Assembly: GCF_000230715.2 (NCBI RefSeq) | Contig: NC_019792.1 | Location: 2,108,001 to 2,172,000 of the forward strand | Direction: 5' to 3' | DNA: 64,000 bases | Source of the DNA: Natronobacterium gregoryi SP2 | Lineage (GTDB): Archaea > Halobacteriota > Halobacteria > Halobacteriales > Natrialbaceae | Part shown: positions 1 through 64,000 of the stretch, piece after piece | Layout: each line of letters begins with the position of its first letter | Position numbering within the stretch: the stretch's first letter is position 1 | Notes under the pieces: model-generated | The model's database searches: none | What the model was told of the DNA's origin: nothing | The model's input: only the letters and a program-made list of their open reading frames with translations | Made by a program: the position numbers and the translations under genes

Positions 1-13
1 AAACACATGCCGA

Positions 14-685
14 ATGCGTCGACGGACGCACGTACACGCATTCACTACGGGTCGAGTACGCCGCGACCGCACGACCACAGCGGTAGCCGTCGAAACCGAC
101 CGCGGACCCGTTCTCGTCGACATCGGCCCAGTTGGCAGCGTCGGTGCGCTCGAGGTGCATCTCGAGGCCCCCAGCTCCGACCTCGAGGACGTCTGGCTGG
201 TCGTGGTGACTCACAACGACGGCGACCCCGCGGGTGGCCTCGCGGAGTTGCTCGAGCACACCGACGCGGTCGTCGCGGCCCACCGCGAGGAAGCGCCGTA
301 CGTCGCGGGCGAGCGCGACCCGATCAAGAGCGGCGAGGGCCGCTATCCGCCCGTCGACGTCGACCTCGGGTTCGCAGACGGCGTCCGGATTCCGACGCTC
401 GCGGGGCCGATGGCAGTCGTCCCGACACTGGGTCACGCGCCCGGGAACGTGTCGCTGTCTGTCTCCGAGAGCGGGGTGTTGCTCGCCGGCGACGCGCTCG
501 TGGCCGACGGTGAAGCGCCGCTTTCGGGGCCGAAACCCGAGTTCACGCCCGAGATGGCTCGCGCTCTCGAGTCGGTCGGGAAACTAGCAGCCCTCGAGAT
601 CGAGCACACGCGCTGTTATCACGGTGGGGACGTAGACCGCGGCAGCGATCGGATTAGGGAGATCGACAACGAGCGCCGATCGTAG
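14..685 (+). CDS. Divergent metallo-beta-lactamase-fold hydrolase
   Basis: About 223 residues with the MBL-fold layout: an N-terminal strand region ending in LVDIG, a motif-2 position reading THNDGDPAGG, a later GHAPGNVSL (the usual PGHTPGH segment), GDAL, and a terminal YHGG. The canonical HxHxDH zinc motif is degraded: the second His is Asp and the third is Pro, so metal binding, and therefore catalysis, is doubtful. The frame is open to the left window edge, so the true start may lie upstream. It precedes an unknown gene on the same strand by about 50 nt. The substrate cannot be named. Confidence 0.7.
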   Translation: MRRRTHVHAFTTGRVRRDRTTTAVAVETDRGPVLVDIGPVGSVGALEVHLEAPSSDLEDVWLVVVTHNDGDPAGGLAELLEHTDAVVAAHREEAPYVAGERDPIKSGEGRYPPVDVDLGFADGVRIPTLAGPMAVVPTLGHAPGNVSLSVSESGVLLAGDALVADGEAPLSGPKPEFTPEMARALESVGKLAALEIEHTRCYHGGDVDRGSDRIREIDNERRS

Positions 686-736
686 CCGGCCCAGGAAGCG
701 GAACGCTCATCGGTCTCCGTCGATAACGAACGGGTA

Positions 737-1177
737 ATGCGACTCGAGCTTCGCGTCTGTCAGCACTGTCTCGACGGCGACCACGAGGCAGGAAAGCAAA
801 AGTCGGCGCTGCTACAGGACATGGTCGCTTGCGCCGAGCGCGTCGAAGAGCACAAGGACGTCCTCGACCTCGAGGAGGTCCACATTCGAAAGGTACGCGA
901 CGACGAGAAAGGGAAGCCGGCGGCGCTGCCGGTCGTCGCGGCGACGATTCAGAACGATCAGGTAGTCTTGAACGACACGCAACTCGTCGCCGAAGGGCAG
1001 GACGGGACGATGCTCCTGTACGCGAATCCCGACGACATTCTGACGGTGCTTGCCGGTAACGTCGACGAGATCGACAAGGTCGTCCCTGGTGATGCGACCG
1101 TCGACCTCTCGCCGGCTGGTGCCGAGATAATCGCAGATGCCGATCTCGGTGCGGACGGCCCACAGTCCGGCGAGTAG
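737..1177 (+). CDS. Conserved acidic protein of unknown function with CxxC
   Basis: A 146-residue acidic protein I cannot assign to a family. It starts MRLELRVCQHCLDGDHEAGK; the CQHC pair and nearby His could bind a metal. The middle (HIRKVRDDEKGKPAALPVV) is followed by a beta-rich segment ending near residue 110 and a loose acidic tail. Codon use and GC-rich third positions match neighbouring genes, so it is probably real. It may be co-transcribed with the MBL-fold gene upstream; the region downstream is noncoding and repeat-rich. Confidence 0.6.
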   Translation: MRLELRVCQHCLDGDHEAGKQKSALLQDMVACAERVEEHKDVLDLEEVHIRKVRDDEKGKPAALPVVAATIQNDQVVLNDTQLVAEGQDGTMLLYANPDDILTVLAGNVDEIDKVVPGDATVDLSPAGAEIIADADLGADGPQSGE

Positions 1178-1245
1178 TCGCTGATCTGGGGTCCAGTTGG
1201 GAGTGGCGTTCGAGCCGATTCGACCGGTGATCGTCTCGTCTGTAT

Positions 1246-1334
1246 CTAGTACCGTCCCAACCGTCGACTGACGGGTCGAATCGAGCGACACCGCCAGATT
1301 CGACCCATCAGTGCAGGCTTGGCCCGCCACTAGT
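1246..1334 (+). repeat. CTAG-flanked 80-bp MITE-like element, copy 1
   Basis: An 80-bp unit beginning TACCGTCCCAACCGTCG and ending CAGGCTTGGCCCGCCA, bounded on both sides by CTAG. The same unit is present in inverse orientation at 57114-57201 with two differences, again flanked by CTAG, and as a decayed copy at 54273-54356. The core holds an inverted pair (GGGTCGAATC and GATTCGACCC). The ends are only imperfectly inverted. It fits a non-autonomous element with a 4-bp CTAG target duplication. Confidence 0.75.
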
Positions 1335-1660
1335 GCTTTGGCAAGCCTGAACGGATGAGTGAAACCGAATGCGGTCGTCTGGGTTCACGCAGCAGTCGAC
1401 GCTTGGCGGAGTACTAGGGTGGCCACTGTGTGTCGGTTTCGGGCGGCCGTGTTCCGGTTTCGGGTTTGCCGAGGCGTCGCTACGGCGGGCCGTGTTAGGC
1501 TGGATCGTCCGTCGTTTCGACCGTGGCGGTTCTCGTTGACATCGATTCGACGTTTCTCCGCCTGGAGGCTTCGTGACGACTGCTCACGACAGCGACCAGT
1601 GATGCGGATTGGGTGCCGTCGTCTCGGTGTGTCTGTTTCGGGTTGTGTGCGTCCGCGCTG
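1335..1660. other. Noncoding stretch without a recognisable gene
   Basis: No supported gene. Open frames through it on both strands lack family features and run across repeats. The first 40 bases (AAGCCTGAACGGATGAGT) resemble the end of the adjacent CTAG element, suggesting a second decayed partial copy. Confidence 0.5.
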
Positions 1661-1748
1661 GTACGGAATGCTGTACCGGTATCGATGTACCGGCGCGACC
1701 GCAGGCGGGCTCGCGGTCGCGCCAGAACTGACTGACAGCAAACCGTAT
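1661..1748. repeat. Interspersed ~85-bp palindromic repeat, copy P1
   Basis: Outer arms TACGGAATGCTGTACC and ACTGACAGCAAACCGTA surround inner arms CGGCGCGACCGC and GCGGTCGCGCC, giving a long imperfect hairpin. Same architecture as the copies near 12657, 13829, 16321, 18144, 28233, 29945 and 33829. Confidence 0.8.
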
Positions 1749-1759
1749 GCCGGCCACTG

Positions 1760-1860
1760 ATAGGGATTATCGTAGCCAACCGGAGGTTTCGAAGCCCGTC
1801 CTTCGACGCTGTGTCGTGGTTCGTCACGGGAAAACTATGAACTCCTACGATAATCCCTAT
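1760..1860 (+). repeat. 101-bp terminal-inverted-repeat element, copy 1
   Basis: Bounded by the 16-bp perfect inverted repeat ATAGGGATTATCGTAG / CTACGATAATCCCTAT. An inverted copy at 28315-28415 differs at one position only. It carries no ORF of note, so it behaves like a miniature inverted-repeat element. It follows palindromic repeat P1 by 11 bp. Confidence 0.85.
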
Positions 1861-1867
1861 GACTTCT

Positions 1868-1887
1868 CCCACGAGTGAGCTCGTGGG
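1868..1887. terminator. Strong hairpin, IS200/IS605-end-like or terminator
   Basis: A perfect 8-bp stem, CCCACGAG then loop TGAG then CTCGTGGG, followed by GCTTTC. Similar hairpins occur at the ends of haloarchaeal IS1341-type elements, and a comparable stem precedes the TnpB gene near 62711. No transposase gene adjoins it here, so it may be an end remnant or simply a terminator. Confidence 0.45.
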
Positions 1888-1971
1888 CTTTCGCGCTGTT
1901 CTCGCTGTAACCCGCTCGCCTGTGGCTATTTCTACGACGCCGAGCAATGAACTGCGACGCCCCCACATTCG

Positions 1972-1983
1972 AGGGTATATAAG
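1972..1983 (+). promoter_or_regulatory. TATA box of the hydrogenase operon
   Basis: GGGTATATAAGC is a strong archaeal TATA-like element in an AT-poor region. Transcription would start near 2006, giving an 80-nt leader before the ATG at 2085. It is the only clear promoter before the operon. Confidence 0.6.
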
Positions 1984-2084
1984 CCGCTGGATTATGAGTG
2001 GTAGAGCCCTTGGAGAGGTAGTTGCAAGTATCAAATGGATGGAACAGTTCCGGAAACGAAGGCGAATTCGATCAAAAGAAACCT

Positions 2085-3275
2085 ATGACACAGCCTGATT
2101 GCAGTACTGACACGACAAAAGGGGGACAAGGTGGAGCGTCACGTCGGAACTTCCTTCAGCTCGCGGCCGGTGCAGCCGCCGGGACAGTTATTACGTCTTA
2201 CACGGCGGAAATCGGCTCGGCACTCGGACAGGCGATCGACGGTGATCTCGAGGTCGTCTGGCTGCAGGGCCAGGCCTGCACCGGGTGTACGATATCGACG
2301 CTGCAGGGGCAGTATCCGTCTCTGGAAGGGGTATTGAAGGATTTCCGCGTCGAAGTGACCTTTCATCCGACTCTGATGCCCGAAGCGGGCGAAGACGCGA
2401 TGGACTCGATGAGTATGGACCCCGACGTGTTGATCGTCGAGGGGTCCGTGCCGGTCGATATGCCGTCCGCGGCGACGGTTGGGGGACGAGCGATCTACGA
2501 CTGGGTTCAGGAACTCGCACCGGAATCCGATTACGTGATCGGCGTCGGTAACTGTGCTGCCTTCGGCGGTTGGCCGGCGGCCGAGAACAAGAAGGATCTC
2601 TACGGCCTGGGCGAGAACGTCACGGGGGCACGGGGCCTTCAGTTCGAACAGCGACAAGAGCGTGGCGTTCTCGGCCCCGACTTCGAGTCGGGGGCTGGCT
2701 TACCGGTCATCAACCTCGGCGGGTGCCCGATTCACCCAGACTACCTCCTGTTGACGTTGGCGACGGTGCTAAACGGTCACACGCCGGAACTCGACCGTTA
2801 CAACCGGCCGAAACCGTTCTACGAGCCACTCGTCCACGACAACTGTCAGCTCCGAGGGTACTTCGATCGCGGTGAGTTTGCCGAGAAACCTGGTGACGAA
2901 GGCTGTCTTCTCAAGGTCGGTTGTGCTGGTCCCTACACGAACTGTGACGACCAGCAACGGCTCTGGAACGACGGCACGAGCGTCTGCCTCGACGTCGGCG
3001 CAGCGTGCATCGGATGTATGGAGCCGGGCTTCTGGGATCGGTTCACGCCGTTTAACGAAGAGGTCGAACGACAGTCAGTCGTCGGCCCGATCACGGCAGA
3101 GCACGCTGGCTGGGCTGGCGTCGCCGCTGCTGGTGCCGGGATCGGTGCCCACGTCGCACGGAAAGCAACCGGGTACGGTCACTTCACGAAAGACGACGCG
3201 CCGGAGGAGATGAAAGAGGAAGCGACGGCCGAGATGAAAGAGGAAGCGACGGCCGAGCAAGACGATTCGAACTAA
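2085..3275 (+). CDS. hyaA: [NiFe] hydrogenase small subunit, Tat-exported
   Basis: Electron-transfer subunit of a membrane-bound uptake hydrogenase, 396 aa from the ATG at 2085; a TTG at 2022 is possible but adds an unlikely leader. It has a twin-arginine signal (SRRNFLQLAAG, residues 19-29). Cluster ligands are the proximal CTGC (65-68), GNCAAFGG, GGCPIHP, then a Cys-rich C-terminal half (VHDNC, GYFDRGEF, CAGPYTNC, CIGCMEPGFWD). A hydrophobic helix near the end (GWAGVAAAGAGIGAHVAR) would anchor it in the membrane. The proximal motif is CTGC, not the CTCC of O2-tolerant enzymes. The tail carries a perfect 24-bp tandem duplication. It lies directly before the large subunit. Confidence 0.95.
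   Translation: MTQPDCSTDTTKGGQGGASRRNFLQLAAGAAAGTVITSYTAEIGSALGQAIDGDLEVVWLQGQACTGCTISTLQGQYPSLEGVLKDFRVEVTFHPTLMPEAGEDAMDSMSMDPDVLIVEGSVPVDMPSAATVGGRAIYDWVQELAPESDYVIGVGNCAAFGGWPAAENKKDLYGLGENVTGARGLQFEQRQERGVLGPDFESGAGLPVINLGGCPIHPDYLLLTLATVLNGHTPELDRYNRPKPFYEPLVHDNCQLRGYFDRGEFAEKPGDEGCLLKVGCAGPYTNCDDQQRLWNDGTSVCLDVGAACIGCMEPGFWDRFTPFNEEVERQSVVGPITAEHAGWAGVAAAGAGIGAHVARKATGYGHFTKDDAPEEMKEEATAEMKEEATAEQDDSN
3207..3254 (+). repeat. Perfect 24-bp tandem duplication in the small-subunit tail
   Basis: Two identical 24-bp units (3207-3230 and 3231-3254) encode EMKEEATA twice, in the charged tail after the membrane helix. In frame and probably tolerated because the tail is flexible. Confidence 0.9.
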
Positions 3276-3290
3276 CGGAGGCTAAGATCA

Positions 3291-4859
3291 ATGGTGGAAG
3301 TTACTATCGACCCGACGACACGTATCGAAGGACACCACGGAACAGAACTGGAAATCGAGAACGGCGAAGTCGTCAACGCCAAAAGCCAGATGAAGATGTT
3401 CCGGGGTGCCGAAATAATCACGCTCGGGCGACCGCCCTACGACGCGCCCATGCTTACGGGGAAAGTCTGTGGGGTGTGTTTCACCTGTCACCGCCTCGCC
3501 TCGAGCAAGGCCGTAGAGAACGCTGCCCAGGACGCAGGCGTCTTCGAGGGACCGCCGCGGAACGCGGTCTTGCTTCGAAACGCCCTGGAAGGGATCTTCT
3601 ACCTGTGGAATCACGCGATCCACCTCTATGCGCTCGTGGGACCAGACTACAGCGACGCCGTTGCGGACACGGGTCTCGATCGGCTCGACCCGATCGAAGG
3701 CGAGGGTTATCAGGCGGCACTCGACCAGCAGCGGAAACTGCTCAAGGCGTTCGCCGAGTTCGGTGGTCGCGCACCCCACCCGCTGACGTACGTTCCTGGC
3801 GGGATGGCGGGCCAGCCCGATCCATCGACGGTCGAAAGCGTCAAATCGCGAGTCGCCGAGGTCAGTGAGTGGATCGGTCCAACCGAAGCCGCGCCGGAGG
3901 TTCTCGAGCGATACCTGGCGGCCGACGAGCCCGGTGACGTCGAGGTCGATCCCGACCTCGGCGAGGGACTGCACGACCTCGTCGGACTCCTCGTCGCGGC
4001 AGCCCAAGCGGGCACTGCCGAGCACGGTGTCGGGCCGAACCGGTATTACTCCAACGGCGTCTTCGATCACGCGGACGGGGACGGACTGTTCCTGGACCGC
4101 GGGATCTATCGCAACGGGCTGGTCGAGTCGAAGACGAGAGACGAGATCATCGACGCGATCAGCGAAGACACCGCATACTCCTGGTACACGAACGATTCGG
4201 GTGGCGATCCTGCGAAAGCGAAGCCGCCCGAGCCGGCTCCCGACAAAGACGACGCCTACTCGTGGGGGACGGCACCCAGATGGAACGGTCAGACGATGGA
4301 AACCGGCCCGCTCGCTCGGCTGGTCATCGACGACCGCGACCCGTTCGACCTGCGGGCCGACCTCGGTGGCGGCGCTGCCGAGAGCAACACGCTGAACCGC
4401 CTCATCGCTCGAGCACAGGAGATCCTGCTCGTCCGCGACGAGGTGCTGAACTGGCTAGACGCCCTCGACTTCGACGAACCGTTCGTCCACGAGTGGACCG
4501 ACGACTTCACTGGACAGGGCGTGGGTCTCTGGGAGCCATCGCGCGGGGCACTGTCCCATTGGACCAGCGTCGACAGCGGTGAGGTCGAGCGGTACCAGAT
4601 CATCACGCCGACGCTGTGGAATCTTGGGCCCCGCGACGCGGAGGGCCAACCGAGTATCCTGGAAGAAGGACTGGTTGGTATGGAAGTCGACGATGTCGAG
4701 AACCCGCTCAACGTGATGCGAACGATTCGCTCGTTCGATCCGTGTCTGGCCTGTGCGGTCCACGTCCAGAGCCCGGACGCGGAGTACGAGACCGTCCTCG
4801 AGCCGGCACGGCCCGGTGACAAACTCGGGGCCGAAACGGACGGCAGCCGAGGTGAGTAA
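3291..4859 (+). CDS. hyaB: [NiFe] hydrogenase large (catalytic) subunit
   Basis: Catalytic subunit carrying the Ni-Fe(CN)2CO site, 522 aa. The N-terminal motif is TTRIEGHHGTELEIE. The first Ni-binding pair lies in GKVCGVCFTCHR (consensus RxCGxCxxxH) and the second in FDPCLACAVHV (consensus DPCxxCxxH). About 30 residues follow that His (QSPDAEYETVLEP onward), the C-terminal extension that the maturation protease removes after Ni insertion. A ribosome-binding sequence, CGGAGGC, sits 8 nt before the ATG. It should be exported with the small subunit by Tat, since it has no signal of its own. Confidence 0.95.
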   Translation: MVEVTIDPTTRIEGHHGTELEIENGEVVNAKSQMKMFRGAEIITLGRPPYDAPMLTGKVCGVCFTCHRLASSKAVENAAQDAGVFEGPPRNAVLLRNALEGIFYLWNHAIHLYALVGPDYSDAVADTGLDRLDPIEGEGYQAALDQQRKLLKAFAEFGGRAPHPLTYVPGGMAGQPDPSTVESVKSRVAEVSEWIGPTEAAPEVLERYLAADEPGDVEVDPDLGEGLHDLVGLLVAAAQAGTAEHGVGPNRYYSNGVFDHADGDGLFLDRGIYRNGLVESKTRDEIIDAISEDTAYSWYTNDSGGDPAKAKPPEPAPDKDDAYSWGTAPRWNGQTMETGPLARLVIDDRDPFDLRADLGGGAAESNTLNRLIARAQEILLVRDEVLNWLDALDFDEPFVHEWTDDFTGQGVGLWEPSRGALSHWTSVDSGEVERYQIITPTLWNLGPRDAEGQPSILEEGLVGMEVDDVENPLNVMRTIRSFDPCLACAVHVQSPDAEYETVLEPARPGDKLGAETDGSRGE

Positions 4860-4861
4860 CG

Positions 4862-5812
4862 ATGACCGACCGCTCGATAAACGACGCTGACCGCCCCCCG
4901 ACAGACGAGGGATCGTCGGACCGGGTGCAGACGGACGGCGGCACTCGGGAAGTCGACCACGGCGGTATCATCGACATCGAACAAATACCGGTCGCCGGGA
5001 AATTCGTCGCGTCGATCCGGACCGAAATCGCCACCCGCTATGCGGGCTATCTGACTCTCAACAAGGAGGACAAGGAGACGATCCACCGCTGGGGGACCGG
5101 GTCGATCATCTGTCACTGGGTGATGGTGCTGTGTATGTTCATTGCCCTCGTGACCGGCGTCCAGTTCTGGACTGGCTGGTACGGTCCGCTGAACATCGGC
5201 ATCTGGGACGGCTATCAGGTCGCGTTCCAGCTCCACATGTGGGCGGGCGTGATACTCGCTGTCATCGCGCTCGTGATCTTCCCGTACTATCACAAGTTCG
5301 TCGACGGCCACGAGTTGCTGGTCTCTCTCGATCAGATCAAAGAGGAGATCATCATCGCGGTCTCGTTCGTCGGGTTGACGGATTACATTCCCGGCTACAA
5401 GAAAGCACGGCGGACGTACAACGAAGACCACGAGGAGTGGGTGGGCTACCATCCGATGCAGACGGTCTTCTGGTATGTCACGTGGTTTTTCGTGTTGGCG
5501 CTGACGGTGACTGGCTTCGCGCTGTGGAACGGCATCGCGACCGATCCAGCGTGGTGGATCGCTGCAATCGGCTTCATGGAAGGCTGGGTCACTTACGAGA
5601 CGATGTTGCGACTGCACCTGCTCGCGACGTTCTGGGTGATCGCAGCGGTCTCGATCCACGCGTACTTCCCGCTGATGCCGAGCAACCTCGACATGACGAA
5701 GTCGATGTTCACCGGCACGCTCGAGGGTTGGGTCGTCGACGACGAGACGAAACCGGAACCGGACGCTGAATCGACGGTCGAACGAACTCAAGACGAAACC
5801 AGCGATGACTGA
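4862..5812 (+). CDS. hyaC: Hydrogenase b-type cytochrome membrane subunit
   Basis: 316 aa. A hydrophilic acidic N-terminus of about 75 residues is followed by a cytochrome b561 / Ni,Fe-hydrogenase cytochrome b-like membrane domain with four main helices: around 88-112 (GSIICHWVMVLCMFIALVTG), 126-150 (LHMWAGVILAVIALVIF), 205-225 and 245-275. His residues at CHW, QLHMW, RLHLL and IHAYF are candidate haem ligands. It starts 3 nt after the large-subunit stop and overlaps the protease gene by 8 nt, so translation is probably coupled. It should pass electrons from the extracytoplasmic hydrogenase to menaquinone. Confidence 0.9.
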   Translation: MTDRSINDADRPPTDEGSSDRVQTDGGTREVDHGGIIDIEQIPVAGKFVASIRTEIATRYAGYLTLNKEDKETIHRWGTGSIICHWVMVLCMFIALVTGVQFWTGWYGPLNIGIWDGYQVAFQLHMWAGVILAVIALVIFPYYHKFVDGHELLVSLDQIKEEIIIAVSFVGLTDYIPGYKKARRTYNEDHEEWVGYHPMQTVFWYVTWFFVLALTVTGFALWNGIATDPAWWIAAIGFMEGWVTYETMLRLHLLATFWVIAAVSIHAYFPLMPSNLDMTKSMFTGTLEGWVVDDETKPEPDAESTVERTQDETSDD

Positions 5813-6323
5813 AACCGCTTCCCCGTCACCAGAGATCGCGGTCGTCGGCGTCGGGAACGAGATCATGGCCGACGACGGTATCGGGCCACGGATGATCGCA
5901 GCACTCGAGTCACAGCCTGCGGTCGCGACGGAGGCGATCCGCCTGTACGACGCGGGGACGACCGCGTTTCTCGCGCTCGAGGCGATGAGTGGCTGCGATC
6001 GAGCGATCGTCGTCGACGCGATCGAGACTGGGTCCGAACCGGGGACAGTCCAGGAGTATCGGTACGTCGACGGCGCGTTCGACGGGGAAGCACCGGACAT
6101 GACGATGCACGACGTCTCGTTTACCGAGGCGCTCGGGTACACAGACGGGACGTACGATTTGCCCGACGAGATGCTGGTCGTCGGTATCGAGCCGAAGCGA
6201 CTCGAGCCGGGTACTGAGCTGAGCGAACCGGTCGAGAACGCCATTCCAGCGGCTACGGATGTGATACTCGACTACGCCGCAGCGGCGGCCGATCGATCCA
6301 AGCACGTGGTAACGACCGAGTAG
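5805..6323 (+). CDS. hyaD: Hydrogenase maturation endopeptidase
   Basis: 172 aa, the HybD/HycI family that trims the large-subunit C-terminus once nickel is in place. Motifs: GVGNEIMADDGIGP near the N-terminus (Glu of GNE), VVDAIE (Asp), TMHDVS (His), and VVGIEPKRLEPGTELS. The Glu, Asp and His correspond to the three nickel-sensing ligands of the family. Its ATGACTGA start overlaps the cytochrome stop. One protease next to one large subunit with a matching C-terminal extension is the expected arrangement. Confidence 0.93.
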   Translation: MTETASPSPEIAVVGVGNEIMADDGIGPRMIAALESQPAVATEAIRLYDAGTTAFLALEAMSGCDRAIVVDAIETGSEPGTVQEYRYVDGAFDGEAPDMTMHDVSFTEALGYTDGTYDLPDEMLVVGIEPKRLEPGTELSEPVENAIPAATDVILDYAAAAADRSKHVVTTE

Positions 6324-6354
6324 CACAAGTGAGCGACCTGCGAATCATTCAGAT

Positions 6355-6552
6355 ATGAGTTCAAAGTGGTATTGTCGCGACTGTGAGACACGTATCGAGA
6401 GCGACGAGATCCAGGCACACGAGGACGACGGCCACGATGTCAAAGGTGTCGTTCGTCCGGACCGGCTGCTCGGAAACGATCCGTGGAACGTAGGTGTCCA
6501 GCATCGATCGGCAGACGACGAATCGACGGACGACGAAGAGGTGTCCGGCTGA
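6355..6552 (+). CDS. Small zinc-finger-like protein in the hydrogenase operon
   Basis: 65 aa with CRDC near residue 7 and HEDDGHD about 12 residues later, a C2H2-like metal site, followed by an acidic disordered tail (SADDESTDDEEVSG). The stop overlaps the hypC start by 1 nt, so it is translated within the operon. I do not recognise it as any standard hydrogenase accessory factor. A role in maturation, metal delivery or operon regulation is inferred from position only. Confidence 0.75.
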   Translation: MSSKWYCRDCETRIESDEIQAHEDDGHDVKGVVRPDRLLGNDPWNVGVQHRSADDESTDDEEVSG

Positions 6553-6917
6553 TGTGTCTCGGTATTCCCGGCGAGATCCTCGAGATTAACGGGGACGAAG
6601 CCCGAGCGGAGTTCTGGAACGTCGAGAAGACCGTCCGACTGGACATCGTCGGTGATACCGTCGAGGAGGGCGATTACGTCCTCAATCACGCCGGCTTTGC
6701 GATCCGGAAGATTCCCGAGTCGGAGGTCGAGGAGACGCTCGAGATCTACGAGTCGTTCCTCGAGGGCGACGAAGACGAGGCGCTCGAGGAGCTCGGTGCC
6801 GAAGACGCCGTCCTCGAGTTCGGCGACCGGCCGACAGCGGTTGACGGTGAGAGACAACCAGTGACGGCCGATCCTGGCGATCGGCGGTCTCGAGAGGGAA
6901 GCGACGATGAGCAGTGA
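6552..6917 (+). CDS. hypC: Hydrogenase maturation chaperone HypC
   Basis: 121 aa starting MCLGIPGEILEI; Cys2 is the essential residue that binds the Fe(CN)2CO precursor with HypD and delivers it to the large subunit. The first 75 residues are the HypC/HupF beta-barrel (VGDYVLNHAGFAI-type core visible as EGDYVLNHAGFAIRKI). The remaining 45 are an acidic extension not found in short bacterial HypC. The start is fixed by the N-terminal MCLG; a longer frame upstream overlaps the zinc-finger gene and is rejected. It overlaps hypD by 11 nt. Confidence 0.95.
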   Translation: MCLGIPGEILEINGDEARAEFWNVEKTVRLDIVGDTVEEGDYVLNHAGFAIRKIPESEVEETLEIYESFLEGDEDEALEELGAEDAVLEFGDRPTAVDGERQPVTADPGDRRSREGSDDEQ

Positions 6918-8013
6918 GACGGACCTCCAGTTTCGGGACCCGGACGCAGCCCACGAGCTTGCAGACCGACTGGCGGCGCTGATGGACGACATCGGAGAGT
7001 CGGTCAGTCTGATGCACGTCTGTGGCTCTCACGAGCAGGCGATCGCCAAATTCGGTCTGCGAAGCATGCTTCCCGACGGTCTTTCGATCCGGATGGGGCC
7101 GGGGTGTCCGGTCTGTGTGACGAACATGCCGGAAGTCGACGACGCCGTTGCCCTCGCCGAACAGGGGGCAATCGTCGCGACGTACGGTGATATGTATCGC
7201 GTCCCTGGAACGGAGGGGAGTCTCGCGGACGCCAGTGCAGCGGGGGCCGATGTCGAAATCGTCTATTCGGCGAGCGAGGCAGTCGAACTCGCCGCCGACA
7301 ATCCTGGCCGCGAGGTCGTCTTCTTTGCGACTGGCTTCGAGACGACCGCGGCTCCGACGGCTGCCATCCTCGCGGGCGGTCCGCCCAAGAACTTCTCGAT
7401 ACTCTCCGCGCACAAGTACGTTCCGCCGGCCATGGAGGTCGTCGCCGAACTGCCCGACACCGACATCGACGGCTTTCTGGCTGCCGGTCACGCCGCGACG
7501 ATCACCGGCTATGGACTGTTCGAAGAGTTCGTCGACCAGTACGAGACGCCGGTCGTCGTCGGTGGCTTCGAGCCACTCGACGTACTGCTCGGCGTCGAGC
7601 GACTGCTCGAGAATATCCGCGACGGCGAGGCTGGCCTCGAGAATGCCTATCCACGCTGTGTCTCGCGCGAAGGTAACACCGCGGCGCTGGAGACGATGTG
7701 GGATGTCTTCGAGACGACGTCGGGCGAGTGGCGCGGGATCGCGGAGATCCCGGACGCGAATCTGGTGCTCCGCGAGGAGTACGCCGAGTACGACGCTCGC
7801 ACGCGATTCGACGTCGATCCAGCCGTGGGGGATTCGGATCCGTTGACGGAGCAGTGTCTCTGTGGCGATATTATGGCGGGCACGGCGGACCCGGACGATT
7901 GCGATCTCTTCGGCGAGGAGTGTACGCCGGGCAACCCCGTCGGCGCGTGTATGGTAAGCAGCGAAGGCCCCTGCAAAATCTGGCAGGAGTACGGTGGAAA
8001 ACCGGATCTCTAA
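6907..8013 (+). CDS. hypD: Hydrogenase maturation factor HypD (4Fe-4S)
   Basis: 368 aa, the scaffold on which HypC, HypE and HypF products assemble the Fe(CN)2CO unit. Signature motifs: LMHVCGSHEQAI, RMGPGCPVCVTN, ATYGDMYRVPG, FFATGFETTAAPTAA, and C-terminal Cys residues (CLCGDIMAG, CDLFGEECTPGNPVGACMVSSEG) that hold the [4Fe-4S] cluster. Length matches the family. It is followed 1 nt later by hypE. Confidence 0.96.
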   Translation: MSSETDLQFRDPDAAHELADRLAALMDDIGESVSLMHVCGSHEQAIAKFGLRSMLPDGLSIRMGPGCPVCVTNMPEVDDAVALAEQGAIVATYGDMYRVPGTEGSLADASAAGADVEIVYSASEAVELAADNPGREVVFFATGFETTAAPTAAILAGGPPKNFSILSAHKYVPPAMEVVAELPDTDIDGFLAAGHAATITGYGLFEEFVDQYETPVVVGGFEPLDVLLGVERLLENIRDGEAGLENAYPRCVSREGNTAALETMWDVFETTSGEWRGIAEIPDANLVLREEYAEYDARTRFDVDPAVGDSDPLTEQCLCGDIMAGTADPDDCDLFGEECTPGNPVGACMVSSEGPCKIWQEYGGKPDL

Positions 8014-8014
8014 C

Positions 8015-9070
8015 ATGAACGACAGCGACGACTCGAACGACGAGGTAGTGACGCTTGCCCACGGTGCGGGCGCGGGATCGATGCGCGCGCTGATCGACGA
8101 CCTGGCGGTCTCGCGGTTCGCAGACGAAGACGAGCCAGCCGCCGACGAAGTCGGTCTCGCGGCCCTCGACGACGGGTCCGTCCATCCGCTCGAGAGCGGG
8201 GACGGATCGGTCGTTCACACGACCGACAGCCACGTCGTCAGCCCGCCGGTCTTTCCGGGGGGTGACGTTGGCAGGCTCGCGGTCGCTGGTACGGTCAACG
8301 ACCTGGCGGTCATGGGTGCGACCGATCCGCTTGGCCTCACCTGTTCGCTGATCGTCCAGGAGGGATACCCGATGTCGAAACTCGAGTCGGTCTTCGAGTC
8401 GATGCAGACGGCGTGTGAGGAGGCCGGCGTCCGGATCACCACTGGCGATACGAAAGTGATGCGAAGCGACGAGGTCGACGGGCCGGTGATCAATACGGCG
8501 GGCGTCGGCGTCGTCCCGCCTGGCGGTGCGGTTACCGACGCCGGGCTCTCGCCCGGTGATGCGGTCATCGTCAGCGGCACAGTCGGGGACCACGGCATCG
8601 CATTGCTCTCCGAACGCGAGGGATTCGGGTTCGGCGGCGACCTCGAGAGCGACGTCGCACCAGTCAACGATCTCGTCCGGGCGGCGATGGACGCCGGCTC
8701 CGTGACTGCGATGAAAGATCCGACACGTGGCGGGCTCGCGACCACGCTAAACGAGATCGCAGAGAAAAGTGGCGTCGGTCTCGAACTCGACGAGCAGTCG
8801 ATCCCGATCGACGACGCGATCGCAAGCGCTGGCGAAGTACTCGGTATCGACCCGCTTTCGGTCGCCAACGAAGGCAAAGCCGTACTTGGCGTCGACGCCG
8901 ACGACGCCGACGCCGTCCTCGAGGCCATCCGAGCGCACCCGACCGGCTCGGACGCGGCGATCGTCGGTCACGCGACCGCAGATCACACTGGCCGGGTCGT
9001 CCTCGACACTGGCTTCGGGAGACGGTACCTGAGCGAACCGGAGGGCGAAGTCCTTCCACGAATCTGTTGA
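8015..9070 (+). CDS. hypE: Hydrogenase maturation factor HypE (cyanide synthesis)
   Basis: 351 aa from the ATG at 8015; a GTG at 7994 inside hypD is less likely. AIR-synthase-like ATP-binding fold: LAHGAGAG at the N-terminus, GGDVGRLAVAGTVNDLAVMGA, TGDTKVM, KDPTRGGLATTLNE. It ends in PRIC; the C-terminal Cys receives the carbamoyl group from HypF and is dehydrated to thiocyanate. The full-length tail shows an intact, functional gene. Confidence 0.96.
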   Translation: MNDSDDSNDEVVTLAHGAGAGSMRALIDDLAVSRFADEDEPAADEVGLAALDDGSVHPLESGDGSVVHTTDSHVVSPPVFPGGDVGRLAVAGTVNDLAVMGATDPLGLTCSLIVQEGYPMSKLESVFESMQTACEEAGVRITTGDTKVMRSDEVDGPVINTAGVGVVPPGGAVTDAGLSPGDAVIVSGTVGDHGIALLSEREGFGFGGDLESDVAPVNDLVRAAMDAGSVTAMKDPTRGGLATTLNEIAEKSGVGLELDEQSIPIDDAIASAGEVLGIDPLSVANEGKAVLGVDADDADAVLEAIRAHPTGSDAAIVGHATADHTGRVVLDTGFGRRYLSEPEGEVLPRIC

Positions 9071-9074
9071 CACC

Positions 9075-9461
9075 ATGCACGAACTGAGCATCGCGTCCCG
9101 ACTCGTCGATCGTGCACTGTCGGCTGCCGACGAACACGACGCCGACGACGTCGAGGCGTTGGCGATCGACGTCGGTCGCGCAGCGCACGTCAATCCCGAC
9201 CAGTTACAGTTCTGCCTCGAGACTGCCGTCGACGAAACGATCGCTGCGGATGCGACGATCGACATCGAAACCGTGTCGCCACGTGCACGTTGTGACTGTG
9301 GCTGGGATGGCGAGCCCGACCGTCTCGAGGAGACGATCGCGTATGCACCGGACGTTCGCTGTCCCGACTGTGGCAAGCGGGCGGAACTCGTCGCTGGTCG
9401 CGAGTGTCGACTACGAAGTATCGAGATTCCGGACGCGAATGCAACCGAGGCGAGCAGTTGA
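9075..9461 (+). CDS. hypA: Hydrogenase nickel-insertion protein HypA
   Basis: 128 aa. MHELSIA gives the N-terminal nickel site (His2, Glu3). The zinc domain uses CDCGW and CPDCGK. The C-terminal tail is slightly longer than bacterial HypA. It starts 4 nt after hypE and precedes hypB after a 117-bp gap that holds a 61-bp direct repeat. It should hand nickel to the large subunit with HypB. Confidence 0.95.
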   Translation: MHELSIASRLVDRALSAADEHDADDVEALAIDVGRAAHVNPDQLQFCLETAVDETIAADATIDIETVSPRARCDCGWDGEPDRLEETIAYAPDVRCPDCGKRAELVAGRECRLRSIEIPDANATEASS

Positions 9462-9462
9462 T

Positions 9463-9572
9463 CGGCGAGTAGACCGATCGGTGCCGAGAGAACGGAGTGC
9501 TAACGAATACACTCAATACTGACCGGCGAGTAGACCGACTGTTATCGAGATAATCGAACGCTAACGATACTA
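9463..9572 (+). repeat. Two ~50-bp direct repeats, 61-bp period, between hypA and hypB
   Basis: Unit 1 (from 9463) and unit 2 (from 9524) share CGGCGAGTAGACCGA, then CGAGA, then GCTAACGA, at an identical 61-bp offset. The copies have diverged in between. This may be a regulatory duplication or an internal promoter region for hypBF. Confidence 0.7.
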
Positions 9573-9578
9573 CTTACC

Positions 9579-10340
9579 ATGTACAACCGAACGACACATC
9601 CCCTGACTCGAGCCCTGAATCGCCTGTTCGACGTCGGTCCGATCCGACTCCACCGGTTTGGCCACGACCACGACCACGAGGAGTCGACGACCGACATCGA
9701 GGCCGACGTCCTCGCCGCCGTTCGCGAGCGTGCTGGCGAGGTCCACGAACGTCTGGCTCACGACCACGGCGTCTACGGCGTCGAGTTCGCCGGCAGCACC
9801 GGCGGCGGCAAGACGCTGTTGATCGAACGGCTGATCGAACGCGCCCCGGAAGACGAACAGCTCGGCGTCGTCGTCGGCGACGTCGCCGGCGAAGACGACG
9901 CGAAACGGCTGCGCGACCACGGCGTCGCGGTCGAGAACGTAAACACCGGTAAGGAGTGTCACCTGGACCCGACGCTCGTCGACGAGGCGATCGAGTCGTT
10001 CGACCTCGAGACCCTCGACACGCTCTACCTCGAGAACGTCGGGAACATGGTCTGTCCCGCGGACTTTCCGCTCGGGGCGACCCGTCGCGTGCTAGTGGTG
10101 AGCACCACTGAAGGCGACGACGTCGTCCGCAAACACCCGATGCTCGTCCAGTCGGCGGACGTCGTCGTCATCAACAAGGTCGACATCGCAGACGCGGTCG
10201 GAACGGACGTCGACGTGATCCGGTCGGACGTCGAGGACGTCGCTCCGGGAACATCGGTCGTCGAGACGAACGCCCAGAGCGGCGAGGGCATCGCCGCGCT
10301 CGAGGCCGAACTCGAGGGTGAACACGACCACCACCAGTAG
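9579..10340 (+). CDS. hypB: Hydrogenase nickel-incorporation GTPase HypB
   Basis: 253 aa, SIMIBI-class GTPase. Walker A FAGSTGGGKTLLIERLIE, then VGDVAGEDDAKRL, GKECHLD, LENVGNMVCPADF, INKVDIAD (guanine-specificity loop). A His-rich patch near residue 28 (GHDHDHEE) and a terminal HDHHQ could store or bind nickel. GTP hydrolysis drives nickel release into the large subunit together with HypA. It is separated from hypF by only 5 nt. Confidence 0.95.
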   Translation: MYNRTTHPLTRALNRLFDVGPIRLHRFGHDHDHEESTTDIEADVLAAVRERAGEVHERLAHDHGVYGVEFAGSTGGGKTLLIERLIERAPEDEQLGVVVGDVAGEDDAKRLRDHGVAVENVNTGKECHLDPTLVDEAIESFDLETLDTLYLENVGNMVCPADFPLGATRRVLVVSTTEGDDVVRKHPMLVQSADVVVINKVDIADAVGTDVDVIRSDVEDVAPGTSVVETNAQSGEGIAALEAELEGEHDHHQ

Positions 10341-10345
10341 ACGCT

Positions 10346-12643
10346 ATGACTACCGAATCCGCGGATCGACGACGAGTCGAGGTGACCGTTACGGGTGTCG
10401 TCCAGGCCGTCGGTTTCCGGCCGTTCGTCTACCGACGGGCGACGACCCACGATCTCACCGGAACAGTCCGAAACACCGGCGACGCCGGCGTCGAGATCGA
10501 ACTCGAGGGGCGATCCGACGACGTCGAGTCGTTCCTGTCCGATCTCCGGGAGCGACCGCCGCCGCTTGCAGTCGTCGAGTCGGTGACCGTCGAGGAAGCC
10601 GATCCCGTCGGCGAGAGCGAGAGCGAGTTCGTCATCGAACCCTCGACGGACGGCGACGGCGGTTCGGGGACGATCCCGCCCGACACTGGGATCTGTGAGA
10701 CGTGTCTCGAGGACATCCGCGATCCCGACTCGCGGTACCACCGGTACTGGGCGACTGCCTGTGTCGACTGTGGGCCGCGATACACGGTAATCGAGTCGTT
10801 ACCCTACGATCGGCCGCGGACGACGATGGACGAGTTCCCGATGTGTACGGCCTGTCGCGAGGAGTACGAAGATCCCATGGATCGGCGCTATCACGCCCAG
10901 ACGACCGCGTGTCCGGAGTGTGGGCCGTCGCTGTCGTTGCTCGACGACGACCGTGGGGAACTCGCGACGGACGAGGAGGCAATCGCCGCCACGACCGATC
11001 GACTCGCCAACGGCGAACTCGTCGCGATCAGGGGGATCGGTGGGACCCATCTGGCCTGTCTGGCGACCGACGAGACGGCAATCGAACGGCTCCGAGACCG
11101 GACCGGTCGCCCGGCGAAACCGTTCGCACTCATGGCCTCGTCGCTTGACGACGTCGAGTCGTTTGCCGCCGTCGACGACCGCGAACAGTCGTTGCTTACC
11201 GACGTGCGTCGGCCGATCGTCGTGCTCGAGACCGAACGCGACGACGCGTGGCTCGAGGCCGTCGCTCCGGGGCTGCACACGGTCGGCGTGATGCTTCCCT
11301 ACGCTGGCTTGCATCACCTGCTTTTCGACGAACTCGACGATCCGCTCGTGATGACCAGTGCGAATCTGCCGGGACAGCCGATGGCGACGACCGTCGACGC
11401 CATCTACGAGCAACTCGAGGGCGTGATCGACGCGGCACTGGTCCACGACCGCGAGATCACCGCCCGGTGTGACGACAGCGTCGTCCGGGTCGTCGACGAC
11501 GACCGGCGGTTTCTCAGGCGGTCTCGAGGCTGGGTTCCACGTCCGCTCCCGCGTCCCGACTCCGGTCCGGAAGTACTGGCGCTCGGGGCCGAATTCGACA
11601 ACGTCGTCGCGCTCGCCCGTGACGCCGACGTGGTGCCGTCCCAGCATCTCGGCGATGTCGACGGGCCGGCAACCGAGGCGTTCCTCCGGGAGACGACCGA
11701 CCACCTCACGGAACTGTTCGGCGTCGAACCCTCCGTCGTCGCCTGTGACCGCCACCCCGGCTTTCGCACCACGGAACTGGCAGCGACCGTCGCCGACGAC
11801 CTCGAGGTCGACGCTCCGGTTCGCGTCCAGCACCACCACGCCCACGCAGCCGGACTTCTCGCGGAACACGACCGCGACCAGGCGGTCGTCGTCGTCGCCG
11901 ACGGAACGGGGTACGGATCCGACGGGACGATCTGGGGTGGCGAAGTGCTCTCTGTGACGCCCGCGTCGTTCGACCGTGTCGGCGGGCTCGATACTTTCCA
12001 GTTGCCCGGCGGCGAGTCGGCAATTCGTCGCCCGGCCCGCATTCTCGCGAGTCTCCTCCAAGACGACGAACGGATCGACGAGTTACTCGTCGACCGGACG
12101 CCCCTCGACGAGGACGCTGCCCGGACGGTCAGAGAGAGCGTCGCTGCCGACGTGAACGCGCCGGAAACGACCAGCGCCGGTCGGTTTCTCGACGCGAGCA
12201 GCGCACTGCTCGACGTCTGTTCACACCGGCGCTACCAGGGAGAGCCTGCACTCCAACTCGAGGCGGCCGCGGCCGACGCCGACCCGGTCGACATCGACGT
12301 ACCCTACACCGAGCGAGACGGTAGGCAGGTCGTCGACGTTGCTGCTCTCGTGCAGGCGATCGACGACATGCGTGACACGCACTCGAGACACCGTCTCGCG
12401 GCAACCGCACAGGAGACGCTGGCGCGTGGGCTCGGAACGATCGCGGCCCGGGCGGCGACCGACCGCGGGATCGACGCCGTCGGGTTTACTGGTGGAGTCG
12501 CCTACAACGAGGCTATCTCTCGGACGATCCGGGCGACAGTCGAGTCACACGACCTCGACTATCTCGCCCCCGACCGCGTCCCGCCCGGCGACGCCGGGAT
12601 CGCGTACGGGCAGACGGTCGTCGCGGCGAACCGCGTCGAGTGA
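10346..12643 (+). CDS. hypF: Carbamoyltransferase HypF
   Basis: 765 aa, makes carbamoyl-AMP from carbamoyl phosphate and transfers it to the HypE C-terminal Cys. Domains in order: acylphosphatase (GVVQAVGFRPFVYRRA, 8-95), two zinc fingers (CETCLEDI...CVDCGPR and CTACREEY...CPECGPS, about 110-190), YrdC/Sua5 domain (GGTHLACLATD, RPAKPFALM, about 200-380), and a Kae1-like domain (VQHHHAHAAGLLAEH, VADGTGYGSDGTIWGGE, GFTGGVAYN). Full length for the family. It ends the hydrogenase cluster; a palindromic repeat (P2) follows and may terminate transcription. Confidence 0.96.
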   Translation: MTTESADRRRVEVTVTGVVQAVGFRPFVYRRATTHDLTGTVRNTGDAGVEIELEGRSDDVESFLSDLRERPPPLAVVESVTVEEADPVGESESEFVIEPSTDGDGGSGTIPPDTGICETCLEDIRDPDSRYHRYWATACVDCGPRYTVIESLPYDRPRTTMDEFPMCTACREEYEDPMDRRYHAQTTACPECGPSLSLLDDDRGELATDEEAIAATTDRLANGELVAIRGIGGTHLACLATDETAIERLRDRTGRPAKPFALMASSLDDVESFAAVDDREQSLLTDVRRPIVVLETERDDAWLEAVAPGLHTVGVMLPYAGLHHLLFDELDDPLVMTSANLPGQPMATTVDAIYEQLEGVIDAALVHDREITARCDDSVVRVVDDDRRFLRRSRGWVPRPLPRPDSGPEVLALGAEFDNVVALARDADVVPSQHLGDVDGPATEAFLRETTDHLTELFGVEPSVVACDRHPGFRTTELAATVADDLEVDAPVRVQHHHAHAAGLLAEHDRDQAVVVVADGTGYGSDGTIWGGEVLSVTPASFDRVGGLDTFQLPGGESAIRRPARILASLLQDDERIDELLVDRTPLDEDAARTVRESVAADVNAPETTSAGRFLDASSALLDVCSHRRYQGEPALQLEAAAADADPVDIDVPYTERDGRQVVDVAALVQAIDDMRDTHSRHRLAATAQETLARGLGTIAARAATDRGIDAVGFTGGVAYNEAISRTIRATVESHDLDYLAPDRVPPGDAGIAYGQTVVAANRVE

Positions 12644-12656
12644 GACCGGAACTGTC

Positions 12657-12738
12657 ATACGATTTGCTGTCAGTCAGTGCCGGCGCGACCGCGCGCCCCT
12701 GGGGTCGCGCCGGGACATCGGGTCAACAGTCCGTCTCA
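12657..12738. repeat. Interspersed palindromic repeat, copy P2
   Basis: Arms ATACGATTTGCTGTCAGTCA and GGGTCAACAGTCCGTCTC around CGGCGCGACCGCG / GGGGTCGCGCCG. It lies 13 nt after the hypF stop. Confidence 0.8.
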
Positions 12739-13041
12739 GTCGTCGCCGACACACCCGCGGTCCGAAGCGGGAACACCGGGACGCCGGTACAGCCCTCCGC
12801 GTGAGACCGACTACCGCCCGGTCTTTCTGGTGTGGCCGCGCCGGCAGTGTTGCTGTCCCGGCACGTCTCGAGAAATCGAACGACCGGCAATCGGTTCGAA
12901 ACGGAGGTCCGTCCGTTCTCGGGAAGACGGGTATCGGATCGAGTCGTTACGATACGCCTTCGTTTGAGGCGCATCTGGCGGAGTCGGCAGGTAGTTCGGT
13001 CGAACAACAGCTATATTCACACTCCACGTGACAGTCACTCA
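12739..13041. other. Intergenic region before the MOSC gene
   Basis: No gene seen. A degraded hairpin-like pair (GTGAGACCGACTACCG and GTTGCTGTCCCGGCACGTCTC) may be another remnant of the palindromic family. AGCTATATTCAC near 13008-13020 is a likely TATA box about 28 nt before the ATG at 13042. Confidence 0.45.
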
Positions 13042-13830
13042 ATGGCACGACTCGAGCGCATCCGGACGTATCCCGTAAAGAGTCTCGACGGCGTCGACCG
13101 CGAGGAAGTGACGATCCGCGAGAACGGCACGCTCGCCGGCGACCGAACGTTCGCTCTCTTCGACGCCGACGGAAAACTCGTCGAAGGGCCGCGGACGGAC
13201 CGCGTCCACGACATTACGAACGAATACGACCCAGAGACAGGAACTCTGACCGCCGACATCTCGGGTTCCGACGAGAACGGACCGCGACAGTTCGATCTCG
13301 GCACCGATCGAGGCCGTGGTCGTGCGGCCGCGTGGTTCTCGGACGTCTTCGAGTTTGGCGACCTCACACTCGAGCGCGACGAGGATCGCGGCTACGTCGC
13401 TCGAAACGGAATGGGAACGTCAGTAATCAGCACTGCAACGCTCGAGACGGTCGCCGACTGGTTCGAGGATCTCACGGTTGAAAGCGTTCGACGACGGATG
13501 CGTGCGAACCTCGAAATTTCGGGCGTCGAGCCGTTCTGGGAGGATCGATTCGTCGGAGACGATGCGCCGGCCTTTGTTGTCGGCGGCGTGCGACTCGAGG
13601 GAGCGACGCCCTGTGCGCGTTGTGTCGTCCCCGGGCGCGACCCCGACACGGGCGAGCCCCTGCCTGAGTTCCGGGAGCGGTTCGTCGAGAAGCGCCGGGA
13701 GACGTTGCCCGACTGGGCCGACGAGGAGGCGTTCGACCACTACTACACGCTGATGCTCATCGCCGACGTCGTCGAAGCGGATCGAGGGACGACCCTCGCC
13801 GTCGGCGACACCGTGGAAACGCTCGACTGA
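13042..13830 (+). CDS. MOSC domain protein (molybdenum-cofactor sulfurase-like)
   Basis: 262 aa. An N-terminal MOSC_N beta-barrel (RLERIRTYPVKSLDGVDREE, GDRTFALFDADG) is followed by a MOSC domain with the conserved Cys in GATPCARCVVPGRDPDTG. Related proteins carry sulfur or Moco for reductases such as mARC/YcbX. The longer upstream frame is rejected because this ATG sits about 28 nt after a TATA-like box (leaderless). The TGA stop lies inside the start of palindromic repeat P3. Confidence 0.88.
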   Translation: MARLERIRTYPVKSLDGVDREEVTIRENGTLAGDRTFALFDADGKLVEGPRTDRVHDITNEYDPETGTLTADISGSDENGPRQFDLGTDRGRGRAAAWFSDVFEFGDLTLERDEDRGYVARNGMGTSVISTATLETVADWFEDLTVESVRRRMRANLEISGVEPFWEDRFVGDDAPAFVVGGVRLEGATPCARCVVPGRDPDTGEPLPEFRERFVEKRRETLPDWADEEAFDHYYTLMLIADVVEADRGTTLAVGDTVETLD

Positions 13831-13912
13831 CACGGATTGCTGTACCGATTTACCGTGCAACCGCCGTCCGGAACGCAGTCGCACCGGAAATGACTGCCAG
13901 TAAATCGTACGA
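13829..13912. repeat. Interspersed palindromic repeat, copy P3
   Basis: Arms CACGGATTGCTGTACCG and TGACTGCCAGTAAATCGT around CGTGCAACCGC / GCAGTCGCACCGG. Its first bases overlap the MOSC stop codon. Confidence 0.7.
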
Positions 13913-14008
13913 TGGGACGCTGGACTCGAGGGTCGAGAGTCGAACGTCACGAGTCGAGAAGCCGAACGAAAGCAGCGACAGGACGAAACTGGCCGACAGA
14001 TCTGCGTG

Positions 14009-14371
14009 TCAGGATTCCGCTTCCGATTCTGCTTCGTCGTCGGTCTCGGAACTCGAACCCGCCTCGAGGTCGTACTCCCACTCCTGGTAGCCGCCTTCCA
14101 TACTCGCGACGGCGTCGGCGTCGACGTCCTCGTAGCTCCCGATGAGCCGGGCTGCCTGGATCGAACTCTGGCCGATCGGACAGGCGACGACGACATCATC
14201 GCCCCACTCGTACTGGTCGATCGCCGTCGACAGTTCGTTCATCGGGACGTTAACCGCACCGGGAATGTGGCCGCGCTCGTACTCCCGTTCGGGGCGGATG
14301 TCGACGATCTGGACGCCGTCGCCGTTCTCGAGTTTCTCCTTGACCGCGTCCGGTGAGATCTCTTCGACCAT
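14009..14371 (-). CDS. Single-domain rhodanese-like sulfurtransferase
   Basis: 120 aa from the ATG at 14371. Motifs: VQIVDIRPEREYERGHIPGA (CH2-A type start) and the active-site loop VACPIGQSS with catalytic Cys, then MEGGYQEWEYDL. A Ser/Glu-rich acidic tail ends the protein. It is the 3' partner of a JAMM protease gene 49 nt upstream on the same strand. In Haloferax a rhodanese (UbaC) supports ubiquitin-like SAMP conjugation; a similar role here is inferred from the pairing. Confidence 0.88.
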   Translation of the reverse strand: MVEEISPDAVKEKLENGDGVQIVDIRPEREYERGHIPGAVNVPMNELSTAIDQYEWGDDVVVACPIGQSSIQAARLIGSYEDVDADAVASMEGGYQEWEYDLEAGSSSETDDEAESEAES

Positions 14372-14420
14372 GACTCGCCGTTCGTTCTCCCGAGAAAAAA
14401 CGTCGTCGGGTCGTCGGTCG

Positions 14421-14870
14421 TCACCGCCCGGGCGTTCGAGAGGTGTCCTCGAGCGATTTGCAAACCCGGACTCGTTCTCCCTCGAACGTCTCGTCGTCCT
14501 CACGCCAGCGCCACGACCCGACGTAGGGGTAGCCGTCGAGCGCGACGATGACGTAGGAGACGTCGGGCCAGGTCGCTCGGTCGACGTCTCTCGGCGTCGG
14601 TTCCGTCGGCCCAGCCGGATGAGAGTGGTAGAACCCGGCAATCTCGAGGTCCTGCGCTTCGATTCGCTCGATGACCTCGAGTTGTTCTTCCGGATCGAGC
14701 GCGTACCGGATCTCGGGGTTCTCGGCGACGTTCTCGGTCGAGTAGGCGTCGGTGACGACGGTCCGGTCCGTGCCGTACTCACCTGCGAGGACGCCACACA
14801 CCTCGTGGTCGTCGCCGTCGTACGCCCGATAGACGAGATCGTCGTAGACCGTTCTCGGTAGTTCGATCAT
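14421..14870 (-). CDS. JAMM/MPN+ metalloprotease (desampylase-like)
   Basis: 149 aa from the ATG at 14870. The MPN+ zinc site is complete: Glu in EVCGVLAGEY and HSHPAGPTEPTPRD (HxHx(7)SxxD-type, here ending in Asp). Haloarchaeal JAMM proteins cleave isopeptide-linked SAMPs from target proteins or process precursors. The family also includes Mec+/CysO-like peptidases, so the substrate is not fixed by sequence. Next to a rhodanese gene, a link to ubiquitin-like sulfur-carrier chemistry is plausible. Confidence 0.88.
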   Translation of the reverse strand: MIELPRTVYDDLVYRAYDGDDHEVCGVLAGEYGTDRTVVTDAYSTENVAENPEIRYALDPEEQLEVIERIEAQDLEIAGFYHSHPAGPTEPTPRDVDRATWPDVSYVIVALDGYPYVGSWRWREDDETFEGERVRVCKSLEDTSRTPGR

Positions 14871-14973
14871 CGAGTGTTTCTCGTCCGCTGGTACGGACCG
14901 AGGGCCTTCCAACCTGTCGACGGCCACGACCCCGACCGTCACCGTTTTTCGTCGGCCGATAGATTGTTGTCAC

Positions 14974-15861
14974 ATGTCAACTGATACCACTCCTGGGCGA
15001 ATCGATCACGACCGGCGATCGTTCCGGTACTTCCGCAACGCCGTCGAACGACACTGGGACCCCCACGAAATCGGCCTCGCCCCCGACCGCGAAGCGATTC
15101 GAGAGGTTCCGGAGCCCGCGTTCGACGGGCTGCGCGAGACGCTCGCGCTGTTCGGCGCCGGCGAGGAGGCCGTCACCGAGGACCTCTCGCCGCTCGGCGT
15201 CGTCCTCGAGGACGTTGCCGACCAGCTATTCGTGACGACCCAGCTCTACGAGGAGGCCAAACACGCCGACTTCTTCGATCGCTACTGGCGGTCGGTTATC
15301 GCGCCCGAAGAGGAACGTCGTGGCCTCGGGCCAACCTCGCCGACCGACGACCGGTGGTTCTCCGACCCATACGACGAACTGTTCGAACGTAACGAGACGG
15401 CGATGCACAGGTTGCTGCGCGAAGACACCCCCGAGAACCGGGCGCTCGCGTACTGTCACTACCACATGGCGATCGAGGGAATCCTCGCCCAGACGGGCTA
15501 CTACGGCGTCCAGCGGAATTTCAGCGGCGAGTACGCGGAACTGCCACAACTACCGGGGCTGGTCGAGGGGTTCTCCCGCATCCGCAGCGACGAAGGCCGA
15601 CACGTCGGGTTCGGCATGTGGAAACTCGAGACGCTCGTCCGGGAGGAGGACGTCGATCCGACGCTGATCGAAGACACCGTCGGCGAACTCGCAATGTTCG
15701 TCCAGGGAATCGTCGGCGAGTCGACAGAGGAGGGCGCGATCGGCGTCGACGACGAGACCCTCGTCGGCTACGCCGCGGAGAAACACCACGACCGAATGAC
15801 CCAGATCGTCGACGACAGTGAGTTGCCAGACGTCGAGGAACTGGTCGCACTCGAGGAGTAG
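14974..15861 (+). CDS. R2-like ligand-binding oxidase (ribonucleotide reductase beta-like)
   Basis: 295 aa ferritin-like four-helix protein. Metal ligands appear in LYEEAKHADFF (ExxH of helix 2) and RSDEGRHVGFG (ExxH of helix 4), with further Glu residues in the first helix region and in HYHMAIEGILAQTGYY. The length and motif spacing fit the R2lox branch (Mn/Fe oxidase) better than class I NrdB. No large subunit nrdA lies nearby, which supports a non-RNR role. The substrate is unknown. Confidence 0.75.
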   Translation: MSTDTTPGRIDHDRRSFRYFRNAVERHWDPHEIGLAPDREAIREVPEPAFDGLRETLALFGAGEEAVTEDLSPLGVVLEDVADQLFVTTQLYEEAKHADFFDRYWRSVIAPEEERRGLGPTSPTDDRWFSDPYDELFERNETAMHRLLREDTPENRALAYCHYHMAIEGILAQTGYYGVQRNFSGEYAELPQLPGLVEGFSRIRSDEGRHVGFGMWKLETLVREEDVDPTLIEDTVGELAMFVQGIVGESTEEGAIGVDDETLVGYAAEKHHDRMTQIVDDSELPDVEELVALEE

Positions 15862-15948
15862 TCGCTCGCACAGTACAGCGGAGATCGAAACAGCGGTTCC
15901 TGTTAGGCCGTCGTTAGCCCTATTTGTTAGTGGGCCAACAATATGTGT

Positions 15949-16182
15949 ATGCGCGACAATCAGCGGAGTGCGTCCAGTCTTCCGTCGACGTAGCCCGAAC
16001 TGAACGCTCGCGCGGAAGCACTGCTTCTCACCGTCACGCTCCGTATCGGATCGGTGTCCCTGGTTGCGATGGCGGGCGGGGAACTCGAGACGATGGTGCT
16101 GGTCGTACTGACTGGAATCGCCGTCGTCGTTCTCGGAACGACGCTCGTCCGACTGTCAGACCGTCTCCACACGAGCAGGTAG
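15949..16182 (+). pseudogene. Possible small membrane-protein gene broken by an in-frame TAG
   Basis: From the ATG at 15949 one frame reads 14 codons to a TAG at 15991, then 62 open codons to the TAG at 16180. The second part is strongly hydrophobic (ALLLTVTLRIGSVSLVAMAG and TMVLVVLTGIAVVVLGTTLV), ending RLSDRLHTSR, with GC-rich third positions. It reads like a two-helix membrane protein with one nonsense codon. Alternatively a shorter protein starts at the GTG at 16054 or the ATG at 16069. I do not recognise the family. Confidence 0.35.
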
Positions 16183-16320
16183 TCGGGTGAGACGGACAAG
16201 TGCCACTGCACGCGACGTCGGGTTCTCGACACTGTTTTCGCCGGCACCGTGAACGCACGAGTGTCCTGTATTTCGCTCGAGCACGATCCCTGCTGGCTCG
16301 GTTGGGATCAGTGGTCACCT
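16183..16320. other. Noncoding gap between a broken ORF and repeat P4
   Basis: Nothing recognisable; no promoter or ORF with coding character. Confidence 0.5.
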
Positions 16321-16402
16321 GAGACGGACTGCTGTCCCGATGTCCCGGCGTGACCCCCGGAGCGCGCGATCGCGCCGGCACTGACTTCCAGCAAACCGTC
16401 TG
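16321..16402. repeat. Interspersed palindromic repeat, copy P4
   Basis: Arms GAGACGGACTGCTGTCCCGA and CCAGCAAACCGTCTG, inner CGGCGTGACC / GATCGCGCCGG. About 90% similar by eye to P6 at 28233. Confidence 0.85.
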
Positions 16403-16633
16403 ACTCTGTATCCAGCCGAGTACTTCTCGCGTTCTGACGTGAGCGGCCGTCTCGTGTTCGATTAGCTGCCCGATTTTCTCGCAGGAAGGCACTCGAGGCG
16501 ACAGTCACACGATGTATGGCCGCGTACGGACAACAGCAAAAATACCCACAAACGTGTATAATTATGTGTGTGGGACGGCTGTTGAAAGCACAAACACGGG
16601 GGTTTTTATCCACTCGAGACGCTACGGTCGACC
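16403..16633 (+). promoter_or_regulatory. Upstream region of purF
   Basis: No gene. AT-rich elements GTGTATAATTATG (near 16553) and GGTTTTTATCC (near 16602) are TATA candidates; the latter is about 28 nt before the ATG at 16634. Confidence 0.5.
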
Positions 16634-18145
16634 ATGACTGATGGGCGGGGCGAGACTCCCCGGCGAACAGGGATGACCGAAAAGTGTGGCGTCGTCGGCG
16701 TCTCACTCGACGGTCGATCGGCGGCGCGACCGTTGTACTACGCGCTGTACGCGCTCCAGCATCGCGGCCAGGAGTCGGCCGGAATCGTCACCCACGACGG
16801 CTTCCAGCAACACAGTCACGTCGAAATGGGGCTCGTAGGCGACGCTTTCGACGAGGACGACCTCGACGGACTCGCTGGCTCGGCCGGGATCGGCCACGTT
16901 CGCTACCCGACCGCCGGCTCGGTCGACACGTCGTGTGCCCAGCCGTTTTCCGTCTCGTTCAAGAGCGGCTCGCTGGGGCTCTCGCACAACGGGAACCTCG
17001 TCAACGCCGACGAGATCCGCGACGAACTCGCCGCCGTCGGCCACGCCTTTACCAGCGACGGTGACACTGAAGTCATCGCCCACGACCTCGCGCGCAACCT
17101 GCTCGAGGAGGACCTCGTTCGGGCGGTCAAGCGCACGATGGGTCGTGTCCACGGCTCGTACTCGTTGACGATCAGCCACGACGACACCGTCCTCGGGGTT
17201 CGAGATCCGCAGGGGAACCGACCGCTCTGTATCGGACGGCTCGAGGACGGCTACATCCTCGCCTCGGAATCGGCGGCGATCGACACGCTGGACGGCGAAC
17301 TCGTTCGGGACGTTCGCCCTGGCGAACTGGTCGTCCTCGACGACGACGGCCAGGGGTTTGACTCCTACCAGTTGGTCGAGAAAGAACACACCGCTCACTG
17401 TTTCTTCGAACACGTCTACTTCGCTCGCCCGGACAGCGTCATCGACGACACGCTCGTCTACGAGGCGCGACGGAACCTGGGGCGCAAGCTCTGGGAGGAA
17501 AGCGGCGTCGAGACCGACGTCGTGATGCCGGTGCCTGACTCCGGACGCGCTTTCGCGTCGGGATACGCGGACGCGGCGACCGAAACGACCGCCGACGGTG
17601 AACCCCGGGCCGAGGCCGACGACGGCGTCGAGTTCGCCGAGGGGTTGATGAAGAACCGATACGTCGGCCGGACGTTCATCATGCCAACCCAGGGCGAACG
17701 TGAACGTGCGGTACGGCTGAAACTCAACCCGATCAAGTCCACCGTCGAGGGCAAGACCGTCACGCTCATCGACGACTCGATCGTCCGTGGAACGACCTCG
17801 ACGCAACTCGTTCAGTTGCTCAAAGACTGCGGCGCAGAGGAGGTCCACATGCGAATCGGCGCGCCGGAGATCGCTGCACCGTGTTACATGGGGATCGACA
17901 TGGCCACCCGCGAGGAGCTGATCGCTGCTGACAAAACCGTCGACGAGATCCGCGACGCAATCGACGCCGACAGTCTCGCCTACCTCTCGCCCGACGCCGT
18001 CGCGGAGGTGCTCGAAACGGATCGGATCGACCTCTGTCTTGGCTGTGTTACTGGCGAGTATCCCTACGACATCGAGGGCGAAGCGACCGACCGCGACGTC
18101 AGTCGTCCCGATCTCGAGGATGGGACGTTGGCGGCCGACGATTGA
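16634..18145 (+). CDS. purF: Amidophosphoribosyltransferase (glutamine PRPP amidotransferase)
   Basis: 503 aa, first committed step of purine synthesis (PRPP + glutamine to phosphoribosylamine). The class II glutaminase nucleophile is Cys18 in MTEKCGVVGVS, so about 17 residues are a propeptide; an ATG at 16673 gives a shorter one. Glutaminase motifs include LQHRGQESAGI, GHVRYPTAG and SHNGNLVNADE. The PRT domain has MPVPDSG and the PRPP loop TLIDDSIVRGTT. Four late Cys residues (CHFF-type region and CLGCVTGEYP) may bind an Fe-S cluster as in Bacillus PurF. The TGA stop opens into repeat P5. Confidence 0.96.
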   Translation: MTDGRGETPRRTGMTEKCGVVGVSLDGRSAARPLYYALYALQHRGQESAGIVTHDGFQQHSHVEMGLVGDAFDEDDLDGLAGSAGIGHVRYPTAGSVDTSCAQPFSVSFKSGSLGLSHNGNLVNADEIRDELAAVGHAFTSDGDTEVIAHDLARNLLEEDLVRAVKRTMGRVHGSYSLTISHDDTVLGVRDPQGNRPLCIGRLEDGYILASESAAIDTLDGELVRDVRPGELVVLDDDGQGFDSYQLVEKEHTAHCFFEHVYFARPDSVIDDTLVYEARRNLGRKLWEESGVETDVVMPVPDSGRAFASGYADAATETTADGEPRAEADDGVEFAEGLMKNRYVGRTFIMPTQGERERAVRLKLNPIKSTVEGKTVTLIDDSIVRGTTSTQLVQLLKDCGAEEVHMRIGAPEIAAPCYMGIDMATREELIAADKTVDEIRDAIDADSLAYLSPDAVAEVLETDRIDLCLGCVTGEYPYDIEGEATDRDVSRPDLEDGTLAADD

Positions 18146-18226
18146 GACGGAGTGCTGTAACTAGTTGCCGCCGATCGCAGCCCCGTTCTGGCGATCGGCG
18201 GTATTTGACCACAGGAAACCGTCTGA
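18144..18226. repeat. Interspersed palindromic repeat, copy P5
   Basis: Outer arms GAGACGGAGTGCTGTAAC and CCACAGGAAACCGTCTGA with an unusual inner stem GCCGCCGATCGC / GCGATCGGCGG. It begins within the purF stop codon and could be its terminator. Confidence 0.8.
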
Positions 18227-18338
18227 GGTGGGTCACTGTCCCGGTAGCCCGACACGACAGCGGGCCGGTGTGGGGTGTGCCGTCACTGACGGCAGTAGTC
18301 GAGACGGTCACGCGGCGAGTCGAGTTCGATCTCGATCG

Positions 18339-18902
18339 TCAGTACACCACGTGCAACAGCACGTAGACGACGATACCAAGTGTAAACGAGACTAGCCACA
18401 GGCTCGCCGCCAGCCGGCCAAACCGTGCGTGGTTCGTTCGACGGAGTTCTTCGATGGGATACGCAAACGCGAGCAAGAGCGCATAGTAGACGAGCGGGAC
18501 GCAGACGACAGCCAGAAAGACGTGGATGACGAGTATCGGCAGGTAGACGAACTGGTAGACCGTCTCGGGACCGGGGAACGGTTCGGGGCCACCAACCGCG
18601 ACGAGTCGATAGAGGTACAGCACCAGAAACGCCGCGAACAGCCCGAACGAGGCGAGCATCGCGATCCGGTGGCGGTCGACACTCCCACGACGAATCGCTC
18701 GCCAGCCGTAGGTGATCGTCGCGATCGCAGTCACGCTGATGGCGACGTTGACGTGCGGAATCAGGTCCAGGAACCACTGCGGTGCGGCCGGAACGGTCGA
18801 TTGCGGAATCCGCCCGCCAGCAGCCGCAAAGACCACCGCGAGCGAGACGACGCTCAAACCGATCGTCAACTCGGATACGCGCTCTCGAGGGACGTACTCC
18901 AT
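18339..18902 (-). CDS. DUF420-like multi-helix membrane protein
   Basis: 187 aa from the ATG at 18902 (MEYVPRERVSEL); the longer upstream frame crosses the tRNA-scar region and is rejected. Five hydrophobic helices are visible: ELTIGLSVVSLAVVFAAAGG, HVNVAISVTAIATITYGW, IAMLASFGLFAAFLVLYLYR, VYLPILVIHVFLAVVCVPLV and LWLVSFTLGIVVYVLLHVV, with His residues at LIPHVN and VIHVF. This layout matches the DUF420 family, linked to haem-copper oxidase assembly in some genomes. No oxidase gene lies in this window. Confidence 0.75.
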   Translation of the reverse strand: MEYVPRERVSELTIGLSVVSLAVVFAAAGGRIPQSTVPAAPQWFLDLIPHVNVAISVTAIATITYGWRAIRRGSVDRHRIAMLASFGLFAAFLVLYLYRLVAVGGPEPFPGPETVYQFVYLPILVIHVFLAVVCVPLVYYALLLAFAYPIEELRRTNHARFGRLAASLWLVSFTLGIVVYVLLHVVY

Positions 18903-19005
18903 ACCCGATGGTTCGACCGAGATGGCAAAGGGGTTACTGTCCGGTGTGGTCTCTACTCTCACGTGAACGCGAGGAACCGGAAGTATCGACGAAGCCGTTG
19001 CTAGC

Positions 19006-19117
19006 CGGTGTCGTTCTCGGACGGAATTGTGCGTGTGTGATGTCCACGAAGGGACATCACCTGCATCGTTGCGTGGCGGACGAACCGCCCTGCGACGCGT
19101 GGGACCGGATTCGAACC
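19006..19117 (+). repeat. Direct repeat copy 1: truncated tRNA-Leu 3' end plus flank
   Basis: 112 bp closely matching 19371-19482 (offset 365, about 90% identical). Its last 21 bases equal the 3' end of the tRNA-Leu gene (TGGGACCGGATTCGAACC in minus-strand terms). This is the arrangement left by integration at a tRNA 3' end. Confidence 0.75.
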
Positions 19118-19370
19118 ACGGTCGCGCCGGAGGGGCTCTCTGATTCGAATCCGGCCGTGTGCATCGAGGTGCTGGCGGGATTGCTCGCACCGTAGCGGTG
19201 CGTGAGGCAAGTATCGAACTTTCGTCGTCTTGCTTTCACGGCCTCGCCGTTCCGCATTTGCGTGGTGGTTCGCGCCACGCGTCGCTCCACGACGACGTTC
19301 ACGATCGGTGAAACCGGTCGCCCACCGGTGGACCTACGGGACAACGACTTTCGACGGACTCGTCGCTATT
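19118..19370. other. DNA between the two tRNA-flank repeats
   Basis: No intact gene. It contains another tRNA T-arm-like stretch (GATTCGAATCCGGCCG near 19142), so it may include scars of earlier insertions. Confidence 0.4.
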
Positions 19371-19460
19371 CGGTGTCGTTCTCGGAAGGAATTATGCGTG
19401 GGTGATGTCCACGAAGGGAGATCACCTGCATCGTTGTGTGGCGGATGAACCGCCGTGCGA

Positions 19461-19482
<22 letters not shown>
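19371..19482 (+). repeat. Direct repeat copy 2: intact tRNA-Leu 3' end plus flank
   Basis: Partner of 19006-19117. The right-hand 22 bp lie inside the intact tRNA-Leu gene. Confidence 0.75.
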
Positions 19483-19545
<63 letters not shown>

Positions 19546-19725
19546 TCGCGCTTTCTTTCTCCGCATCAATCCGTACCCAGTGTGATTATAAAAGACCTTT
19601 CCTTTCGGTCGGTGTCTGCGTCGAGGTCACACGCATACAGGGAGACAATTCTTCTCGAGGGGCCGGTCGGCCCGCAAACATCGCGCTGTGGCAAAGTTGA
19701 AATGCTGCAGTGGCCAAATTACCGC

Positions 19726-20241
19726 ATGGCGAAATATTCGACCGGTTCGTCCGCCAGTGGCGGTGGGACGAACTGTGAACTCTGCGGTGCGGAGAGTAAC
19801 TCCCTCGAGCTCGCTTCAGTTGCGGGGGCCGAACTCGAGGTCTGTCCGGACTGTACACCCCACGACGACCAGCAGCGAACGCAGTCCCGAAGCAGCGACT
19901 CGGACTCGAGTCGCCGCGACGACGAGCCCAGCCGTAAACAGAAGGCTGCACAGAACGTCGCGAAGGCGAACCCGGTCTGGGACGGCGACTCAGAGCACTG
20001 GGAGGAAGAGGGGACGAACTACGACGACGATCCGCTTCCGTACCTCGTCTCGGACTACGGCGAGAAGACGACGGAAGCGCGACAGGCGGCCGGCCTCCAG
20101 CGTGAGGAACTCGCGGAGGAACTCGGCGCACGCGAAACGGATCTGCTCGCCGTCGAGCAGGGCCGGGCGACGCAGGCCGGCATCGGCGGCGGACTCATCG
20201 AGGCGCTCGAGGAGCGACTGGACGTGACGCTCTCGGAGTGA
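19726..20241 (+). CDS. Multiprotein bridging factor 1-like transcription factor
   Basis: 171 aa from the ATG at 19726 (MAKYSTGSS). An N-terminal zinc ribbon uses CELCG and CPDC; a charged linker follows; the C-terminal part is a lambda-repressor-type HTH (EARQAAGLQREELAEELGARETDLLAVEQGRAT), ending LEERLDVTLSE. This is the archaeal MBF1 arrangement. The longer upstream frame crosses the tRNA gene and is not used. Archaeal MBF1 is thought to contact the ribosome or basal transcription machinery. Confidence 0.9.
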   Translation: MAKYSTGSSASGGGTNCELCGAESNSLELASVAGAELEVCPDCTPHDDQQRTQSRSSDSDSSRRDDEPSRKQKAAQNVAKANPVWDGDSEHWEEEGTNYDDDPLPYLVSDYGEKTTEARQAAGLQREELAEELGARETDLLAVEQGRATQAGIGGGLIEALEERLDVTLSE

Positions 20242-20308
20242 CGAAAGGACACAGGAAGCGACAGGTTCGGCGAGCAGACTTTTACTCTCGGACGACGGAG
20301 TGAAACCG

Positions 20309-21274
20309 ATGAGCGGGCAACTGGCGGCAGCGGAGCCGTACGCCACGCGGTTCGAAACCGAAGTGACGTCGATCGACGGCAATCGGGTCTGGCTCGAGCG
20401 GAGTTACTTCTACGGCGAGAGCGCCGGCCAACCCGCCGATCGTGGCACGATCGACGGGATCGGGGTCGTCGACGTCCAACTGGTCGACGGAAATCTGGTC
20501 CACGTGCTGGCACAAGAGCCTTCGTTCAGGGTCGGTGCGCGCGTCCTCTGTTCGATCGATTGGTCGTTCCGGATGTACTGTATGCGGGCCCACACTGCCA
20601 GTCACGTCCTCTACGGTGCCGCACGGCAGTTGCTCGCGGATCTCGAGTACGGCGGCGTCGACATCGGCGAAGAGAGTGTTCTGGTCGACCTCGAGACGAG
20701 TACAACGGTCGACGACGAGACGCTGATCGAACTCGACGAACTCGTGAACCGGGCAGTCTGGGAGTCCCGACCGGTCAGCTGGGACGACGCCCCAGTCTCC
20801 GAGGCCCGCGAGCGTGACGATGTCGTGTTCGACGAGGGAGCCGAGGACGGTGCGGTCGAGAAAGGCCGCGTCCGTCTCGTCACGATCGGCGGCGAGGAAG
20901 ACAACGGCGGGAACGGAAACGGGCTCGCGAGCGGAACGACCGTCACCGTCGCCGGCGACACGACCGAGTCGCGGGACGCGTGGGACGTCACAGCCTGTGG
21001 CGGAACGCACGTTCGGAACACCCGCGAGATAGGGCCTGTGACCGTCCTCGACCGTTTCACGCCCGAGTCGGGAACGACACGGATCGAACTCGCCGTCGGG
21101 CCGCGGGCGATCGAACGCCGCGAAGCCGAGAAGCGCGCTGCACTCGCCTCGCGTCGACTACTCGGGACGCCACTCGAGGCGGCCAGCGACGAACTCGCCC
21201 GTCTGGACGCCGAATCGGACGTGGCAGAACGATTGCGATCGCTGGTCGGTAGATTGGAGACCGACGCGAGCTGA
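20309..21274 (+). CDS. alaX: Alanyl-tRNA editing protein AlaX (long form)
   Basis: 321 aa, trans-editing hydrolase that removes Ser or Gly from mischarged tRNA-Ala. Zinc-site motifs HTASHVLYG (HxxxH) and CGGTHVRN are both present. An N-terminal beta-barrel (ETEVTSIDGNRVWLERSYFY) and GQPADRG match the AlaRS-homologous region. An ATG at 20309 is preferred over the GTG at 20300. It follows MBF1 by 67 nt on the same strand. Confidence 0.9.
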   Translation: MSGQLAAAEPYATRFETEVTSIDGNRVWLERSYFYGESAGQPADRGTIDGIGVVDVQLVDGNLVHVLAQEPSFRVGARVLCSIDWSFRMYCMRAHTASHVLYGAARQLLADLEYGGVDIGEESVLVDLETSTTVDDETLIELDELVNRAVWESRPVSWDDAPVSEARERDDVVFDEGAEDGAVEKGRVRLVTIGGEEDNGGNGNGLASGTTVTVAGDTTESRDAWDVTACGGTHVRNTREIGPVTVLDRFTPESGTTRIELAVGPRAIERREAEKRAALASRRLLGTPLEAASDELARLDAESDVAERLRSLVGRLETDAS

Positions 21275-21340
21275 CAATTCCGACGCTGGCCGACCGCTGA
21301 CGACGCTGGCCGCAGTTATTACCGGAGTGATGGCGAAGAG

Positions 21341-22585
21341 ATGTCTATGAGCATCGACTACACGAAGCTGCGCGACCCGAACGCGGAGTATACGATGCGA
21401 GATCTCTCCGCGGAGACGATGCAAGTCACTCGCGAGCGCGGGGGTGGACGGGACGTCGAGATTACGGACGTCCAGACGACGATGGTCGACGGCAACTTCC
21501 CGTGGACGCTGGTTCGGATCTACACCGACGCCAGCATCGCCGGCACCGGGGAAGCCTACTGGGGTGCGGGCGCGCCCGAACTGATCGAGCGAATGGCACC
21601 GTTTCTCGAGGGCGAGAACCCACTCGACATCGACCGTCTCACGGAGCATCTCGTCCAGAAGATGTCCGGCGAGGGCTCGATCGGCGGCGTCACCGTCACC
21701 GCGATCTCGGGCATCGAAGTCGCACTGCACGACCTCGTGGGCAAGATCCTCGAGGTACCGGCCTATCAGTTGCTCGGTGGCAAGTACCGCGACGAAGTGC
21801 GGGTCTACTGTGACTGTCACACCGAAGCAGAAGCCGATCCGATCGCCTGTGCGGACGAGGCCGAACGCGTCGTCGACGAACTCGGCTACGACGCACTCAA
21901 ATTCGACCTCGACGTCCCCTCCGGCCACGAGAAAGATCGTGCCAACCGCCATCTACGTTCACCCGAGATCGAACACAAGACGAGCATCGTCGAAGCCGTC
22001 ACCCAACGCGTCGGCTCGCGGGCCGACGTCGCCTTCGACTGTCACTGGACGTTCTCGGGTGGCTCCGCGAAACGACTCGCAAAGCGCCTCGAGGAGTACG
22101 ACGTCTGGTGGCTCGAGGACCCAGTGCCGCCGGAGAATCACGACGTCCAGCGCGAGGTCACCCAGTCGACGACGACCCCGGTTGCGGCCGGCGAGAACGT
22201 CTACCGCACTCACGGGCAGCGCCGGCTACTCGAGGAGCAGGCAGTCGACATTATTGCACCGGACATGCCCAAGGTCGGCGGGATGCGAGAAACCCGGAAG
22301 ATTGCCGATCTGGCCGATCTCTACTACGTTCCGGTGGCGATGCACAACGTCGCCTCGCCGGTCGCGACGATGGGCAGCGTCCACGTCGGCGCGGCGATTT
22401 CGAACACGCTCGCGGTGGAGTACCACTCCTACGAACTCGGCTGGTGGGAGGATCTCGTCGAGGAAGACGTCATCGAGGACGGCTACATCGAGGTTCCCAA
22501 AGAGCCGGGACTGGGGGTGACGCTGGATATGGACGTCGTCGAGGAGCAGATGGTCGAGGGTGAGGAACTCTTCGACGAGGCGTAA
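21341..22585 (+). CDS. Enolase-superfamily sugar-acid dehydratase (gluconate/xylonate type)
   Basis: 414 aa, mandelate racemase / muconate lactonizing fold. The capping domain runs to about 130; the barrel has the metal ligands in AFDCHW (Asp), WLEDPVPPE (Glu) and AAGENVY (Glu), and the late His in VPVAMHNVASP. The GIEVALHDLVGK segment is typical. Haloarchaeal relatives are gluconate dehydratase of the semi-phosphorylative Entner-Doudoroff pathway and xylonate dehydratase. The N-terminus (DYTKLRDPNAEYTMRDLSAE) resembles the former as I remember it, but the substrate is not settled. Confidence 0.82.
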   Translation: MSMSIDYTKLRDPNAEYTMRDLSAETMQVTRERGGGRDVEITDVQTTMVDGNFPWTLVRIYTDASIAGTGEAYWGAGAPELIERMAPFLEGENPLDIDRLTEHLVQKMSGEGSIGGVTVTAISGIEVALHDLVGKILEVPAYQLLGGKYRDEVRVYCDCHTEAEADPIACADEAERVVDELGYDALKFDLDVPSGHEKDRANRHLRSPEIEHKTSIVEAVTQRVGSRADVAFDCHWTFSGGSAKRLAKRLEEYDVWWLEDPVPPENHDVQREVTQSTTTPVAAGENVYRTHGQRRLLEEQAVDIIAPDMPKVGGMRETRKIADLADLYYVPVAMHNVASPVATMGSVHVGAAISNTLAVEYHSYELGWWEDLVEEDVIEDGYIEVPKEPGLGVTLDMDVVEEQMVEGEELFDEA

Positions 22586-22706
22586 GCCTCGCTAAACTCG
22601 AGCGCTCTCTCGAGACGAGTCGGTTGCAGTCGAGACTGGTGGTCGTCCGACTGGATCGGCGAGCGAGGCGAAATCGGCGGTAATTGAATACAGTGGTCCG
22701 TATGCG

Positions 22707-24200
22707 TCACTCCGGCCAGTTGACCGCCCGTTCCGGAGCCCGGGGGACGTGGCCGCCGCGCTCGCGGGCCTGCTCGACGTACTCCTGAAGGGCCGGCCGG
22801 AACTCCGGTGTGGCACACTCGACGAGCGCCGCTGCACGCTCGAGCGGTGACGTGCCCCGGAGATCGGCGACGCCGTGTTCGGTGACGACGGCGTCGACGG
22901 CGTGTTCTGTCACGTCGACGTGCGTGACCTCCGGTACGATAGTCGAAATCTCCCCGCCTGCGGCAGTTGCCGGTGTGGCGATCACCGTCAGGTGTGCGTT
23001 CGGATTGAAGTCGACGCTTCCGCCGACGCCGCTGACGAGTCGGGAGCCGCCGATGTGGGTCGCGTTGACGTGGCCGTAGAGGTCGACCTCGATGGCACTG
23101 TTGACTGCCACGACGCCGAACCGATCGATCAACGACGGCGCATTCGAGATGTCCGACGGACGCAGGACGATATCCTCGGCGAACGCAGACGGCGACTCGA
23201 ACAGTCGGTCCTGCCCCTCAGCCGAGAGCGCGAGCGAGGTCGCACTCGCGGCCTCGAGAACGCCGTCCTCGAGCAGATCGAGCAGGCCGTCCTGAATCAC
23301 CTCACCGAAGTACCGGAGCCCAGTATCGCTATCGGCTAACGTCGAGTCCGACAGCGCGCTCATGAGGGCGTTTCCGAGGCTACCGACGCCGAACTGGAGC
23401 GTCGGTGCCGCGCCGAACACCGGGTCGGTCTCGTACTCGGTCTCGAGCAGCGAAATGAGGTTGTCGGCGATCGCTTGGTCGGCGTCGGTCGGCTCGCGGA
23501 ACACGTACGGATCGTCGCGGTCGTCGGTCCGGACGACCGCCCGGAGCTTCGACGGATCGAACGACACCGCTGCATCCCCGATCCGATCGCCCGGGGACGC
23601 GAGGTCGATCGGCGTCCGGTTCGGTGGCACGTCGCGGACGACGACGTCGTGGAACTGGGCGAGCGCTCGCGGTTGTGCGTCGTTGACCTCGACGATCACT
23701 TCGTCGGCTGCGCGCACGTACGCCGGTGTCTGTCCGACCGACGTGGATGGGATCAGCCAGTCGGAGCCGACGGCGACTGCTTCGACGAGCGCGACGTCTG
23801 GATCGGCGACGCGTCCGAGCCGGATGTCGTCGCTCATCCCGGCGATACTGCGATCGGCGAACGCGATCGAGCGATCGTTGACTGCTGTCCGCGCGGCGTC
23901 CGTCGCGACGAACGGATACCGCCGGTCGACGCCACCGGCCTCGACGAGCGTCGTGTCGAGTGGGTCACCGACGCTCCCGCCCGAGACGATCGTCAGTCCA
24001 GGGTCGCGGTCGCCGGCATCGGCTGCGCGAGCAAGCGCCAGTGGGACCGCCTTCGGGTCGCCGACGCTGCCGAATCCCGAGACGGCGACCGTCGCGTCGT
24101 CGTCGATCGTCGCCGCAGCAGCGTCGGCGTCGACGACCGGAAGGCTTGCCTCGTGGTCGATCCGTGGCGGAAGGTCGTCCGTAAGCGTCGGCGTGCTCAT
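22707..24200 (-). CDS. Class I CoA-transferase / acetyl-CoA hydrolase family
   Basis: 497 aa from the ATG at 24200 (MSTPTLTDDLPPRID); the longer reading frame upstream is the wrong frame of the hydratase gene. It has the AcetylCoA_hydro N- and C-domains: FGVGSLGNALMSAL, LRYFGEVIQDGLLDLL, and VVAVNSAIEVDLYGHVN with the catalytic Glu, then GGSVDFNPNAHLT and VTEHGVADLRG. Its start overlaps the stop of the MaoC gene (ATGA), so it is the last gene of the methylaspartate operon. Likely activity: CoA transfer to mesaconate, succinate or propionate. Known haloarchaeal mesaconate CoA-transferase belongs to the unrelated class III (CaiB) family. Confidence 0.85.
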   Translation of the reverse strand: MSTPTLTDDLPPRIDHEASLPVVDADAAAATIDDDATVAVSGFGSVGDPKAVPLALARAADAGDRDPGLTIVSGGSVGDPLDTTLVEAGGVDRRYPFVATDAARTAVNDRSIAFADRSIAGMSDDIRLGRVADPDVALVEAVAVGSDWLIPSTSVGQTPAYVRAADEVIVEVNDAQPRALAQFHDVVVRDVPPNRTPIDLASPGDRIGDAAVSFDPSKLRAVVRTDDRDDPYVFREPTDADQAIADNLISLLETEYETDPVFGAAPTLQFGVGSLGNALMSALSDSTLADSDTGLRYFGEVIQDGLLDLLEDGVLEAASATSLALSAEGQDRLFESPSAFAEDIVLRPSDISNAPSLIDRFGVVAVNSAIEVDLYGHVNATHIGGSRLVSGVGGSVDFNPNAHLTVIATPATAAGGEISTIVPEVTHVDVTEHAVDAVVTEHGVADLRGTSPLERAAALVECATPEFRPALQEYVEQARERGGHVPRAPERAVNWPE

Positions 24201-24760
24201 TGGTCTGGCTGGGTTCCGATTCCGTCCGGCCACCCTGGCGGCTGCTCCGGAGTGGGGTTTGCAGACTCCCGTTTGAGTACCATCGGCGTCCGCTCGAGCG
24301 AGAGGACGAGGTCGTCGTCCTGGTTGTACGCCCGCAACTCGGTCGTGACGATGCCGACGTGGTCGCGCGACTCGGACTCGCGTTTGGAGATCACTTCGCT
24401 CTCGGCGAAGATCGTGTCGCCGTGGAAGACGGGCGCGTGGTGGGTAACGTCGTCGTAGCCGAGATTCGCCGTGGCGTTCATACTCACGTCGATGACGCTC
24501 ATGCCGACGGCCAACGAGATGACGTACAACCCGTTCACCAGCCGTTCGCCGAACTCCGTCTCGGCGGCGTAGGGTTCGGTGAAGTGCATCGGGTTCACGT
24601 TCTGTGTCAGGTTCGTGAACCAGACGTTGTCCGTTTCGGTGACCGTTCGTCCGTAGGGGTGTTTGTACACGTCGCCGACGCTGAAGTCCTCGTAAAAGCG
24701 ACCGTGCCAGCCGGTGCAAACGCGCGTGTCGGTATCGTCCGCTTCTGTGTTGTCAGTCAT
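24197..24760 (-). CDS. mch: MaoC-like hydratase, probable mesaconyl-CoA hydratase
   Basis: 187 aa, single hot-dog MaoC domain. Hydratase motif NVNPMHFTEPYAAETEFGERLVNG with the Asp/His-type catalytic region, preceded by GRFYEDFSVGDVYKHPYGRT. It lies between methylaspartate ammonia-lyase (43 nt upstream) and the CoA-transferase (4-nt overlap). In the methylaspartate cycle this step hydrates mesaconyl-CoA to beta-methylmalyl-CoA. The assignment rests on context plus family. Confidence 0.8.
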   Translation of the reverse strand: MTDNTEADDTDTRVCTGWHGRFYEDFSVGDVYKHPYGRTVTETDNVWFTNLTQNVNPMHFTEPYAAETEFGERLVNGLYVISLAVGMSVIDVSMNATANLGYDDVTHHAPVFHGDTIFAESEVISKRESESRDHVGIVTTELRAYNQDDDLVLSLERTPMVLKRESANPTPEQPPGWPDGIGTQPDQ

Positions 24761-24803
24761 GGGTCGTGTGAATCGGTGTGTGATGGTTCTCTGGCTGTTC
24801 GTT

Positions 24804-26045
24804 CTACAGACGGTTCGGCTGCGTTCGTCGGTGTCGGGCGAGCGTCCGACGCATCTCGTTGGTGACGATGGCATACCCCTCGTCGAACCCCATGCCGGGC
24901 TTTGCGAGGAGTTGTGCAGCGTCGGTTGCCAGGCCAACGTGGACGGTCGCACGCGCCGACGTAGTCGTCTCGTTACAGGTACCGCCGAGATACGCTCGCA
25001 CGTCGGTGTCCTGGCAGTATCTGACGGCACGACCGCTCTCGAGGAGGGAGCCGACATCCGGCGACTTTACCTGTACGACATCTGCTGCGCCGGCGTCGAC
25101 GAATGCCTCGACGTCTTCACGGCGGTCACACCACTCGTCTGCAACCAGGTCGACAGGAACGTCGGCAGCCGCGAGCCCGTCCCGGAGCGATCGCATGGCC
25201 GCGATCTGTGCCTCCCGGCTGTCGGCGAGAACCGGTTCCTCGAGCTGGAGGGAGTAGGGAGCGGCCGCCTGCCGCAGGTCGTCGACGTACTCGATAACGG
25301 CAGAACGGTCGTACGGCGGCTCGAACAGCTCCCCGAGCATTCCGTACACGTCGACGTGAAACCGTGGGTCGTACTCGTGGTCGCCGAGTTCGGTCGTGCG
25401 GTCGGCGAGCCACGAGAGGTACTCGACGAGTCGACGGCCGTCCGGCCCGACCGTCTCGAGGCTGTTGAACAGGCCGTGTGGGAGTACGTCCACGCGCTTG
25501 AGCAACATCTTTTCAGCGCCACGTCGGCGGTCCGAGCCGGACTGTCCGAACACCGGGAGCGGCTCGGTCGCCGGCTCGGTGTCGAGAGCCTCGGCGAGGA
25601 CGCGAGTTCGTGTCGTCTCTGCGGCCGCAGCCGCGGCAGCGACGAGTGCCTGCGAGACGCCGTACTCGACGGCGGAGTGACAGTCCAGTTCTTCGAGGAC
25701 GGCGGCGTTCTGCTCGAGGGAGTCGGCCGGTCGCCCGACGAGTGCGTCTCGCAGGTCGCCTTCGACGAGCTCGACGTGGTCGTCGGCCCGGAACACCGGG
25801 TCCCGTTCACCGACGCCTGCGTACTGGACCGCCGCACAATCCCCTCGGACGACGCGTCCATCGCCGAGCGCGAGTTCGACGAGGACTGCCTCGCCGGGTT
25901 CTCGAATGCGGTCGAACCCAGGGGTTTCCGGCTCTCCGGCGTACGCGAACCCGTCCGGTTCCGCGCCGGCAGCGATGGCAGCCTGGTCGTCGGCGAAAAA
26001 CGCCGTCATGCCGGGCGTCGCCGACACGTCTTCGATCGTCGTCAT
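24804..26045 (-). CDS. mal: Methylaspartate ammonia-lyase
   Basis: 413 aa, enolase-superfamily enzyme converting (2S,3S)-3-methylaspartate to mesaconate plus ammonia. Motifs: MLLKRVDVLPHGLFNS with the catalytic Lys region, FHVDVYG (metal Asp), LQLEEPV (Glu), LVADEWC (Asp), VVQVKSPD (second Lys), and GGTCNETTTSA. It overlaps the glutamate mutase gene by 1 nt, consistent with coupling. A C-terminal KPGMGFDEGY segment is typical of the family. Confidence 0.93.
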   Translation of the reverse strand: MTTIEDVSATPGMTAFFADDQAAIAAGAEPDGFAYAGEPETPGFDRIREPGEAVLVELALGDGRVVRGDCAAVQYAGVGERDPVFRADDHVELVEGDLRDALVGRPADSLEQNAAVLEELDCHSAVEYGVSQALVAAAAAAAETTRTRVLAEALDTEPATEPLPVFGQSGSDRRRGAEKMLLKRVDVLPHGLFNSLETVGPDGRRLVEYLSWLADRTTELGDHEYDPRFHVDVYGMLGELFEPPYDRSAVIEYVDDLRQAAAPYSLQLEEPVLADSREAQIAAMRSLRDGLAAADVPVDLVADEWCDRREDVEAFVDAGAADVVQVKSPDVGSLLESGRAVRYCQDTDVRAYLGGTCNETTTSARATVHVGLATDAAQLLAKPGMGFDEGYAIVTNEMRRTLARHRRTQPNRL

Positions 26046-27475
26046 CAGTCACCTCCCGGACGGCCGATGAGCCGTCCATCGCTCACCGCAGAAACGTCGT
26101 CGGCGACCATCCGGAAGGATGGGCGACGGTCCTCGGTTCGGGCACGCGTTTCGAGGTCTGCGCGGTGGCGTCGCTTGATGTCTTCGTCGAGAGCGAGGTC
26201 CCCGAACTTCAACAGCCGGACACGGCCCTCGTCGTCTCTAGCCGGCAAGATGTCCCCGGCTGCCGCCTCGCTGGGTGGGAACGGAACGTCGAGCAGTCCC
26301 TCGTCGAACGCTCGCACGACGCCACGGGCGACGTCGCCGTCGCCGACTTCGTACACCGCATCGAGCAGCGAGCGGACCGACCGCTCGATCAGTTCCCGTT
26401 CGCGGTCGACGGCCTCGAGGTCGACCGACTGTGCCGAAAGCATTCGAAGCACCTGGTCCGTCGTCCGGAGGCCAGCAGCGTTTGCGTCGGCAGTTGGCAC
26501 GCCGAGTGCTTCCTGTGGCGACTTCGTGATGATCTTGTCGGGCTCGGCGATCCCGGCGGCAGCAGTCCCGAGTGCGATCACGCCGTTTGCCCGGGGCTCG
26601 TCGGCAGGGAAGCCACCCATCCACTGGTGGAACACCGTCGTGACGGTGACTTCGTCGGGCAGGTACTCGACGCCGAGGGTCTTCATCGCCTCGATTGCGG
26701 CGACGTCCTGTACGAGGTTTCCGACCTGTCCGTACCCGAGCGTGATCGACCGAACGCCCTGGGTGGCAGACAGCAGCCCTTCGACGATGCAGACCGCGAT
26801 CGCGATCGACGGCGGAACGAGCGTCCCGGTCAGCGGGCCGAACGGCTCGCGGTTGATCCGAATCCCTCGCTCCGTATACGCGCCAGCCAATCTATCGACG
26901 TACTGCCAGTACTCGATCGTTTCCTCGAGGCTATACTTGCTGGTGTAGGGCAGATTGTACGTGATCGGTCCCCCCTCGAAACTCTGGACGCCGCTGGCGA
27001 AGGTGACGGCAGCCAGCAGTCGTGCGTCCGGCGTGCCGTGGCGAATCTGGACCGGCGCGTCGGCCGCTTCGACGAGCGTTCGACAGCCCTCGACGCCGTG
27101 GGTGACTGCTGGAAAGCCGTTGAGCTCGTCGGCGTCCGTCTCCCGGGACCGCTCGAGTCCCTCGCGGGCCTTCTCGTACTGGTTGTCCCGGGTGTAGGAG
27201 TCGATCGTCACCGGCAGCAGGTCGACGTCGCCGTCCGTGACGAGGGTCTCGAGGAGATCGATCTGATCGTCGAGGCAAGGCACACCTGCTCGAGGCTGCG
27301 TTAGCACGCGATCAGCCGACTCGAGGACCGTCGCAAACTGCTTCGAGGCGGGCAACGCCTCGTGGACTGCAACCGCTTTCTCGAACGTCGATCGGTCGTC
27401 GCCAGGGTAGGTGTCCCAAACCTGTTCGTGTTGTCGCTGGAGTTCGACGTCGGAAAGTCGCGTATCCTCGACCAT
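26045..27475 (-). CDS. mamA: Glutamate mutase epsilon (large) subunit
   Basis: 476 aa TIM-barrel subunit of coenzyme-B12-dependent glutamate mutase, which rearranges glutamate to 3-methylaspartate. Conserved stretches: VTIDSYTRDNQYEKAREGLE, ELNGFPAVTHGV, QIRHGTPDARLL, FEGGPITYNLPYTSKYSLEE, GFGQVGN-like GYGQVGNLVQD and FHQWMGGFPADEPRA. It follows the small subunit by 3 nt. The organism must make or import adenosylcobalamin to use it. Confidence 0.95.
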   Translation of the reverse strand: MVEDTRLSDVELQRQHEQVWDTYPGDDRSTFEKAVAVHEALPASKQFATVLESADRVLTQPRAGVPCLDDQIDLLETLVTDGDVDLLPVTIDSYTRDNQYEKAREGLERSRETDADELNGFPAVTHGVEGCRTLVEAADAPVQIRHGTPDARLLAAVTFASGVQSFEGGPITYNLPYTSKYSLEETIEYWQYVDRLAGAYTERGIRINREPFGPLTGTLVPPSIAIAVCIVEGLLSATQGVRSITLGYGQVGNLVQDVAAIEAMKTLGVEYLPDEVTVTTVFHQWMGGFPADEPRANGVIALGTAAAGIAEPDKIITKSPQEALGVPTADANAAGLRTTDQVLRMLSAQSVDLEAVDRERELIERSVRSLLDAVYEVGDGDVARGVVRAFDEGLLDVPFPPSEAAAGDILPARDDEGRVRLLKFGDLALDEDIKRRHRADLETRARTEDRRPSFRMVADDVSAVSDGRLIGRPGGD

Positions 27476-27478
27476 TGG

Positions 27479-27922
27479 TTACGATCGAATCCGGGCAGGT
27501 TCTTTGGCGGCTTCGTCGATACCGAGGTCCGCACGGAGGGTGTCGACGACCGTCTCGAGTTCCGTCTCGGTGTCGAACACGTGATCGAACCCCAGTTGTT
27601 CGAACCGGCGTTCGACCGCCGCGGTGTCGCTTTGTCCGACCGAGAGGTTCCCGCCGATGAGCGTGACCGGATCGGCGTCCCGAGCGGCGAGTGCCTCGTG
27701 GAGTCCCTCACAGTCTTGCTCGGCGTGGCCGTACAGCGACGAGACGAGCAGTGCATCTGCGTCAGTTTCCGCCGCCACATCGACGAACGTCTCTTTCGGG
27801 GTCTGTGCCCCGAGGTTCCGGACATCGAATCCTGCTTCCTCGAGTGCGTGCTCGAGTAGCGTGACGCCAACGACGTGTGCATCCGATCCAATTGTGCCAA
27901 CGACGACGGATTGCTGGGACAT
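27479..27922 (-). CDS. mamB: Glutamate mutase sigma (B12-binding) subunit
   Basis: 147 aa cobalamin-binding Rossmann-like subunit. The DxHxxG base-off motif is in GTIGSDAHVVGVTLLEHAL; SSLYGHAEQDC and LIGGNLSVGQ are typical of GlmS/MutS. First gene of the five-gene minus-strand operon. A short upstream region holds two copies of ATTGTCGAAA and a TATA-like CATAAT. Confidence 0.95.
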   Translation of the reverse strand: MSQQSVVVGTIGSDAHVVGVTLLEHALEEAGFDVRNLGAQTPKETFVDVAAETDADALLVSSLYGHAEQDCEGLHEALAARDADPVTLIGGNLSVGQSDTAAVERRFEQLGFDHVFDTETELETVVDTLRADLGIDEAAKEPARIRS

Positions 27923-27950
27923 CTGTGAGAGGGAGTCTTGCCGGACGGAT

Positions 27951-27990
27951 CATAATATTGTCGAAACATGAGATAGACAATTGTCGAAAT
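27951..27990 (-). promoter_or_regulatory. Promoter and paired operator-like repeats of the methylaspartate operon
   Basis: On the plus strand ATTGTCGAAA occurs at 27957-27966 and again at 27980-27989, 23 bp apart, about two helical turns. CATAAT at 27951-27956 is ATTATG on the transcribed strand. The repeats sit immediately upstream of it, the position expected of an activator site. Confidence 0.5.
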
Positions 27991-28232
27991 CAGTCTGGAG
28001 AGTGGACCTACTTTGGATCGTGGACTGATCGGAAAAGAGACACATCTTCGTCGATTACATAACAACTCCCGCTGTACGAGGGATGGCGTCGAGTACCCCC
28101 CGCCACGAGGCCGGCCCGAATACGGCCGCAATCTCCTCACAGCGGCAGACAGAATTCGACGATTGGTGTAAAATCGAGCGCTACGTTCCAACCAAGTGAG
28201 CAGACAGTCAGTGACGGTTGACTTGCGCTGTT
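27991..28232. other. Intergenic DNA upstream of the methylaspartate operon
   Basis: No gene. The stretch has average base composition and no long palindrome. Confidence 0.5.
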
Positions 28233-28314
28233 GAGACGGACTGCTGTCCCGATGTCCCGGCGCGACCCCAGGAGCGCGCGGTCGCGCCGGCACTGACTGA
28301 CAGCAAACCGTCTC
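28233..28314. repeat. Interspersed palindromic repeat, copy P6
   Basis: The most regular copy: GAGACGGACTGCTGTCCCGA and ACTGACAGCAAACCGTCTC outside, CGGCGCGACC and GGTCGCGCCGG inside. It abuts the 101-bp element. Confidence 0.88.
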
Positions 28315-28415
28315 ATAGGGATTATCGTAGGAGTTCATAGTTTTCCCGTGACGGACCACGACACAGCGTCGAAGGACGGGCTTCGAAACCTCCGGTTGGC
28401 TACGATAATCCCTAT
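28315..28415 (-). repeat. 101-bp terminal-inverted-repeat element, copy 2
   Basis: Inverse of the element at 1760-1860 with a single substitution. Same 16-bp perfect inverted termini. It directly follows palindromic repeat P6, as copy 1 follows P1. Confidence 0.88.
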
Positions 28416-28790
28416 CAGTCGACGGTGAAGACGGTTCAAGTCGGCAAACAAGCGCCGGCAGACGACGACACTCTGTGTGTCGGTTCCGGACGAAAGTGGG
28501 TCGGGTGGTGGAACCGACCAACTGCCCCCAGTGTGGGTGATCGGGAAGATGTGGTGGTTGAATCGGTGTGTCGACAGTGGAGGCGGCAGGGTGTGTCACG
28601 TGTCGGACGGGACCAACCGTGGCAACGACTGAATCCCCCAATCCCTGCCAACTGGGCAATCGAACCTCTTCGTACTAAAACTGTTGGCCATACCGACAAC
28701 TCTTACCGGTCATAGCAGACAGCTAGCGCCGCCGACAGCGAAACAGGGCTTTGGAATCCCCCGACCCCTTCGACGGTACCACCGTTATAT
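28416..28790. other. Intergenic region with a possible decayed zinc-ribbon gene
   Basis: No intact gene. In one plus frame ACCAACTGCCCCCAGTGTGG reads TNCPQCG, and after a frame change GDREDVVVESVCRQ follows, which looks like a broken CxxC zinc ribbon. Weak evidence. GTTATATCGC near 28788 is the TATA box of the next gene. Confidence 0.3.
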
Positions 28791-28814
28791 CGCTCCGTAT
28801 CGAACGGTCTCCCG

Positions 28815-29216
28815 ATGGCCGACGACGATCCGTTCGCGATCAGATCGATCGCAGTATCGACAGCAGACGCCGTCGACGCCTACGTCTACACACAAGAAAA
28901 CCCCGAGGAGGCCGTCCTGCGGGCGACGCCGCCTTTTCACGGCCGGATGCGTGCCCGCCTCCACGTTTACCAGGTCGACGACGCCCACCGTACCGACGCA
29001 GTCCACGTCCCGCCCGAGGCAGTCATCTCCGACGGCGTCCTCGCCACGTACCCCGACCTCGAGACGGTCGACGAAGTCGACTCCGAACGAGTCGGGAAAC
29101 GCCACGCCGACGCCGTCGAAAACTGGCAGGAACGAGCGAAAACGGCACTCGTCGACTCGACGACACTCGAGATCGACGGGAAGACTCACGAAGTCGAGAT
29201 CAAACGACTCGAGTGA
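28815..29216 (+). CDS. Conserved haloarchaeal protein of unknown function
   Basis: 133 aa, acidic, no signal or membrane segment. It begins MADDDPFAIRSIAVSTADAV and contains RMRARLHVYQ and a helical stretch (SERVGKRHADAVENWQERAK). A TATA-like GTTATATC lies about 25 nt before the ATG, so it is probably leaderless. Composition and codon use match haloarchaeal genes. I do not recognise the family. Confidence 0.7.
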   Translation: MADDDPFAIRSIAVSTADAVDAYVYTQENPEEAVLRATPPFHGRMRARLHVYQVDDAHRTDAVHVPPEAVISDGVLATYPDLETVDEVDSERVGKRHADAVENWQERAKTALVDSTTLEIDGKTHEVEIKRLE

Positions 29217-29312
29217 CTCCGTCACGAGCCGACGCCACACCGCTCCTTTCAGCCACTTTCACTTTCACCGCGGGCGGATCGGTTTGACGTGGCTTCCGTC
29301 CGATCGACGCGT

Positions 29313-29522
29313 ATGGAACTGATCGTAGACGCCGAGGAAGACGACACGGCCGCCGAACTATCCACAGATTGCGACGGTTTCGAAAGCGCCGGCCGACGAC
29401 GGATCGACGTTACGGAACTCCGAGCCGACTGCATCGAGGAGTTCGTCGCGGCAAGCAACTCCACCGAGCGCGTCTCACTCGAGCACCGCGGCACACGAAC
29501 GTTCCTCGTCCTCGAGGAGTGA
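29313..29522 (+). CDS. Small acidic protein of unknown function
   Basis: 69 aa from the ATG at 29313 (MELIVDAEEDD), ending in SLEHRGTRTFLVLEE. No motif recognised. It converges on and abuts a decayed THEP1 gene on the opposite strand. Confidence 0.55.
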   Translation: MELIVDAEEDDTAAELSTDCDGFESAGRRRIDVTELRADCIEEFVAASNSTERVSLEHRGTRTFLVLEE

Positions 29523-29838
29523 TCACGACCGCTCTTCGACGAACGTGACCAGACGCCCCGAAGGTCGACTCGAGTTTCGACCGTCACCGCGAACGTCTCG
29601 CCGTCGGACCGTGACCTGACCGCGCCGCGGACCCCGGTCTCGCCGTCCGCGACCGCCACGAGAACGGGGGGAGACGACTCGAGTGTCCGTTCGACCGCGG
29701 CGATCCCGAAGCCCACCCGGTCGTCGCCCTCGCGTATCTCGGACGCGACGACCCCAGACCGCGTAGCCGTTCGCACGAAGTCGGGCGACGGGTCGTTCGA
29801 TAGCGGTCGTCTTGCCGCCCCGGGGTGGACCGGCGACT
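29523..29838 (-). pseudogene. Decayed THEP1-type nucleoside-triphosphatase gene
   Basis: On the minus strand one frame begins VVAGPPRGGKTTAIERPVA (Walker A of the THEP1 family). After a frame change comes GVVASEIREGDDRVGFGI, the usual next block. That is joined directly to AAVERTLESSPPVLVAVAD and VRSRSDGETFAVTVETR, skipping the expected Walker B region. A further frame change restores GRLVTFVEERS and a stop. So there are at least two frameshifts and one internal deletion. No start codon is visible. Confidence 0.65.
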
Positions 29839-29867
29839 ACTCACCCCGTGAACCGCCTCGGAGTCAC

Positions 29868-29941
29868 GTGGTTCGAGACGCGAAGCGTCTCGTCATCGAG
29901 CGAGACCACCGGTCTCGCAGACGTCGCGGAGCTTTGCTCCG
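29868..29941 (+). repeat. Array of short perfect hairpins (copy A)
   Basis: Three hairpins in a row: GAGACGCGAAGCGTCTC, GCGAGACCACCGGTCTCGC, CGGAGCTTTGCTCCG. The first 38 bp closely match the minus strand at 53788-53825. A fourth hairpin, CGGAAGACGGTGTCTTCCG, lies at 30033-30051 after palindromic repeat P7. Confidence 0.75.
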
Positions 29942-29944
29942 CTC

Positions 29945-30027
29945 ATACGGTTTGCTGTAAGTCATTTCCGGCGCGATCGCAGGAGGGCTCGCGGTCGCGC
30001 CGGTAAATCGTTACAGCATTCTGTATC
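29945..30027. repeat. Interspersed palindromic repeat, copy P7
   Basis: Arms ATACGGTTTGCTGTAAGTCA and CGTTACAGCATTCTGTAT with inner CCGGCGCGATCGC / GCGGTCGCGCCGG. Confidence 0.8.
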
Positions 30028-30117
30028 AGTCACGGAAGACGGTGTCTTCCGTCCGACCCCGAGGCACTCGGCCTGCTCACCCCGTAGACTTTCGACCGGC
30101 ACGTAGGAGAGAGCGTC

Positions 30118-31131
30118 ATGGCTCGTCCGCCCTCAGCCGACCGCTCGAACGCGACCCGACGCCAGTTTCTCGTCGGAACCGGAAACGCAGGCGTTCTTGG
30201 CGTCGCTGTACCGGCCGATTCGACAGCCGCCGGGGAGTCGACGACTCGAGAACCAGCACCGTCGACGGACGATACCAACGACGTCGACGACCTCCCGCTG
30301 ATCGACGCCCACACCCACCTGATCCCGACGGAGACTCTCGACAGAGACCCGTTCTCCGTCGACGAACTCGTCTCGTGGATGGACGACAACGGGGTCGACC
30401 GCGCCGTCGTCCTCGCGCTGGACTCGCCCGAGAGCTACCCCGTCCAGGCGCCGAGTTGGTGGGTACTCGAGGAGGTCGCGGCCTACCCCGATCGCTTGCT
30501 CCCGTTCTGTACGGTCGATCCCCGGACGCTCGTCTACGAGGACGACTTCGGAGCCGTCACGGCCCTGCTCGAGGCGCACGTCGACCGCGGAGCGCGTGGC
30601 TTCGGTGAACTGAAAGCCGGTCTGCCGATCGACGACGAGCGACTCGAGACGATCTACGAACTGTGTGCCGACTACGGACTGCCGATCCTCTTTCACACCG
30701 ACGAGAAGGCCATGATGGACGAGGTCGGACTCCCGCGACTCGAAGATGTCGTGGCCTCGTACCCAACGGTAGACCTTCTCGCACACGCCCATGCGTGGTG
30801 GGCACACATCTCCGCGGACGTCGACGCCGACGACCGGGGTGCGTATCCCTCGGGACCGATCGACTCCGGTGGCCGTGTCCCGGAACTACTCTCGGAGTAC
30901 GACAACCTCTACGGCGACATCTCGGCCCGGTCGGGCTGGAACGCTCTCACTCGCGACGAGGAGTTCGCACAGTCGTTTCTCGAGGACCACCACGAACAGC
31001 TAGTCTTCGGGACCGACTCCCTCTCGCCCGACCAGGAGATTCCCCAGTTCGACCTCTTCGACCGGTTCGACCTCGACCTCGAGGCCTGGGCCGATATTCG
31101 ATACCGGAATCTCGAGGGCGTATTGCGCTGA
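30118..31131 (+). CDS. Tat-exported amidohydrolase-2 family hydrolase
   Basis: 337 aa. A twin-arginine signal (NATRRQFLVGTGNAGVLGVAV) is followed by a Thr/Ser-rich linker and an amidohydrolase-2 TIM barrel. Metal-site motifs: IDAHTHLIP (HxH), ILFHTDE, LAHAHAWW and FGTDSLSP. Relatives act as decarboxylases or hydrolases on aromatic or lactone substrates. An exported version is less usual. Only the fold can be called, not the substrate. Confidence 0.85.
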   Translation: MARPPSADRSNATRRQFLVGTGNAGVLGVAVPADSTAAGESTTREPAPSTDDTNDVDDLPLIDAHTHLIPTETLDRDPFSVDELVSWMDDNGVDRAVVLALDSPESYPVQAPSWWVLEEVAAYPDRLLPFCTVDPRTLVYEDDFGAVTALLEAHVDRGARGFGELKAGLPIDDERLETIYELCADYGLPILFHTDEKAMMDEVGLPRLEDVVASYPTVDLLAHAHAWWAHISADVDADDRGAYPSGPIDSGGRVPELLSEYDNLYGDISARSGWNALTRDEEFAQSFLEDHHEQLVFGTDSLSPDQEIPQFDLFDRFDLDLEAWADIRYRNLEGVLR

Positions 31132-31162
31132 TCGAGGGGGACGAGTTCGGCCCTCAAGTCGC

Positions 31163-31369
31163 TCACCGGAGCCGTCGGTACGCTCGAATCAGGAGCGAGA
31201 CGGCCGTTCCGAAGCCCGGGATTCGGGACGAAAGCGCTGCTGCACCCAGCAGGAGTGCGCCGCTTTTCCGTCGTCCCTTCGCGAACTCCATGGCGGCGTC
31301 GATCAGCGTCGTCACGGTGCTTGCGTTTTTCAGTAGCTCCGATCGGCCGCGTGCAGGGCTCGTGGACAT
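31163..31369 (-). CDS. Small conserved basic/hydrophobic protein
   Basis: 68 aa: MSTSPARGRSELLKNASTV, an amphipathic stretch, then KSGALLLGAAALSSRIPGFG with a hydrophobic helix, ending LLIRAYRRLR. Unusually basic for this proteome. It may be peripheral to the membrane. It is convergent with the amidohydrolase gene. Function unknown. Confidence 0.6.
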   Translation of the reverse strand: MSTSPARGRSELLKNASTVTTLIDAAMEFAKGRRKSGALLLGAAALSSRIPGFGTAVSLLIRAYRRLR

Positions 31370-31576
31370 ATCGAAGGCAACGACGACCGAGGTAAAACGA
31401 GCGGCGCTTGCATTTGCTGGCCAGATTGGTGATTGGACTCGAGAATTCGATGGTGTGGGTCAGTTGGCTTTCCTGGTCAGTGATACGCTTCGACAGTCGT
31501 ACCGAGTGGAGTCTCCCGCTCGCGGATCTGTTTAGCATCGAAAGTGTATTTTCCATCGAGTGTGCCATAGTGCCGT

Positions 31577-31786
31577 GTGGCCAACAGAAGAACGTGGATT
31601 CCTGCCTCGGTCTACGTCACTGCCCTCTTTCTGCTGAGTATCGTGTTACTCGTAGCGCTTCCGCCCATGGGGATCGTCTGCGTAGTGATATTCGGGATCT
31701 ACGTTGGACGACGGTTAGACCGAGTCGACCAGCTCGAGCAGCGGGTCGAATCGCTGGAAGAGCGACTCGAGGACCAGCAGTCGTAG
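31577..31786 (+). CDS. Small membrane protein with C-terminal coiled coil
   Basis: 69 aa from a GTG. Two adjoining hydrophobic helices (SVYVTALFLLSIVLLVALPP and GIVCVVIFGIYVG) are followed by a heptad-like segment (VDQLEQRVESLEERLEDQQ). This is common in small haloarchaeal membrane proteins. Function unknown. Confidence 0.6.
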   Translation: MANRRTWIPASVYVTALFLLSIVLLVALPPMGIVCVVIFGIYVGRRLDRVDQLEQRVESLEERLEDQQS

Positions 31787-31991
31787 CCGAGCAGTTCGAA
31801 ATCGCCGGTCTTCCCCACTTGCTTTCGGGAGGGCTTCGCTTTGTCGTCCTCGCTGGCACTCTCGCCGTTCTCACGGTTCACTTCGTTCACCGCTCGCTTT
31901 TCGGGAGAACGTCGTTGCACTCCGTTCCCCTCCTCGCGGATCACGGCCGCTCCCCGCTCGGGTTCTCGAGGGAGCTTTCGCTACGCTCATA
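31787..31991. other. Noncoding stretch between a small membrane gene and an element
   Basis: No gene supported. Several short imperfect hairpins (for example GGGCTTCGC and GGTTCACTTCGTTCACC) suggest decayed repeats. Confidence 0.4.
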
Positions 31992-32095
31992 CTGTCAGAC
32001 AGAAGTCAATACGAAGTCGGTCGCGGATTCGCGGCCGTCTCCACCGGCGACGGCTCCAGCAGAGCGACCGATCGTCACGTCGTTCTGTCCGGCAG
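31992..32095 (+). repeat. 104-bp MITE-like element, copy 1
   Basis: Ends CTGTCAGACAGAA and TTCTGTCCGGCAG form a 13-bp imperfect inverted repeat. An inverted copy of equal length at 53459-53562 is about 90% identical. It stops 2 bp short of the sulfurtransferase stop codon. Confidence 0.8.
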
Positions 32096-32097
32096 TC

Positions 32098-32988
32098 TCA
32101 GTCACCTTCGCCTCTCTCTATCGGCGCTCGAATCAAATTCCCCCACTCGGTCCAGGAGCCGTCGTAGTTGTGCACGTCCTCGAACTCGAGCAGTTCGTGC
32201 AACGCGAACCACGCAATCGCCGATCGTTCCCCCACGCGGCAGTAGGTGACGACCGACTTGTCGCCGTCGATCCCCGCGTCGGCGTAGGTCTCCTCGAGTT
32301 CGTCGGGACGCTTGAACCGACCATCGTCGCGCAGGTTGGTTGTGACGGGGACGTTCGACGCGCCGGGGATGTGCCCGCCGCGCTGGGCAGTCTCTTGCAG
32401 TCCTTCGGGGGCGATGATCTCGCCGGAGAACTCCTCCGGCGAGCGGACGTCGACCATCGGGATGCCGGCTTCGCGGGCCTTGTCCACGTCGTCCTTGTAG
32501 GCGCGGATACTCTCGAAGGGGCCGTTCGCGTCGTACACCTGCTCGGGGAACGCCGGTACCTCGTCGGTCAGCGGGTACTCCTCGTCGACCCAGTAGTCTT
32601 TCCCGCCATCGAGGACGCGGACATCGTCGTGGCCGTAGTATTTGAACTCCCAGTAAGCAAACAGGGCAAACCAGTTCGGAATCCAGCCGTCGCCGTAGAA
32701 GACGACCGTCGAGTCTTCGCTGATGCCGTGTTCACCGACCACGTCCTCGAACTCGTCTTTTTTCAGGATGTCGCGCTGGTTCTGGTCCGAGAGGTCCTCG
32801 TCCCACTGAAGCCCGATCGCACCCGGGACGTGTCCCTCGTCGTATCTCGAGGGGAAGTCGCCTTCCTCGGGGGATTCGGGACTGTTGACCTCGACGAGAC
32901 GGTAGTCCGGGTCGTCGGACTGGAACGCCGCCAGGTGGTCTTCTACCCAATCGGCCGAAACCAGGACGTCGGTATCGTACTCCGTCAT
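32098..32988 (-). CDS. Tandem-rhodanese thiosulfate sulfurtransferase
   Basis: 296 aa with two rhodanese domains. The N-terminal one (about 5-145) has YDEGHVPGAIGLQWDEDL but FYGDGWIPN where the active Cys would be, so it is inactive. The C-terminal one (170-290) has VDVRSPEEFSG and the active loop TYCRVGERS with Cys. It is typical of TST/MST-type enzymes moving sulfur from thiosulfate or mercaptopyruvate. The 3' end touches the 104-bp element. Confidence 0.92.
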   Translation of the reverse strand: MTEYDTDVLVSADWVEDHLAAFQSDDPDYRLVEVNSPESPEEGDFPSRYDEGHVPGAIGLQWDEDLSDQNQRDILKKDEFEDVVGEHGISEDSTVVFYGDGWIPNWFALFAYWEFKYYGHDDVRVLDGGKDYWVDEEYPLTDEVPAFPEQVYDANGPFESIRAYKDDVDKAREAGIPMVDVRSPEEFSGEIIAPEGLQETAQRGGHIPGASNVPVTTNLRDDGRFKRPDELEETYADAGIDGDKSVVTYCRVGERSAIAWFALHELLEFEDVHNYDGSWTEWGNLIRAPIERGEGD

Positions 32989-33107
32989 GCGTTCGACCGC
33001 CCCACGACCGGAGACAAATAACTAACAGCAGAAGCCAGCGTTGTCGGTACCTACGACGACCGACCGGCACTGCTAACACCTTCGAGCGACCAGCGACGAG
33101 CAACCCA

Positions 33108-33830
33108 ATGCGACTCACACGACTGCTGACACCCGACGGACCGATATCGGGACGGTACGAGGACGGCGTCGTCTACGCCGACGACGGCACGTACGAGGTC
33201 GGCGTCGACGGCCGACTGCTGCCACCCTGCGAGCCGTCGACGCTGTACTGCGTCGGCCGCAACTTCGCCGAGACGCTCGAGCAGATGGAGTACGAACGAC
33301 CCGAGGAACCGGACTTCTTCATCAAGCCGCCCACGGCGTTGCTGGGCCACGAGCAGCCGATTCCCTATCCCGAGTTCACCGACGAACTGACCTACGCCGG
33401 CGAACTCGCCGCAGTGATCGACGAACGCTGTCGTAACGTTGCTCCGGCGGAGGTTCCAGCGGTCGTCCGCGGCTACACCATCATGAACGACGTCGACGCA
33501 CTCGACCAGCAGGGCCGGACCGCACGCAAGGCCTTCGACGGCTCCGGCCCGCTCGGGCCGTGGCTCGAGACCGACCTCGACCCCCACGGGATCGACATGC
33601 ACACCGACGTCGCAGGCGAGCGCCGCCAGGAAGCCAACACCGAACTGATGCTGTTCGATCCCGACGAGATCGTTGCCTTCCTCTCGAGGCGGTTTACTCT
33701 CCGGCCGGGCGACGTCGTCGCGTTCGGCAGTCCCGCCAACCCGGGTCTCGTCGAACCCGGCGACAGCGTCGAGATTACATACGAGGGAGTCGGGACACTC
33801 CGGAACACGGTGGTCGGCTCAAGCGACTGA
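33108..33830 (+). CDS. Fumarylacetoacetate hydrolase-family enzyme
   Basis: 240 aa, FAH C-terminal fold. Motifs: YCVGRNFAETLEQM, EEPDFFIKPPTALLGH, LTYAGELAAVIDERC (metal Glu), VRGYTIMNDVDALDQQG and KAFDGSGPLGPW. Likely a beta-diketone hydrolase, hydratase or decarboxylase such as an acylpyruvase; a precise substrate is not readable. The TGA stop runs into the end of repeat P8. Confidence 0.88.
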   Translation: MRLTRLLTPDGPISGRYEDGVVYADDGTYEVGVDGRLLPPCEPSTLYCVGRNFAETLEQMEYERPEEPDFFIKPPTALLGHEQPIPYPEFTDELTYAGELAAVIDERCRNVAPAEVPAVVRGYTIMNDVDALDQQGRTARKAFDGSGPLGPWLETDLDPHGIDMHTDVAGERRQEANTELMLFDPDEIVAFLSRRFTLRPGDVVAFGSPANPGLVEPGDSVEITYEGVGTLRNTVVGSSD

Positions 33831-33915
33831 GACGGCTTACTGTAAACCATTTCCGGCGCAACTGATTCGGGCCACGGTTGCACTCTCGATGGCTTACAGC
33901 GGCCCGTACGAGACG
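33829..33915. repeat. Interspersed palindromic repeat, copy P8 (diverged)
   Basis: GAGACGGCTTACTGTAAACCA and TGGCTTACAGCGGCCCGTA outside; CGGCGCAACTG / CACGGTTGC inside. It begins in the FAH stop codon. Confidence 0.65.
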
Positions 33916-33927
33916 ATCTCCGGCTAC

Positions 33928-36039
33928 TCACAGCGGCGTGGGCGGTTCGGTGTTTATTTCGAACTGTGCACCCCCGTCGGTGCTTTCGGTCGCCTCGACG
34001 GTCCAGCCGTGAGCATCGGCGATGCTCCTGACGATGGCGAGGCCGAAGCCGGTCCCCTCGCCCGTCGTCGAGTACCCTCGATCGAATATTTCCTGGCGCT
34101 GCGTCGGTGGGATACCCGGGCCGTCGTCTGCCAGATAGAACCCGTCGTCGTCCTCGAGGGGGCCGATTCGAATCGTCACGTCCTCGCCGCCGTGGGTGAC
34201 GGCGTTCGAGAGGAGGTTCTCGATCAACTGGCGCAGACGCGACTCGTCGGCCTCAACGCGATGGTCACCGAGATCGACCTCCAGTGTTTCCCAGTTACTC
34301 GGTACTGTTTCACAGAGTGACTCGACCAGTGGCTCGAGCGCGACGGATTCTGTCTCGTCGACCTGTTGGCCCCTGCGTGCGAGCGTCAGCAGGTCGGTGA
34401 TGAGCGCGTTCATTCGCTCGTGGGCGGCCTCGATCCGATCGAAGTCCGCCGACGAACAACTCTCGCGCCCGAGCTCGAGGGCGGCCTGTGCGACCGTCAA
34501 CGGATTCCGGAGGTCGTGACTGACGATGGAGGTGAACTCCTCGAGGCGCGCGTTGGTCCGCTGGAGTTCCCGTTCTCGCTCTTTCCGTTCGGTGATGTCC
34601 TGGAACGCGCCGCGGGCACCGGTCAGGTTGCCATCGTCGTCGTACCACGGCGTTCCCACCGTCCGAACCCAGCGCGTCTCGTCTGTGTGCGTGACGATCC
34701 GCAACTCCAGATCGTAGTCGTCGCCCGTGGTCCACAGCCGCTCGAAGGCAGCCGTGATCCGCGCTCTGTCTCGAGGGTGATAGAAGTCGATTCCGTCCTC
34801 GATGGTCGGCTCGTACTCCGGGGGCAGTTCGTGAATGCGATAGACCTCGTCGGTCCATCGCATCGTCTCCGTCCGGAAATCGACTTCCCAGCCGCCGATG
34901 TCCGCAACCGACTGGATGTGTCGGAGAAACTCCCGTTTCTGCTCGAGTTCCCGCGTTCGTCGCTTGAGAGCCGTGATGTCTCTCCCTTCCGCAACGATCA
35001 GAACGACGTCCCCACGCTCGTCGGTGATCGGTCGAAGCGAGAAGTCGACGACGACCGTTTCGTCGGCCCCCTGTACCGTTTCGTCGTAGCGGACGAACTC
35101 ACCGGTGGCTGCCACCTCGATCGCGTCTTGCAGACGCTCCTGGGTTTCGGCGTCGATCTGCCACCACTCGGACTCCCAGACTGGACGCCCGATCACGTCC
35201 TCACGGCCGAACCCACCGAACTCCAGCGCGGTGTCGTTTGCCTTCAGCAGCGTCCCGTCTGGATCTAACAGTCCGGTAAACTGGTAGGTCTGGTTGAAAA
35301 TCGCGTCGTACTGGCGTTCGCGCTCTTTTTGCTCGGTGACGTTGCGCGTCGCACCGACGAGTTTCACGATCGCCCCGTCGACGACGACGGGACTGATTCG
35401 CGTCTCCCAGTAGGATCGTTCGTCGGGAACCGAAAGCACCTCCTCGTACTCGAGTGGCTCGTTCCTGGCGACGCACTGGCGGTAGTTCTCGAGAATGCGT
35501 TCACCCTCTTCGGGAGTGAAAACCGCCTGCAGTCGACGGCCACGGAGTTCGTCGTTCGTCAGCCCCGTGTGGGTTTCGTACACCGGATTGACTCGCTCGA
35601 GTCGAAACTCGTCTTCTGCTTCGTCGACGTCGACGAGAAAGAGCGCGTCCTGGGTGTTCTCGAATACGGTTTCTGCGAGTTCGACGTCGGACTGCTGACC
35701 CGGACGCTCGTCGCCGTCACGGACGATAATCGAGAGGCCGTCCTCGCCGGGATAGAGATGAACGCTGATCCGGGACTCGACCGGTTCACGGAGCAGCGTT
35801 TCGATCGAGCGTGACTCCTGGGTTGCCACGGCGTCACGGCAGTGTGACTCGAGTGCCGATCCGCGAAACACAGGAAAGACGTCCCAGAGCAGGTTGCCTT
35901 CGGCCTTCGTTGCTGGCGTTTCGCTCCAGGCTGCCATCTGCTCGTTCCAGTACGTGATCTGCCACTCGGCGTCTACCGCGCAGTGTGGGTCCGAGATGCG
36001 TTCGATCAATCGTTCGTAGTTCGGTCGTGTATCGGTCAT
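33928..36039 (-). CDS. Multi-PAS sensor histidine kinase
   Basis: 703 aa, soluble: no signal or membrane segment. Roughly four PAS domains (5-115, 125-240, 245-365, 372-495), two of them preceded by PAC-type ends (VTEQKERERQY, ITERKERERELQ). HisKA: FTSIVSHDLRNPL with His508. HATPase: LIENLLSNAVTHGG, LADDGPGIPP, and STTGEGTGFGLAIVRSI. It lies 288 bp downstream of a wHTH-receiver gene on the same strand, a likely partner. The signal is unknown; cytosolic PAS stacks usually sense redox, light or small ligands. Confidence 0.93.
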   Translation of the reverse strand: MTDTRPNYERLIERISDPHCAVDAEWQITYWNEQMAAWSETPATKAEGNLLWDVFPVFRGSALESHCRDAVATQESRSIETLLREPVESRISVHLYPGEDGLSIIVRDGDERPGQQSDVELAETVFENTQDALFLVDVDEAEDEFRLERVNPVYETHTGLTNDELRGRRLQAVFTPEEGERILENYRQCVARNEPLEYEEVLSVPDERSYWETRISPVVVDGAIVKLVGATRNVTEQKERERQYDAIFNQTYQFTGLLDPDGTLLKANDTALEFGGFGREDVIGRPVWESEWWQIDAETQERLQDAIEVAATGEFVRYDETVQGADETVVVDFSLRPITDERGDVVLIVAEGRDITALKRRTRELEQKREFLRHIQSVADIGGWEVDFRTETMRWTDEVYRIHELPPEYEPTIEDGIDFYHPRDRARITAAFERLWTTGDDYDLELRIVTHTDETRWVRTVGTPWYDDDGNLTGARGAFQDITERKERERELQRTNARLEEFTSIVSHDLRNPLTVAQAALELGRESCSSADFDRIEAAHERMNALITDLLTLARRGQQVDETESVALEPLVESLCETVPSNWETLEVDLGDHRVEADESRLRQLIENLLSNAVTHGGEDVTIRIGPLEDDDGFYLADDGPGIPPTQRQEIFDRGYSTTGEGTGFGLAIVRSIADAHGWTVEATESTDGGAQFEINTEPPTPL

Positions 36040-36327
36040 CGGTTGGCTGCTGCAAACGTCGGCCGTGTGAACTGCACAGCGACTCTGGTTCCGTGAGTTA
36101 TCCGGGCTGATTCGGTTAGGTTCCGTGCAACCACGGCGATCGAATGCTCGTCTCGTTCGGTTCGTGAAACGGCTCGAACGGTGGCCTCCCTCGACAGGAC
36201 GAGTAGAGACGTCCGTTCACCGTAGGCCAGTTGCGTTTCCTGCGGGACGCTCGTTCGACGTTCGCACTGATTGGGTCGGCGTCGTTCGACGAGACGTTTC
36301 TGGCGACGTGGTGTGGGACGCGTTCAG

Positions 36328-37086
36328 CTATCGGTCGACGGCCGTGCGAATCCGATCGACCAGTTCGTCGAACTGGCCCGTCTCCGGTCCCTTCTGGACG
36401 TAGTCGGTCACGCCGGTCGCGATGGCTCGGCTAGCGATCGTCTCGCTCCCTCTGGCGGTGAAGACGATAAACGGAATGGACGCGTCTTCCTCGCGGACGA
36501 CTTTCAGGAAGTCGAGGCCGCTGATACCTGGCATCTGGTAGTCGCTGACGATACAGTCGAACGACTCTCCCTCGAGTGTGGTTACTGCCTCGGCGGTGCT
36601 CGTTGCAGTGGTGACTGTCACGTCGTCGTTTTCGCGCTCGACGTAGGTCCCGACGGTTTCGGCGAGTCCAGGCTCGTCGTCGACGAGCAACACTCGAACG
36701 TCTGGATGTCGGTCGGTCTCTTTACGGCCTTCGAGCGCGCGGTCGAACCGGATCTGGTGGCGAACTGCGAGGTCGAGCCACTCGCCGATGTCGTCGTGAA
36801 TACCATCCGATTCGACGATCTCCGCTTCTGGATCGTACGTAACGAGACAGTTGTCGACCAGTTTGGGAACGTGGACGTGCAGCAACGCCGTCCGTACGTG
36901 TTCGGGATCGAGTCCGTCGGAGCCGTCGAGTTCTGCGATGACGTCGACGAGTTCCGCGAGCGTTGCAGCCCTTTGCTGGCGAAGATGAAACAGTACAGTC
37001 CGTCGCTGCGGGTTGGAGAGTACGTCGAACAACGCGCTACTCGAGCGACCACCGTGACCGTCGGGATCGGTTACTCCGTTCACCAT
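36328..37086 (-). CDS. wHTH-receiver response regulator (N-terminal DNA-binding domain)
   Basis: 252 aa from the ATG at 37086; an ATG at 37113 adds nine residues. The N-terminal 90 residues look like a haloarchaeal winged-helix domain (LFDVLSNPQRRTVLFHLRQQ). The C-terminal REC domain has VLLVDDEPGL, the phospho-acceptor Asp182 in IVSDYQMPG, FTARG and VQKGPE. Domain order is the reverse of most response regulators. An AT-rich promoter (ATAATATCTTTAATAATTTA) lies just upstream. The adjacent PAS kinase is the obvious partner. Confidence 0.88.
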   Translation of the reverse strand: MVNGVTDPDGHGGRSSSALFDVLSNPQRRTVLFHLRQQRAATLAELVDVIAELDGSDGLDPEHVRTALLHVHVPKLVDNCLVTYDPEAEIVESDGIHDDIGEWLDLAVRHQIRFDRALEGRKETDRHPDVRVLLVDDEPGLAETVGTYVERENDDVTVTTATSTAEAVTTLEGESFDCIVSDYQMPGISGLDFLKVVREEDASIPFIVFTARGSETIASRAIATGVTDYVQKGPETGQFDELVDRIRTAVDR

Positions 37087-37283
37087 GTACGGTGGATACG
37101 AGCATACAAACATAAGTATTATTAAATTATTAAAGATATTATGTTTTTGGTGACGGTCTGGGAGATCGGCGGTTTCCTGTGGACCCGAGTCCTGGGCATA
37201 CGTTTCGGTCGGCTACGGCACACGACCGTCCCCCGCCATCGCAGGAAGAAAAACACTTCCGCCCGCGCCCCCTCCCGGCTGAC

Positions 37284-37796
37284 GTGAGTACCGAGGCTCC
37301 CCCGCGCGTCGAGGTTTATCCCGGTCGGGAAGTCGTCGTCGAGTTCGATCCCGACCTCACCTTCGAGTGCGTCGACGACTGCACCTGGTGTTGTCACCAC
37401 GGCGTTCTCCTCTACGATCGGGACCTCCTCGAGCTCGCCCAGCGGGCCAACCTCGCCGAGAACACGACCGACTTCCGCGGCGAGAAGTTCGTCACCCGCG
37501 AGGAGAAAGACCGCGAGGACCACGTCGGCGACGACGGCTGTGCCTGTGCCTTCCTGCGGGAAGACGGCCTCTGTTCGCTGCACCTGGCGGACGACTGGAA
37601 ACCGACGCGGTGTTCGGTCTTCCCGCTTGCCGTCTGGCGCGAGGACGGCAACCTCCACGTCGACATTCGCGACTCGGCCCACGACCACTGTGACGGGCTG
37701 AACGTCAGCGACCGCACAGTGATCGACAACCTCGAGGCGTTCCTACCGGAGCTGCTGTGGGAACTCGAGAACCCGGATTCGGATCGAGAACTGTGA
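37284..37796 (+). CDS. YkgJ-type Cys-cluster (zinc/iron-chelating) protein
   Basis: 170 aa from the GTG at 37284; a GTG at 37179 would add a low-complexity leader. Cys-rich core: CVDDCTWCCHHGVLLYD, DDGCACAFLREDGLCSLH, KPTRCSVFPL and HDHCDGL. This CxxxCxxCC plus CxFL...CxxH pattern defines the YkgJ / putative metal-chelating family. Function uncharacterised. An N-terminal AMP-like beta segment precedes the cluster. Confidence 0.85.
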   Translation: MSTEAPPRVEVYPGREVVVEFDPDLTFECVDDCTWCCHHGVLLYDRDLLELAQRANLAENTTDFRGEKFVTREEKDREDHVGDDGCACAFLREDGLCSLHLADDWKPTRCSVFPLAVWREDGNLHVDIRDSAHDHCDGLNVSDRTVIDNLEAFLPELLWELENPDSDREL

Positions 37797-37858
37797 CCGC
37801 TGGTCCGTGTTACCAGCTCTCTCCAACCATTTAAACGTCTACCGTTCGTAGGTAGGCT

Positions 37859-38143
37859 GTGACAGAAAACTCCGGGCGACGGAACCTCCGTATGCCCAAC
37901 AGCGATGAAGTATTCGCCGTCGTAACCGAACACCTCGGTGGGAACCACGTCCAGCTCCGATGCGAGGACGGCGAGGAACGTCTCGGCCGTATTCCCGGCC
38001 GGATGAAATACCGAACCTGGATCGAGCAAGACGACATCGTCGTCGCCGAACCCTGGGACTGGCAGGACGAGAAGGCTACCATCGAGTGGCGCTACACCAG
38101 TCAGGACGCCGACCAGCTCCGCCGCGAAGGCCATATCGACTGA
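37859..38143 (+). CDS. eif1A: Translation initiation factor aIF-1A
   Basis: 94 aa from a GTG. S1/OB-fold with the conserved [20 protein letters not shown] and [20 protein letters not shown] blocks and the tail REGHID. Length fits archaeal aIF-1A, which promotes 30S scanning and initiator tRNA binding. CCATTTAAACG, about 28 nt upstream, is a good TATA box. Confidence 0.96.
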
Positions 38144-38219
38144 ACTTCATTTGCGATCGTGTCCGCGGTAGTACAGCTCTTTTTCGCCACAGTAGCACTG
38201 GCGCTTTCGAGAGCGAACG

Positions 38220-38777
38220 CTACTCCTGCCCAGATTGCCACTCGTCTCGTAGCAACCCGTACCAGCACATGTCGTGGTACTCGCCGCGATACCACGCCGC
38301 CTCTCGCAGCGTCCCCTCGTGTTCGAACCCGAGCGACTCCAGCAGCCCGATCGAAGCGTCGTTGAAACTCCCGACGCGAGCCTCGAGTCGCCGCAGGTTC
38401 CGGTCCTCGAACGCGTACTGTATCAGCCGTGCAGTCGCGTCGGAGCCGTACCCCTGGCCGTGGTGTTCGGGTGCGAACCAGTAGGCGATCTCTGCGGCCC
38501 GCGACCGGGACGTTTCGTCGGGACCGTACTGCGATCCCGTGAGGCTAAGGACGCCCAGCGGCTCTTCGTCGGTACAGGCCAGGCAGTGAACGCCGTCGGA
38601 ACTCGAGAGGACGGTCTCGAAGAATTCCTCCCCCTGTTCGTAGTTCATCGGATCGATATCGAGTGCGGGACGCCACACTGCCGGATCGTTCATTACGCGA
38701 TGGAGGAACTCGAGGTCCTCCCGTTCGATCGGGCGGAGCGTCACTGCGTTACCTTCCAGAAAGAGTGGACCAGGCAT
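38220..38777 (-). CDS. GNAT acetyltransferase, RimJ/RimL type
   Basis: 185 aa. It starts MPGPLFLEGNAVTLRPIERED, a typical RimJ/L opening. The acetyl-CoA loop is EHHGQGYGSDATARLIQYAF, followed by NLRRLEARVGSFNDASIGLLESLGFEHEGTLR. Likely an N-terminal or small-molecule acetyltransferase; the substrate is not determinable. Confidence 0.9.
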   Translation of the reverse strand: MPGPLFLEGNAVTLRPIEREDLEFLHRVMNDPAVWRPALDIDPMNYEQGEEFFETVLSSSDGVHCLACTDEEPLGVLSLTGSQYGPDETSRSRAAEIAYWFAPEHHGQGYGSDATARLIQYAFEDRNLRRLEARVGSFNDASIGLLESLGFEHEGTLREAAWYRGEYHDMCWYGLLRDEWQSGQE

Positions 38778-38881
38778 ACCTCGTTTCGTGACAACGAGCG
38801 CAAATATTTTCTGGTGGCCTCACCAACGATGGAACACGCTCCCCCTGATTTATACGTCGGCCGTGTGACGTGTAGCTGCAT

Positions 38882-40726
38882 ATGAACGACGACGAGGACC
38901 TGCGCCAGGAGGTCCACCGTCTCCGTGACGACGTCGACGCCCTCCATCGTCGACTCGAGTCCCTCGAGGATCGACTCGATGCGAACGAGGATCGATCCGG
39001 GGATCGATCGACGGTAGCCGAAGCGACGGCTGATTCGCCCGCGGAAGACGTATCGAGCGCCGAGTGCGAGACCGATTCTGGCACGTCCACCATCGACGAC
39101 GCCGAGCTACCGGACAAAACGCCCGCCGACAGTCGTGACTGGGAGTTCGCGGTCGGCGTTCGCTGGCTCGGCCTCGCGGGCGCGGCCGCGCTCGTGATCG
39201 GCGTCGCGTTTTTCGTTCAGTTGGCGATCGAAATCGGGCTGCTCGGCCCGCTCGGGCGTGTCGCCGTCGGGACACTCGGCGGCCTGGCGTTGTTCGGTGC
39301 CGGCCGCTACGCCGCGACGCGACAGGAGTACGTCCGCTGGGGGCGCATCGCCGCCGGCGCGGGGATGGCCGTCGCCTACCTCAGCGTCTACGCAGCCTAC
39401 GGCTTCGAAGGCTACCGCGAGGCGATCGGGACGCCGCTGTGGGCCGTCCTCGCGGCGCTGACACTGCTGGTCGGCACGACGGCACTGGTCTCGATCCGGG
39501 ATGGCGCACCACTGGTCGTCGGCGAAGCGTTCCTGCTTGGCTACGTCACCGCAGCCCTGAGCCTCGAGGCCGCGACGCTGGTCGTGACGCCCGCGTACCT
39601 CCTGTTGCTCGCCGGCGGAGTGGTCGCCGTTGCCACGGTCGAGCCATGGAGCCGGCTCGTCCTCTCGAGTACGTTCGCCACCTACGGCGTCTTCCTGCTG
39701 TGGCTGCTCGATCTCGAGCCGTCGGCGGCTGCCATCGCGACCGCGGCGATCCTGACGCTCCTGGTCTATCTCGCCGGGGGATACGTCCTGCGTGACGTGG
39801 AGTCGGCACGATTCGAGAACCGACGCTACCGCGCTCAGGTGATCGCACTCCCGTTGGTCAACGCCGCGTTCGGGACGCTGTTGCTCGAGAACGCCGTCGA
39901 CGACGTGGCTCCCGACGCAGTCGGGCTCGGGGCAATCGCCGTCGCAGCCATCCTCGCGGGAGCCTACGCTGTCACCGACCGTCGACCGGTCCGGACCGAC
40001 GGCACTGCCGCGGCAGGCTCCGTCGTCTTCCTCGCGCTCGGCGTCGTGGTCGTCGCCGACACGTTCGCGGGGACGGTCGGTGCGCTCGCGGTCGTCTGTG
40101 CCGGCGTCCTCGCAGCGACCCACCTCGAAGAGCCCGGCTTCCGGTACGGGAGTCACGCCGTCGCCGGGGCGACGGTCCTCAAACTACTCGCCGTCGACAC
40201 GGACGAGTTGCCGGCGTTCGACGCTGCCGAACCGGTGGCGACGCTGACCGGCCGACCGGTCGCGTTCGCCCTCACGACCGCGGTCCTCTACGGGCTGGCG
40301 TGGTGGTTCGCTACCGACCGAGCGACGCTTTCTGTCGCAGAAAGCCGATACCTGCCGCCGCTCGAGGGAAGCTACGCGACCGTGGCGACCGGACTGGCCG
40401 TGCTCGTGCTTGCACTCGAGTTGTCCGGTCTCGGCGTCTCTGTCGCCTGGGTCCTGTTCGGACTCGTGTTGCTCACACTCGGTTTCACGCTCGACCGACG
40501 CGGGCTCCGAGCGCTGGCGATCGGCGTGTTCGGTCTCGCGACCGCGAAGGTCTTTCTCGTCGACACCCGCGATCTGGACACCGTCTCGCGGACGCTGTCG
40601 TTTCTCGTGCTGGGAGCCGTCCTGCTCGTCGCCTCCTACGCCTACGCGCGGTCCCGGCCGGACGTGAGTCTGGCTCTCGGCGACGCGCTCGGTCTCGAGG
40701 ACGAGGAGTGCCGAGAGGGGGAGTGA
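38882..40726 (+). CDS. DUF2339-like polytopic membrane protein
   Basis: 614 aa. An N-terminal coiled coil (VHRLRDDVDALHRRLESLED, residues 10-35) and an acidic linker precede about 15-17 closely spaced hydrophobic helices beginning at WLGLAGAAALVIGVAFFVQL. The pattern, including VGTLGGLALFGAGRYAATR and RWGRIAAGAGMAVAYLSVYA, matches DUF2339. Function unknown. Confidence 0.82.
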   Translation: MNDDEDLRQEVHRLRDDVDALHRRLESLEDRLDANEDRSGDRSTVAEATADSPAEDVSSAECETDSGTSTIDDAELPDKTPADSRDWEFAVGVRWLGLAGAAALVIGVAFFVQLAIEIGLLGPLGRVAVGTLGGLALFGAGRYAATRQEYVRWGRIAAGAGMAVAYLSVYAAYGFEGYREAIGTPLWAVLAALTLLVGTTALVSIRDGAPLVVGEAFLLGYVTAALSLEAATLVVTPAYLLLLAGGVVAVATVEPWSRLVLSSTFATYGVFLLWLLDLEPSAAAIATAAILTLLVYLAGGYVLRDVESARFENRRYRAQVIALPLVNAAFGTLLLENAVDDVAPDAVGLGAIAVAAILAGAYAVTDRRPVRTDGTAAAGSVVFLALGVVVVADTFAGTVGALAVVCAGVLAATHLEEPGFRYGSHAVAGATVLKLLAVDTDELPAFDAAEPVATLTGRPVAFALTTAVLYGLAWWFATDRATLSVAESRYLPPLEGSYATVATGLAVLVLALELSGLGVSVAWVLFGLVLLTLGFTLDRRGLRALAIGVFGLATAKVFLVDTRDLDTVSRTLSFLVLGAVLLVASYAYARSRPDVSLALGDALGLEDEECREGE

Positions 40727-40730
40727 CGAT

Positions 40731-41426
40731 TCATCGCGTCGCTTGCTTCCACTCTTTCAGTCCGAGGACGTTCCCGTCCAGTTCGTCTGTGCCGGCGTCG
40801 GTAGCTGCCCAGACGAACATCTCGGCGACGTGCTCGGGTTTCCGTCCACCCGCACCCGACAACTCGGTTTCGACCCGTCCTGGATCGAGACAGCCGACGA
40901 CGTACTCGGTGTCGGCAGCGAACCCGCGGACCACGGCCTCGGCGGTCGCCTTCGAGACTGCGTACGAGCCATAACCTGGCTGTGCGTCGCGGGCGACGGC
41001 ACCCGTGGGGACGAGCACGCGTGCGCCCTCCTCGAGGTGTGGCAGTGCCTCCCGAATCGTCGCGAAGACGCCTCGGCCGTTGGTCCGCCAGTGATCGTCG
41101 AACGCCGTGTACGACTCCTCGTCGGTCGGCGTCTCACCCGACTCGCCGTGATAAACGCCTGCCGCGGCGACGACGACGTCGATCCCGCTCGAGTCGCCGA
41201 TTCGCGAGGCGGTCTCGACCAGTCGTTCGACGTCGAACTCGTCGCGGACGTCGGTCCGGAGACCGGTGACGGTCGCGTCGTCTGACTCGAGCGCTTCGAC
41301 GGCTTCGTCGACCTCGTCGCCGTCTCGAGCGCCGACGACGACGGTTGCTCCGTTCGTGGCGAACGCGCCCGCGACGGCGCGTCCGATACCTCGCGTTCCA
41401 CCAGTGACGACGACTGTTCCGTCCAT
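40731..41426 (-). CDS. Short-chain dehydrogenase/reductase
   Basis: 231 aa Rossmann enzyme. TGGTRGIGRAVA is the cofactor loop, VVAAAGVYHG follows, and the catalytic YGSYAVSK has the Tyr and Lys; the Ser is less clear (LVPTGAVAR has Thr). ARDG after the second strand suggests NADP preference. Divergent from the carotenoid operon; they share a 105-bp promoter region. Confidence 0.9.
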   Translation of the reverse strand: MDGTVVVTGGTRGIGRAVAGAFATNGATVVVGARDGDEVDEAVEALESDDATVTGLRTDVRDEFDVERLVETASRIGDSSGIDVVVAAAGVYHGESGETPTDEESYTAFDDHWRTNGRGVFATIREALPHLEEGARVLVPTGAVARDAQPGYGSYAVSKATAEAVVRGFAADTEYVVGCLDPGRVETELSGAGGRKPEHVAEMFVWAATDAGTDELDGNVLGLKEWKQATR

Positions 41427-41479
41427 ACCATTCGATACGGTCGGAATATACAGGAACCCTACGGGTCGTCACAGTCCGA

Positions 41480-41488
41480 GATAAATAC
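41480..41488 (+). promoter_or_regulatory. TATA box of the carotenoid operon
   Basis: GATAAATAC lies 44-52 nt before the crtD ATG at 41532. The following TACGTTAGTAAGTACG contains an imperfect short repeat. Confidence 0.4.
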
Positions 41489-41531
41489 GTTAGTAAGTAC
41501 GTTTTTCACGGCTGCAACGTTCAGTTGAGGT

Positions 41532-43016
41532 ATGCAATCGCTTGCTGGTGATTCCATCGTCGTCGTCGGCGGTGGTATCGGGGGACTCTCGACGGCCTGT
41601 TATCTCGCCGACGCGGGTGCCGACGTGCGAGTTATCGAGAAAAACGAGCAACTGGGAGGTCGTGCGAGTCGCCTCGAGACGGACGGCTTCGAGTTCGACA
41701 TGGGGCCGTCGTGGTACCTGATGCCCGACGTCTTCGAGCGGTTCTTCGCGGATTTCGATCGAGAGCCGTCAGAGTACTACGGGCTCACCCACCTGGACCC
41801 ACACTACCGGATCTTCTTCAAAGACGAAGACAGGGTCGACGTGACTCCTGATCTCGAACGCACGAAAGATGTCTTCGAGGAGTACGAGCAGGGCGCGGGC
41901 GAGACGCTCGAGCGCTATCTCGAGAAGTCACGGGAGAACTACGAGATTGGGATGAAACACTTCGTCTACGAGGACCGGGAGCGACTCCGGGACTATCTGG
42001 ACCTGGACGTCGCCCGACAGGCGCGGGGGCTCTCGCTGCTGGGATCGATGCAGGGCCACGTCGAGAACTACTTCGATCACCCGAAACTCCAGCAGATAAT
42101 GCAGTACACGCTGGTGTTTCTGGGGGGCTCACCGAAGAACACGCCGGCGCTGTACAATCTGATGAGCCACGTCGACTTCAACCTCGGCGTCTGGTATCCC
42201 GAAGGCGGAATGAAAAGCGTCGTCGACGGCATCGCCGACCTCGGCCGGGAGCTGGGCGTCGAGTACGACACCAACCGACCGGCGACGGCGATCAAGGGAC
42301 GTGAAGGAGCGTTCCTCGTCGAGACGCCCGAGGGGCCGCTCAAGCCAGATCTGGTCGTCTCGAACACCGATTACGCCCACGCCGAACAGGAGTTGCTCGC
42401 GCCCGATCAACGTGGCTACGACGCCGACTACTGGGAGTCACGGACGTACGCCCCCTCCGCATTCTTGCTGTATCTCGGCGTCGAGGGCGACGTCGACGAG
42501 CTCGCCCACCACACGCTCGTCCTCCCGACCGACTGGGACCACCACTTCGATCAGATCTTCGAGGACCCACAGTGGCCCGACGACCCTGCCTACTACGTCT
42601 GTGTCCCCTCGGAGACCGACGACGCCGTCGCTCCCGAGGATCACAGCAACCTGTTCGTGCTGGTCCCGATCGCGCCGGGACTCGAGGACACGCCCGAGAT
42701 CCGCGACCGGTATCGCGACGACGTGCTCGACGACCTCGCGGAGAACACTGGAACCGACCTCCGTGACCGGATCGTCCTCGAGGAGCGGTTCTGCATCGAG
42801 GACTTCGCCGACCGGTACAACAGCAACCAGGGGACGGCGCTTGGCCTCGCTCACACGCTTCGACAGACGGCACTGTTCCGCCCGCCACACCGCTCGAAGG
42901 AGGTCGACGGACTCTACTTCGTCGGCGGCGATACGACGCCCGGCATCGGCGTTCCGATGTGTCTTATCAGCGGCGAAGTGACGGCCGAGAAGGTGCTCGA
43001 GGACTACGGCCGATGA
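41532..43016 (+). CDS. crtD: Carotenoid 3,4-desaturase / phytoene-desaturase family
   Basis: 494 aa FAD-dependent CrtI-type desaturase. The dinucleotide-binding motif VVVGGGIGGLSTACYLADAG is at the N-terminus; GRASRLETDGFEFDMGPSWY follows; the C-terminal FVGGDTTPGIGVPMCLISGE is the CrtI signature. It is the first gene of a tight trio with a lycopene elongase and CruF, the arrangement of bacterioruberin operons in which this gene is the 3,4-desaturase CrtD rather than phytoene desaturase. Confidence 0.88.
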   Translation: MQSLAGDSIVVVGGGIGGLSTACYLADAGADVRVIEKNEQLGGRASRLETDGFEFDMGPSWYLMPDVFERFFADFDREPSEYYGLTHLDPHYRIFFKDEDRVDVTPDLERTKDVFEEYEQGAGETLERYLEKSRENYEIGMKHFVYEDRERLRDYLDLDVARQARGLSLLGSMQGHVENYFDHPKLQQIMQYTLVFLGGSPKNTPALYNLMSHVDFNLGVWYPEGGMKSVVDGIADLGRELGVEYDTNRPATAIKGREGAFLVETPEGPLKPDLVVSNTDYAHAEQELLAPDQRGYDADYWESRTYAPSAFLLYLGVEGDVDELAHHTLVLPTDWDHHFDQIFEDPQWPDDPAYYVCVPSETDDAVAPEDHSNLFVLVPIAPGLEDTPEIRDRYRDDVLDDLAENTGTDLRDRIVLEERFCIEDFADRYNSNQGTALGLAHTLRQTALFRPPHRSKEVDGLYFVGGDTTPGIGVPMCLISGEVTAEKVLEDYGR

Positions 43017-43044
43017 CGACTCAGACTGCTCGACTGTGAGAACG

Positions 43045-43917
43045 ATGACGGAAACGACTGCCTCGGGACGCGACGATCGACTCGTCGCTCACTTCCGATA
43101 CTTGCTGGTGCTGTCGCGGCCGCGGTTCTGGCTCTACCTGGCGGGACCGGTACTGGTCGGCGTCGCCTACGCGGCCGGGACCACTGCCGACCTGTTTGCA
43201 CCTGCGGCTGTCGTCCTCTTTGGCTACTTTCTGGTCCCGGCGAACGTCTTCCTCTACGGCGTCAACGACATCTACGACCGCGAGATCGACGCCGAGAACC
43301 CGAAGAAAGACGACCGTGAGGTGCGGTACGGTGGCCAACGATACGTGCCGATTGCCGTCGTGGTCTGTGGCGTGTTCCCCTTGCTGTTCGTGTCCGTCGT
43401 TCCGACGGCAGCCTGGCCGTGGATCGTCGCGTTCCTCTTTCTGGGGGCGGCCTACAGCGCGCCCCCGTTTCGATTCAAGACGACGCCGCTGCTGGATTCG
43501 GTCTCGAACGGGCTCTACGTGGCACCCGGCGTGGCGGCCTACGCGGCCGTCGCCGGGACCCAGCCCCCTGTTCTCGCAATTCTGGGCGGCTGGCTGTGGG
43601 CGATGGGAATGCACACCTTTTCGGCCATCCCCGACATCGAACCTGACCGTGCGACCGGGACCCGAACGACAGCGACGGCACTCGGCGAGCACCGAACCTA
43701 CGCCTACTGTGGCGCGTGCTGGCTGGCGAGCGCCGTCGCGTTCGGCGCGATCGACTATCGGCTCGGGGCCGTCATGCTGGTCTACCCCGGACTGATCGCA
43801 GGAATCGTCGTCTCGAACGTCGCCGTCGATCGGGCCTACTGGTGGTTCCCGGCCATCAACACCGCCGTCGGTACGCTGCTGACGGTCGGTGGGCTCTGGA
43901 GGGTCGTCCATGGATAA
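43045..43917 (+). CDS. lyeJ: UbiA prenyltransferase, lycopene elongase
   Basis: 290 aa from the ATG at 43045. Eight or nine membrane helices; the UbiA Asp-rich motifs are NDIYDREIDAENPKKDDRE and DIEPDRATGTRTTA. It adds C5 units to lycopene, leading to dihydrobisanhydrobacterioruberin. It sits between crtD and cruF and overlaps cruF by 8 nt. Confidence 0.92.
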   Translation: MTETTASGRDDRLVAHFRYLLVLSRPRFWLYLAGPVLVGVAYAAGTTADLFAPAAVVLFGYFLVPANVFLYGVNDIYDREIDAENPKKDDREVRYGGQRYVPIAVVVCGVFPLLFVSVVPTAAWPWIVAFLFLGAAYSAPPFRFKTTPLLDSVSNGLYVAPGVAAYAAVAGTQPPVLAILGGWLWAMGMHTFSAIPDIEPDRATGTRTTATALGEHRTYAYCGACWLASAVAFGAIDYRLGAVMLVYPGLIAGIVVSNVAVDRAYWWFPAINTAVGTLLTVGGLWRVVHG

Positions 43918-44812
43918 CACGAACGCGACGAATCACGACAGACGAGAGACGAGCGGACGACGCGGAGCCGTCCAGCGTCGTCTCGAGGCGCTCATTCGGC
44001 AGAATCGGTTCACGATCGCCGTCGTCTTCCCGGTCGTCGGCGCGGTGACACTGGTCGCGAGCGCGGAGGGGTGGCTCCCGGAGCCACTCGCGTACAACCC
44101 CCTGTTTATCCTGTTTGGAACGGCGGTCATGCGTTCGCCGCTACTCGTCGGGGTCCTCCCGCGGATCGGCTGGTGGGCGCTGGGCTGTCTCGGCGTTCTG
44201 ACGGCATACACCTACGCGATCGAGGTGGTCGGCGTCCGGACGGACTGGCCCTACGGTGCCTTCGAGTACACGATCCAGCTCGGGCCGATGCTGCTGGGGG
44301 AGGTGCCGATCGCGCTTCCGCTGTTTTTCATCCCACTGGTGCTGAACGCCTACCTGCTGACGCTGCTGGTGCTTGGTGACTGGAGCGACCGACTCCTGGT
44401 GAGGGTCCCAGTCGCGATTGCGGCCGTCGTCGCCATCGACGTCGTTCTCGACCCGGCGGCCGTCGCCATCGGTTTCTGGGCCTTCGAGTCCGGCGGGTTC
44501 TACGGGGTCCCCCTCTCGAACTACGCCGGCTGGGTGCTGTCGGGGACCGTCGCCGTTGCGCTCGTCGATCTCGCGTTCGAGCGATCTGGACTGCTAGAGC
44601 GGGTCCGGGTGTGTGAGTTCATGCTGGACGACCTGGTGAGTTTCGTGTTGCTGTGGGGGTCGATCAACCTCCTGTACGGGAACTGGCTCGCCGCGGGTGT
44701 CGCTGGGTTGTTCTGTCTCGGCCTGTTCAGCACCGACCGATACGACCGTGAGATGGTGCTGACGGCGCTTCCCCGGTTCGATCCGGACCCCTCGAGCGGA
44801 CCGCGAAACTGA
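43910..44812 (+). CDS. cruF: Bisanhydrobacterioruberin hydratase CruF
   Basis: 300 aa from the ATG at 43910. Seven or so helices of the carotenoid-hydratase family: FTIAVVFPVVGAVTLVASA, LGCLGVLTAYTYAIEVVG and RTDWPYGAFEYT, the latter a conserved loop (WPYGxFxY). It adds the tertiary hydroxyls of bacterioruberin. Last gene of the trio. Confidence 0.92.
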   Translation: MDNTNATNHDRRETSGRRGAVQRRLEALIRQNRFTIAVVFPVVGAVTLVASAEGWLPEPLAYNPLFILFGTAVMRSPLLVGVLPRIGWWALGCLGVLTAYTYAIEVVGVRTDWPYGAFEYTIQLGPMLLGEVPIALPLFFIPLVLNAYLLTLLVLGDWSDRLLVRVPVAIAAVVAIDVVLDPAAVAIGFWAFESGGFYGVPLSNYAGWVLSGTVAVALVDLAFERSGLLERVRVCEFMLDDLVSFVLLWGSINLLYGNWLAAGVAGLFCLGLFSTDRYDREMVLTALPRFDPDPSSGPRN

Positions 44813-44890
44813 CGGCATCGTCCGCCGGCCGTCCGCTGACGTCGTCTTTTCTTCGCAACACGACCGTCTAGCACGTAACAATTAACACGC

Positions 44891-44920
44891 CGTAAACTGA
44901 TGTGAATATCGTGGTTTACG
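44891..44920 (+). promoter_or_regulatory. BirA-box-like operator over the bioB start
   Basis: Perfect inverted half-sites CGTAAAC (44891-44897) and GTTTACG (44914-44920) separated by 16 bp. This matches the bacterial and archaeal biotin-operator form (GTAAAC, N14-16, GTTTAC). The GTG start of bioB at 44902 lies inside it. An HTH-bearing BirA is encoded at 54359-55297. Confidence 0.75.
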
Positions 44921-46041
44921 AGACAGCGAACCGAGTGATCGACGAGGCGGTGACGCGCGTGCTCGACGGCGAGTCGCTCGATCGAACCGACGGACTGGCG
45001 CTGATCGCCCAGCCGGTCGACGAACTCGCCGCGGCGGCGGACTACGTCCGGGAACAGTTCGGCGACGGGACGGTCGATGCCTGTTCGATCGTCAACGCGA
45101 AAGCCGGCAACTGCGCCGAGGACTGTGGGTTCTGTGCCCAGTCCGTCCACTTCGATACGGGTATCGACACCCACGACTTCCTCGAGCCCGAGGAGATTCT
45201 CGAGGCCGCAAAACGCGCCGAACGGGACGGTGCCCAGCGGTTCGGCATCGTCGTCGCAGAGAAAGGCGTCTCCAAGCAGCACCGTCCCGAGGAGTGGCGA
45301 GACGTCATCCGGGCGATTCGCCTGGTACGGGACGAAACCGACGTCGAGATCGACGCGTCGCTTGGCATTCTGACCGAAGACGAAGCCGAAACCCTCGCCG
45401 AGGAGGGAATCGATCACTACAATCACAACGTCGAAACCTCGCCGCGATTTTTCCCGGAGATCGTCGACACCCACAGCTTCGAGGACCGAGTGAAGACGCT
45501 CGAAATCGCCAAGAACGCAGGCATGGACCTCTGTGCGGGCGTCATCCTCGGAATGGGTGAGACGCCGACCGACCGCGTCGAAGCGGCCATCGCGTTACAG
45601 GAGATTGGGATTTCGTCGCTTCCCGTGAACGTGCTCAACCCCGTTCCGGGAACGCCGCTTGCCGAGCGACTTGGCGGCTCGGCGGATATATCGACGGCAG
45701 AGATCGTCGAGACGGTCGCGGTCTATCGACTGCTTCACCCGACCGCGAGAGTTCGCCTGACTGGCGGGCGAGAGGCGAACCTCGAGCCCGACGAACAACA
45801 CCTGCCGCTGGAAGCCGGTGCCGACGGCCTCCTCACCGGCGACTACCTCACGACGGGCGGCCAGTCGCCGGACGAGGACCTCGAGATCATCGAACGCGCC
45901 GGCATGCGCCCGAACATGGACGCAAACGAGTTCGATCCCGATGCGGTACGTACGCGGGCCGACGAACCCGTTCGCGACCGTGACGGAGCCGACATCGACG
46001 CAGCCGCGGAACCGAACGCAGCAACCGACCAAACCGACTGA
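44902..46041 (+). CDS. bioB: Biotin synthase
   Basis: 379 aa radical-SAM enzyme that inserts sulfur into dethiobiotin. The SAM cluster is AGNCAEDCGFCAQS (CxxxCxxC); downstream YNHNVETS, CAGVILGMGET, PVNVLNPVPGTPL and RLTGGREANL are BioB-specific. The start is a GTG inside a BirA-box-like palindrome. An acidic tail of about 40 residues extends past the usual end. The next gene follows after 6 nt. Confidence 0.95.
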   Translation: MNIVVYETANRVIDEAVTRVLDGESLDRTDGLALIAQPVDELAAAADYVREQFGDGTVDACSIVNAKAGNCAEDCGFCAQSVHFDTGIDTHDFLEPEEILEAAKRAERDGAQRFGIVVAEKGVSKQHRPEEWRDVIRAIRLVRDETDVEIDASLGILTEDEAETLAEEGIDHYNHNVETSPRFFPEIVDTHSFEDRVKTLEIAKNAGMDLCAGVILGMGETPTDRVEAAIALQEIGISSLPVNVLNPVPGTPLAERLGGSADISTAEIVETVAVYRLLHPTARVRLTGGREANLEPDEQHLPLEAGADGLLTGDYLTTGGQSPDEDLEIIERAGMRPNMDANEFDPDAVRTRADEPVRDRDGADIDAAAEPNAATDQTD

Positions 46042-46047
46042 GACAGC

Positions 46048-47133
46048 ATGACGGAGATCACCTTTGCGGTACTGGGAACCGGTGGTATCGGCCGACGAAC
46101 GCTCGAGGTTAGCCAGCACGCGGACGGGCTCGTCCCGGTCGCGGCCTGTGACCGGAACGGAATCGCCGTCGATCACAACGGACTCGACGTCGACGAACTG
46201 CTCGCGGCAACGGAGGGGAACGTCGCGGGCGACGGCCGCGGCGACACTGCGGGACCGGACGCGACGACCGACGGCGGCGTCGAGGCAAGCGGGACGGGAG
46301 GCGGCGTCAAACAGACCGGTGACGGAGCGGGCGTCGTCGCCTCCGAGCAGGGGGAGCCGACCGATACGCCGATCGACGACGTGATCGCGGAGTCGGAGCC
46401 GATCGACGCCGTCCTTATCGCGTTGCCGAACCTCGAGCACGATTTCATCCCCCGCATCGCCGATCGGTTCGTCGACGCTGGCTACGCCGGCGTGCTCGTG
46501 GACGTGCTCAAGCGCTCGCGGGTCATCGACATGCTCGACGAGCGCGCGGAGACCTTCGAGGACGCCGGGATCACGTTCGTCTGTGGTGCCGGTGCGACGC
46601 CGGGGTTGCTGACGGGCGCAGCGGCGCTTGCCGCTCAGTCGTTCGTCGAGGTACAGGAGGTCGACATCTGGTGGGGTGTCGGTCTCAAGTCCGGCTACGA
46701 GGACAACCGCGGGACCGTCCGCGAGGACATCGCTCACCTCGACGGCTACGACGTCGAAACTGCCCGGTCGCTCAGCAAAGACGAAATCGAGGAGCTCGTC
46801 GAGGAACACGACGGCGTCCTGGAGTTTCACGACATGGAACACGCCGACGACGTTCTGCTGGAACGGGCGGGAATCTGTGACGCCGACGATGTCTCCGTCG
46901 GCGGCATTCTCGACGTCCGCTCGGACGAGAAACCGACCACGACGACCGTCAGCGTGACCGGGACGACGTTCGACGGTGAGACGGCGACCAACACGTTCCA
47001 ACTCGACGACGACACGAGCATGGCGGCCAACGTGAACGGTCCCGCGCTGGGCTACATGAAAGCGGGCGTAATGCGCCACCGCGTCGGCGACGACGGCGTC
47101 TACGGCCCCGCAGAACTGATGCCGCGGTTTTGA
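46048..47133 (+). CDS. bioU: NAD(P)-binding oxidoreductase, candidate BioU (DAPA synthase)
   Basis: 361 aa. Rossmann start TFAVLGTGGIGRRTLE, then a Gly/Asp-rich insertion (about 57-108), then VDAGYAGVLVDVLKRSRVID with Lys155, and FVCGAGATPGLLTGAAALAA. It lies between bioB and bioF in an operon that has no bioA. In cyanobacteria BioU, a saccharopine-dehydrogenase-like protein, replaces BioA as a single-turnover enzyme using an active-site Lys near residue 124. Allowing for the insertion, Lys155 falls in the matching place. The call is inference from context, size and that Lys. Confidence 0.65.
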   Translation: MTEITFAVLGTGGIGRRTLEVSQHADGLVPVAACDRNGIAVDHNGLDVDELLAATEGNVAGDGRGDTAGPDATTDGGVEASGTGGGVKQTGDGAGVVASEQGEPTDTPIDDVIAESEPIDAVLIALPNLEHDFIPRIADRFVDAGYAGVLVDVLKRSRVIDMLDERAETFEDAGITFVCGAGATPGLLTGAAALAAQSFVEVQEVDIWWGVGLKSGYEDNRGTVREDIAHLDGYDVETARSLSKDEIEELVEEHDGVLEFHDMEHADDVLLERAGICDADDVSVGGILDVRSDEKPTTTTVSVTGTTFDGETATNTFQLDDDTSMAANVNGPALGYMKAGVMRHRVGDDGVYGPAELMPRF

Positions 47134-47145
47134 CTCCGAGAGACC

Positions 47146-48356
<1,211 letters not shown>

Positions 48357-48357
<1 letters not shown>

Positions 48358-49049
48358 TGACCGATCCCGTCGATCCCGGGACCGGCGTCTTCGTCGCTGG
48401 AACCGGAACCGGCGTCGGCAAGACCGTCGTCACCGCCGGCCTGACCGGCTGGCTCCGAAGCGAAGGGGTCGCTGCTCACGCTATCAAACCGGCACAGACC
48501 GGTGCACCCGAAGACGACGACGCAGGGACGGTTGCCGACGTCTGTGACGAGCCAACTGCGTCGACGTGTCTCCGGCGACTGGAACCACCGCTTGCACCCC
48601 GCGTCGCGGCGTCGGTCACAGATGAATCGCTCTCCTACGACGACATCGTGGCTGGCTGTCGCTCGCTGGCCGCTGACGAGACGGTCACGATCGTCGAAGG
48701 AATCGGCGGCGTTCGAGTCCCACTCGCCGACGGCTACGAAGTGCTCGACCTCGCTGCCGACCTCGGCTTTCCCGCCATCGTCGTCGCCCGTTCCGGGCTC
48801 GGAACGCTGAACCACACCGCGCTAACCGTGGCTGCACTCGAGAACCGGGGGCTGTCCGTCGCCGGGATCGTTCTCAACGAGTACGAAGGGGAGACGCTGG
48901 CCGAGCGGACGAACCCCGCGGAACTCGAGCGAATGACGGCCACACGAGTCGCGACCGTCCCGCCGCTCGAGGTCGACGATGGCGGGGCGGTCGTCGACGG
49001 CGTCCGGCAGAACGTTCCGTCGTCATTACTGCCAGTCGCTCTCGAGTAG
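48357..49049 (+). CDS. bioD: Dethiobiotin synthetase
   Basis: 230 aa from the ATG at 48357. P-loop VAGTGTGVGKTVVTAGL and KPAQTGAPEDDDAGTV, then IVEGIGGVRVPLADGY, LNHTALTVAAL and IVLNEYEG. It closes the ureido ring of dethiobiotin with ATP and CO2. Its presence after bioF, with no bioA, makes the bioU-like gene the only candidate for DAPA synthesis in the operon. Confidence 0.93.
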
Positions 49050-49092
49050 CGGCCGGGTTTCCGGACGGCACACAACAGCCGACGAGTCCCGA

Positions 49093-50055
49093 CTACTGCG
49101 TCGGTACGCTGTCGCCCGGCTCGTGACTGTGAAGGTCCGGCTCGGTCCCGGGTTCGGCGGTCGGGACCGCCGAGACGCGCTGGAACACTGCCTCGGGGTC
49201 GCGGTTCCAGTGCCAGTGCCAGCGGGTCTTTGCGACACACCACAGTTTCCGGGTCGTCGACAGCGACGGCTCGGAAGAGAGGACGTCGTACTCCTGCTCG
49301 CGGATGAGCGCGTGGTGTTCGGCGTACAGCACCGCCGCCAGGAGGACGGGAAGCTGGCAATCTTCGGGGAGATATCGGATGCCTGCGACGCCGTCCCGGT
49401 AGAGTTCTTCGGCCCGCTCGAGTTCGTGAGCCATCGCCCGTGCAAACGAGTCGGTGTACTCGAGGGTCTCGATGTCCTCGTTCGGGACGCCGTACTCGCG
49501 AAGCGTCTCCTGTGGAAGGTAGATCCGGTCGCGGCCGAGGATGTCTTCACGGACATCACGAAGGAAGTTCGTCAATTGAAACGCCTCGCCGAGTTTGACG
49601 GCGTGGGGAAGCGCCGCCTCTTCCATCTCGGGTTCCATGATCGCGGTCATCATCACACCGACGGCCGCGGCCGACCCGCGCATGTACGACTCGAGGTCGG
49701 CGTATGTTTCGTAGTGGCTCTTCGTGATGTCGGTCGCCATCGCGTCGACGAACTCGTCGACTTCCTCGTCGTCGATGCCGTACTGTGTTTTGAGCTCCTG
49801 GAACGCCTCGAGAACCGGGTCTTCCGGCTCGGCTTCGCCGAGTGCCTGGGCGCGCAACGACTCGAGTTCGGCTCGCTGGTCTGGTGGAGAGACGCCGTCT
49901 GCGTCGTCGACGACCTCGTCGGCGATCCGGAAAAACGCATAGAGGACGTGCGTGGCGTGACGAACGCGCTTTGGCAAGAATCTGGTCGCGAGATAGAACG
50001 TCTTTCCGGTGCGCTTCTGGATCTCCTTCCCTTCGTCTACGTGTTCCCGTTTCAT
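49093..50055 (-). CDS. crtB: Phytoene synthase
   Basis: 320 aa from the ATG at 50055 (MKREHVDEGK); the frame continues upstream but lacks family sequence. Squalene/phytoene synthase fold with both Asp-rich motifs: FFRIADEVVDDADG and NFLRDVREDILGRDRIYLP. It joins two GGPP to phytoene, feeding bacterioruberin and retinal. Transcribed with, or just after, the Bat-like regulator. Confidence 0.93.
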   Translation of the reverse strand: MKREHVDEGKEIQKRTGKTFYLATRFLPKRVRHATHVLYAFFRIADEVVDDADGVSPPDQRAELESLRAQALGEAEPEDPVLEAFQELKTQYGIDDEEVDEFVDAMATDITKSHYETYADLESYMRGSAAAVGVMMTAIMEPEMEEAALPHAVKLGEAFQLTNFLRDVREDILGRDRIYLPQETLREYGVPNEDIETLEYTDSFARAMAHELERAEELYRDGVAGIRYLPEDCQLPVLLAAVLYAEHHALIREQEYDVLSSEPSLSTTRKLWCVAKTRWHWHWNRDPEAVFQRVSAVPTAEPGTEPDLHSHEPGDSVPTQ

Positions 50056-50119
50056 TTCTAACTCGGATGCACCGCGAGGCACCGTGATATCCACGGTACA
50101 ACACGTGCGTATAAAATAA

Positions 50120-51748
50120 CTACCCCTCACTAGTAGGGTCGACGGCGAACAGTTCTGCGAGCAGTTTCTGCTGGGCGGCCCGGAGATGCTGGTGAAACGT
50201 CGACCGGGAGACACCCATCGATTCGGCGAGCTCCTCACCCGAGGTGCCACGAGGCCACTCGAAGTACTCCGAGTAGAACGCCTTCCGAAGAGCCATCGCC
50301 TGCCGATCGGTCAGTTCCGAGTCGAGTTTCGCAAGCACGTCCCGTGGCGTCTGCGTCGGCTGGTCGGACTCGTGATAGCTGAGCAGCTCGACCCGATCGT
50401 ACCGCTCCTCTAAGACGTTGTAGATGGATCGGGTCGACTGGCCGTTCGGTAACTGGAGTGCCAGATCGACGACGCGATTGTTGGGGGCGGCGTCGAGTCG
50501 CTGAATAACGCCACCGTGATCGCCAATCGCCGTGACGACGTCGTCTGACAGCGCCAACTCGAGTAACGCCCCGTCTCCGTACTCCGAGAGCACCGTGGCC
50601 TCCGTAACTCCATCGAGACTGGCCGCGACGTCGGCGACGCCGTCCCGCTGGTCGACGTAGAAGAACGCGAGTGCCGTCCCGTCCCGGTCGTAGGTCAGTC
50701 CACGGTACGTCACGGACGCCTCGAGATCGGTCGCGAGCGCACCGACGAACAGTGAGGAGTCCTCGATTGCGACCTCGAGTTCGACGACAGTCTCCGTCGT
50801 TAGCATCCGTCGCGCTTCGATCGCGTTCATCGCCGTCGACACCGTCCCAGCAAGCGACTCGAGGACGAGCAGTTCCCTGTCGTCGACGACTTCAGCCTCC
50901 TCGGCGAACAACACGAGCACGCCGTAGGTAACGTCGCCGTACTCGAGCGGGACGGCAGCCACCGACTGGAACCACTCGCCCGCACCCGTCGGCCACCACT
51001 GGTCGGCGTCCTCGAACGTCCCGACGTCCTGGATGACCTGCGATTCGCCCGCGTCGAGTGCGCTGACGGCTGGGTGGGTTTCGTCCGACGAGAGCACGAG
51101 TTCGTCAGTCTCGAGTGGCACGTCGTCGCGGCCGGCCCACTCGCGCGGGGAGATTCGCTGTGCCGTGACGTCGACGCGGCCGACCCAGGCGAGAACGTAG
51201 GGGTCGGTGGCCGTGAGCCGCTGACAGACACGGCGTTCGATTTCGTCGCGACTCGTCGCACCGACCGCCGCGTCGGTAACATCGCGAACAAGTCCGTCGA
51301 CCCGCTCGAGGACGTGCTCGAGGGACTGCTGTTCTTCTCTGAGGCGCTGGGCTGCCTCGTCGGCCTCGATCTCTGCTAGCTTTCGGTCGGTGATCTCGAG
51401 ATGGAGGACCGCCACCCGATCCTCCCCATCGACAGTAAACCGGCTTGCTCGCATCAGGAACCACTGTTTTTGGGCGGGCGTCTGGCAGGGATACTCCATC
51501 GAAACCGAGTCGCGGTCGCCCGCGAGGACGGCCTCGAGGCCGTCGGCTGCGCGGCGTGCGTACTCGTCTTGCTCGGCCATCCTGGCAGTCGCGACGTAGT
51601 TGACCCCCACGTGGTCTGTTTTGCCGTCACGGTCGAGTTCGTCCCACGCACGATTCGTCAGGAGGATATTGCCATTACCGTCGAGCACGGCGACGGTAAT
51701 CGGCAGTGTATCGAGGGCCGCTTCGGCGAGTGCGTCCCGGGTAGCCAT
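50120..51748 (-). CDS. Bat-like PAS-GAF-HTH transcriptional regulator
   Basis: 542 aa. PAS (10-125: DTLPITVAVLDGNGNILLTN), a coiled linker, GAF (155-320), a bacterio-opsin activator-type middle region (330-460), and a C-terminal HTH_10 (LTDRQAMALRKAFYSEYFEWPRG, ELAESMGVSRSTFHQHLRAA). Bat proteins activate bacteriorhodopsin and retinal or carotenoid genes under low oxygen or light. This one is 64 bp upstream of crtB in the same direction, so crtB is a likely target. No opsin gene is in the window. Confidence 0.88.
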   Translation of the reverse strand: MATRDALAEAALDTLPITVAVLDGNGNILLTNRAWDELDRDGKTDHVGVNYVATARMAEQDEYARRAADGLEAVLAGDRDSVSMEYPCQTPAQKQWFLMRASRFTVDGEDRVAVLHLEITDRKLAEIEADEAAQRLREEQQSLEHVLERVDGLVRDVTDAAVGATSRDEIERRVCQRLTATDPYVLAWVGRVDVTAQRISPREWAGRDDVPLETDELVLSSDETHPAVSALDAGESQVIQDVGTFEDADQWWPTGAGEWFQSVAAVPLEYGDVTYGVLVLFAEEAEVVDDRELLVLESLAGTVSTAMNAIEARRMLTTETVVELEVAIEDSSLFVGALATDLEASVTYRGLTYDRDGTALAFFYVDQRDGVADVAASLDGVTEATVLSEYGDGALLELALSDDVVTAIGDHGGVIQRLDAAPNNRVVDLALQLPNGQSTRSIYNVLEERYDRVELLSYHESDQPTQTPRDVLAKLDSELTDRQAMALRKAFYSEYFEWPRGTSGEELAESMGVSRSTFHQHLRAAQQKLLAELFAVDPTSEG

Positions 51749-51996
51749 CGCTAGCCACTACGGGATGGAGCATCTTAACGAACTGGGGCTCGAGCTAACG
51801 GCAGGCGTTGCTCGAAGCGGACGGCCGATGTGGCAGGGCAGCCACCGATCGCTCGAAACCGGCAACCGTAACCGGATCTGCCGACGACCAGAACGAAAAA
51901 CCGAAAGCATGCGGCGGGAAACGATCGTTCAGCGGATTTGATAGACCGGACAACGCTTTTGTCGGTCGTCGTTGACAGCCCTGACGGAGATCAGCC

Positions 51997-52587
51997 GTGA
52001 ACCGCACCCAATCCAGTCCAACGAGCGTCGAGCTGTGGATTCGTTCGTTCACCCCCGTTTCGACCGGTCCAACCCAGGAACGTGCACTCGAGCACATCGC
52101 CGTGCTCGAAGAGCAGACAGCACTCGAGACAAACGTCTGCATCTGGGGAAAAGAGATCGAGCAGACGGACTCGGACGAGACGCGGCCCGTACGGATTCCA
52201 CAACTCGAGCGGATCGAACGACGCCTCGAGTCGTTCGAAGACTGGGCACGGCGTCGCGGACGGCGGCTCGAACCGTTTTTCCGCCGCCGTCGGATCGAAT
52301 CGACGATCACGGACGAGACACACGAAGTCTGGCGACCACCGACGGTCGCACTCGCGGAGTTCGACGGTGAGGACCTCCATCACGTCGCTCCCTGTGTCGA
52401 CGGCGATCGAACGATCGACGTTTTCGATCGACTCGAGACGCTGGCAGGCGATTCGAATTCGATGTTGTGGTTCGACGACGACCGACAGATCGATCCGGAA
52501 ACGGAGTCAAACGCAGTGATCTCCGAGCAATCGTCACGCCGGTCGGCTTCGTTCGACAGCTACCTGGAGTCGCCCAACCCGGAGTGA
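51997..52587 (+). CDS. Conserved haloarchaeal protein of unknown function
   Basis: 196 aa from a GTG. VELWIRSFTPVSTGPTQERA and ALAEFDGEDLHHVAPCVDGD resemble a family found widely in haloarchaea, which I recall only as uncharacterised. It has an Arg-rich amphipathic stretch around residues 80-100 and a Ser-rich tail. No membrane or signal segment. Confidence 0.7.
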   Translation: MNRTQSSPTSVELWIRSFTPVSTGPTQERALEHIAVLEEQTALETNVCIWGKEIEQTDSDETRPVRIPQLERIERRLESFEDWARRRGRRLEPFFRRRRIESTITDETHEVWRPPTVALAEFDGEDLHHVAPCVDGDRTIDVFDRLETLAGDSNSMLWFDDDRQIDPETESNAVISEQSSRRSASFDSYLESPNPE

Positions 52588-52672
52588 CGGTCTTGTCACA
52601 CGCTCGCGGTCGGAGTTGCTGGAAACGAGGTGACGGGCAACCTATATGCCGATCAATACCATGGCTTCACAT

Positions 52673-52834
52673 ATGGCCAACGAATCAGTCACGACGAATC
52701 GCTCGCGGTGTCGAAATTGCGGGTTCGAAGCACCCGGTGGCGACGACGAGTGGCTGCGGCTCGAAGTGCCGAAACTGGGTCGGATGACGCAGTGTCCTCA
52801 GTGTGAGAGTACAGACATCATCACGGGACGGTGA
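52673..52834 (+). CDS. Small CxxC zinc-ribbon protein
   Basis: 53 aa from the ATG at 52673; TATA CCTATATGCC about 28 nt upstream indicates a leaderless mRNA and rules out the longer start. CRNCGFEAPGGDDEW and CPQCEST give a four-Cys zinc ribbon with PKLGRMTQ between. Such small zinc-finger proteins are abundant in haloarchaea, and some regulate motility or biofilm. Confidence 0.8.
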   Translation: MANESVTTNRSRCRNCGFEAPGGDDEWLRLEVPKLGRMTQCPQCESTDIITGR

Positions 52835-52992
52835 AACCCGTGATATCAGCTAATTAGATCACTCTTCAACAGCACACTCTGAGCAGGGTGGCAAGTTGCA
52901 TTGGACAGTCCTCGCCACCAGCTGTTCGTTCTTCAAACGCTCAGCTAGACAGTGTCGGACAGACTCTTGTCCGCTCCCTCCATAGGAGGGGT

Positions 52993-53406
52993 ATGGATCA
53001 CGAGCCAGCCGATACCGATCAGGACCTCCCCGAAACCGACGAGCAGTGGCGAGAGCGACTCGACGACGAGGAGTACCGTATTCTCCGCGAAGCCGGTACT
53101 GAAACGCCCTTTAGCGGCGAATACGTCGATCACAAGGACGACGGCAGCTACGCCTGTGTCGGCTGTGGTGTCGAACTGTTCGACTCCGAGACCAAGTTCG
53201 ACTCCGGCTGTGGCTGGCCCAGTTTCTACGACGTCGACGACGACCGCATCGAGACGCGACCCGACACCAGCCACGGAATGCGCCGGACCGAAATCCTGTG
53301 TGCCGAGTGTGGCGGCCACCTCGGCCACGTCTTCGAGGACGGCCCCGAACCGACGGGGAAACGCTACTGTATCAACAGCGTCGCCCTCGAGTTCGACGAG
53401 GAGTAA
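52993..53406 (+). CDS. msrB: Peptide-methionine (R)-S-oxide reductase
   Basis: 137 aa from the ATG at 52993, preceded by GGAGGGGT, a strong ribosome-binding site and unusual here. SelR domain: TPFSGEYVDHKDDGSYACVG, CGWPSFYD, HLGHVFEDGP and the catalytic Cys in RYCINSVALEF. Structural zinc Cys pairs CVGC and CAEC are present. It repairs methionine-R-sulfoxide. Confidence 0.95.
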   Translation: MDHEPADTDQDLPETDEQWRERLDDEEYRILREAGTETPFSGEYVDHKDDGSYACVGCGVELFDSETKFDSGCGWPSFYDVDDDRIETRPDTSHGMRRTEILCAECGGHLGHVFEDGPEPTGKRYCINSVALEFDEE

Positions 53407-53458
53407 TCGACGAGCTCGCGACGCACCTGCAGGCAGCAGTCTTTTCGACGCCACTAAT

Positions 53459-53562
53459 CTGTCGGACAGAACGACGTGACGGTCGGTCGCTCTGTTGTGG
53501 CCGTCACCGCTGGAGACAGCCGCGAATCCGCGACCGACTTCGTATTGACTTCTGTCCAACAG
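53459..53562 (-). repeat. 104-bp MITE-like element, copy 2
   Basis: Termini CTGTCGGACAGAA and TTCTGTCCAACAG; inverse of 31992-32095 with roughly ten differences. The element lies 52 bp after the msrB stop. Confidence 0.8.
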
Positions 53563-53749
53563 TATGACCCACCGCCAGCGATGTCGAACGACCGACCGGG
53601 GAAGAACTTTGACAGGGGATCATCGTCGAAATCGCTCAGGGCATTGCCCCCCTCTACGCCCTGAAGGACGTGGAATCCGGCCATCGGATTTCCGCCGAGC
53701 GTGGCGTTCGAGATTCCAACTCGCACTCGAGGGGAACCAGCCGCATCTC
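53563..53749. other. Noncoding stretch after the 104-bp element
   Basis: A minus-strand open frame crosses this and runs into the 104-bp element, so it is not a reliable gene. TCCGGCCATCGGATTTCCG is a short inverted pair. Confidence 0.35.
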
Positions 53750-53825
53750 GGAAGACGCAGTCTTCTGACGGTCCGCGAGAGCTTGGCTCTCGCTTGATGG
53801 CGAGACGCTTCGCGTCTCGAACCAC
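53750..53825 (-). repeat. Array of short perfect hairpins (copy B)
   Basis: GGAAGACGCAGTCTTC, GCGAGAGCTTGGCTCTCGC and CGAGACGCTTCGCGTCTCG in a row. Its minus strand matches copy A at 29868-29905 over about 38 bp. It may be the remnant of an IS1341-type end or a structured RNA. Confidence 0.7.
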
Positions 53826-54272
53826 TTGTCCCCGCGGGTGAATCGAGTAAGTTGTATGACTGGTTCTCCCGTGTCGACGAGTTCAGTTGCGACGTGCGTT
53901 ACAGGCCGTCCTCCGACGCAACTGCACGCCGTTGCGAGGAATGCCACACCGCTCAAAACGCGCGTCGTTGGCGTGGTGAGACGAGTGTTGTCGAGCCGTG
54001 GGGGAGCGACCGACCCTCACCGACACAACGGGTGGTCGGGTGTTACGTCCAACCGTCCCGTTTCGGGGAGCACCGAGGGAATTACATCCGCCTGCGATGG
54101 CACGCCCAGTTTTGCACGTGCGGTCGAAACGGTGACGCCTCGGAGTTTGTCCCCAAGGTACTTCCCGCAGACGGTCCCAACGGCCCGGCGACCGAATTAA
54201 AAACAGTGCCGTCGGTCACGTCCAGTCGATCGGCCACGACGAGTGACGACATCTGACTCGAGGCACTGACCA
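53826..54272. other. Gene-free region, possibly decayed
   Basis: No coherent frame on either strand; stop codons are frequent in all frames, unlike coding DNA at this GC content. ATTAAAAAC near 54196 is the only AT-rich spot. Confidence 0.45.
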
Positions 54273-54356
54273 GTCCCGGTCCAGCCGTCGACCGCTGCGT
54301 CGAACCGCCCCATACGGCCGGGTTCGACCCACCTGTGCGGGCTCGGCCCGCCACTA
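54273..54356 (+). repeat. CTAG-type element, decayed copy 3
   Basis: Aligns along its length with 1250-1333 (shared GTCCC, CCGTCGACC, GGTTCGACCCA and GGCTCGGCCCGCCACTA) but has many changes, and the flanking CTAG is lost. Confidence 0.6.
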
Positions 54357-54358
54357 CG

Positions 54359-55297
54359 TCACACGGGCCGCAAGTGCTCACAGTCACCCGCCGTCACCGA
54401 GGCTCGCTCCCCGTCGTCTGTCTCGACGACGAGTGCGCCACTCTCCGTCACGTCGACCGCCTCGCCGACGACCTCACCGCCTGGTCGGTCGACGCTGACG
54501 CGCTGGCCGATCGTCGCTGCCAGCTCACGCCAGACCGGGACCACCGCCTCGAGGTCGGTCCGATACCGATCGAACTCTTCCAAGAGCCGCTGGACGAACC
54601 GCCGACGGTCGATGTCGCCGGCCTCGGCACGGATACTCGTTGCCCCCTCCGGAAGATCGGCAGCGTCTACGTTCGCGTTGACGCCGATCCCGACGACGAG
54701 CCACGAGACTCGATCCGTCTCACCCTCCATCTCGGTGAGAATTCCCGCGAGCTTTCGATACTCGTTTCCCACCCCGGGGAGAATCACGTCGTTTGGCCAC
54801 TTGATCCCGGCGTCGACGCCGGCCTCGCGGACCGCTCGAGCGGTCGCGACCGCTGCAGCCAGCGTGTACAGCGGTGCCTGCGCGGGCGCGATCGACGGCC
54901 GGGTGACGACGCTGGCCCAGACGCCACCCGACGGTGCCGCCCACGCTCGCTCGAGTCGGCCTCGGCCGCCGGTCTGTTCGTCGGCGAGGACGACGACGTC
55001 CTCGTCGCCGGCGGTCGCGCGCTCTCGCGCACGATCGTTCGTACTTCCGACGGCATCGTGGTACTCGATTTCGAACGGTGCCTCGAGCCTAAACTCGACC
55101 GCTGGGCCGCTGTAGGCCGCAATCTCTTCGAGGCGGTAGCCAGTCGGCTCGCTCTCGATTTCGAACCCGGCCTCGCGGAGCGCCTCGACGTGTTTCCAGA
55201 TCGCCGCCCGCGAGATTTCGAGTGAGTCGGCGAGTTCCGGCCCCGAGGCTGGGCCGTCGGCGAGTTCCTCGAGGATCGCGTGTCGCGTCTCGTTCAT
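54359..55297 (-). CDS. birA: Biotin protein ligase / biotin repressor BirA
   Basis: 312 aa from the ATG at 55297. An N-terminal winged helix (ILEELADGPASGPELADSLEISRAAIWKHVEALREAG, in full at 6-45) precedes the ligase domain: GSTNDRARE, ADEQTGGRGRLERAW, IKWPNDVI and KLAGILTE, then VVGIGVNAN. A C-terminal SH3-like domain ends with VDVTESGALVVETDDGE. The HTH makes it a bifunctional repressor, and the bioB operator in this window fits its expected site. It biotinylates acyl-CoA carboxylase. Confidence 0.94.
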   Translation of the reverse strand: MNETRHAILEELADGPASGPELADSLEISRAAIWKHVEALREAGFEIESEPTGYRLEEIAAYSGPAVEFRLEAPFEIEYHDAVGSTNDRARERATAGDEDVVVLADEQTGGRGRLERAWAAPSGGVWASVVTRPSIAPAQAPLYTLAAAVATARAVREAGVDAGIKWPNDVILPGVGNEYRKLAGILTEMEGETDRVSWLVVGIGVNANVDAADLPEGATSIRAEAGDIDRRRFVQRLLEEFDRYRTDLEAVVPVWRELAATIGQRVSVDRPGGEVVGEAVDVTESGALVVETDDGERASVTAGDCEHLRPV

Positions 55298-55351
55298 ACG
55301 CGCTCGAGGGGTGCGCTCGTACTTCAACCTGGTTACAGCGCTATCGAGGGG

Positions 55352-55870
55352 CTATGCAACGCCAAGCAGCGACAACCCGCCGACGGTCGCGCCGACGAGC
55401 GCGACCGTCCAGGCCGCCAGTCCGACGGTAAGCCACGCGAGAGTGACGCGGCCGTTCGAGCCGGCGACTGCGGCCAGCAGGGCTGTCAGGTGGATTCCCG
55501 CGAGAATCGGGCCCGCAAACGCGAGCCCGGTAAGCCCGTATCGTTCCCAGACGCGGCGTGTGCGATCGTAGCGATCACTCGAGGCGGTCGGGTCGGAGCC
55601 GGTCCGTCGTCGCCACCACGCGGCGATGCGCTGGTGGGCCACGACGATCGACGCGACTGCCGCCGTACTGCCGGCAAACGCGGCGAGACCCGTGAGAATC
55701 GGATCGAGACCCAGCCCGATCGCGACCGGGATCACGATGAACGGTTCGACTGCCGGCAGCATCGCGAGCACGAAGACAAGCAGGTAGCGGCCGAACCCGG
55801 TCGCGCTCTCGAGTGTCGTTCCGACGTCGACGAGTGCTGGCAAGAGCGTCATGGAGGAGCTCTCCGCCAT
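55352..55870 (-). CDS. Small multidrug export-family membrane protein
   Basis: 172 aa; an ATG at 55852 is an alternative. Four to five helices: YLLVFVLAMLPAVEPFIVIP, ILTGLAAFAGSTAAVASIVV, YGLTGLAFAGPILAGIHLTA and WLTVGLAAWTVALVGATVGG. The VEPFIVIPVAIGLGL and GLAFAGPILAG segments match the small multidrug export / YqaA-like (PF06695) family. The transported substrate is unknown. Confidence 0.78.
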   Translation of the reverse strand: MAESSSMTLLPALVDVGTTLESATGFGRYLLVFVLAMLPAVEPFIVIPVAIGLGLDPILTGLAAFAGSTAAVASIVVAHQRIAAWWRRRTGSDPTASSDRYDRTRRVWERYGLTGLAFAGPILAGIHLTALLAAVAGSNGRVTLAWLTVGLAAWTVALVGATVGGLSLLGVA

Positions 55871-55933
55871 CCGGCGGAGCTATTGAAGAATCGAACTGAT
55901 GGGAGTGTCAAACGGTTTTCGGTCCAGCCGCGA

Positions 55934-56914
55934 TCAGTCCCGAATCTCTCGCAGTTTCTCCCGGCCCGGCGCGATCAGTTCGTCGAGGTACGTCGCCAGC
56001 GTCCCCTTGGCGTCTGCCGGATGGAGCTCGCCGGACTCGAGGTCCGCAGCCAGCGATTCGTACTCCCCGTAGGTGAGGTCGCCGCCGTACTGTTCCGGCC
56101 GTTCGACGACGATTTCGTCGAACCGCGGGAAGACGTGGTACTCGAACAGTTCGAGCACGGGATTCTCGAGGTCTCCCTCGGGGTCCCGCGTCGGGGGACA
56201 GAACGCCGAGTTGACCTTCTCCTCGAGGTCCTCGGTTGCGTCTTCCATCGAGATCGTGACGCCCTCGCTCGAGGACATCTTCCCCTCGCCGCTGGTCAGA
56301 TCGGCGACGATCGGAGTATGTAGCGCGGGTCGGACGTCGTAGTCCAGTTCGGGGAGTTCTTCGCGGGCGAGCATGTGGACCTTCCGTTGGTCGAGTCCGC
56401 CGACGGCCAGGTCGAGGTCGAGGTACTCGATGTCGAGCGTCTGCATCAGCGGGTAGACGACGTGGCTCACTGTCGCGGTCTCGCTGCCGGCGATATCGGC
56501 CATCGCCCGCTGGGCGCGGTTGAGCGTCGTCGCGAGCTCGAGTTGGTGGAGATCGAGGGTGTACTCCTCGTCGAGTTGGAACTCCGAGCCGTAGACGAAC
56601 TCGGTGTTTTCCTCCTCGAGGCCGTAGGCGATGAACTGTGCTTTCATCTGTTCGGCTGTCTCACGGATCTCCTCGAAGGTCCCTTTGCCGTTGAGGTACG
56701 CGTGGACATCGGCAAGCAAGACGACGACTTCCATGCCGGCTTCCTGGAGGTCGATGAGCTTGTTCGCCGTCAGCAGGTGCCCGAGGTGCAAGACGCCGGA
56801 GGGCTCGTAGCCGACGTAGACCCGCTTTCCGTCGGGATCGCCGGCCAGTTTGCGCACCTCCTCCTCGGTGACGACCTCCTCGGCGTTTCGCGTGATCAGG
56901 TCGTAGGTATCCAT
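55934..56914 (-). CDS. tyrS: Tyrosyl-tRNA synthetase
   Basis: 326 aa from the ATG at 56914; upstream frame residues are not family sequence. Archaeal TyrRS: VGYEPSGVLHLGHLLTANKL (HIGH-like), VLLADVHAYLNGKG, YPLMQTLDIEYLDLDLAVGG, DQRKVHMLAREELP and the KMSSS loop in GEGKMSSSEG. Length matches single-domain archaeal enzymes. Confidence 0.97.
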   Translation of the reverse strand: MDTYDLITRNAEEVVTEEEVRKLAGDPDGKRVYVGYEPSGVLHLGHLLTANKLIDLQEAGMEVVVLLADVHAYLNGKGTFEEIRETAEQMKAQFIAYGLEEENTEFVYGSEFQLDEEYTLDLHQLELATTLNRAQRAMADIAGSETATVSHVVYPLMQTLDIEYLDLDLAVGGLDQRKVHMLAREELPELDYDVRPALHTPIVADLTSGEGKMSSSEGVTISMEDATEDLEEKVNSAFCPPTRDPEGDLENPVLELFEYHVFPRFDEIVVERPEQYGGDLTYGEYESLAADLESGELHPADAKGTLATYLDELIAPGREKLREIRD

Positions 56915-57004
56915 CACTGTTCGTGTGGAATCAACGGACGGATTTATGCGTTTGTGAATGCCGACCGGGATGCGACAGACTCTCTCGGTCGGCATCCGTG
57001 TCGC

Positions 57005-57790
57005 TCACCGACCGATCGTCCCCTGGCGTGGCACCGGCGCATCGGGATCGATCACGAAGGGGACGACCGTCGTCTCCTCAAGCGCGGTGAGCGTCAGCTC
57101 ATCGTCGCCGACGACTAGTGGCGGGCCAAGCCTGAACTGATGGGTCGAATCTGGCGGTGTGGCTCGATTCGACCCGTCAGTCGACGGTTGGGACGGTACT
57201 AGCCGCTGCTCTCGCTCGTCGAACCGGGTTCCGTCGGCCTCGAGTGCACCCCCGAAGACGCGAAAGGAGACGTCTCGATCCGCGGCATCGGGGAGATCGA
57301 CGCTCGAGTCCGACTCGAGACAGACATCGAAGCAATCGACCGCGTTGTGGACGGCAAACGGCGCGTCCGACCTCTCGAGATCGAAGCGATGTCGCCACTC
57401 GCCGGCCACCGGGTCGGGGAGTGTCCCGTGCTGATGTTGGGCCTCGAGGTCGAGGCTGTGTGGACGGACGAAAATCTGTAACAGCCGCAGCGGCGGATCG
57501 TCCGGGAGTGTCTGTTTCTCGTGCCAGAAGTCCGTTCCGCGTCCGTGACGAGCAGGTGTCCGGGACCGGTGACGAGCTGGTTTCTCTCTCGGTCGTCGTG
57601 GCGCATCACGCCGGTCGGCACCCAGGAGACGATTTCGTCGTTCCGGTGAGGTGCATCGAGATCAGTGTGGCCGGACCCAGAAACGACTCGACGACCGTCG
57701 CTAGCAGCCCGTGGCCGTGATCGTCGTGAGCGAGGAGGAGTCGCCTGAGACGTTGACGGAGGTGCGAAAGAGCCGTGCTCCTGGGAGACG
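57005..57790 (-). pseudogene. Decayed pirin-family gene carrying a CTAG element
   Basis: On the minus strand three frames together give a pirin-like protein: HDDHGHGLLATVVESFLGPA, then HRNDEIVSWVPTGVMRHDDR, then FWHEKQTLPDDPPLRLLQIF and HSLDLEAQHQHGTLPDP, ending VPRQGTIGR. There are two frame changes (near 57650 and near 57545). The CTAG-flanked element (57114-57201) sits between RFDEREQRL and VGDDELTLTALEE, and keeps the frame open. No clear start codon. Confidence 0.72.
57114..57201 (-). repeat. CTAG-flanked 80-bp MITE-like element, copy 2, inside pirin remnant
   Basis: Inverse of 1246-1334 with two substitutions. With one copy of CTAG it adds 84 bp, i.e. 28 codons without a stop, to the pirin frame. 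CTAG is present at both ends. Confidence 0.8.
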
Positions 57791-57924
57791 CCAGTCGGCG
57801 GAGCTTCGTGCAGTGTCGCGGAGCCGACTGACGTGATGTGACAGCGACTGCGGCGACCCAGTTACGTCCGCGGTATCCCTGGTTACAGCAGGTGACACCG
57901 GCGTCCGTTGCAGGACGAAGAAGA

Positions 57925-58065
57925 TCAAAACGGCTTTAGCACGGACTCGGCGCGGTCGCGGGCGGTGCCGATCTTGCCGCCCAGTTTCGCTCCGTCGGCG
58001 TCTCTCGGTGCGTTCGAGAGTGTGCCTCGGTACCGCTCGCAGAAAACTGTCTCGAGACGGGCTGC
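57925..58065 (-). pseudogene. Possible C-terminal gene fragment
   Basis: A 46-codon open segment with no start ends in DADGAKLGGKIGTARDRAES then VLKPF and a TGA. It reads like the end of a protein and has good codon use, but nothing upstream continues it. Family not recognised. Confidence 0.3.
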
Positions 58066-58136
58066 TTACGGTCCGGTGGCCCGGTTGTCACTGTCTGTTC
58101 GCGGGCACGGGGTGTCCGCTCACGTGGTCCGACGAA

Positions 58137-58574
58137 CTACCGTTCGTCGCTATCGAGCACGCGGATCTGGTCGCCACGCACCGTCACGGGGATCGGAACC
58201 GTCGCTTCGTACAGCTCGACGGTGACCTGGTCTTTGCCTTCGTCGATGCGCTGGACCTGGGCCTTCTCGCCTTTGAACGGACCGGCGATGAGTTCGACGA
58301 GGTCGCCCTCGGCGATCCCCTCGACGTCCGGCTTCGGCGAGAGGAAGTGTTCGACTTCCGAGATGTCTGACTCGCCGGGGACGATACTCTGTGCGTGAGG
58401 AATGTCGTCGAGCACCCGCTCGAGCACGGCGCTTCCCTCGGATTCGACCATCACGTAGGAGGTCAGCGAGTCCGGCGCGAGCGCGGCGTGAATCTCAGGT
58501 TCCTCGCGGTTGATGATCATGCCGGCGACCGTGCGTTCCTGACTCGCGGTCGTCTTGACGGCGTAGATGCCCAT
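58137..58574 (-). CDS. spt5: Transcription elongation factor Spt5 (NusG-like)
   Basis: 145 aa. NGN domain (GIYAVKTTASQERTVAGMI, SYVMVESEGSAVLERVLDDI) followed by a KOW domain (EGDLVELIAGPFKGEKAQVQ). It binds the RNA polymerase clamp with Spt4 to aid processivity. The start overlaps the secE stop (TGATG), the conserved archaeal secE-spt5 order. Confidence 0.96.
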   Translation of the reverse strand: MGIYAVKTTASQERTVAGMIINREEPEIHAALAPDSLTSYVMVESEGSAVLERVLDDIPHAQSIVPGESDISEVEHFLSPKPDVEGIAEGDLVELIAGPFKGEKAQVQRIDEGKDQVTVELYEATVPIPVTVRGDQIRVLDSDER

Positions 58575-58759
58575 CAGAGGCCACCACCAGCTCCACCGGT
58601 CAGCACGAGCATGATCGCGCCGATGACGAACCCGATGAACCCGACGAGTAGGATGCCAGCACCGGCGATCTTCGACACTTGAAGGAACTCGTTCGTCGTC
58701 GGTGTCGTCGCCATTTTCAACACCCTGACGTACGAGGTGAGGTCGTACGGAACGTCCAT
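58574..58759 (-). CDS. secE: Protein translocase subunit SecE (Sec61 gamma)
   Basis: 61 aa with an amphipathic N-terminal helix (DLTSYVRVLKMATTPTTNEF) and one membrane helix (IAGAGILLVGFIGFVIGAIM), the complete archaeal SecE layout. GATAAAAGG on the coding strand about 27 nt upstream suggests a leaderless mRNA shared with spt5. The usual ftsZ neighbour is absent. Confidence 0.94.
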   Translation of the reverse strand: MDVPYDLTSYVRVLKMATTPTTNEFLQVSKIAGAGILLVGFIGFVIGAIMLVLTGGAGGGL

Positions 58760-58893
58760 ATATACATGTTCACAACGCGGGGCCTTTTATCTGTCTTTCG
58801 TGTTTTCTCGGCGATCCGACGCGATCGCGTTCGTTCCGCGACGTTGCAGGCGACGGCCCGTTCCCCAAGCCGATCGCGCCCGTCCCGTCACGT

Positions 58894-59115
58894 ATGGCCG
58901 AAGACGACACCGACCGAGTCGACGAGTACGAGGCCGAACGGGACGCCGAAATCGAAGACGAACTCGAGCGCATCGGCCGCGATCCCGACGAGGTAGACGC
59001 CGGAGACGACGACCTGGGAACCCAGAACGCGCCGCGGGCGGACGCCGAGGAGATCGAGGACCTCGAGGACGCCGAGGAGAAGATGGGGGACGACCTCGAG
59101 AACGAACCCAGCTGA
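58894..59115 (+). CDS. Small highly acidic protein of unknown function
   Basis: 73 aa, nearly all Asp/Glu-rich helix (DRVDEYEAERDAEIEDELER), no Cys or aromatic core. Probably real by composition and RBS-free leaderless start, but low complexity limits assignment. It converges on the protease gene with no gap. Confidence 0.5.
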   Translation: MAEDDTDRVDEYEAERDAEIEDELERIGRDPDEVDAGDDDLGTQNAPRADAEEIEDLEDAEEKMGDDLENEPS

Positions 59116-60216
59116 TCAGGGGAGGTCGACGTCCGGCCGCTCCTCGAGGGCCAACTCGACTGTCTCTCGATCACTGTCACGAACGACCTCGATCTCGATC
59201 GTCTCGCCAGGGGACGTCTCGAGTGCGAGGTACGACGAGAGTCGGTCTTCGTTCGGGATCTCCTCGCCGTCGATTGCGACGATCACGTCCCCGCCGACCG
59301 GGACGGGAGCGCCGTCGACGACCGTCACGCCGTCGGCTGGCTCTAAGACGCCGTCGGCAGGTGACTCCGGCGTGACCTGCCGGACGACGACGCCACCGGC
59401 CTCCGCGAGGTCGTTCGCCTCGGCGATCTGTGGACCGACGGGCTCGAGGCCGACCCCGAGGTAGGCGTGCTGGTACTCGCCGTCCTCGACGAGTGCCGGA
59501 ACGACGCGATCGGCGAGTCGTGCGGAGATGGCGAACCCGATCGTCTGCCCCGCACCCGCAAACACCACGCCCAGGACGCGACCCTCGAGGTCGACCAGCG
59601 GGCCACCGCTGTTGCCGGGGTTGACTGGGGCGTCGGTCTGGATGGCAGCGGGAATCGAGAACCCGGTGGGGCTTGGCAGCGAGCGGTCGACGCCGCTGAC
59701 GATCCCCTGCGTGATCGAGGCGTCGAGGCCGAGCGGGTTCCCGAGTGCGACGACTTCCTGGCCGACCGAAGGGTCGGTGTCGGCCAGCGAGAGACCGTCG
59801 ACGGGATCGGGTAGCTCCCCGTCTACCTCGACGGCGGCGAGGTCGCTGTGGACGTCGGTTCCAAGTACCGTCCCTGTCCGCCACTGTTCGTCGGTGAACT
59901 GGAGTTCGACCTCGGCTGTGGCCTGGACGACGTGGGCGTTCGTCACGACGACGTCGTCGACGACGAAGCCGGAACCGAACCCACCGGGGGTGTCCTCGCC
60001 GGCACCGGCGGCGACGAGGACGACCTCGTCGATGCTGTCCTCGTAGAGGTCGACGTACGGGCCGTCGCCGGCGAGTCCTTCCGTCTCGTTCCCTGTTCCG
60101 TCGTCGGTCTCGTCGTCGAGCGTGGCACTCCAGCCGCCGATCCCGAGGCCGGCCGCGGTCGCTGCGGCCGTCTGGAGGAGTCGTCTGCGGCCGAGCTGGT
60201 TCGGAGTTGGCGTCAC
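59116..60216 (-). CDS. HtrA/DegP-like serine protease with Tat signal
   Basis: 366 aa from the GTG at 60216. Twin-arginine signal (LGRRRLLQTAAATAAGLGIGG), a short acidic linker, then a trypsin-like domain with His in VVTNAHVV, Asp in HSDLAAVEV and Ser in NPGNSGGPLVD, then one PDZ domain (QHAYLGVGLEPVG onward). Extracytoplasmic quality control. TATA GGTTTTATACC on the coding strand lies about 27 nt before the GTG (leaderless); longer frames upstream are spurious. Confidence 0.92.
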   Translation of the reverse strand: MTPTPNQLGRRRLLQTAAATAAGLGIGGWSATLDDETDDGTGNETEGLAGDGPYVDLYEDSIDEVVLVAAGAGEDTPGGFGSGFVVDDVVVTNAHVVQATAEVELQFTDEQWRTGTVLGTDVHSDLAAVEVDGELPDPVDGLSLADTDPSVGQEVVALGNPLGLDASITQGIVSGVDRSLPSPTGFSIPAAIQTDAPVNPGNSGGPLVDLEGRVLGVVFAGAGQTIGFAISARLADRVVPALVEDGEYQHAYLGVGLEPVGPQIAEANDLAEAGGVVVRQVTPESPADGVLEPADGVTVVDGAPVPVGGDVIVAIDGEEIPNEDRLSSYLALETSPGETIEIEVVRDSDRETVELALEERPDVDLP

Positions 60217-60231
60217 GCGGAGTTCCACCCC

Positions 60232-60249
60232 GACGAGGGGTATAAAACC
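60232..60249. promoter_or_regulatory. Shared divergent promoter of htrA-like and GH15 genes
   Basis: GACGAGGGGTATAAAACC reads as a TATA box in both directions. It is 27 nt from the protease GTG and about 90 nt before the GH15 ATG. Confidence 0.5.
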
Positions 60250-60336
60250 GGCACCAGCAGACCCATCCCGCTGATTCCCACCCGGACGTTGCCGGCCGAC
60301 GCTTCTTGCCTCGAGCGCCCGATAGTGTCCCAGTCG

Positions 60337-62235
60337 ATGAAGTACCCGCCGCTTCGGGACTACGGGATCGTCGGCAACGACGACCGGTGTGCCCTCGTCA
60401 GCAGAGACGGATCGATCGACTGGTGTTGCTTTCCCCACCTCGAGGACGAAAGCGTCTTCGCTCGGATTCTCGACGTCGACCGTGGCGGCCACTTCGCCGT
60501 CTCTCCGGCCGCCGAGTACGAGTCGAGCCACCGCTATCGCGACCGGACGAACGTCCTCGAGACGACCTTCGAGACGACCACTGGGCAGGCGACGATCACC
60601 GACTGCATGCCGATCAGGGACGGTGACGCGGGCGGCGAAGACTTCCAGCAGGCGTTCTACCGGCTCCTCGAGTGCGATCGCGGGAGCGTCGACCTCGACC
60701 TCGCGTTCGCACCGCGGTTCGACTACGCCCGGACGAAGCCGGCGTTCGACCACGTCGAAGACGGCGTGATGGCACGCGGCGACGACGAGTCGCTGTTCCT
60801 GTCCGCCGACGGCGCGCTCGGAGACGACCTCGAGGTCGCCGACGCCGACGCGACCGTTACGGCCAGCGTCTCGCTCGAGGCCGGCGAGAGGTGTTGGACG
60901 GGCATCCAGTACGGCGGTCGTGAGCCGCTGGCGTCGATCGATCTCGAGGAGACGCTCGACGAGACGACCCGGTACTGGCGCGACTGGGTGTGCGAGACCT
61001 GCGACGCGGTCGATTCGATGCCCGAACGCTGGACCGAGATGGTCGTTCGCTCACAGCTCGTATTGAAGCTCCTGATCCACCACGAGACGGGAGCGATCCC
61101 CGCCGCTGCGACGACGTCGATTCCGGAAGAGATCGGCTCCGACCGGACCTGGGACTACCGGTACAACTGGGTCCGCGACGCGAAGTTCACGGTGCAGGCG
61201 TTACACGACACCGGCCACCAGAAAGAAGCCCGACAGTACTTCGACTGGTTCGCCGACATCGCCCGGACAGAGCCGGCCGACATCCAGCCGCTGTACGGCC
61301 TCCACGGTGAGGCCGACATCACCGAACGCGAACTGGCCCACCTCTCCGGGTATCGGGACATCGGCCCGGTCAGAATCGGCAACGGCGCAGCACCCCAGCG
61401 CCAGCTCGACGCCTACGGGACGATCGTCCAGGCCGTCTACGAGACCGTCCAGTTCGACGAGTCACGCGAACTCTCGGAAGACGAGTGGGACGCGATCCGC
61501 GACATCGTCGACTACGCCTGCAAGCACTGGGAGGAGCCCGACCCTGGCATCTGGGAGTTTCGCGACGAACATCGTCACTTCCTGCACTCGAAACTACTGT
61601 GCTGGGTCGCACTCGACCGCGGGATCGCGCTGGCGACCGAAAACGACCTCGAGGCACCGCTCGAGGCCTGGAACGACGACCGCGAGGCGATCCGCGAGGC
61701 CATCGAAGAGCGTGGCTTCAGCGAAAGGGCACACAGCTTCGTCCAGCACTTCGAGACCGACGAGGCCATCGACGCGACCGCACTCTTGCTCCCGATCTAC
61801 GAGTTCCTCCCGGCCGACGACGACCGCGTCCAGGCGACGATCGACACCGTCATCGATCGGCTGACGACAGACGACGGGCTCGTCCTCCGGTTCGTCGACA
61901 CCGACGTCCGGCGCGACGAGGCGGAGGCGTTCGTCCTCTGTTCGTTCTGGCTCGTCGACGCACTCGTCCTCTCGAACCGCCTCGAGCGTGCCGAGGAGTA
62001 CTTCGAGAACGTCCTCGAGTGTGCCAGCCCGCTCGGACTCTACTCCGAGAAGATCGATCCCGAAGACGGCCAACTACTCGGGAACTTCCCACAGGCGTTC
62101 TCCCACCTCGGGCTGATAAACAGCGTGACGTATCTCGCGCGGGCACTCGAGCACGACGGCGACGTCCGACCCGAGGATTTCCACCCCGACAACGTCGAAA
62201 CGCTGTTCAGGCGGGGGGACCGTCCCGAACCGTGA
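60337..62235 (+). CDS. Glycoside hydrolase family 15 (glucoamylase/trehalase-like)
   Basis: 632 aa from the ATG at 60337 (MKYPPLRDYGIVGNDDRCAL); the upstream extension lies in the protease promoter. The N-terminal beta-sandwich is at 1-220. The (alpha/alpha)6 barrel begins near 230 with the signature TWDYRYNWVRDAKFTVQAL, GLHGEADITERELAHLSGYR, and late acidic residues in DPGIWEFRDEHRHFLHSK (general acid/base region). No signal peptide, so it acts on cytosolic glucan, trehalose or similar. The exact bond is uncertain. Confidence 0.9.
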   Translation: MKYPPLRDYGIVGNDDRCALVSRDGSIDWCCFPHLEDESVFARILDVDRGGHFAVSPAAEYESSHRYRDRTNVLETTFETTTGQATITDCMPIRDGDAGGEDFQQAFYRLLECDRGSVDLDLAFAPRFDYARTKPAFDHVEDGVMARGDDESLFLSADGALGDDLEVADADATVTASVSLEAGERCWTGIQYGGREPLASIDLEETLDETTRYWRDWVCETCDAVDSMPERWTEMVVRSQLVLKLLIHHETGAIPAAATTSIPEEIGSDRTWDYRYNWVRDAKFTVQALHDTGHQKEARQYFDWFADIARTEPADIQPLYGLHGEADITERELAHLSGYRDIGPVRIGNGAAPQRQLDAYGTIVQAVYETVQFDESRELSEDEWDAIRDIVDYACKHWEEPDPGIWEFRDEHRHFLHSKLLCWVALDRGIALATENDLEAPLEAWNDDREAIREAIEERGFSERAHSFVQHFETDEAIDATALLLPIYEFLPADDDRVQATIDTVIDRLTTDDGLVLRFVDTDVRRDEAEAFVLCSFWLVDALVLSNRLERAEEYFENVLECASPLGLYSEKIDPEDGQLLGNFPQAFSHLGLINSVTYLARALEHDGDVRPEDFHPDNVETLFRRGDRPEP

Positions 62236-62434
62236 GGCTGTCGGCTCGAGCGGCAGATGCGAAAAACGGGCTGCAGACGACGGCTAGCCCCGCGACGGCG
62301 TCGGGAAACCGCCGTCGACGATGCCACCACGATTCCGGGTTTCGCCCTCGGTTTCCTCGTCAGGAGAGGGAAGTCCGGGATGCTGGGCACGGGAACCGCC
62401 TCCGTTCGGAGCTAGTCGCTCGAGCCGGGAACCC

Positions 62435-62644
62435 TCACTCGAGGTAGCCCAGTCCCCGGAGCTGTTCGGTGATCTCCTCGAACTCGGCTTCCGTGAGCTG
62501 GCCTTCCTTCTGGTGCTGGATGACGATGCTGCGCAGCAGGAACCGGACGAGGTCGCTCGTGCTCTGGAAGCTCGTCCCCTCGATCGTCTCGTCGACGCGG
62601 TCCGCGAGGTCTTTCGGGATCGAAACCGTCGTATATTCCGTCAT
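62435..62644 (-). CDS. Ribbon-helix-helix (CopG-like) transcription regulator
   Basis: 69 aa from the ATG at 62644. TEYTTVSIPKDLADRVDETI is the RHH strand and helix 1, TSDLVRFLLRSIV helix 2, and an acidic C-terminal helix (EAEFEEITEQLRGLG) follows. RHH dimers bind operator DNA; many haloarchaea have stand-alone copies. The target is unknown. Confidence 0.85.
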   Translation of the reverse strand: MTEYTTVSIPKDLADRVDETIEGTSFQSTSDLVRFLLRSIVIQHQKEGQLTEAEFEEITEQLRGLGYLE

Positions 62645-62787
62645 ACCCGTGGTTGGGTCGCGGCTCCCCAAATGCGTGTCGACGGGACGGTGACAGTTAG
62701 TTAGCGGAAGCCCATGACTTTAGTCGTGGGTCTGAGCGATAGGCATTTCCGAGTATTCAATGAAAACAGCAGGCTGGATTTCACATG

Positions 62788-62934
62788 TTATAGCGAATTA
62801 TTCTCTTCAAGACGTTTTGCTCCCTGGAGCAACATTCCTTTCCACGTCACGCCGTGCTTTTTCTTCAATTCCTTGAGTTGCTCGTACTGTTCCTCGTTGT
62901 CCATTTCGACGTATACCCTTTGGGTATCTCCCAT
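62788..62934 (-). CDS. Small protein divergent from tnpB
   Basis: 48 aa starting MGDTQRVYVEMDNEEQYEQL, followed by a Lys-rich helix (KELKKKHGVTWKGMLLQGAK) and NNSL. Shape and size suggest a ribbon-helix-helix or antitoxin-like protein. It lies back-to-back with tnpB, 57 bp apart, inside the likely element. Function inferred only from position. Confidence 0.6.
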   Translation of the reverse strand: MGDTQRVYVEMDNEEQYEQLKELKKKHGVTWKGMLLQGAKRLEENNSL

Positions 62935-62991
62935 ACATACCCATACTATACCCAACCTTCTTAGTGTTCTGTCTCCATACGACTACACGTG

Positions 62992-64000
62992 ATGCAGCGC
63001 ACTAACACGTTCGAGGTACGCCCTCTATCCGTCAACGACGAGGAGCTACTTCTCGACGTGTTAGATGCGTCCGCTGCACTCTGGAACGAGGTCAACTACG
63101 AGCGACGCCAGAACTTCTTCAACGGCGAATCCGTTTGGGAAGTTTCTGATTATCGAGAACGCTACAAAGACGTTCTCGGCAGCGCAACCGCTCAACAAAT
63201 CATTCGGAAGAACAAGTCGGCGTGGAAGTCCTTCCTCTCGCTCAACGAGAAATGGAAGGACGGAGACCTCGACGAGAAACCCTCGCCCCCAGGTTACTGG
63301 GGAAACGAGGACGACGGTCGAGAACTCTCCACGCTCATCCGTAACGACATGTACTCGGTAGAGTTCGGCGACCGCTCCCGACTCGAAATTCCAATCGGAA
63401 GCAAGCTGAAAGACGAGTACGACTACGGGTACTACGAGCGGTTGCGCTTAGAAGTCGCTGGCGAGCCAAAGTGGACTGGCGAGCAAGGCCGCCTCGAACT
63501 CACGTACGACGAGACCACCGACACGTTCAGAGCAATTCAACCCGTAGAAGTTCCTGATTCTGCGCGGGATTCACCACTGGCTTCAGAAGAGGCTGCTCTG
63601 GACATCGGTGCGAACAATCTGGTCGCCTGCACTACCACTGCAGGCGACCAGTACGTGTACGAAGGGCGGTCCTTGTGCGAGCGATTCCGTGAGACTACGG
63701 AAGAGATAGCGCACTGCCAGTCCTTGCTGGACGACCAGCGTCGGACGAGCAAGCGCATCGACCGCTTGTACGATAAGCGGACGAAGCGTCGCAACCATGC
63801 TCAAGACGCTCTCGTTCGAGACCTCGTCGAACAACTGTACGAAGATGGTGTGTACCAACTCTACGTTGGCGACCTCGGCGACGTGCTGGAAACGCACTGG
63901 GTTGCCGAGGTCAACGAGAAGACACACAATTTCTGGGCGTTCGGACGCTTCGTCCAGCGTCTCGAAAGCGTCTGCGAGGAGTATGGTATCGAGGTCTGTG
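62992..64000 (+). CDS. tnpB: TnpB, IS1341-type RNA-guided nuclease (3' end outside window)
   Basis: 336 codons to the window edge, without a stop. An N-terminal helical part ([20 protein letters not shown]) and beta region lead to the RuvC-I motif [18 protein letters not shown], with the catalytic Asp. The later [17 protein letters not shown] and [22 protein letters not shown] belong to the RuvC-II part. The zinc-finger and last Asp lie beyond the edge. TnpB proteins are guide-RNA-directed nucleases that help keep the element. Confidence 0.92.

Follow-up and report, generated by a model that had tools for sequence, protein, structure and literature searches.

What does a hydrogen-oxidizing enzyme do in a haloarchaeon long called an obligate aerobe? 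The question is raised by a gene cluster of Natronobacterium gregoryi SP2 located in the window analyzed here, a stretch of 64,000 nucleotides corresponding to bases 2108001-2172000 of the single 3,788,356-bp contig. The species identity is borne out by the Argonaute NgAgo, to which the genome gives a match at 887/887 residues. At window positions 2085-12643 on the forward strand, eleven intact genes are arranged in the order hydABCD-orfZ-hypCDEABF (Table 1). We conclude with high confidence that they specify an exported, membrane-bound, O2-sensitive uptake hydrogenase of group 1 (1a-like), which would channel electrons from H2 into anoxic sulfur reduction. Viewed in this way, the locus explains the H2 and sulfur life of this archaeon. 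The operon, N. gregoryi as its carrier and growth of the species with H2 and sulfur were already published in 2018; what is new is orfZ, a small gene that accompanies the enzyme in almost every sampled haloarchaeon having it. What interest remains is modest and lies in orfZ and several side observations.

An earlier note on this DNA had described an eleven-gene, co-oriented locus with the endopeptidase and all six hyp genes. All of its coordinates hold. Ten genes were named by Pfam or NCBIfam matches, mostly far above chance, and the eleventh is the 65-aa orfZ. Neighboring genes overlap or are separated by no more than ~31 bp, except for 117 bp before hypB. The same note had placed the locus beside bacterioruberin and Bat genes; these are ~29-38 kb distant (bacterioruberin-type genes at 41532-44812 and a Bat-type regulator at 50120-51748), not adjacent. 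In addition, the genome contains eight copies, at 96-100%, of a MITE-like element that is ~101 bp long and has terminal inverted repeats perfect over 16 bp. Two of these copies lie in the window, at 1760-1860 and 28313-28425, and one ends ~225 bp upstream of hydA. Downstream, ARAGORN called a tRNA-Arg at 13224-13318 (-) inside a MOSC-domain gene (13042-13830, +), which probably reflects either a miscall or an overlap.

Table 1. Features of the hydrogenase locus, in window coordinates.
Feature	Position	Strand	Evidence or remark
TATA-box-like element TATATAAG	1976..1983	+	candidate promoter of the operon, ~109 bp upstream of hydA
hydA, [NiFe] small subunit, 396 aa	2085..3275	+	PF14720 1e-29, PF01058 5.5e-24
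hydB, [NiFe] large subunit, 522 aa	3291..4859	+	PF00374 4.1e-82
hydC, b-type cytochrome (Ni_hydr_CYTB), 316 aa	4862..5812	+	PF01292 1.8e-12
hydD, maturation endopeptidase of the HycI/HyaD type, 172 aa	5805..6323	+	PF01750 1.4e-21, TIGR00072 2.8e-36
orfZ, 65-aa zinc-finger-like protein	6355..6552	+	conservation; strong matches confined to hydB genomes
hypC, hydrogenase chaperone	6552..6917	+	PF01455 4.4e-23
hypD	6907..8013	+	PF01924 1.6e-131; sole copy in genome
hypE	7994..9070	+	TIGR02124 5.7e-112
hypA, nickel metallochaperone	9075..9461	+	PF01155 2e-25
hypB, nickel-insertion GTPase	9579..10340	+	TIGR00073 2.9e-66
hypF, carbamoyltransferase	10346..12643	+	TIGR00143 5e-244

Both Ni-binding motifs of HydB, CxxCxxxH (C60, C63, H67) and DPCxxCxxH (C485, C488, H491), are invariant in a 26-row alignment, in agreement with the claim that the Ni ligands are intact. 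A C-terminal extension beyond His491 would allow protease processing. HydA contains the proposed Tat motif (SRRNFLQL) and, as judged from an alignment of Cys residues, the ligands for three Fe-S clusters. Assignment of HydC as a cytochrome b was borne out by the PF01292 domain and four hydrophobic segments, in which His 85, 125, 252 and 266 appear from hydropathy to occupy canonical places. The membrane anchor ascribed to HydA is less secure: the C-terminal segment is conserved in sequence, but its hydrophobicity is mild (Kyte-Doolittle maximum 0.95), which we count against our preferred explanation. Taken as a whole, the earlier description of a membrane-bound, Tat-exported group 1 [NiFe] H2-uptake locus with all maturation genes in an extreme halophile is supported.

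The best NCBIfam and PDB matches of this enzyme were NiFeSe/Desulfovibrio proteins. Among solved structures, HydB was closest to Desulfovibrio enzymes (228 and 225 bits), with [NiFeSe] HysAB (PDB 5jsu/2wpn) as the best match, compared to 187-175 bits for E. coli Hyd-1, Hyd-2 and the Cupriavidus necator MBH and 102 bits for HofG. HysAB shares the medial extra Cys and the 4-Cys proximal site, but has selenocysteine at the Ni site where N. gregoryi has Cys; in addition, the haloarchaeal enzyme comes with a cytochrome b gene of its own. A [NiFeSe] identity was rejected, as the Ni site reads DPCLAC with Cys and no selenocysteine, and the hydB frame is open without TGA.

With O2-tolerant MBHs (C. 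necator HoxKGZ and E. coli Hyd-1), the enzyme has in common small and large subunits, a b-type cytochrome and Tat export. However, when O2-tolerance hallmarks were sought in the HydA Cys alignment, no supernumerary proximal cysteines were found: the site is a standard 4-Cys one, with CTGC and NCAAFGG in place of CTCC and CASWGC of HoxK, and the operon contains no rubredoxin or HoxV-type accessory genes. Membership in the O2-tolerant group 1d was rejected because the two supernumerary Cys are absent. The medial cluster resembles that of the Desulfovibrio [NiFeSe] enzyme in having a Cys (Cys301) at the position taken by Pro in HoxK. By family knowledge, these proximal and medial ligands predict sensitivity to O2 and a medial cluster of the [4Fe-4S] type.

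Close HydB homologs (57-100% identity) were detected in 27 of 394 sampled Halobacteria species genomes (~7%), representing 16 of 86 genera; four further matches in this set were more distant or partial. It is therefore fair to call [NiFe] hydrogenases uncommon in Halobacteria, as had been stated. We built a HydB tree in which bacterial references were few, and two of these had been assembled from printed alignments. The tree gives no resolution for the position of Desulfovibrio HysA, and its haloarchaeal sequences form three supported clades. Clade A (support 98/96) contains N. gregoryi, which branches early, Natrarchaeobaculum sulfurireducens AArc1 and Halodesulfurarchaeum. Clade B includes Haloplanus, Halorussus, Halonotius, Halovenus and others. 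Haloplanus, Halorussus and Halovenus are usually described as aerobes. The view that haloarchaeal hydrogenases are mostly tied to anaerobic sulfur respirers suits N. gregoryi, but understates their spread, given the occurrence of clades B and C in usually aerobic genera.

Clade C operons had no hydC match where the flank was covered, and clade C HydA has no twin arginine. Four of the five clade C loci L060, L061, L063, L064 and L067 encode HydA with a strongly hydrophobic C-terminal segment (Kyte-Doolittle 2.3-2.6). These features suggest that the clade C enzyme may reside on the cytoplasmic side. At the proximal cluster, clade B HydA (L051-L057, L062) contains CSAC and TCACYGG, with a Cys not present in clade A, and Salinibaculum HydA (L058, L059) contains TCASYGG. 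A different hydrogenase, 44-46% identical over residues 3-125 only, was found in genomes of the same family (L035 and L036 in G118 and G265; also G299). It could be the 1h/1l-type enzyme mentioned for Halopiger salifodinae (PMC11018855).

One of the closest known systems is that of AArc1, whose plasmid pAArc1-02 carries all eleven genes in an identical order, with HydB 72% identical. H2-dependent sulfur/DMSO respiration was demonstrated for this strain by Sorokin et al. 2018 (PMC6176080). The AArc1 module is plasmid-borne with an ABC uptake operon upstream, whereas the N. gregoryi locus is chromosomal, without an ABC operon, and takes an early branch within the clade. HydABC has also been reported for Halodesulfurarchaeum formicicum (PMC5437934). 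This group 1 enzyme likewise has three subunits, including a cytochrome b, and in our tree a MAG of the genus (L050) belongs to the same clade as N. gregoryi (HydB ~67% identical). H. formicicum differs in that the host is an obligate anaerobe.

For N. gregoryi itself, the 2018 report (PMC6176080) states that the genome has all determinants for sulfur-reducing lithotrophic growth, and that the organism, previously described as an obligate aerobe, formed sulfide strongly once adapted, while growing anaerobically as a lithoheterotroph on H2 (but not on formate) and elemental sulfur. There, the haloarchaeal enzymes are classed as HydDB 1a, with hydD and hypA-F adjoining hydABC. This published growth, together with the O2-sensitive type of cluster, places N. 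gregoryi within the very set of sulfur respirers with which it had been contrasted in the earlier note.

Use of H2 with sulfur is known at the species level, and for the individual enzyme steps we propose the following. Based on family knowledge, Hyp proteins would assemble the Fe(CN)2CO centre and add the Ni, HydB would be trimmed by HydD, and the folded HydAB dimer would be exported by the Tat system on the HydA signal. H2 would then be oxidized on the outer face, and electrons would pass via HydA clusters and HydC haems to the menaquinone pool, and from there, under anoxia, to a polysulfide/sulfur reductase. Seven molybdopterin oxidoreductases were detected in the genome. Two of these resemble PhsA/PsrA, carry a Tat signal and lie in polysulfide/thiosulfate-reductase-type operons, each together with an Fe-S and a membrane subunit. 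In one (L110, G000:C1:545000-560000), the membrane subunit is hydrophobic with no Pfam family match, and genes for a rhodanese protein and for an HTH regulator of the Bat type lie nearby; the other (L111, G000:C1:2218000-2233000) has a clear NrfD subunit and a NarJ-like chaperone. Both are plausible acceptors of hydrogenase-made quinol. In addition, an ArrA-like molybdopterin oxidoreductase (L043, G000:C1, ~3265074), which scored 1050 bits, under the curated cut-off of 1600, is possibly a further anaerobic acceptor pathway.

The earlier note had instead proposed H2 as a supplementary donor for an aerobe. In this reading, H2 electrons would feed aerobic respiration, and this could extend to low or atmospheric H2. 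Group 1 enzymes do pass electrons to quinone, where oxidases could use them, and relatives from clades B and C are found in usually aerobic genera, but the standard 4-Cys proximal site with a [NiFeSe]-like medial Cys is not the O2-tolerant 6-Cys type, and similarity to O2-tolerant enzymes and HofG is below that to Desulfovibrio enzymes. The description of N. gregoryi as an obligate aerobe also favors this proposal, yet the same source (PMC6176080) reports that the AArc strains, which are relatives of N. gregoryi, did not use H2 aerobically. Given the absence of supernumerary Cys, the medial Cys, the two sulfur-reductase-type operons and the 2018 physiology, we regard a role as aerobic donor as very unlikely, and H2-driven sulfur respiration as better supported.

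It is also conceivable, but highly improbable, that under some conditions the enzyme works in reverse and disposes of surplus reductant as H2, for example together with the second, cytoplasmic hydrogenase present in the genome. [NiFe] hydrogenases are reversible, and relatives of the 1a/NiFeSe type can produce H2 well. However, an outward-facing, quinone-linked cytochrome b enzyme has little driving force for H2 evolution, and in the published growth H2 was the donor (PMC6176080).

The new element of the locus, orfZ, is tightly embedded in it. Its stop overlaps the hypC start (TGATG), and the position hydD-orfZ-hypC is kept in relatives whose flanks reach far enough. The protein contains C7-x2-C10 and H22-x4-H27, all four residues being invariant in relatives. 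Searches with a 20-row alignment gave strong matches (E <= 2.2e-18) in 25 of the 27 hydB genomes and in none of the 367 others among 394 Halobacteria genomes; wherever positions were compared, the matches were near hydB. The two hydB genomes without a strong match (G089 and G320) also have no hydC and no nearby hyp genes. No Pfam or NCBIfam family matched above cut-off, with weak sub-threshold zinc-finger matches, and the AArc1 copy is annotated as "hypothetical protein" in RefSeq. An AlphaFold2 model has a strand-strand-helix-strand core, confident only for ~residues 1-30, and a fold search against PDB yielded no significant match (best E 0.69).

Conservation and exclusive co-occurrence with hydB led us to reject a chance ORF. 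Rubredoxin HupI/HoxR was rejected as well, since two CxxC motifs are needed and orfZ has one CxxC plus H-x4-H, and so was a haloarchaeal C(P)XCG zinc-finger micro-protein, which needs two C(P)XCG motifs compared to the one CxxC present. Although no known family covers it, the confinement of its strong matches to hydrogenase genomes suggests that OrfZ probably serves this hydrogenase specifically, as a small metal-binding accessory or as a local regulator. Tentatively, it may be a metal-binding accessory required for assembly of the haloarchaeal group 1 enzyme at molar salt, acting in metal/Fe-S delivery or as a pre-Tat checkpoint. It could instead, with some doubt, act not in maturation but as a regulator, as does the haloarchaeal zinc-finger micro-protein Brz: according to PMC2253796, one of the small zinc-finger proteins of haloarchaea is a transcription regulator whose gene lies beside its target. 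However, orfZ lies inside the maturation block and overlaps the hypC start, its strong matches occur in hydrogenase genomes only, and it is without the pair of C(P)XCG motifs known from the described micro-proteins. The role of orfZ, as well as the loss of the Tat motif and cytochrome b in clade C, bears on how [NiFe] hydrogenases are matured and sited in a high-salt cytoplasm.

As the genome encodes two hydrogenases, the hydABCD locus cannot take sole credit for the use of H2 by N. gregoryi, a point against our preferred explanation, and since HypD was found as a single copy in a genome search, both hydrogenases must share it. A search of the genome for the nickel transporter types CbiM/NikM and NicO found neither, even though two Ni enzymes are encoded; Ni supply is thus unexplained, which we likewise count against our preferred explanation. 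The second [NiFe] hydrogenase (L006:6399-12020; G000:C1:2784398-2790019) consists of HdrA-like, MvhD/FlpD, small subunit, large subunit and protease genes. It is a VhuA-like, cytoplasmic HdrA-MvhDGA-like enzyme with intact Ni ligands, in which no Tat motif was seen. The homologs nearest to its large subunit in other haloarchaea, from genera g28, g47 and g54, are only ~40% identical; in three of their loci that were checked, neighbors showed only short partial HdrA matches and no MvhD match.

Follow-up and report, generated by a model that had tools for sequence, protein, structure and literature searches.

The window (the whole analysed stretch of 64,000 nucleotides from Natronobacterium gregoryi SP2, whose genome is a single contig of 3,788,356 bases) was found to contain a [NiFe] hydrogenase operon in the order HupS, HupL, cytochrome b, protease, finger protein, hypC, hypD, hypE, hypA, hypB and hypF. 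The following features were assigned.

2022–3275, + strand: hydrogenase small subunit HupS/HydA, with the motif SRRNFL and a C-terminal cluster domain (PF14720, PF01058)
3291–4859, + strand: hydrogenase large subunit HupL/HydB (PF00374)
4862–5812, + strand: cytochrome b membrane subunit (PF01292, E 1.8e-12)
5805–6323, + strand: hydrogenase maturation protease, HycI/HupD type (PF01750, E 1.4e-21; TIGR00072 above cut-off)
6355–6552, + strand: C2H2 microprotein gene, 65 aa (from ORF reading, alignment, predicted structure and dN/dS); its parts are a predicted strand-strand-helix-strand finger (about residues 2–34), a conserved RPxRLLxxDP motif (34–43) and a variable acidic tail
6552–6917, + strand: hypC (PF01455 and TIGR00074 above cut-off)
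6907–12643, + strand: hypD-hypF block
6907–8013, 7994–9070 and 9075–9461, + strand: hypD, hypE and hypA (family models of Pfam and NCBIfam)
9579–10340 and 10346–12643, + strand: hypB and hypF (translation and order matching the annotated plasmid pAArc1-02, without a family search)

The C-terminal cluster domain PF14720 spans residues 267–344 of the window HupS, whose true start codon may be one further downstream than the TTG at 2022. The window HupL carries the motif DPCLACAVH followed by a C-terminal extension of 31 aa and is the expected substrate of the protease. In the accessible part of PMC6176080, the N. gregoryi hydrogenase is described as strikingly similar and the strain as strongly sulfidogenic with H2; these haloarchaeal hydrogenases are placed in group 1a there, and hydD and hypA-F are named alongside hydABC. 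Upstream of the hydrogenase, window positions 737–1177 encode a 146-aa protein starting MRLELRVCQHCLDGDH, for which neither Pfam nor the other hydrogenase loci compared gave a match.

The finger reading frame starts with ATG at 6355 and comprises 65 codons, with its TGA at 6550–6552; 31 nt separate it from the protease stop, and the TGA shares 1 nt with the ATG of hypC (6552). The frame itself and the Pfam and NCBIfam assignments of its neighbours confirm the earlier note, which had described a 65-aa CxxC...H...H protein between the maturation protease and hypC with a 1-nt overlap. In pairwise comparison of the finger genes, pS exceeded pN in 299 of 300 pairs, and dN/dS was 0.00–0.27 in 14 chosen pairs. 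The frame is real and kept by purifying selection, far above chance. Plasmid pAArc1-02 carries a homologue under the label 'hypothetical protein'. The window's own genome gave one further match, located within a frame of 336 aa (E 0.113; 38% across about 50 residues), which was read as chance. Fusion of the finger with the protease or hypC was rejected, an ATG or GTG lying at or within 2 codons of the finger start in 24 loci besides the window; where the match sits inside a longer open frame, as at some loci, this start codon led us to read the finger as a separate gene.

The finger protein and its predicted fold

The alignment of the finger protein comprised 24 members, a close copy (L068) having been omitted from the 25. 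The finger follows the pattern C7-x2-C10-x11-H22-x4-H27, with the four ligand residues invariant in 24 of 24 rows; M1, W5, I14, E23, V29, P35, R37, L38, L39 and P43 are likewise invariant. AlphaFold2 predicted strands at residues 2–7 and 12–14, a helix at 16–24 and a strand at 29–34, with block means of pLDDT of 84, 91 and 93 (residues 1–30), followed by 71, 55, 45 and 59, and a pTM of 0.46. With C-x2-C-x11-H-x4-H conserved and a strand-strand-helix core predicted, the protein reads as a single C2H2 finger, for which zinc binding is predicted from the ligand pattern. According to the accessible part of PMC11241148, AlphaFold2 predicts zinc-finger folds whatever the ligands, and several predicted Haloferax finger microproteins bind no zinc, so that the window site may bind no metal either.

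Searching the window protein against Pfam and NCBIfam, no model reached its cut-off and none was a Hup, Hya or Hyp model; the 24 members matched no hydrogenase family in Pfam. This bears out the statement of the earlier note that, by its motifs, the protein is not a known Hup/Hya/Hyp factor. Sub-threshold matches of the window protein were to zf_UBZ (Pfam, E 0.0037) and to a deacylase model (NCBIfam, E 0.0055), and assignments to zf_UBZ, a Zn-ribbon or a deacylase were rejected, all scores being under the cut-off. PF18439 zf_UBZ is a partly similar finger, with sub-threshold matches in 12 of the 24 members, but the best member reached E 0.00059 and the window protein 17.3 bits against a gathering cut-off of 25.6 bits. 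The best hit of a PDB sequence search (E 0.0031, an acetophenone carboxylase subunit over 12 residues) was read as chance. Foldseek gave no fold match with E up to 0.001, and the best VIA fold match of the finger model was 5vmd (Z 2.4, 41 residues, rmsd 3.0), which gave no clear answer on a UBR-box or other solved zinc-finger fold. Judging from the predicted model, no solved structure appears to be a convincing relative, which bears nothing on the novelty of the fold.

Rubredoxin-type HupI/HoxR proteins hold a four-cysteine iron site; this identity was rejected for the finger protein, whose site consists of two Cys and two His, the same in all 24 aligned members. Other operons have hydrogenase-specific accessory genes close to the protease (HyaE, HybE, HupG-K, HoxO-V). 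The finger gene is like them in being a small accessory gene next to the protease and belonging to one kind of hydrogenase; it differs by the missing family-model match, the C2H2 finger, the missing tie to the Tat motif and, in these searches, the occurrence in Halobacteria only. The zinc-finger microproteins of Haloferax volcanii (PMC11241148; see also PMC6562870 and PMC10716476) are equally haloarchaeal, shorter than 70 aa and endowed with one predicted finger. In contrast to their two C(P)XCG motifs, the window protein has one CxxC plus two His, and it further differs by its fixed hydrogenase context and RPxRLLxxDP. Membership of the C(P)XCG class was rejected on the basis of the single CxxC, with Glu next to it in the window protein.

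Distribution and gene neighbourhood

In a sample of 391 Halobacteria genomes, with thresholds of E ≤ 1e-10 for HupL-like matches and E ≤ 0.001 for the finger profile, HupL-like matches were present in 41 genomes. The window HupL clade (58–100% identity) accounted for 27 genomes with 30 loci, and the other 14 genomes held a 35% relative (G128) or weaker matches (13 genomes); family models were applied to G128 and G219 among these 14, and among the rest there may be proteins other than hydrogenases. The finger profile matched 35 of the 391 genomes, 25 of them strongly (E 7e-31 to 3e-24) and, after a gap, 10 weakly (E 8e-10 to 1.4e-4; 8 of the 10 at E 1e-6 or better). Co-occurrence with hydrogenases, raised in the earlier note, was evident from the strong homologues, which were found in 25 of the 27 genomes with window-clade HupL versus 0 of the other 364 (Fisher p 1.9e-37, a value that ignores relatedness); a wide occurrence in genomes without hydrogenase was thus not seen for them. 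A contig scan of named genomes with one short pattern around PxRLL matched 24 stretches, of which 11 were confirmed; all 11 are haloarchaeal and have HupL and protease genes beside the match, 8 repeating genomes already counted and 3 being new.

A phylum-wide sample of 392 genomes, in which Halobacteria are numerous, gave no strong finger match outside Halobacteria, and partial matches there in 5 genomes (E 4.9e-4 to 0.0078) were taken as chance. The closest non-haloarchaeal HupL relatives, from a further sample, were 42–46% identical. Ten of their hydrogenase loci, from 9 of the 27 genomes with such a HupL, revealed no convincing finger gene; two of the ten have the same HupS-HupL-CytB-protease order with no finger ORF behind the protease. 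A pattern scan for short ORFs in these ten loci and L091 gave 3 matches without the conserved residues, which were taken as chance. In these searches, the finger family did not extend beyond Halobacteria or beyond one [NiFe] hydrogenase clade. The archaeal-specific maturation or regulatory component proposed in the earlier note is thereby narrowed in its range; maturation is favoured, and nothing was found to point to regulation.

The protease was the recognised gene just upstream of the finger gene in 25 of 25 genomes with strong homologues, the matched pieces lying no more than 197 nt apart, and hypC was the next recognised gene in 21 of the 25 loci. In four genomes (G068, G272, G177 and G257), hypC-hypB lie elsewhere without a finger gene, and the finger gene remains with HupS-HupL-CytB-protease; its linkage is to the hydrogenase and the protease gene, independent of the place of the hyp genes. 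A general Hyp factor is disfavoured, as a strong homologue was absent both from these four remote hyp clusters and from all 14 genomes in which HypD is accompanied by other HupL-like matches only; five of the latter (G050, G078, G139, G144 and G268) carry the weak g47 relative. HupL carries a C-terminal extension of 20–37 aa after DPCxxCxxH in 25 of 25 cases, and copies of HupL without a finger gene are extended as well, so that the extension does not discriminate.

The finger gene accompanies different HupL lineages, as in the window and in G320. The window HupL (3291–4859) and the HupL of G320 (L079, same genus) are 60% identical and belong to different lineages, each with its own finger gene. 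Given these different lineages in two species of one genus, the whole hydrogenase module was likely transferred.

Two of the 27 window-clade genomes, G318 and G088, both of genus g47, have no close finger gene. Their loci consist of HupS-HupL-protease without a cytochrome b match, and their HupS lacks the C-terminal cluster domain, having an unrelated tail instead; no piece matching the domain was found in another frame. The HupS genes of this type lie at L070 3999–4994 and L072 ~3924–4991, RHGRSGR repeats being present in the L072 tail. Since six finger-bearing loci (L081, L083, L085, L088, L089 and L090) are also without a cytochrome b match, its absence in G318 and G088 is not special. A weak finger relative occurs elsewhere in G318, G088 and five other g47 genomes; these are 7 of the 10 weak-match genomes, all with a HypD or HupL match, the remaining three (G274, G160 and G015) having no HupL match. 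The short C2H2 relatives of g47 (L092, L094, L096) and of g71 (L093, L097) share WYCxDC and the same or nearly the same C2H2 spacing, but lack RPxRLLxxDP and have no match to hydrogenase-operon proteins in the 10–11 kb around them. The g47 relatives may take over the finger role. Mapping finger presence onto the HupL tree takes 3 changes, compatible with a single gain and two losses; the finger may also have been gained after the G318/G088 branch.

Three genomes of genus g54 have a second HupSL copy (L084, L086 and L087) with no protease or finger match in 16.5 kb, where the first locus of each has both; these copies are probably matured in trans. Cytochrome b and hyp matches were likewise absent from the 16.5 kb.

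A Tat-type RR motif is present in HupS at 19 of 25 finger loci, and the finger gene is kept at the six loci where HupS lacks it (L081, L083, L085, L088, L089 and L090), showing its presence to be independent of the Tat motif. HupS proteins without the RR motif, including the second copies L084, L086 and L087, have a strongly hydrophobic C-terminal segment (19-residue mean 1.9–2.7), which suggests a membrane-tied, non-exported hydrogenase variant; a comparison of the genes near these systems gave nothing interpretable as an explanation. In one subclade (L076, L077, L078, L079 and L082), the HupS C-termini contain 2–4 Cys in the last 40 residues in a CxC-like arrangement, possibly an extra metal site.

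Co-variation with the protease and proposed role

Distance matrices were compared for nine families in 24 genomes, using matched pieces rather than full proteins; a genome without hypE-hypB was dropped, and cytochrome b and HypF were omitted. With the mean of the remaining families as control variable, finger and protease showed a partial correlation of 0.56, with 0 of 2000 permutations as high. The coefficient was 0.575 without the Tat-less loci, 0.546–0.584 in the jackknife and 0.61 once near relatives had been thinned, leaving 19 genomes. The pair ranked third of 36, behind HupS-HupL (0.73) and HypD-HypE (0.65), two established pairs of physically interacting proteins, and ahead of HypC-HypE (0.42). 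For finger and HypB, the value was 0.24 (37 of 2000 permutations as high), and for HupS (−0.11), HupL (0.06), HypC, HypD, HypE and HypA it ranged from −0.15 to 0.06. The ranking is an imperfect control, as protease-HypB (0.39), no known pair, came fifth, the known partners HypA-HypB ninth, and the enzyme/substrate pair protease-HupL outside the top 12. The finger-protease signal is suggestive only; block inheritance or replacement of neighbouring genes could also yield such co-variation, although HypC, which adjoins the finger gene in most loci, gave no such signal.

We propose, with a probability of roughly one half, that the finger protein is a haloarchaeal hydrogenase-specific accessory protein of late large-subunit maturation, with the protease as its likeliest partner. 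In such a mechanism, the C2H2 finger would coordinate a single zinc ion and form a rigid scaffold, and partner binding would fall to RPxRLLxxDP, a conserved and probably flexible motif; the partner would most likely be the maturation protease encoded just upstream. As an adaptor or a checkpoint, the finger protein may help the protease to recognise the HupL precursor, or may time the removal of the C-terminal extension. The physical contact with the protease and the step of action are what we infer. The co-occurrence (25/27 versus 0/364), the upstream protease (25/25), the distance signal and the finger gene staying with the structural genes and the protease when the hyp genes are remote were counted for this protease-linked role. 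Counted against it were G318 and G088, which have HupL and protease with only a weak relative elsewhere, and the fact that, to our knowledge, proteases of the HycI/HupD family elsewhere work without such a partner. A description of such a partner was not found in the literature searched, including the accessible part of a 2025 review.

The main rival is a direct chaperone of the large- or small-subunit precursor that, for example, keeps the subunits apart or aids iron-sulfur assembly. This is possible, though we hold it to be rather unlikely: the tight linkage to one hydrogenase clade would suit it, and the HupS without C-terminal cluster domain in both finger-less HupL genomes would fit a small-subunit role, but the partial correlations with HupS and HupL are near zero against 0.56 for the protease, and the second HupSL copies in genus g54 have no finger gene nearby, though the first locus of each genome has one. 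HyaE and HybE are proposed Tat-signal chaperones of the small subunit, with genes behind the protease in E. coli. A comparable Tat-signal chaperone would agree with the place of the finger gene after the protease and with the RR motif in 19 of 25 HupS; it is disfavoured, and we regard it as quite improbable, as the finger gene persists at 6 of the 25 loci despite an RR-less, hydrophobic-tailed HupS and a distance signal with HupS is missing.

Single C2H2 fingers can bind DNA, and AFV1p06 of an archaeal virus is weakly similar in fold (2lvh; Z 2.0, 34 residues, rmsd 2.7); both points might be taken to indicate an operon-specific nucleic-acid-binding regulator. However, Z 2.0 is at noise level, the gene sits within the operon, and residues 1–45 carry a net charge between 0 and −9 across the 24 aligned sequences (haloarchaeal proteins being acidic anyway), so that such a regulator appears unlikely. 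If the finger protein were a permanent additional subunit of the finished enzyme, linkage of its gene to the structural genes and not to the hyp cluster would fit; we consider this very improbable, and the least favoured of these readings, given that no signal peptide is apparent, whereas 19 of 25 HupS carry a Tat-type motif, and that no distance signal with HupS or HupL was obtained.

A description of the finger protein was not found in the literature searched, including the accessible parts of PMC6176080, PMC5437934, PMC11241148 and PMC12134894, nor was a gene-by-gene study of how haloarchaeal hydrogenases are built in saturated salt. We judge the finger family to be a new, narrowly distributed accessory gene family, not a new kind of system. 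As a 65-aa protein that tracks one hydrogenase clade and its protease, it is a small, testable candidate for a maturation step, and if these operons were moved into a model haloarchaeon, the finger gene would have to go along. Haloarchaea have many unassigned zinc-finger microproteins, and for one of them a likely functional context is thereby provided.

Follow-up and report, generated by a model that had tools for sequence, protein, structure and literature searches.

The window analysed here is a stretch of 64,000 nt from Natronobacterium gregoryi SP2 (GCF_000230715.2, NC_019792.1, positions 2108001-2172000), whose genome of 3.79 Mb lies on a single contig and is 99.98% complete. It carries four intact, tightly packed genes on the plus strand in the order bioB-X-bioF-bioD (Table 1). 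Six bases separate the bioB stop from the ATG of X and 12 bases separate the X stop from the ATG of bioF, while bioD begins at the bioF stop. The start of bioB is taken as the GTG at 44902, although homologues suggest a GTG at 44911 as a possible start, and that of bioD is either the ATG at 48357 or a GTG at 48354. The BioB and BioD assignments exceed the cut-offs of their profiles, and BioF, with 406.7 bits against a cut-off of 426 for TIGR00858, falls slightly below. These NCBIfam matches of the neighbours confirm, with the same coordinates, what a sequence-only reading of this DNA had claimed, namely a biotin operon without bioA: no bioA lies inside it, and BioF is the sole protein of the operon in which Pfam recognises an aminotransferase fold. 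A birA-like gene for a biotin protein ligase, a consumer of biotin, lies about 5 kb downstream.

Table 1. Features of the biotin operon and its surroundings, in window positions
Feature	Position	Strand	Evidence or remark
Bacterioruberin pathway genes flanking the operon (CrtI/CrtD-type desaturase, LyeJ-like prenyltransferase, CruF, phytoene synthase-like gene)	41532-44812 and 49093-50250	second segment -	
bioB, biotin synthase	44902..46041	+	TIGR00433, 3.7e-102, 342 bits, over cut-off
X = bioU, BioU family, 361 aa, predicted KAPA-to-DAPA step	46048..47133	+	NF047886, Slr0355, Foldseek
Low-complexity insertion of X, residues 59-90, predicted disordered	46222..46317	+	pLDDT <50, variable length, fast change
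Lys155 codon, equivalent of sacrificial Lys124 of Slr0355	46510..46512	+	K in 101/101 ungapped sequences
His265 codon, equivalent of His233 of Slr0355	46840..46842	+	H in 101/101 ungapped sequences
bioF, 8-amino-7-oxononanoate (KAPA) synthase	47146..48357	+	TIGR00858, 7e-122
bioD, dethiobiotin synthetase	48357..49049	+	TIGR00347, 1.1e-35, over cut-off
birA-like biotin protein ligase	54374..55072	-	TIGR00121, 1e-52, over cut-off

The operon sits between the convergent genes cruF and crtB, in the interval 44812-49093. One congener that lacks bio genes (G085) has this site empty, with the ends of cruF and crtB about 70 bases apart (site compared in L132 and L133), and in a second congener (G167) it is filled by the operon, whose proteins are 83-88% identical to those described here. 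The operon is thus a discrete block placed between two convergent carotenoid genes. Among 80 named haloarchaeal loci this location recurs only in Halobiforma nitratireducens (L004), and in several other haloarchaea the operon is carried on plasmids. In a comparison with Halobiforma in steps of 250 bases, identity is 96-100% across a block from about 44,050-44,260 to about 49,050 that comprises the 3' part of cruF and the complete bio operon, but mostly about 74-89% in the two flanks. To judge from this pattern, the tract of about 5 kb seems to reflect recent recombination or transfer, in which a copy was exchanged between two lineages.

What is X? BioU as a kind of enzyme has reportedly been known since 2020. 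The BioU profile of NCBIfam (NF047886, (S)-8-amino-7-oxononanoate synthase BioU) matches X at E=1.4e-100 over residues 98-361 and a second, N-terminal stretch, and neither Pfam nor NCBIfam offers a rival family of comparable standing. Pfam gives no match above cut-off, and the PLP class-III aminotransferase domain is not found in X by that search. A phmmer search of the PDB gave significant matches only to the Slr0355 entries 6ir4, 6k36, 6itd/6k37, and 6k38 (3e-82 to 9e-81). Pairwise alignment places X at 44% identity to Slr0355, the BioU of Synechocystis PCC 6803, with which it shares the full length of the fold, the lysine and histidine discussed below, the Rossmann glycine motif (GTGGIG against GFGGLG), and the motifs DMEHADD and SMAANVxGPA. 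Unlike Slr0355, X is archaeal and is encoded in a bioB-bioU-bioF-bioD operon.

The score of X against NF047886, 336.5 bits, lies below the equivalog cut-off of 600 bits, as do those of all 109 haloarchaeal BioU matches, the best of which reaches 349 bits and the intact copies of which score about 300-349. We read this cut-off as a naming threshold that leaves out the archaeal branch rather than as a biochemical feature. Automatic annotation consequently misses the family in haloarchaea.

The sequence-only reading had placed Lys155, in the motif VDVLKRS, at the position of the BioU lysine. The phmmer alignment bears this out exactly: VLVDVLKRS of X stands against VLVDALKRT in 6ir4 and VLVDALART in the K124A mutant 6itd. 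Because the residue opposite Lys155 is K in the former and A in the latter, Lys155 corresponds to Lys124. Residue 233, mutated in 6k38 (H233A), is by counting along the chain the histidine of DMEHADD and corresponds to His265 of X. The invariance of both residues (Table 1) refers to a set of 101 distinct sequences, 100 of them haloarchaeal plus Slr0355, in which the sole gap belongs to one frameshifted copy.

The predicted structure points the same way. An AlphaFold model of X, built from 35 haloarchaeal sequences, has a mean pLDDT of 82 and a pTM of 0.82, and its top five Foldseek matches in the PDB are all BioU (6ir4, 6itd, 6k36, 6k37, and 6k38), with E values of 1.7e-39 to 6.3e-37, TM scores of 0.84-0.85 by query and 0.93-0.94 by target, and rmsd of 1.9-2.3. 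The best of these is 6itd (1.7e-39, TM 0.85/0.94, rmsd 1.9 for the predicted model). The sixth match, an amino-acid dehydrogenase, drops to 5e-9, and diaminopimelate, lysine, and saccharopine dehydrogenases form a weak second tier. X has the overall Rossmann dehydrogenase architecture in common with the Gfo/Idh/MocA and amino-acid dehydrogenase superfamily, but the resemblance is weak: Foldseek values are 5e-9 or worse against 1.7e-39 for BioU, and the Pfam matches lie below cut-off. Profile, alignment, and predicted fold together uphold the earlier assignment of X to a Rossmann oxidoreductase of the BioU type.

Ahead of Lys155 lies a low-complexity insertion, also anticipated by that reading and now evident both in its variable length and in the model, where residues 59-90 form the only stretch with pLDDT below 50. 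The span between residues 49 and 109 holds 59 amino acids in X against 24 in Slr0355, and 39-89 in most haloarchaeal proteins. Amino-acid change in the insertion is about three times faster than in the rest of BioU, and this rate, together with the predicted disorder, makes it look like a surface loop. Two divergent members (L125 and L126, from genomes G021 and G287) have just 25-30 residues in the same span, that is, short insertions like that of the cyanobacterial protein, in operons of the order bioB-bioU-bioF-bioD whose BioB proteins are only about 55% identical; they may represent an early branch or have arrived by a separate transfer.

Is there a bioA elsewhere that would make X dispensable? 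The BioA profile (TIGR00508), which describes the PLP-dependent DAPA aminotransferase, has no match over cut-off in the 3.79-Mb genome, nor in any of 294 Halobacteria genomes in a search that scored at most five candidates from each; a finding that could have told against the sequence-only reading was thus looked for at both levels and not encountered. The three nearest class-III aminotransferases of N. gregoryi have as their best matches ArgD/LysJ, an acetylornithine-type enzyme, and HemL, and the gene of the ArgD/LysJ-like protein adjoins argC; all three were rejected as BioA. BioA-like proteins in four other genomes (G047, G116, G077, and G190) score 305-311 bits, below the BioA cut-off, and the one BioA-like protein that was scanned (L115) is fitted better by the aminotransferases PRK07483/PRK06917 than by BioA. 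If X is BioU, it takes the same pathway step as BioA with an unrelated fold and cofactor.

Profile searches of the same 294 genomes detected BioU in 109, BioB in 130, and BioF in 120. BioU is present in 106 of the 110 genomes that have both bioB and bioF (Fisher p = 8e-71, shared ancestry ignored). In the four exceptions, the 8-9 kb surrounding bioB-bioF contain no bioD either, and bioU debris persists between bioB and bioF in two of them: L119 has C-terminal fragments in two reading frames and L120 an N-terminal one. We conclude that bioU and bioD were lost together, which is what one would expect of enzymes acting in sequence. The order bioB-bioU-bioF-bioD is found at 71 of the 80 named loci; bioD precedes bioF at one, and eight hold a partial set, in some cases close to the end of a contig. 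Elsewhere in the phylum, BioU matches in a sample of 295 came only from within the same order, the best 80 of 455 matches in a scan of contigs were all haloarchaeal, and none was found in viral contigs.

Some genomes depart from a single intact copy. In L122, L123, and L124 (G266, G150, and G249) bioU is frameshifted in otherwise complete operons, a state that genuine decay or an error of sequencing may explain. Halorientalis salina NEN8 carries two bioU loci (L034 and L056) in one assembly, and in G231 both bioU and bioB are present twice; gene dosage might be relevant for a single-use enzyme.

Sequence homology and the predicted fold, the conserved Lys155 and His265, the setting in the operon, the missing bioA, co-occurrence, and co-loss all agree with BioU and support the view that X is a haloarchaeal BioU, which with high probability makes DAPA from KAPA, the product of BioF, in place of BioA. 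How would it do so? In the published scheme for Slr0355, Lys124 links the enzyme covalently to DAPA in a step that uses NAD(P)H, the resulting conjugate is carboxylated, and NAD(P)+ drives the release of DAPA-carbamic acid, so that the enzyme is used once (PMC12915131, PMC7133116). The reaction of X, its carbamate step, its single turnover, and its cofactor preference are drawn by analogy with the cyanobacterial enzyme. On this model, Lys155 and the ketone of KAPA would condense, NAD(P)H would reduce the imine, and DAPA would become tethered to X. Addition of CO2 to the tethered DAPA would give a carbamate, and oxidation of the lysine side by NAD(P)+ would release DAPA-carbamic acid to BioD, leaving X without its lysine nitrogen and spent after one turnover. 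BioW, a source of pimeloyl-CoA, was not found in the N. gregoryi genome, which leaves the steps before BioF unaccounted for and tells against treating de novo biotin synthesis in this organism as established.

Might X instead be a true catalyst, which makes DAPA from KAPA with Lys155 as an acid/base or as the site of a transient imine while ammonia or a free amino acid gives the amine? The nitrogen source is not readable from sequence, and the dehydrogenases and reductases of the second structural tier do use free ammonia or amines. Yet BioU structures fit X far better than any of them, X is 44% identical to a proven single-turnover enzyme, and the lysine and histidine are invariant in 101 sequences, which makes this very unlikely. 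To a related idea, that haloarchaeal BioU serves for more than one turnover because Lys155 is regenerated or an external donor supplies the amine, with the long, hypervariable, disordered insertion serving reuse or the disposal of spent enzyme, we give a still smaller chance. That X has some other role in the operon, such as regulation, while a distant class-III aminotransferase performs the BioA step, appears extremely improbable. Plasmid-borne copies are indeed labelled 'transcriptional regulator' or 'hypothetical protein' in RefSeq, and haloarchaea have several class-III aminotransferases, but X is by its predicted model a full-length BioU of dehydrogenase fold, the nearest aminotransferases of its own genome resemble ArgD, an acetylornithine-type enzyme, and HemL, no BioA passes the cut-off in the 294 genomes, and the loss of bioU coincides with that of bioD.

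The operon could also be a decaying remnant without biotin output in a cell that imports biotin via BioY. This importer is present in N. gregoryi and in 278 of the 294 Halobacteria, and some relatives have the frameshifted bioU described above or decayed operons. Being nearly universal, BioY offers no informative contrast with BioU. In two genomes (G131 and G197), BioU, BioB, and BioF occur with no BioY detected, so that among the biotin sources searched for, the biosynthetic pathway is the sole one recognised there. Against decay stand the four intact genes of this operon, the complete operon at 71 of 80 loci, and the pattern of substitution between genera outside the insertion, where dN is about 0.11-0.14 and dS about 0.6-1.0, non-synonymous change being about one tenth to one fifth as frequent as synonymous change. 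The chance that the operon is such a remnant is accordingly very small.

A survey of 31 Halobacteria species in 2018 found bioF in 18, bioD in 14, bioB in 19, and bioA in none (PMC6138646), a published gap that BioU explains. Where a microarray study published in 2024 on Haloferax mediterranei names Lsm-regulated genes, it lists HFX_5076 (bioD), HFX_5077 (bioF), and HFX_5079 (bioB), and HFX_5078 is not named beside them in that part of the paper (PMC10779274). By its position, HFX_5078 should be bioU. Our search of the literature, which did not extend to the original BioU paper of 2020, found no paper placing BioU in haloarchaea. The original paper, or databases built on it, may mention a BioU of Haloferax mediterranei; if so, the archaeal occurrence was known, and what is new is its scale, the co-loss with bioD, and the annotation gap.

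Within a known enzyme family, X and its relatives make up a new archaeal branch that is widely shared, and their function is very likely that of BioU. The labels that RefSeq plasmid records give the gene, 'hypothetical protein' and 'transcriptional regulator', can be corrected accordingly, and salt-adapted homologues are now on hand for the study and engineering of BioU. By analogy with the cyanobacterial enzyme, those members of a whole archaeal class that make biotin would rely for the DAPA step on an enzyme that is destroyed by a single turnover.
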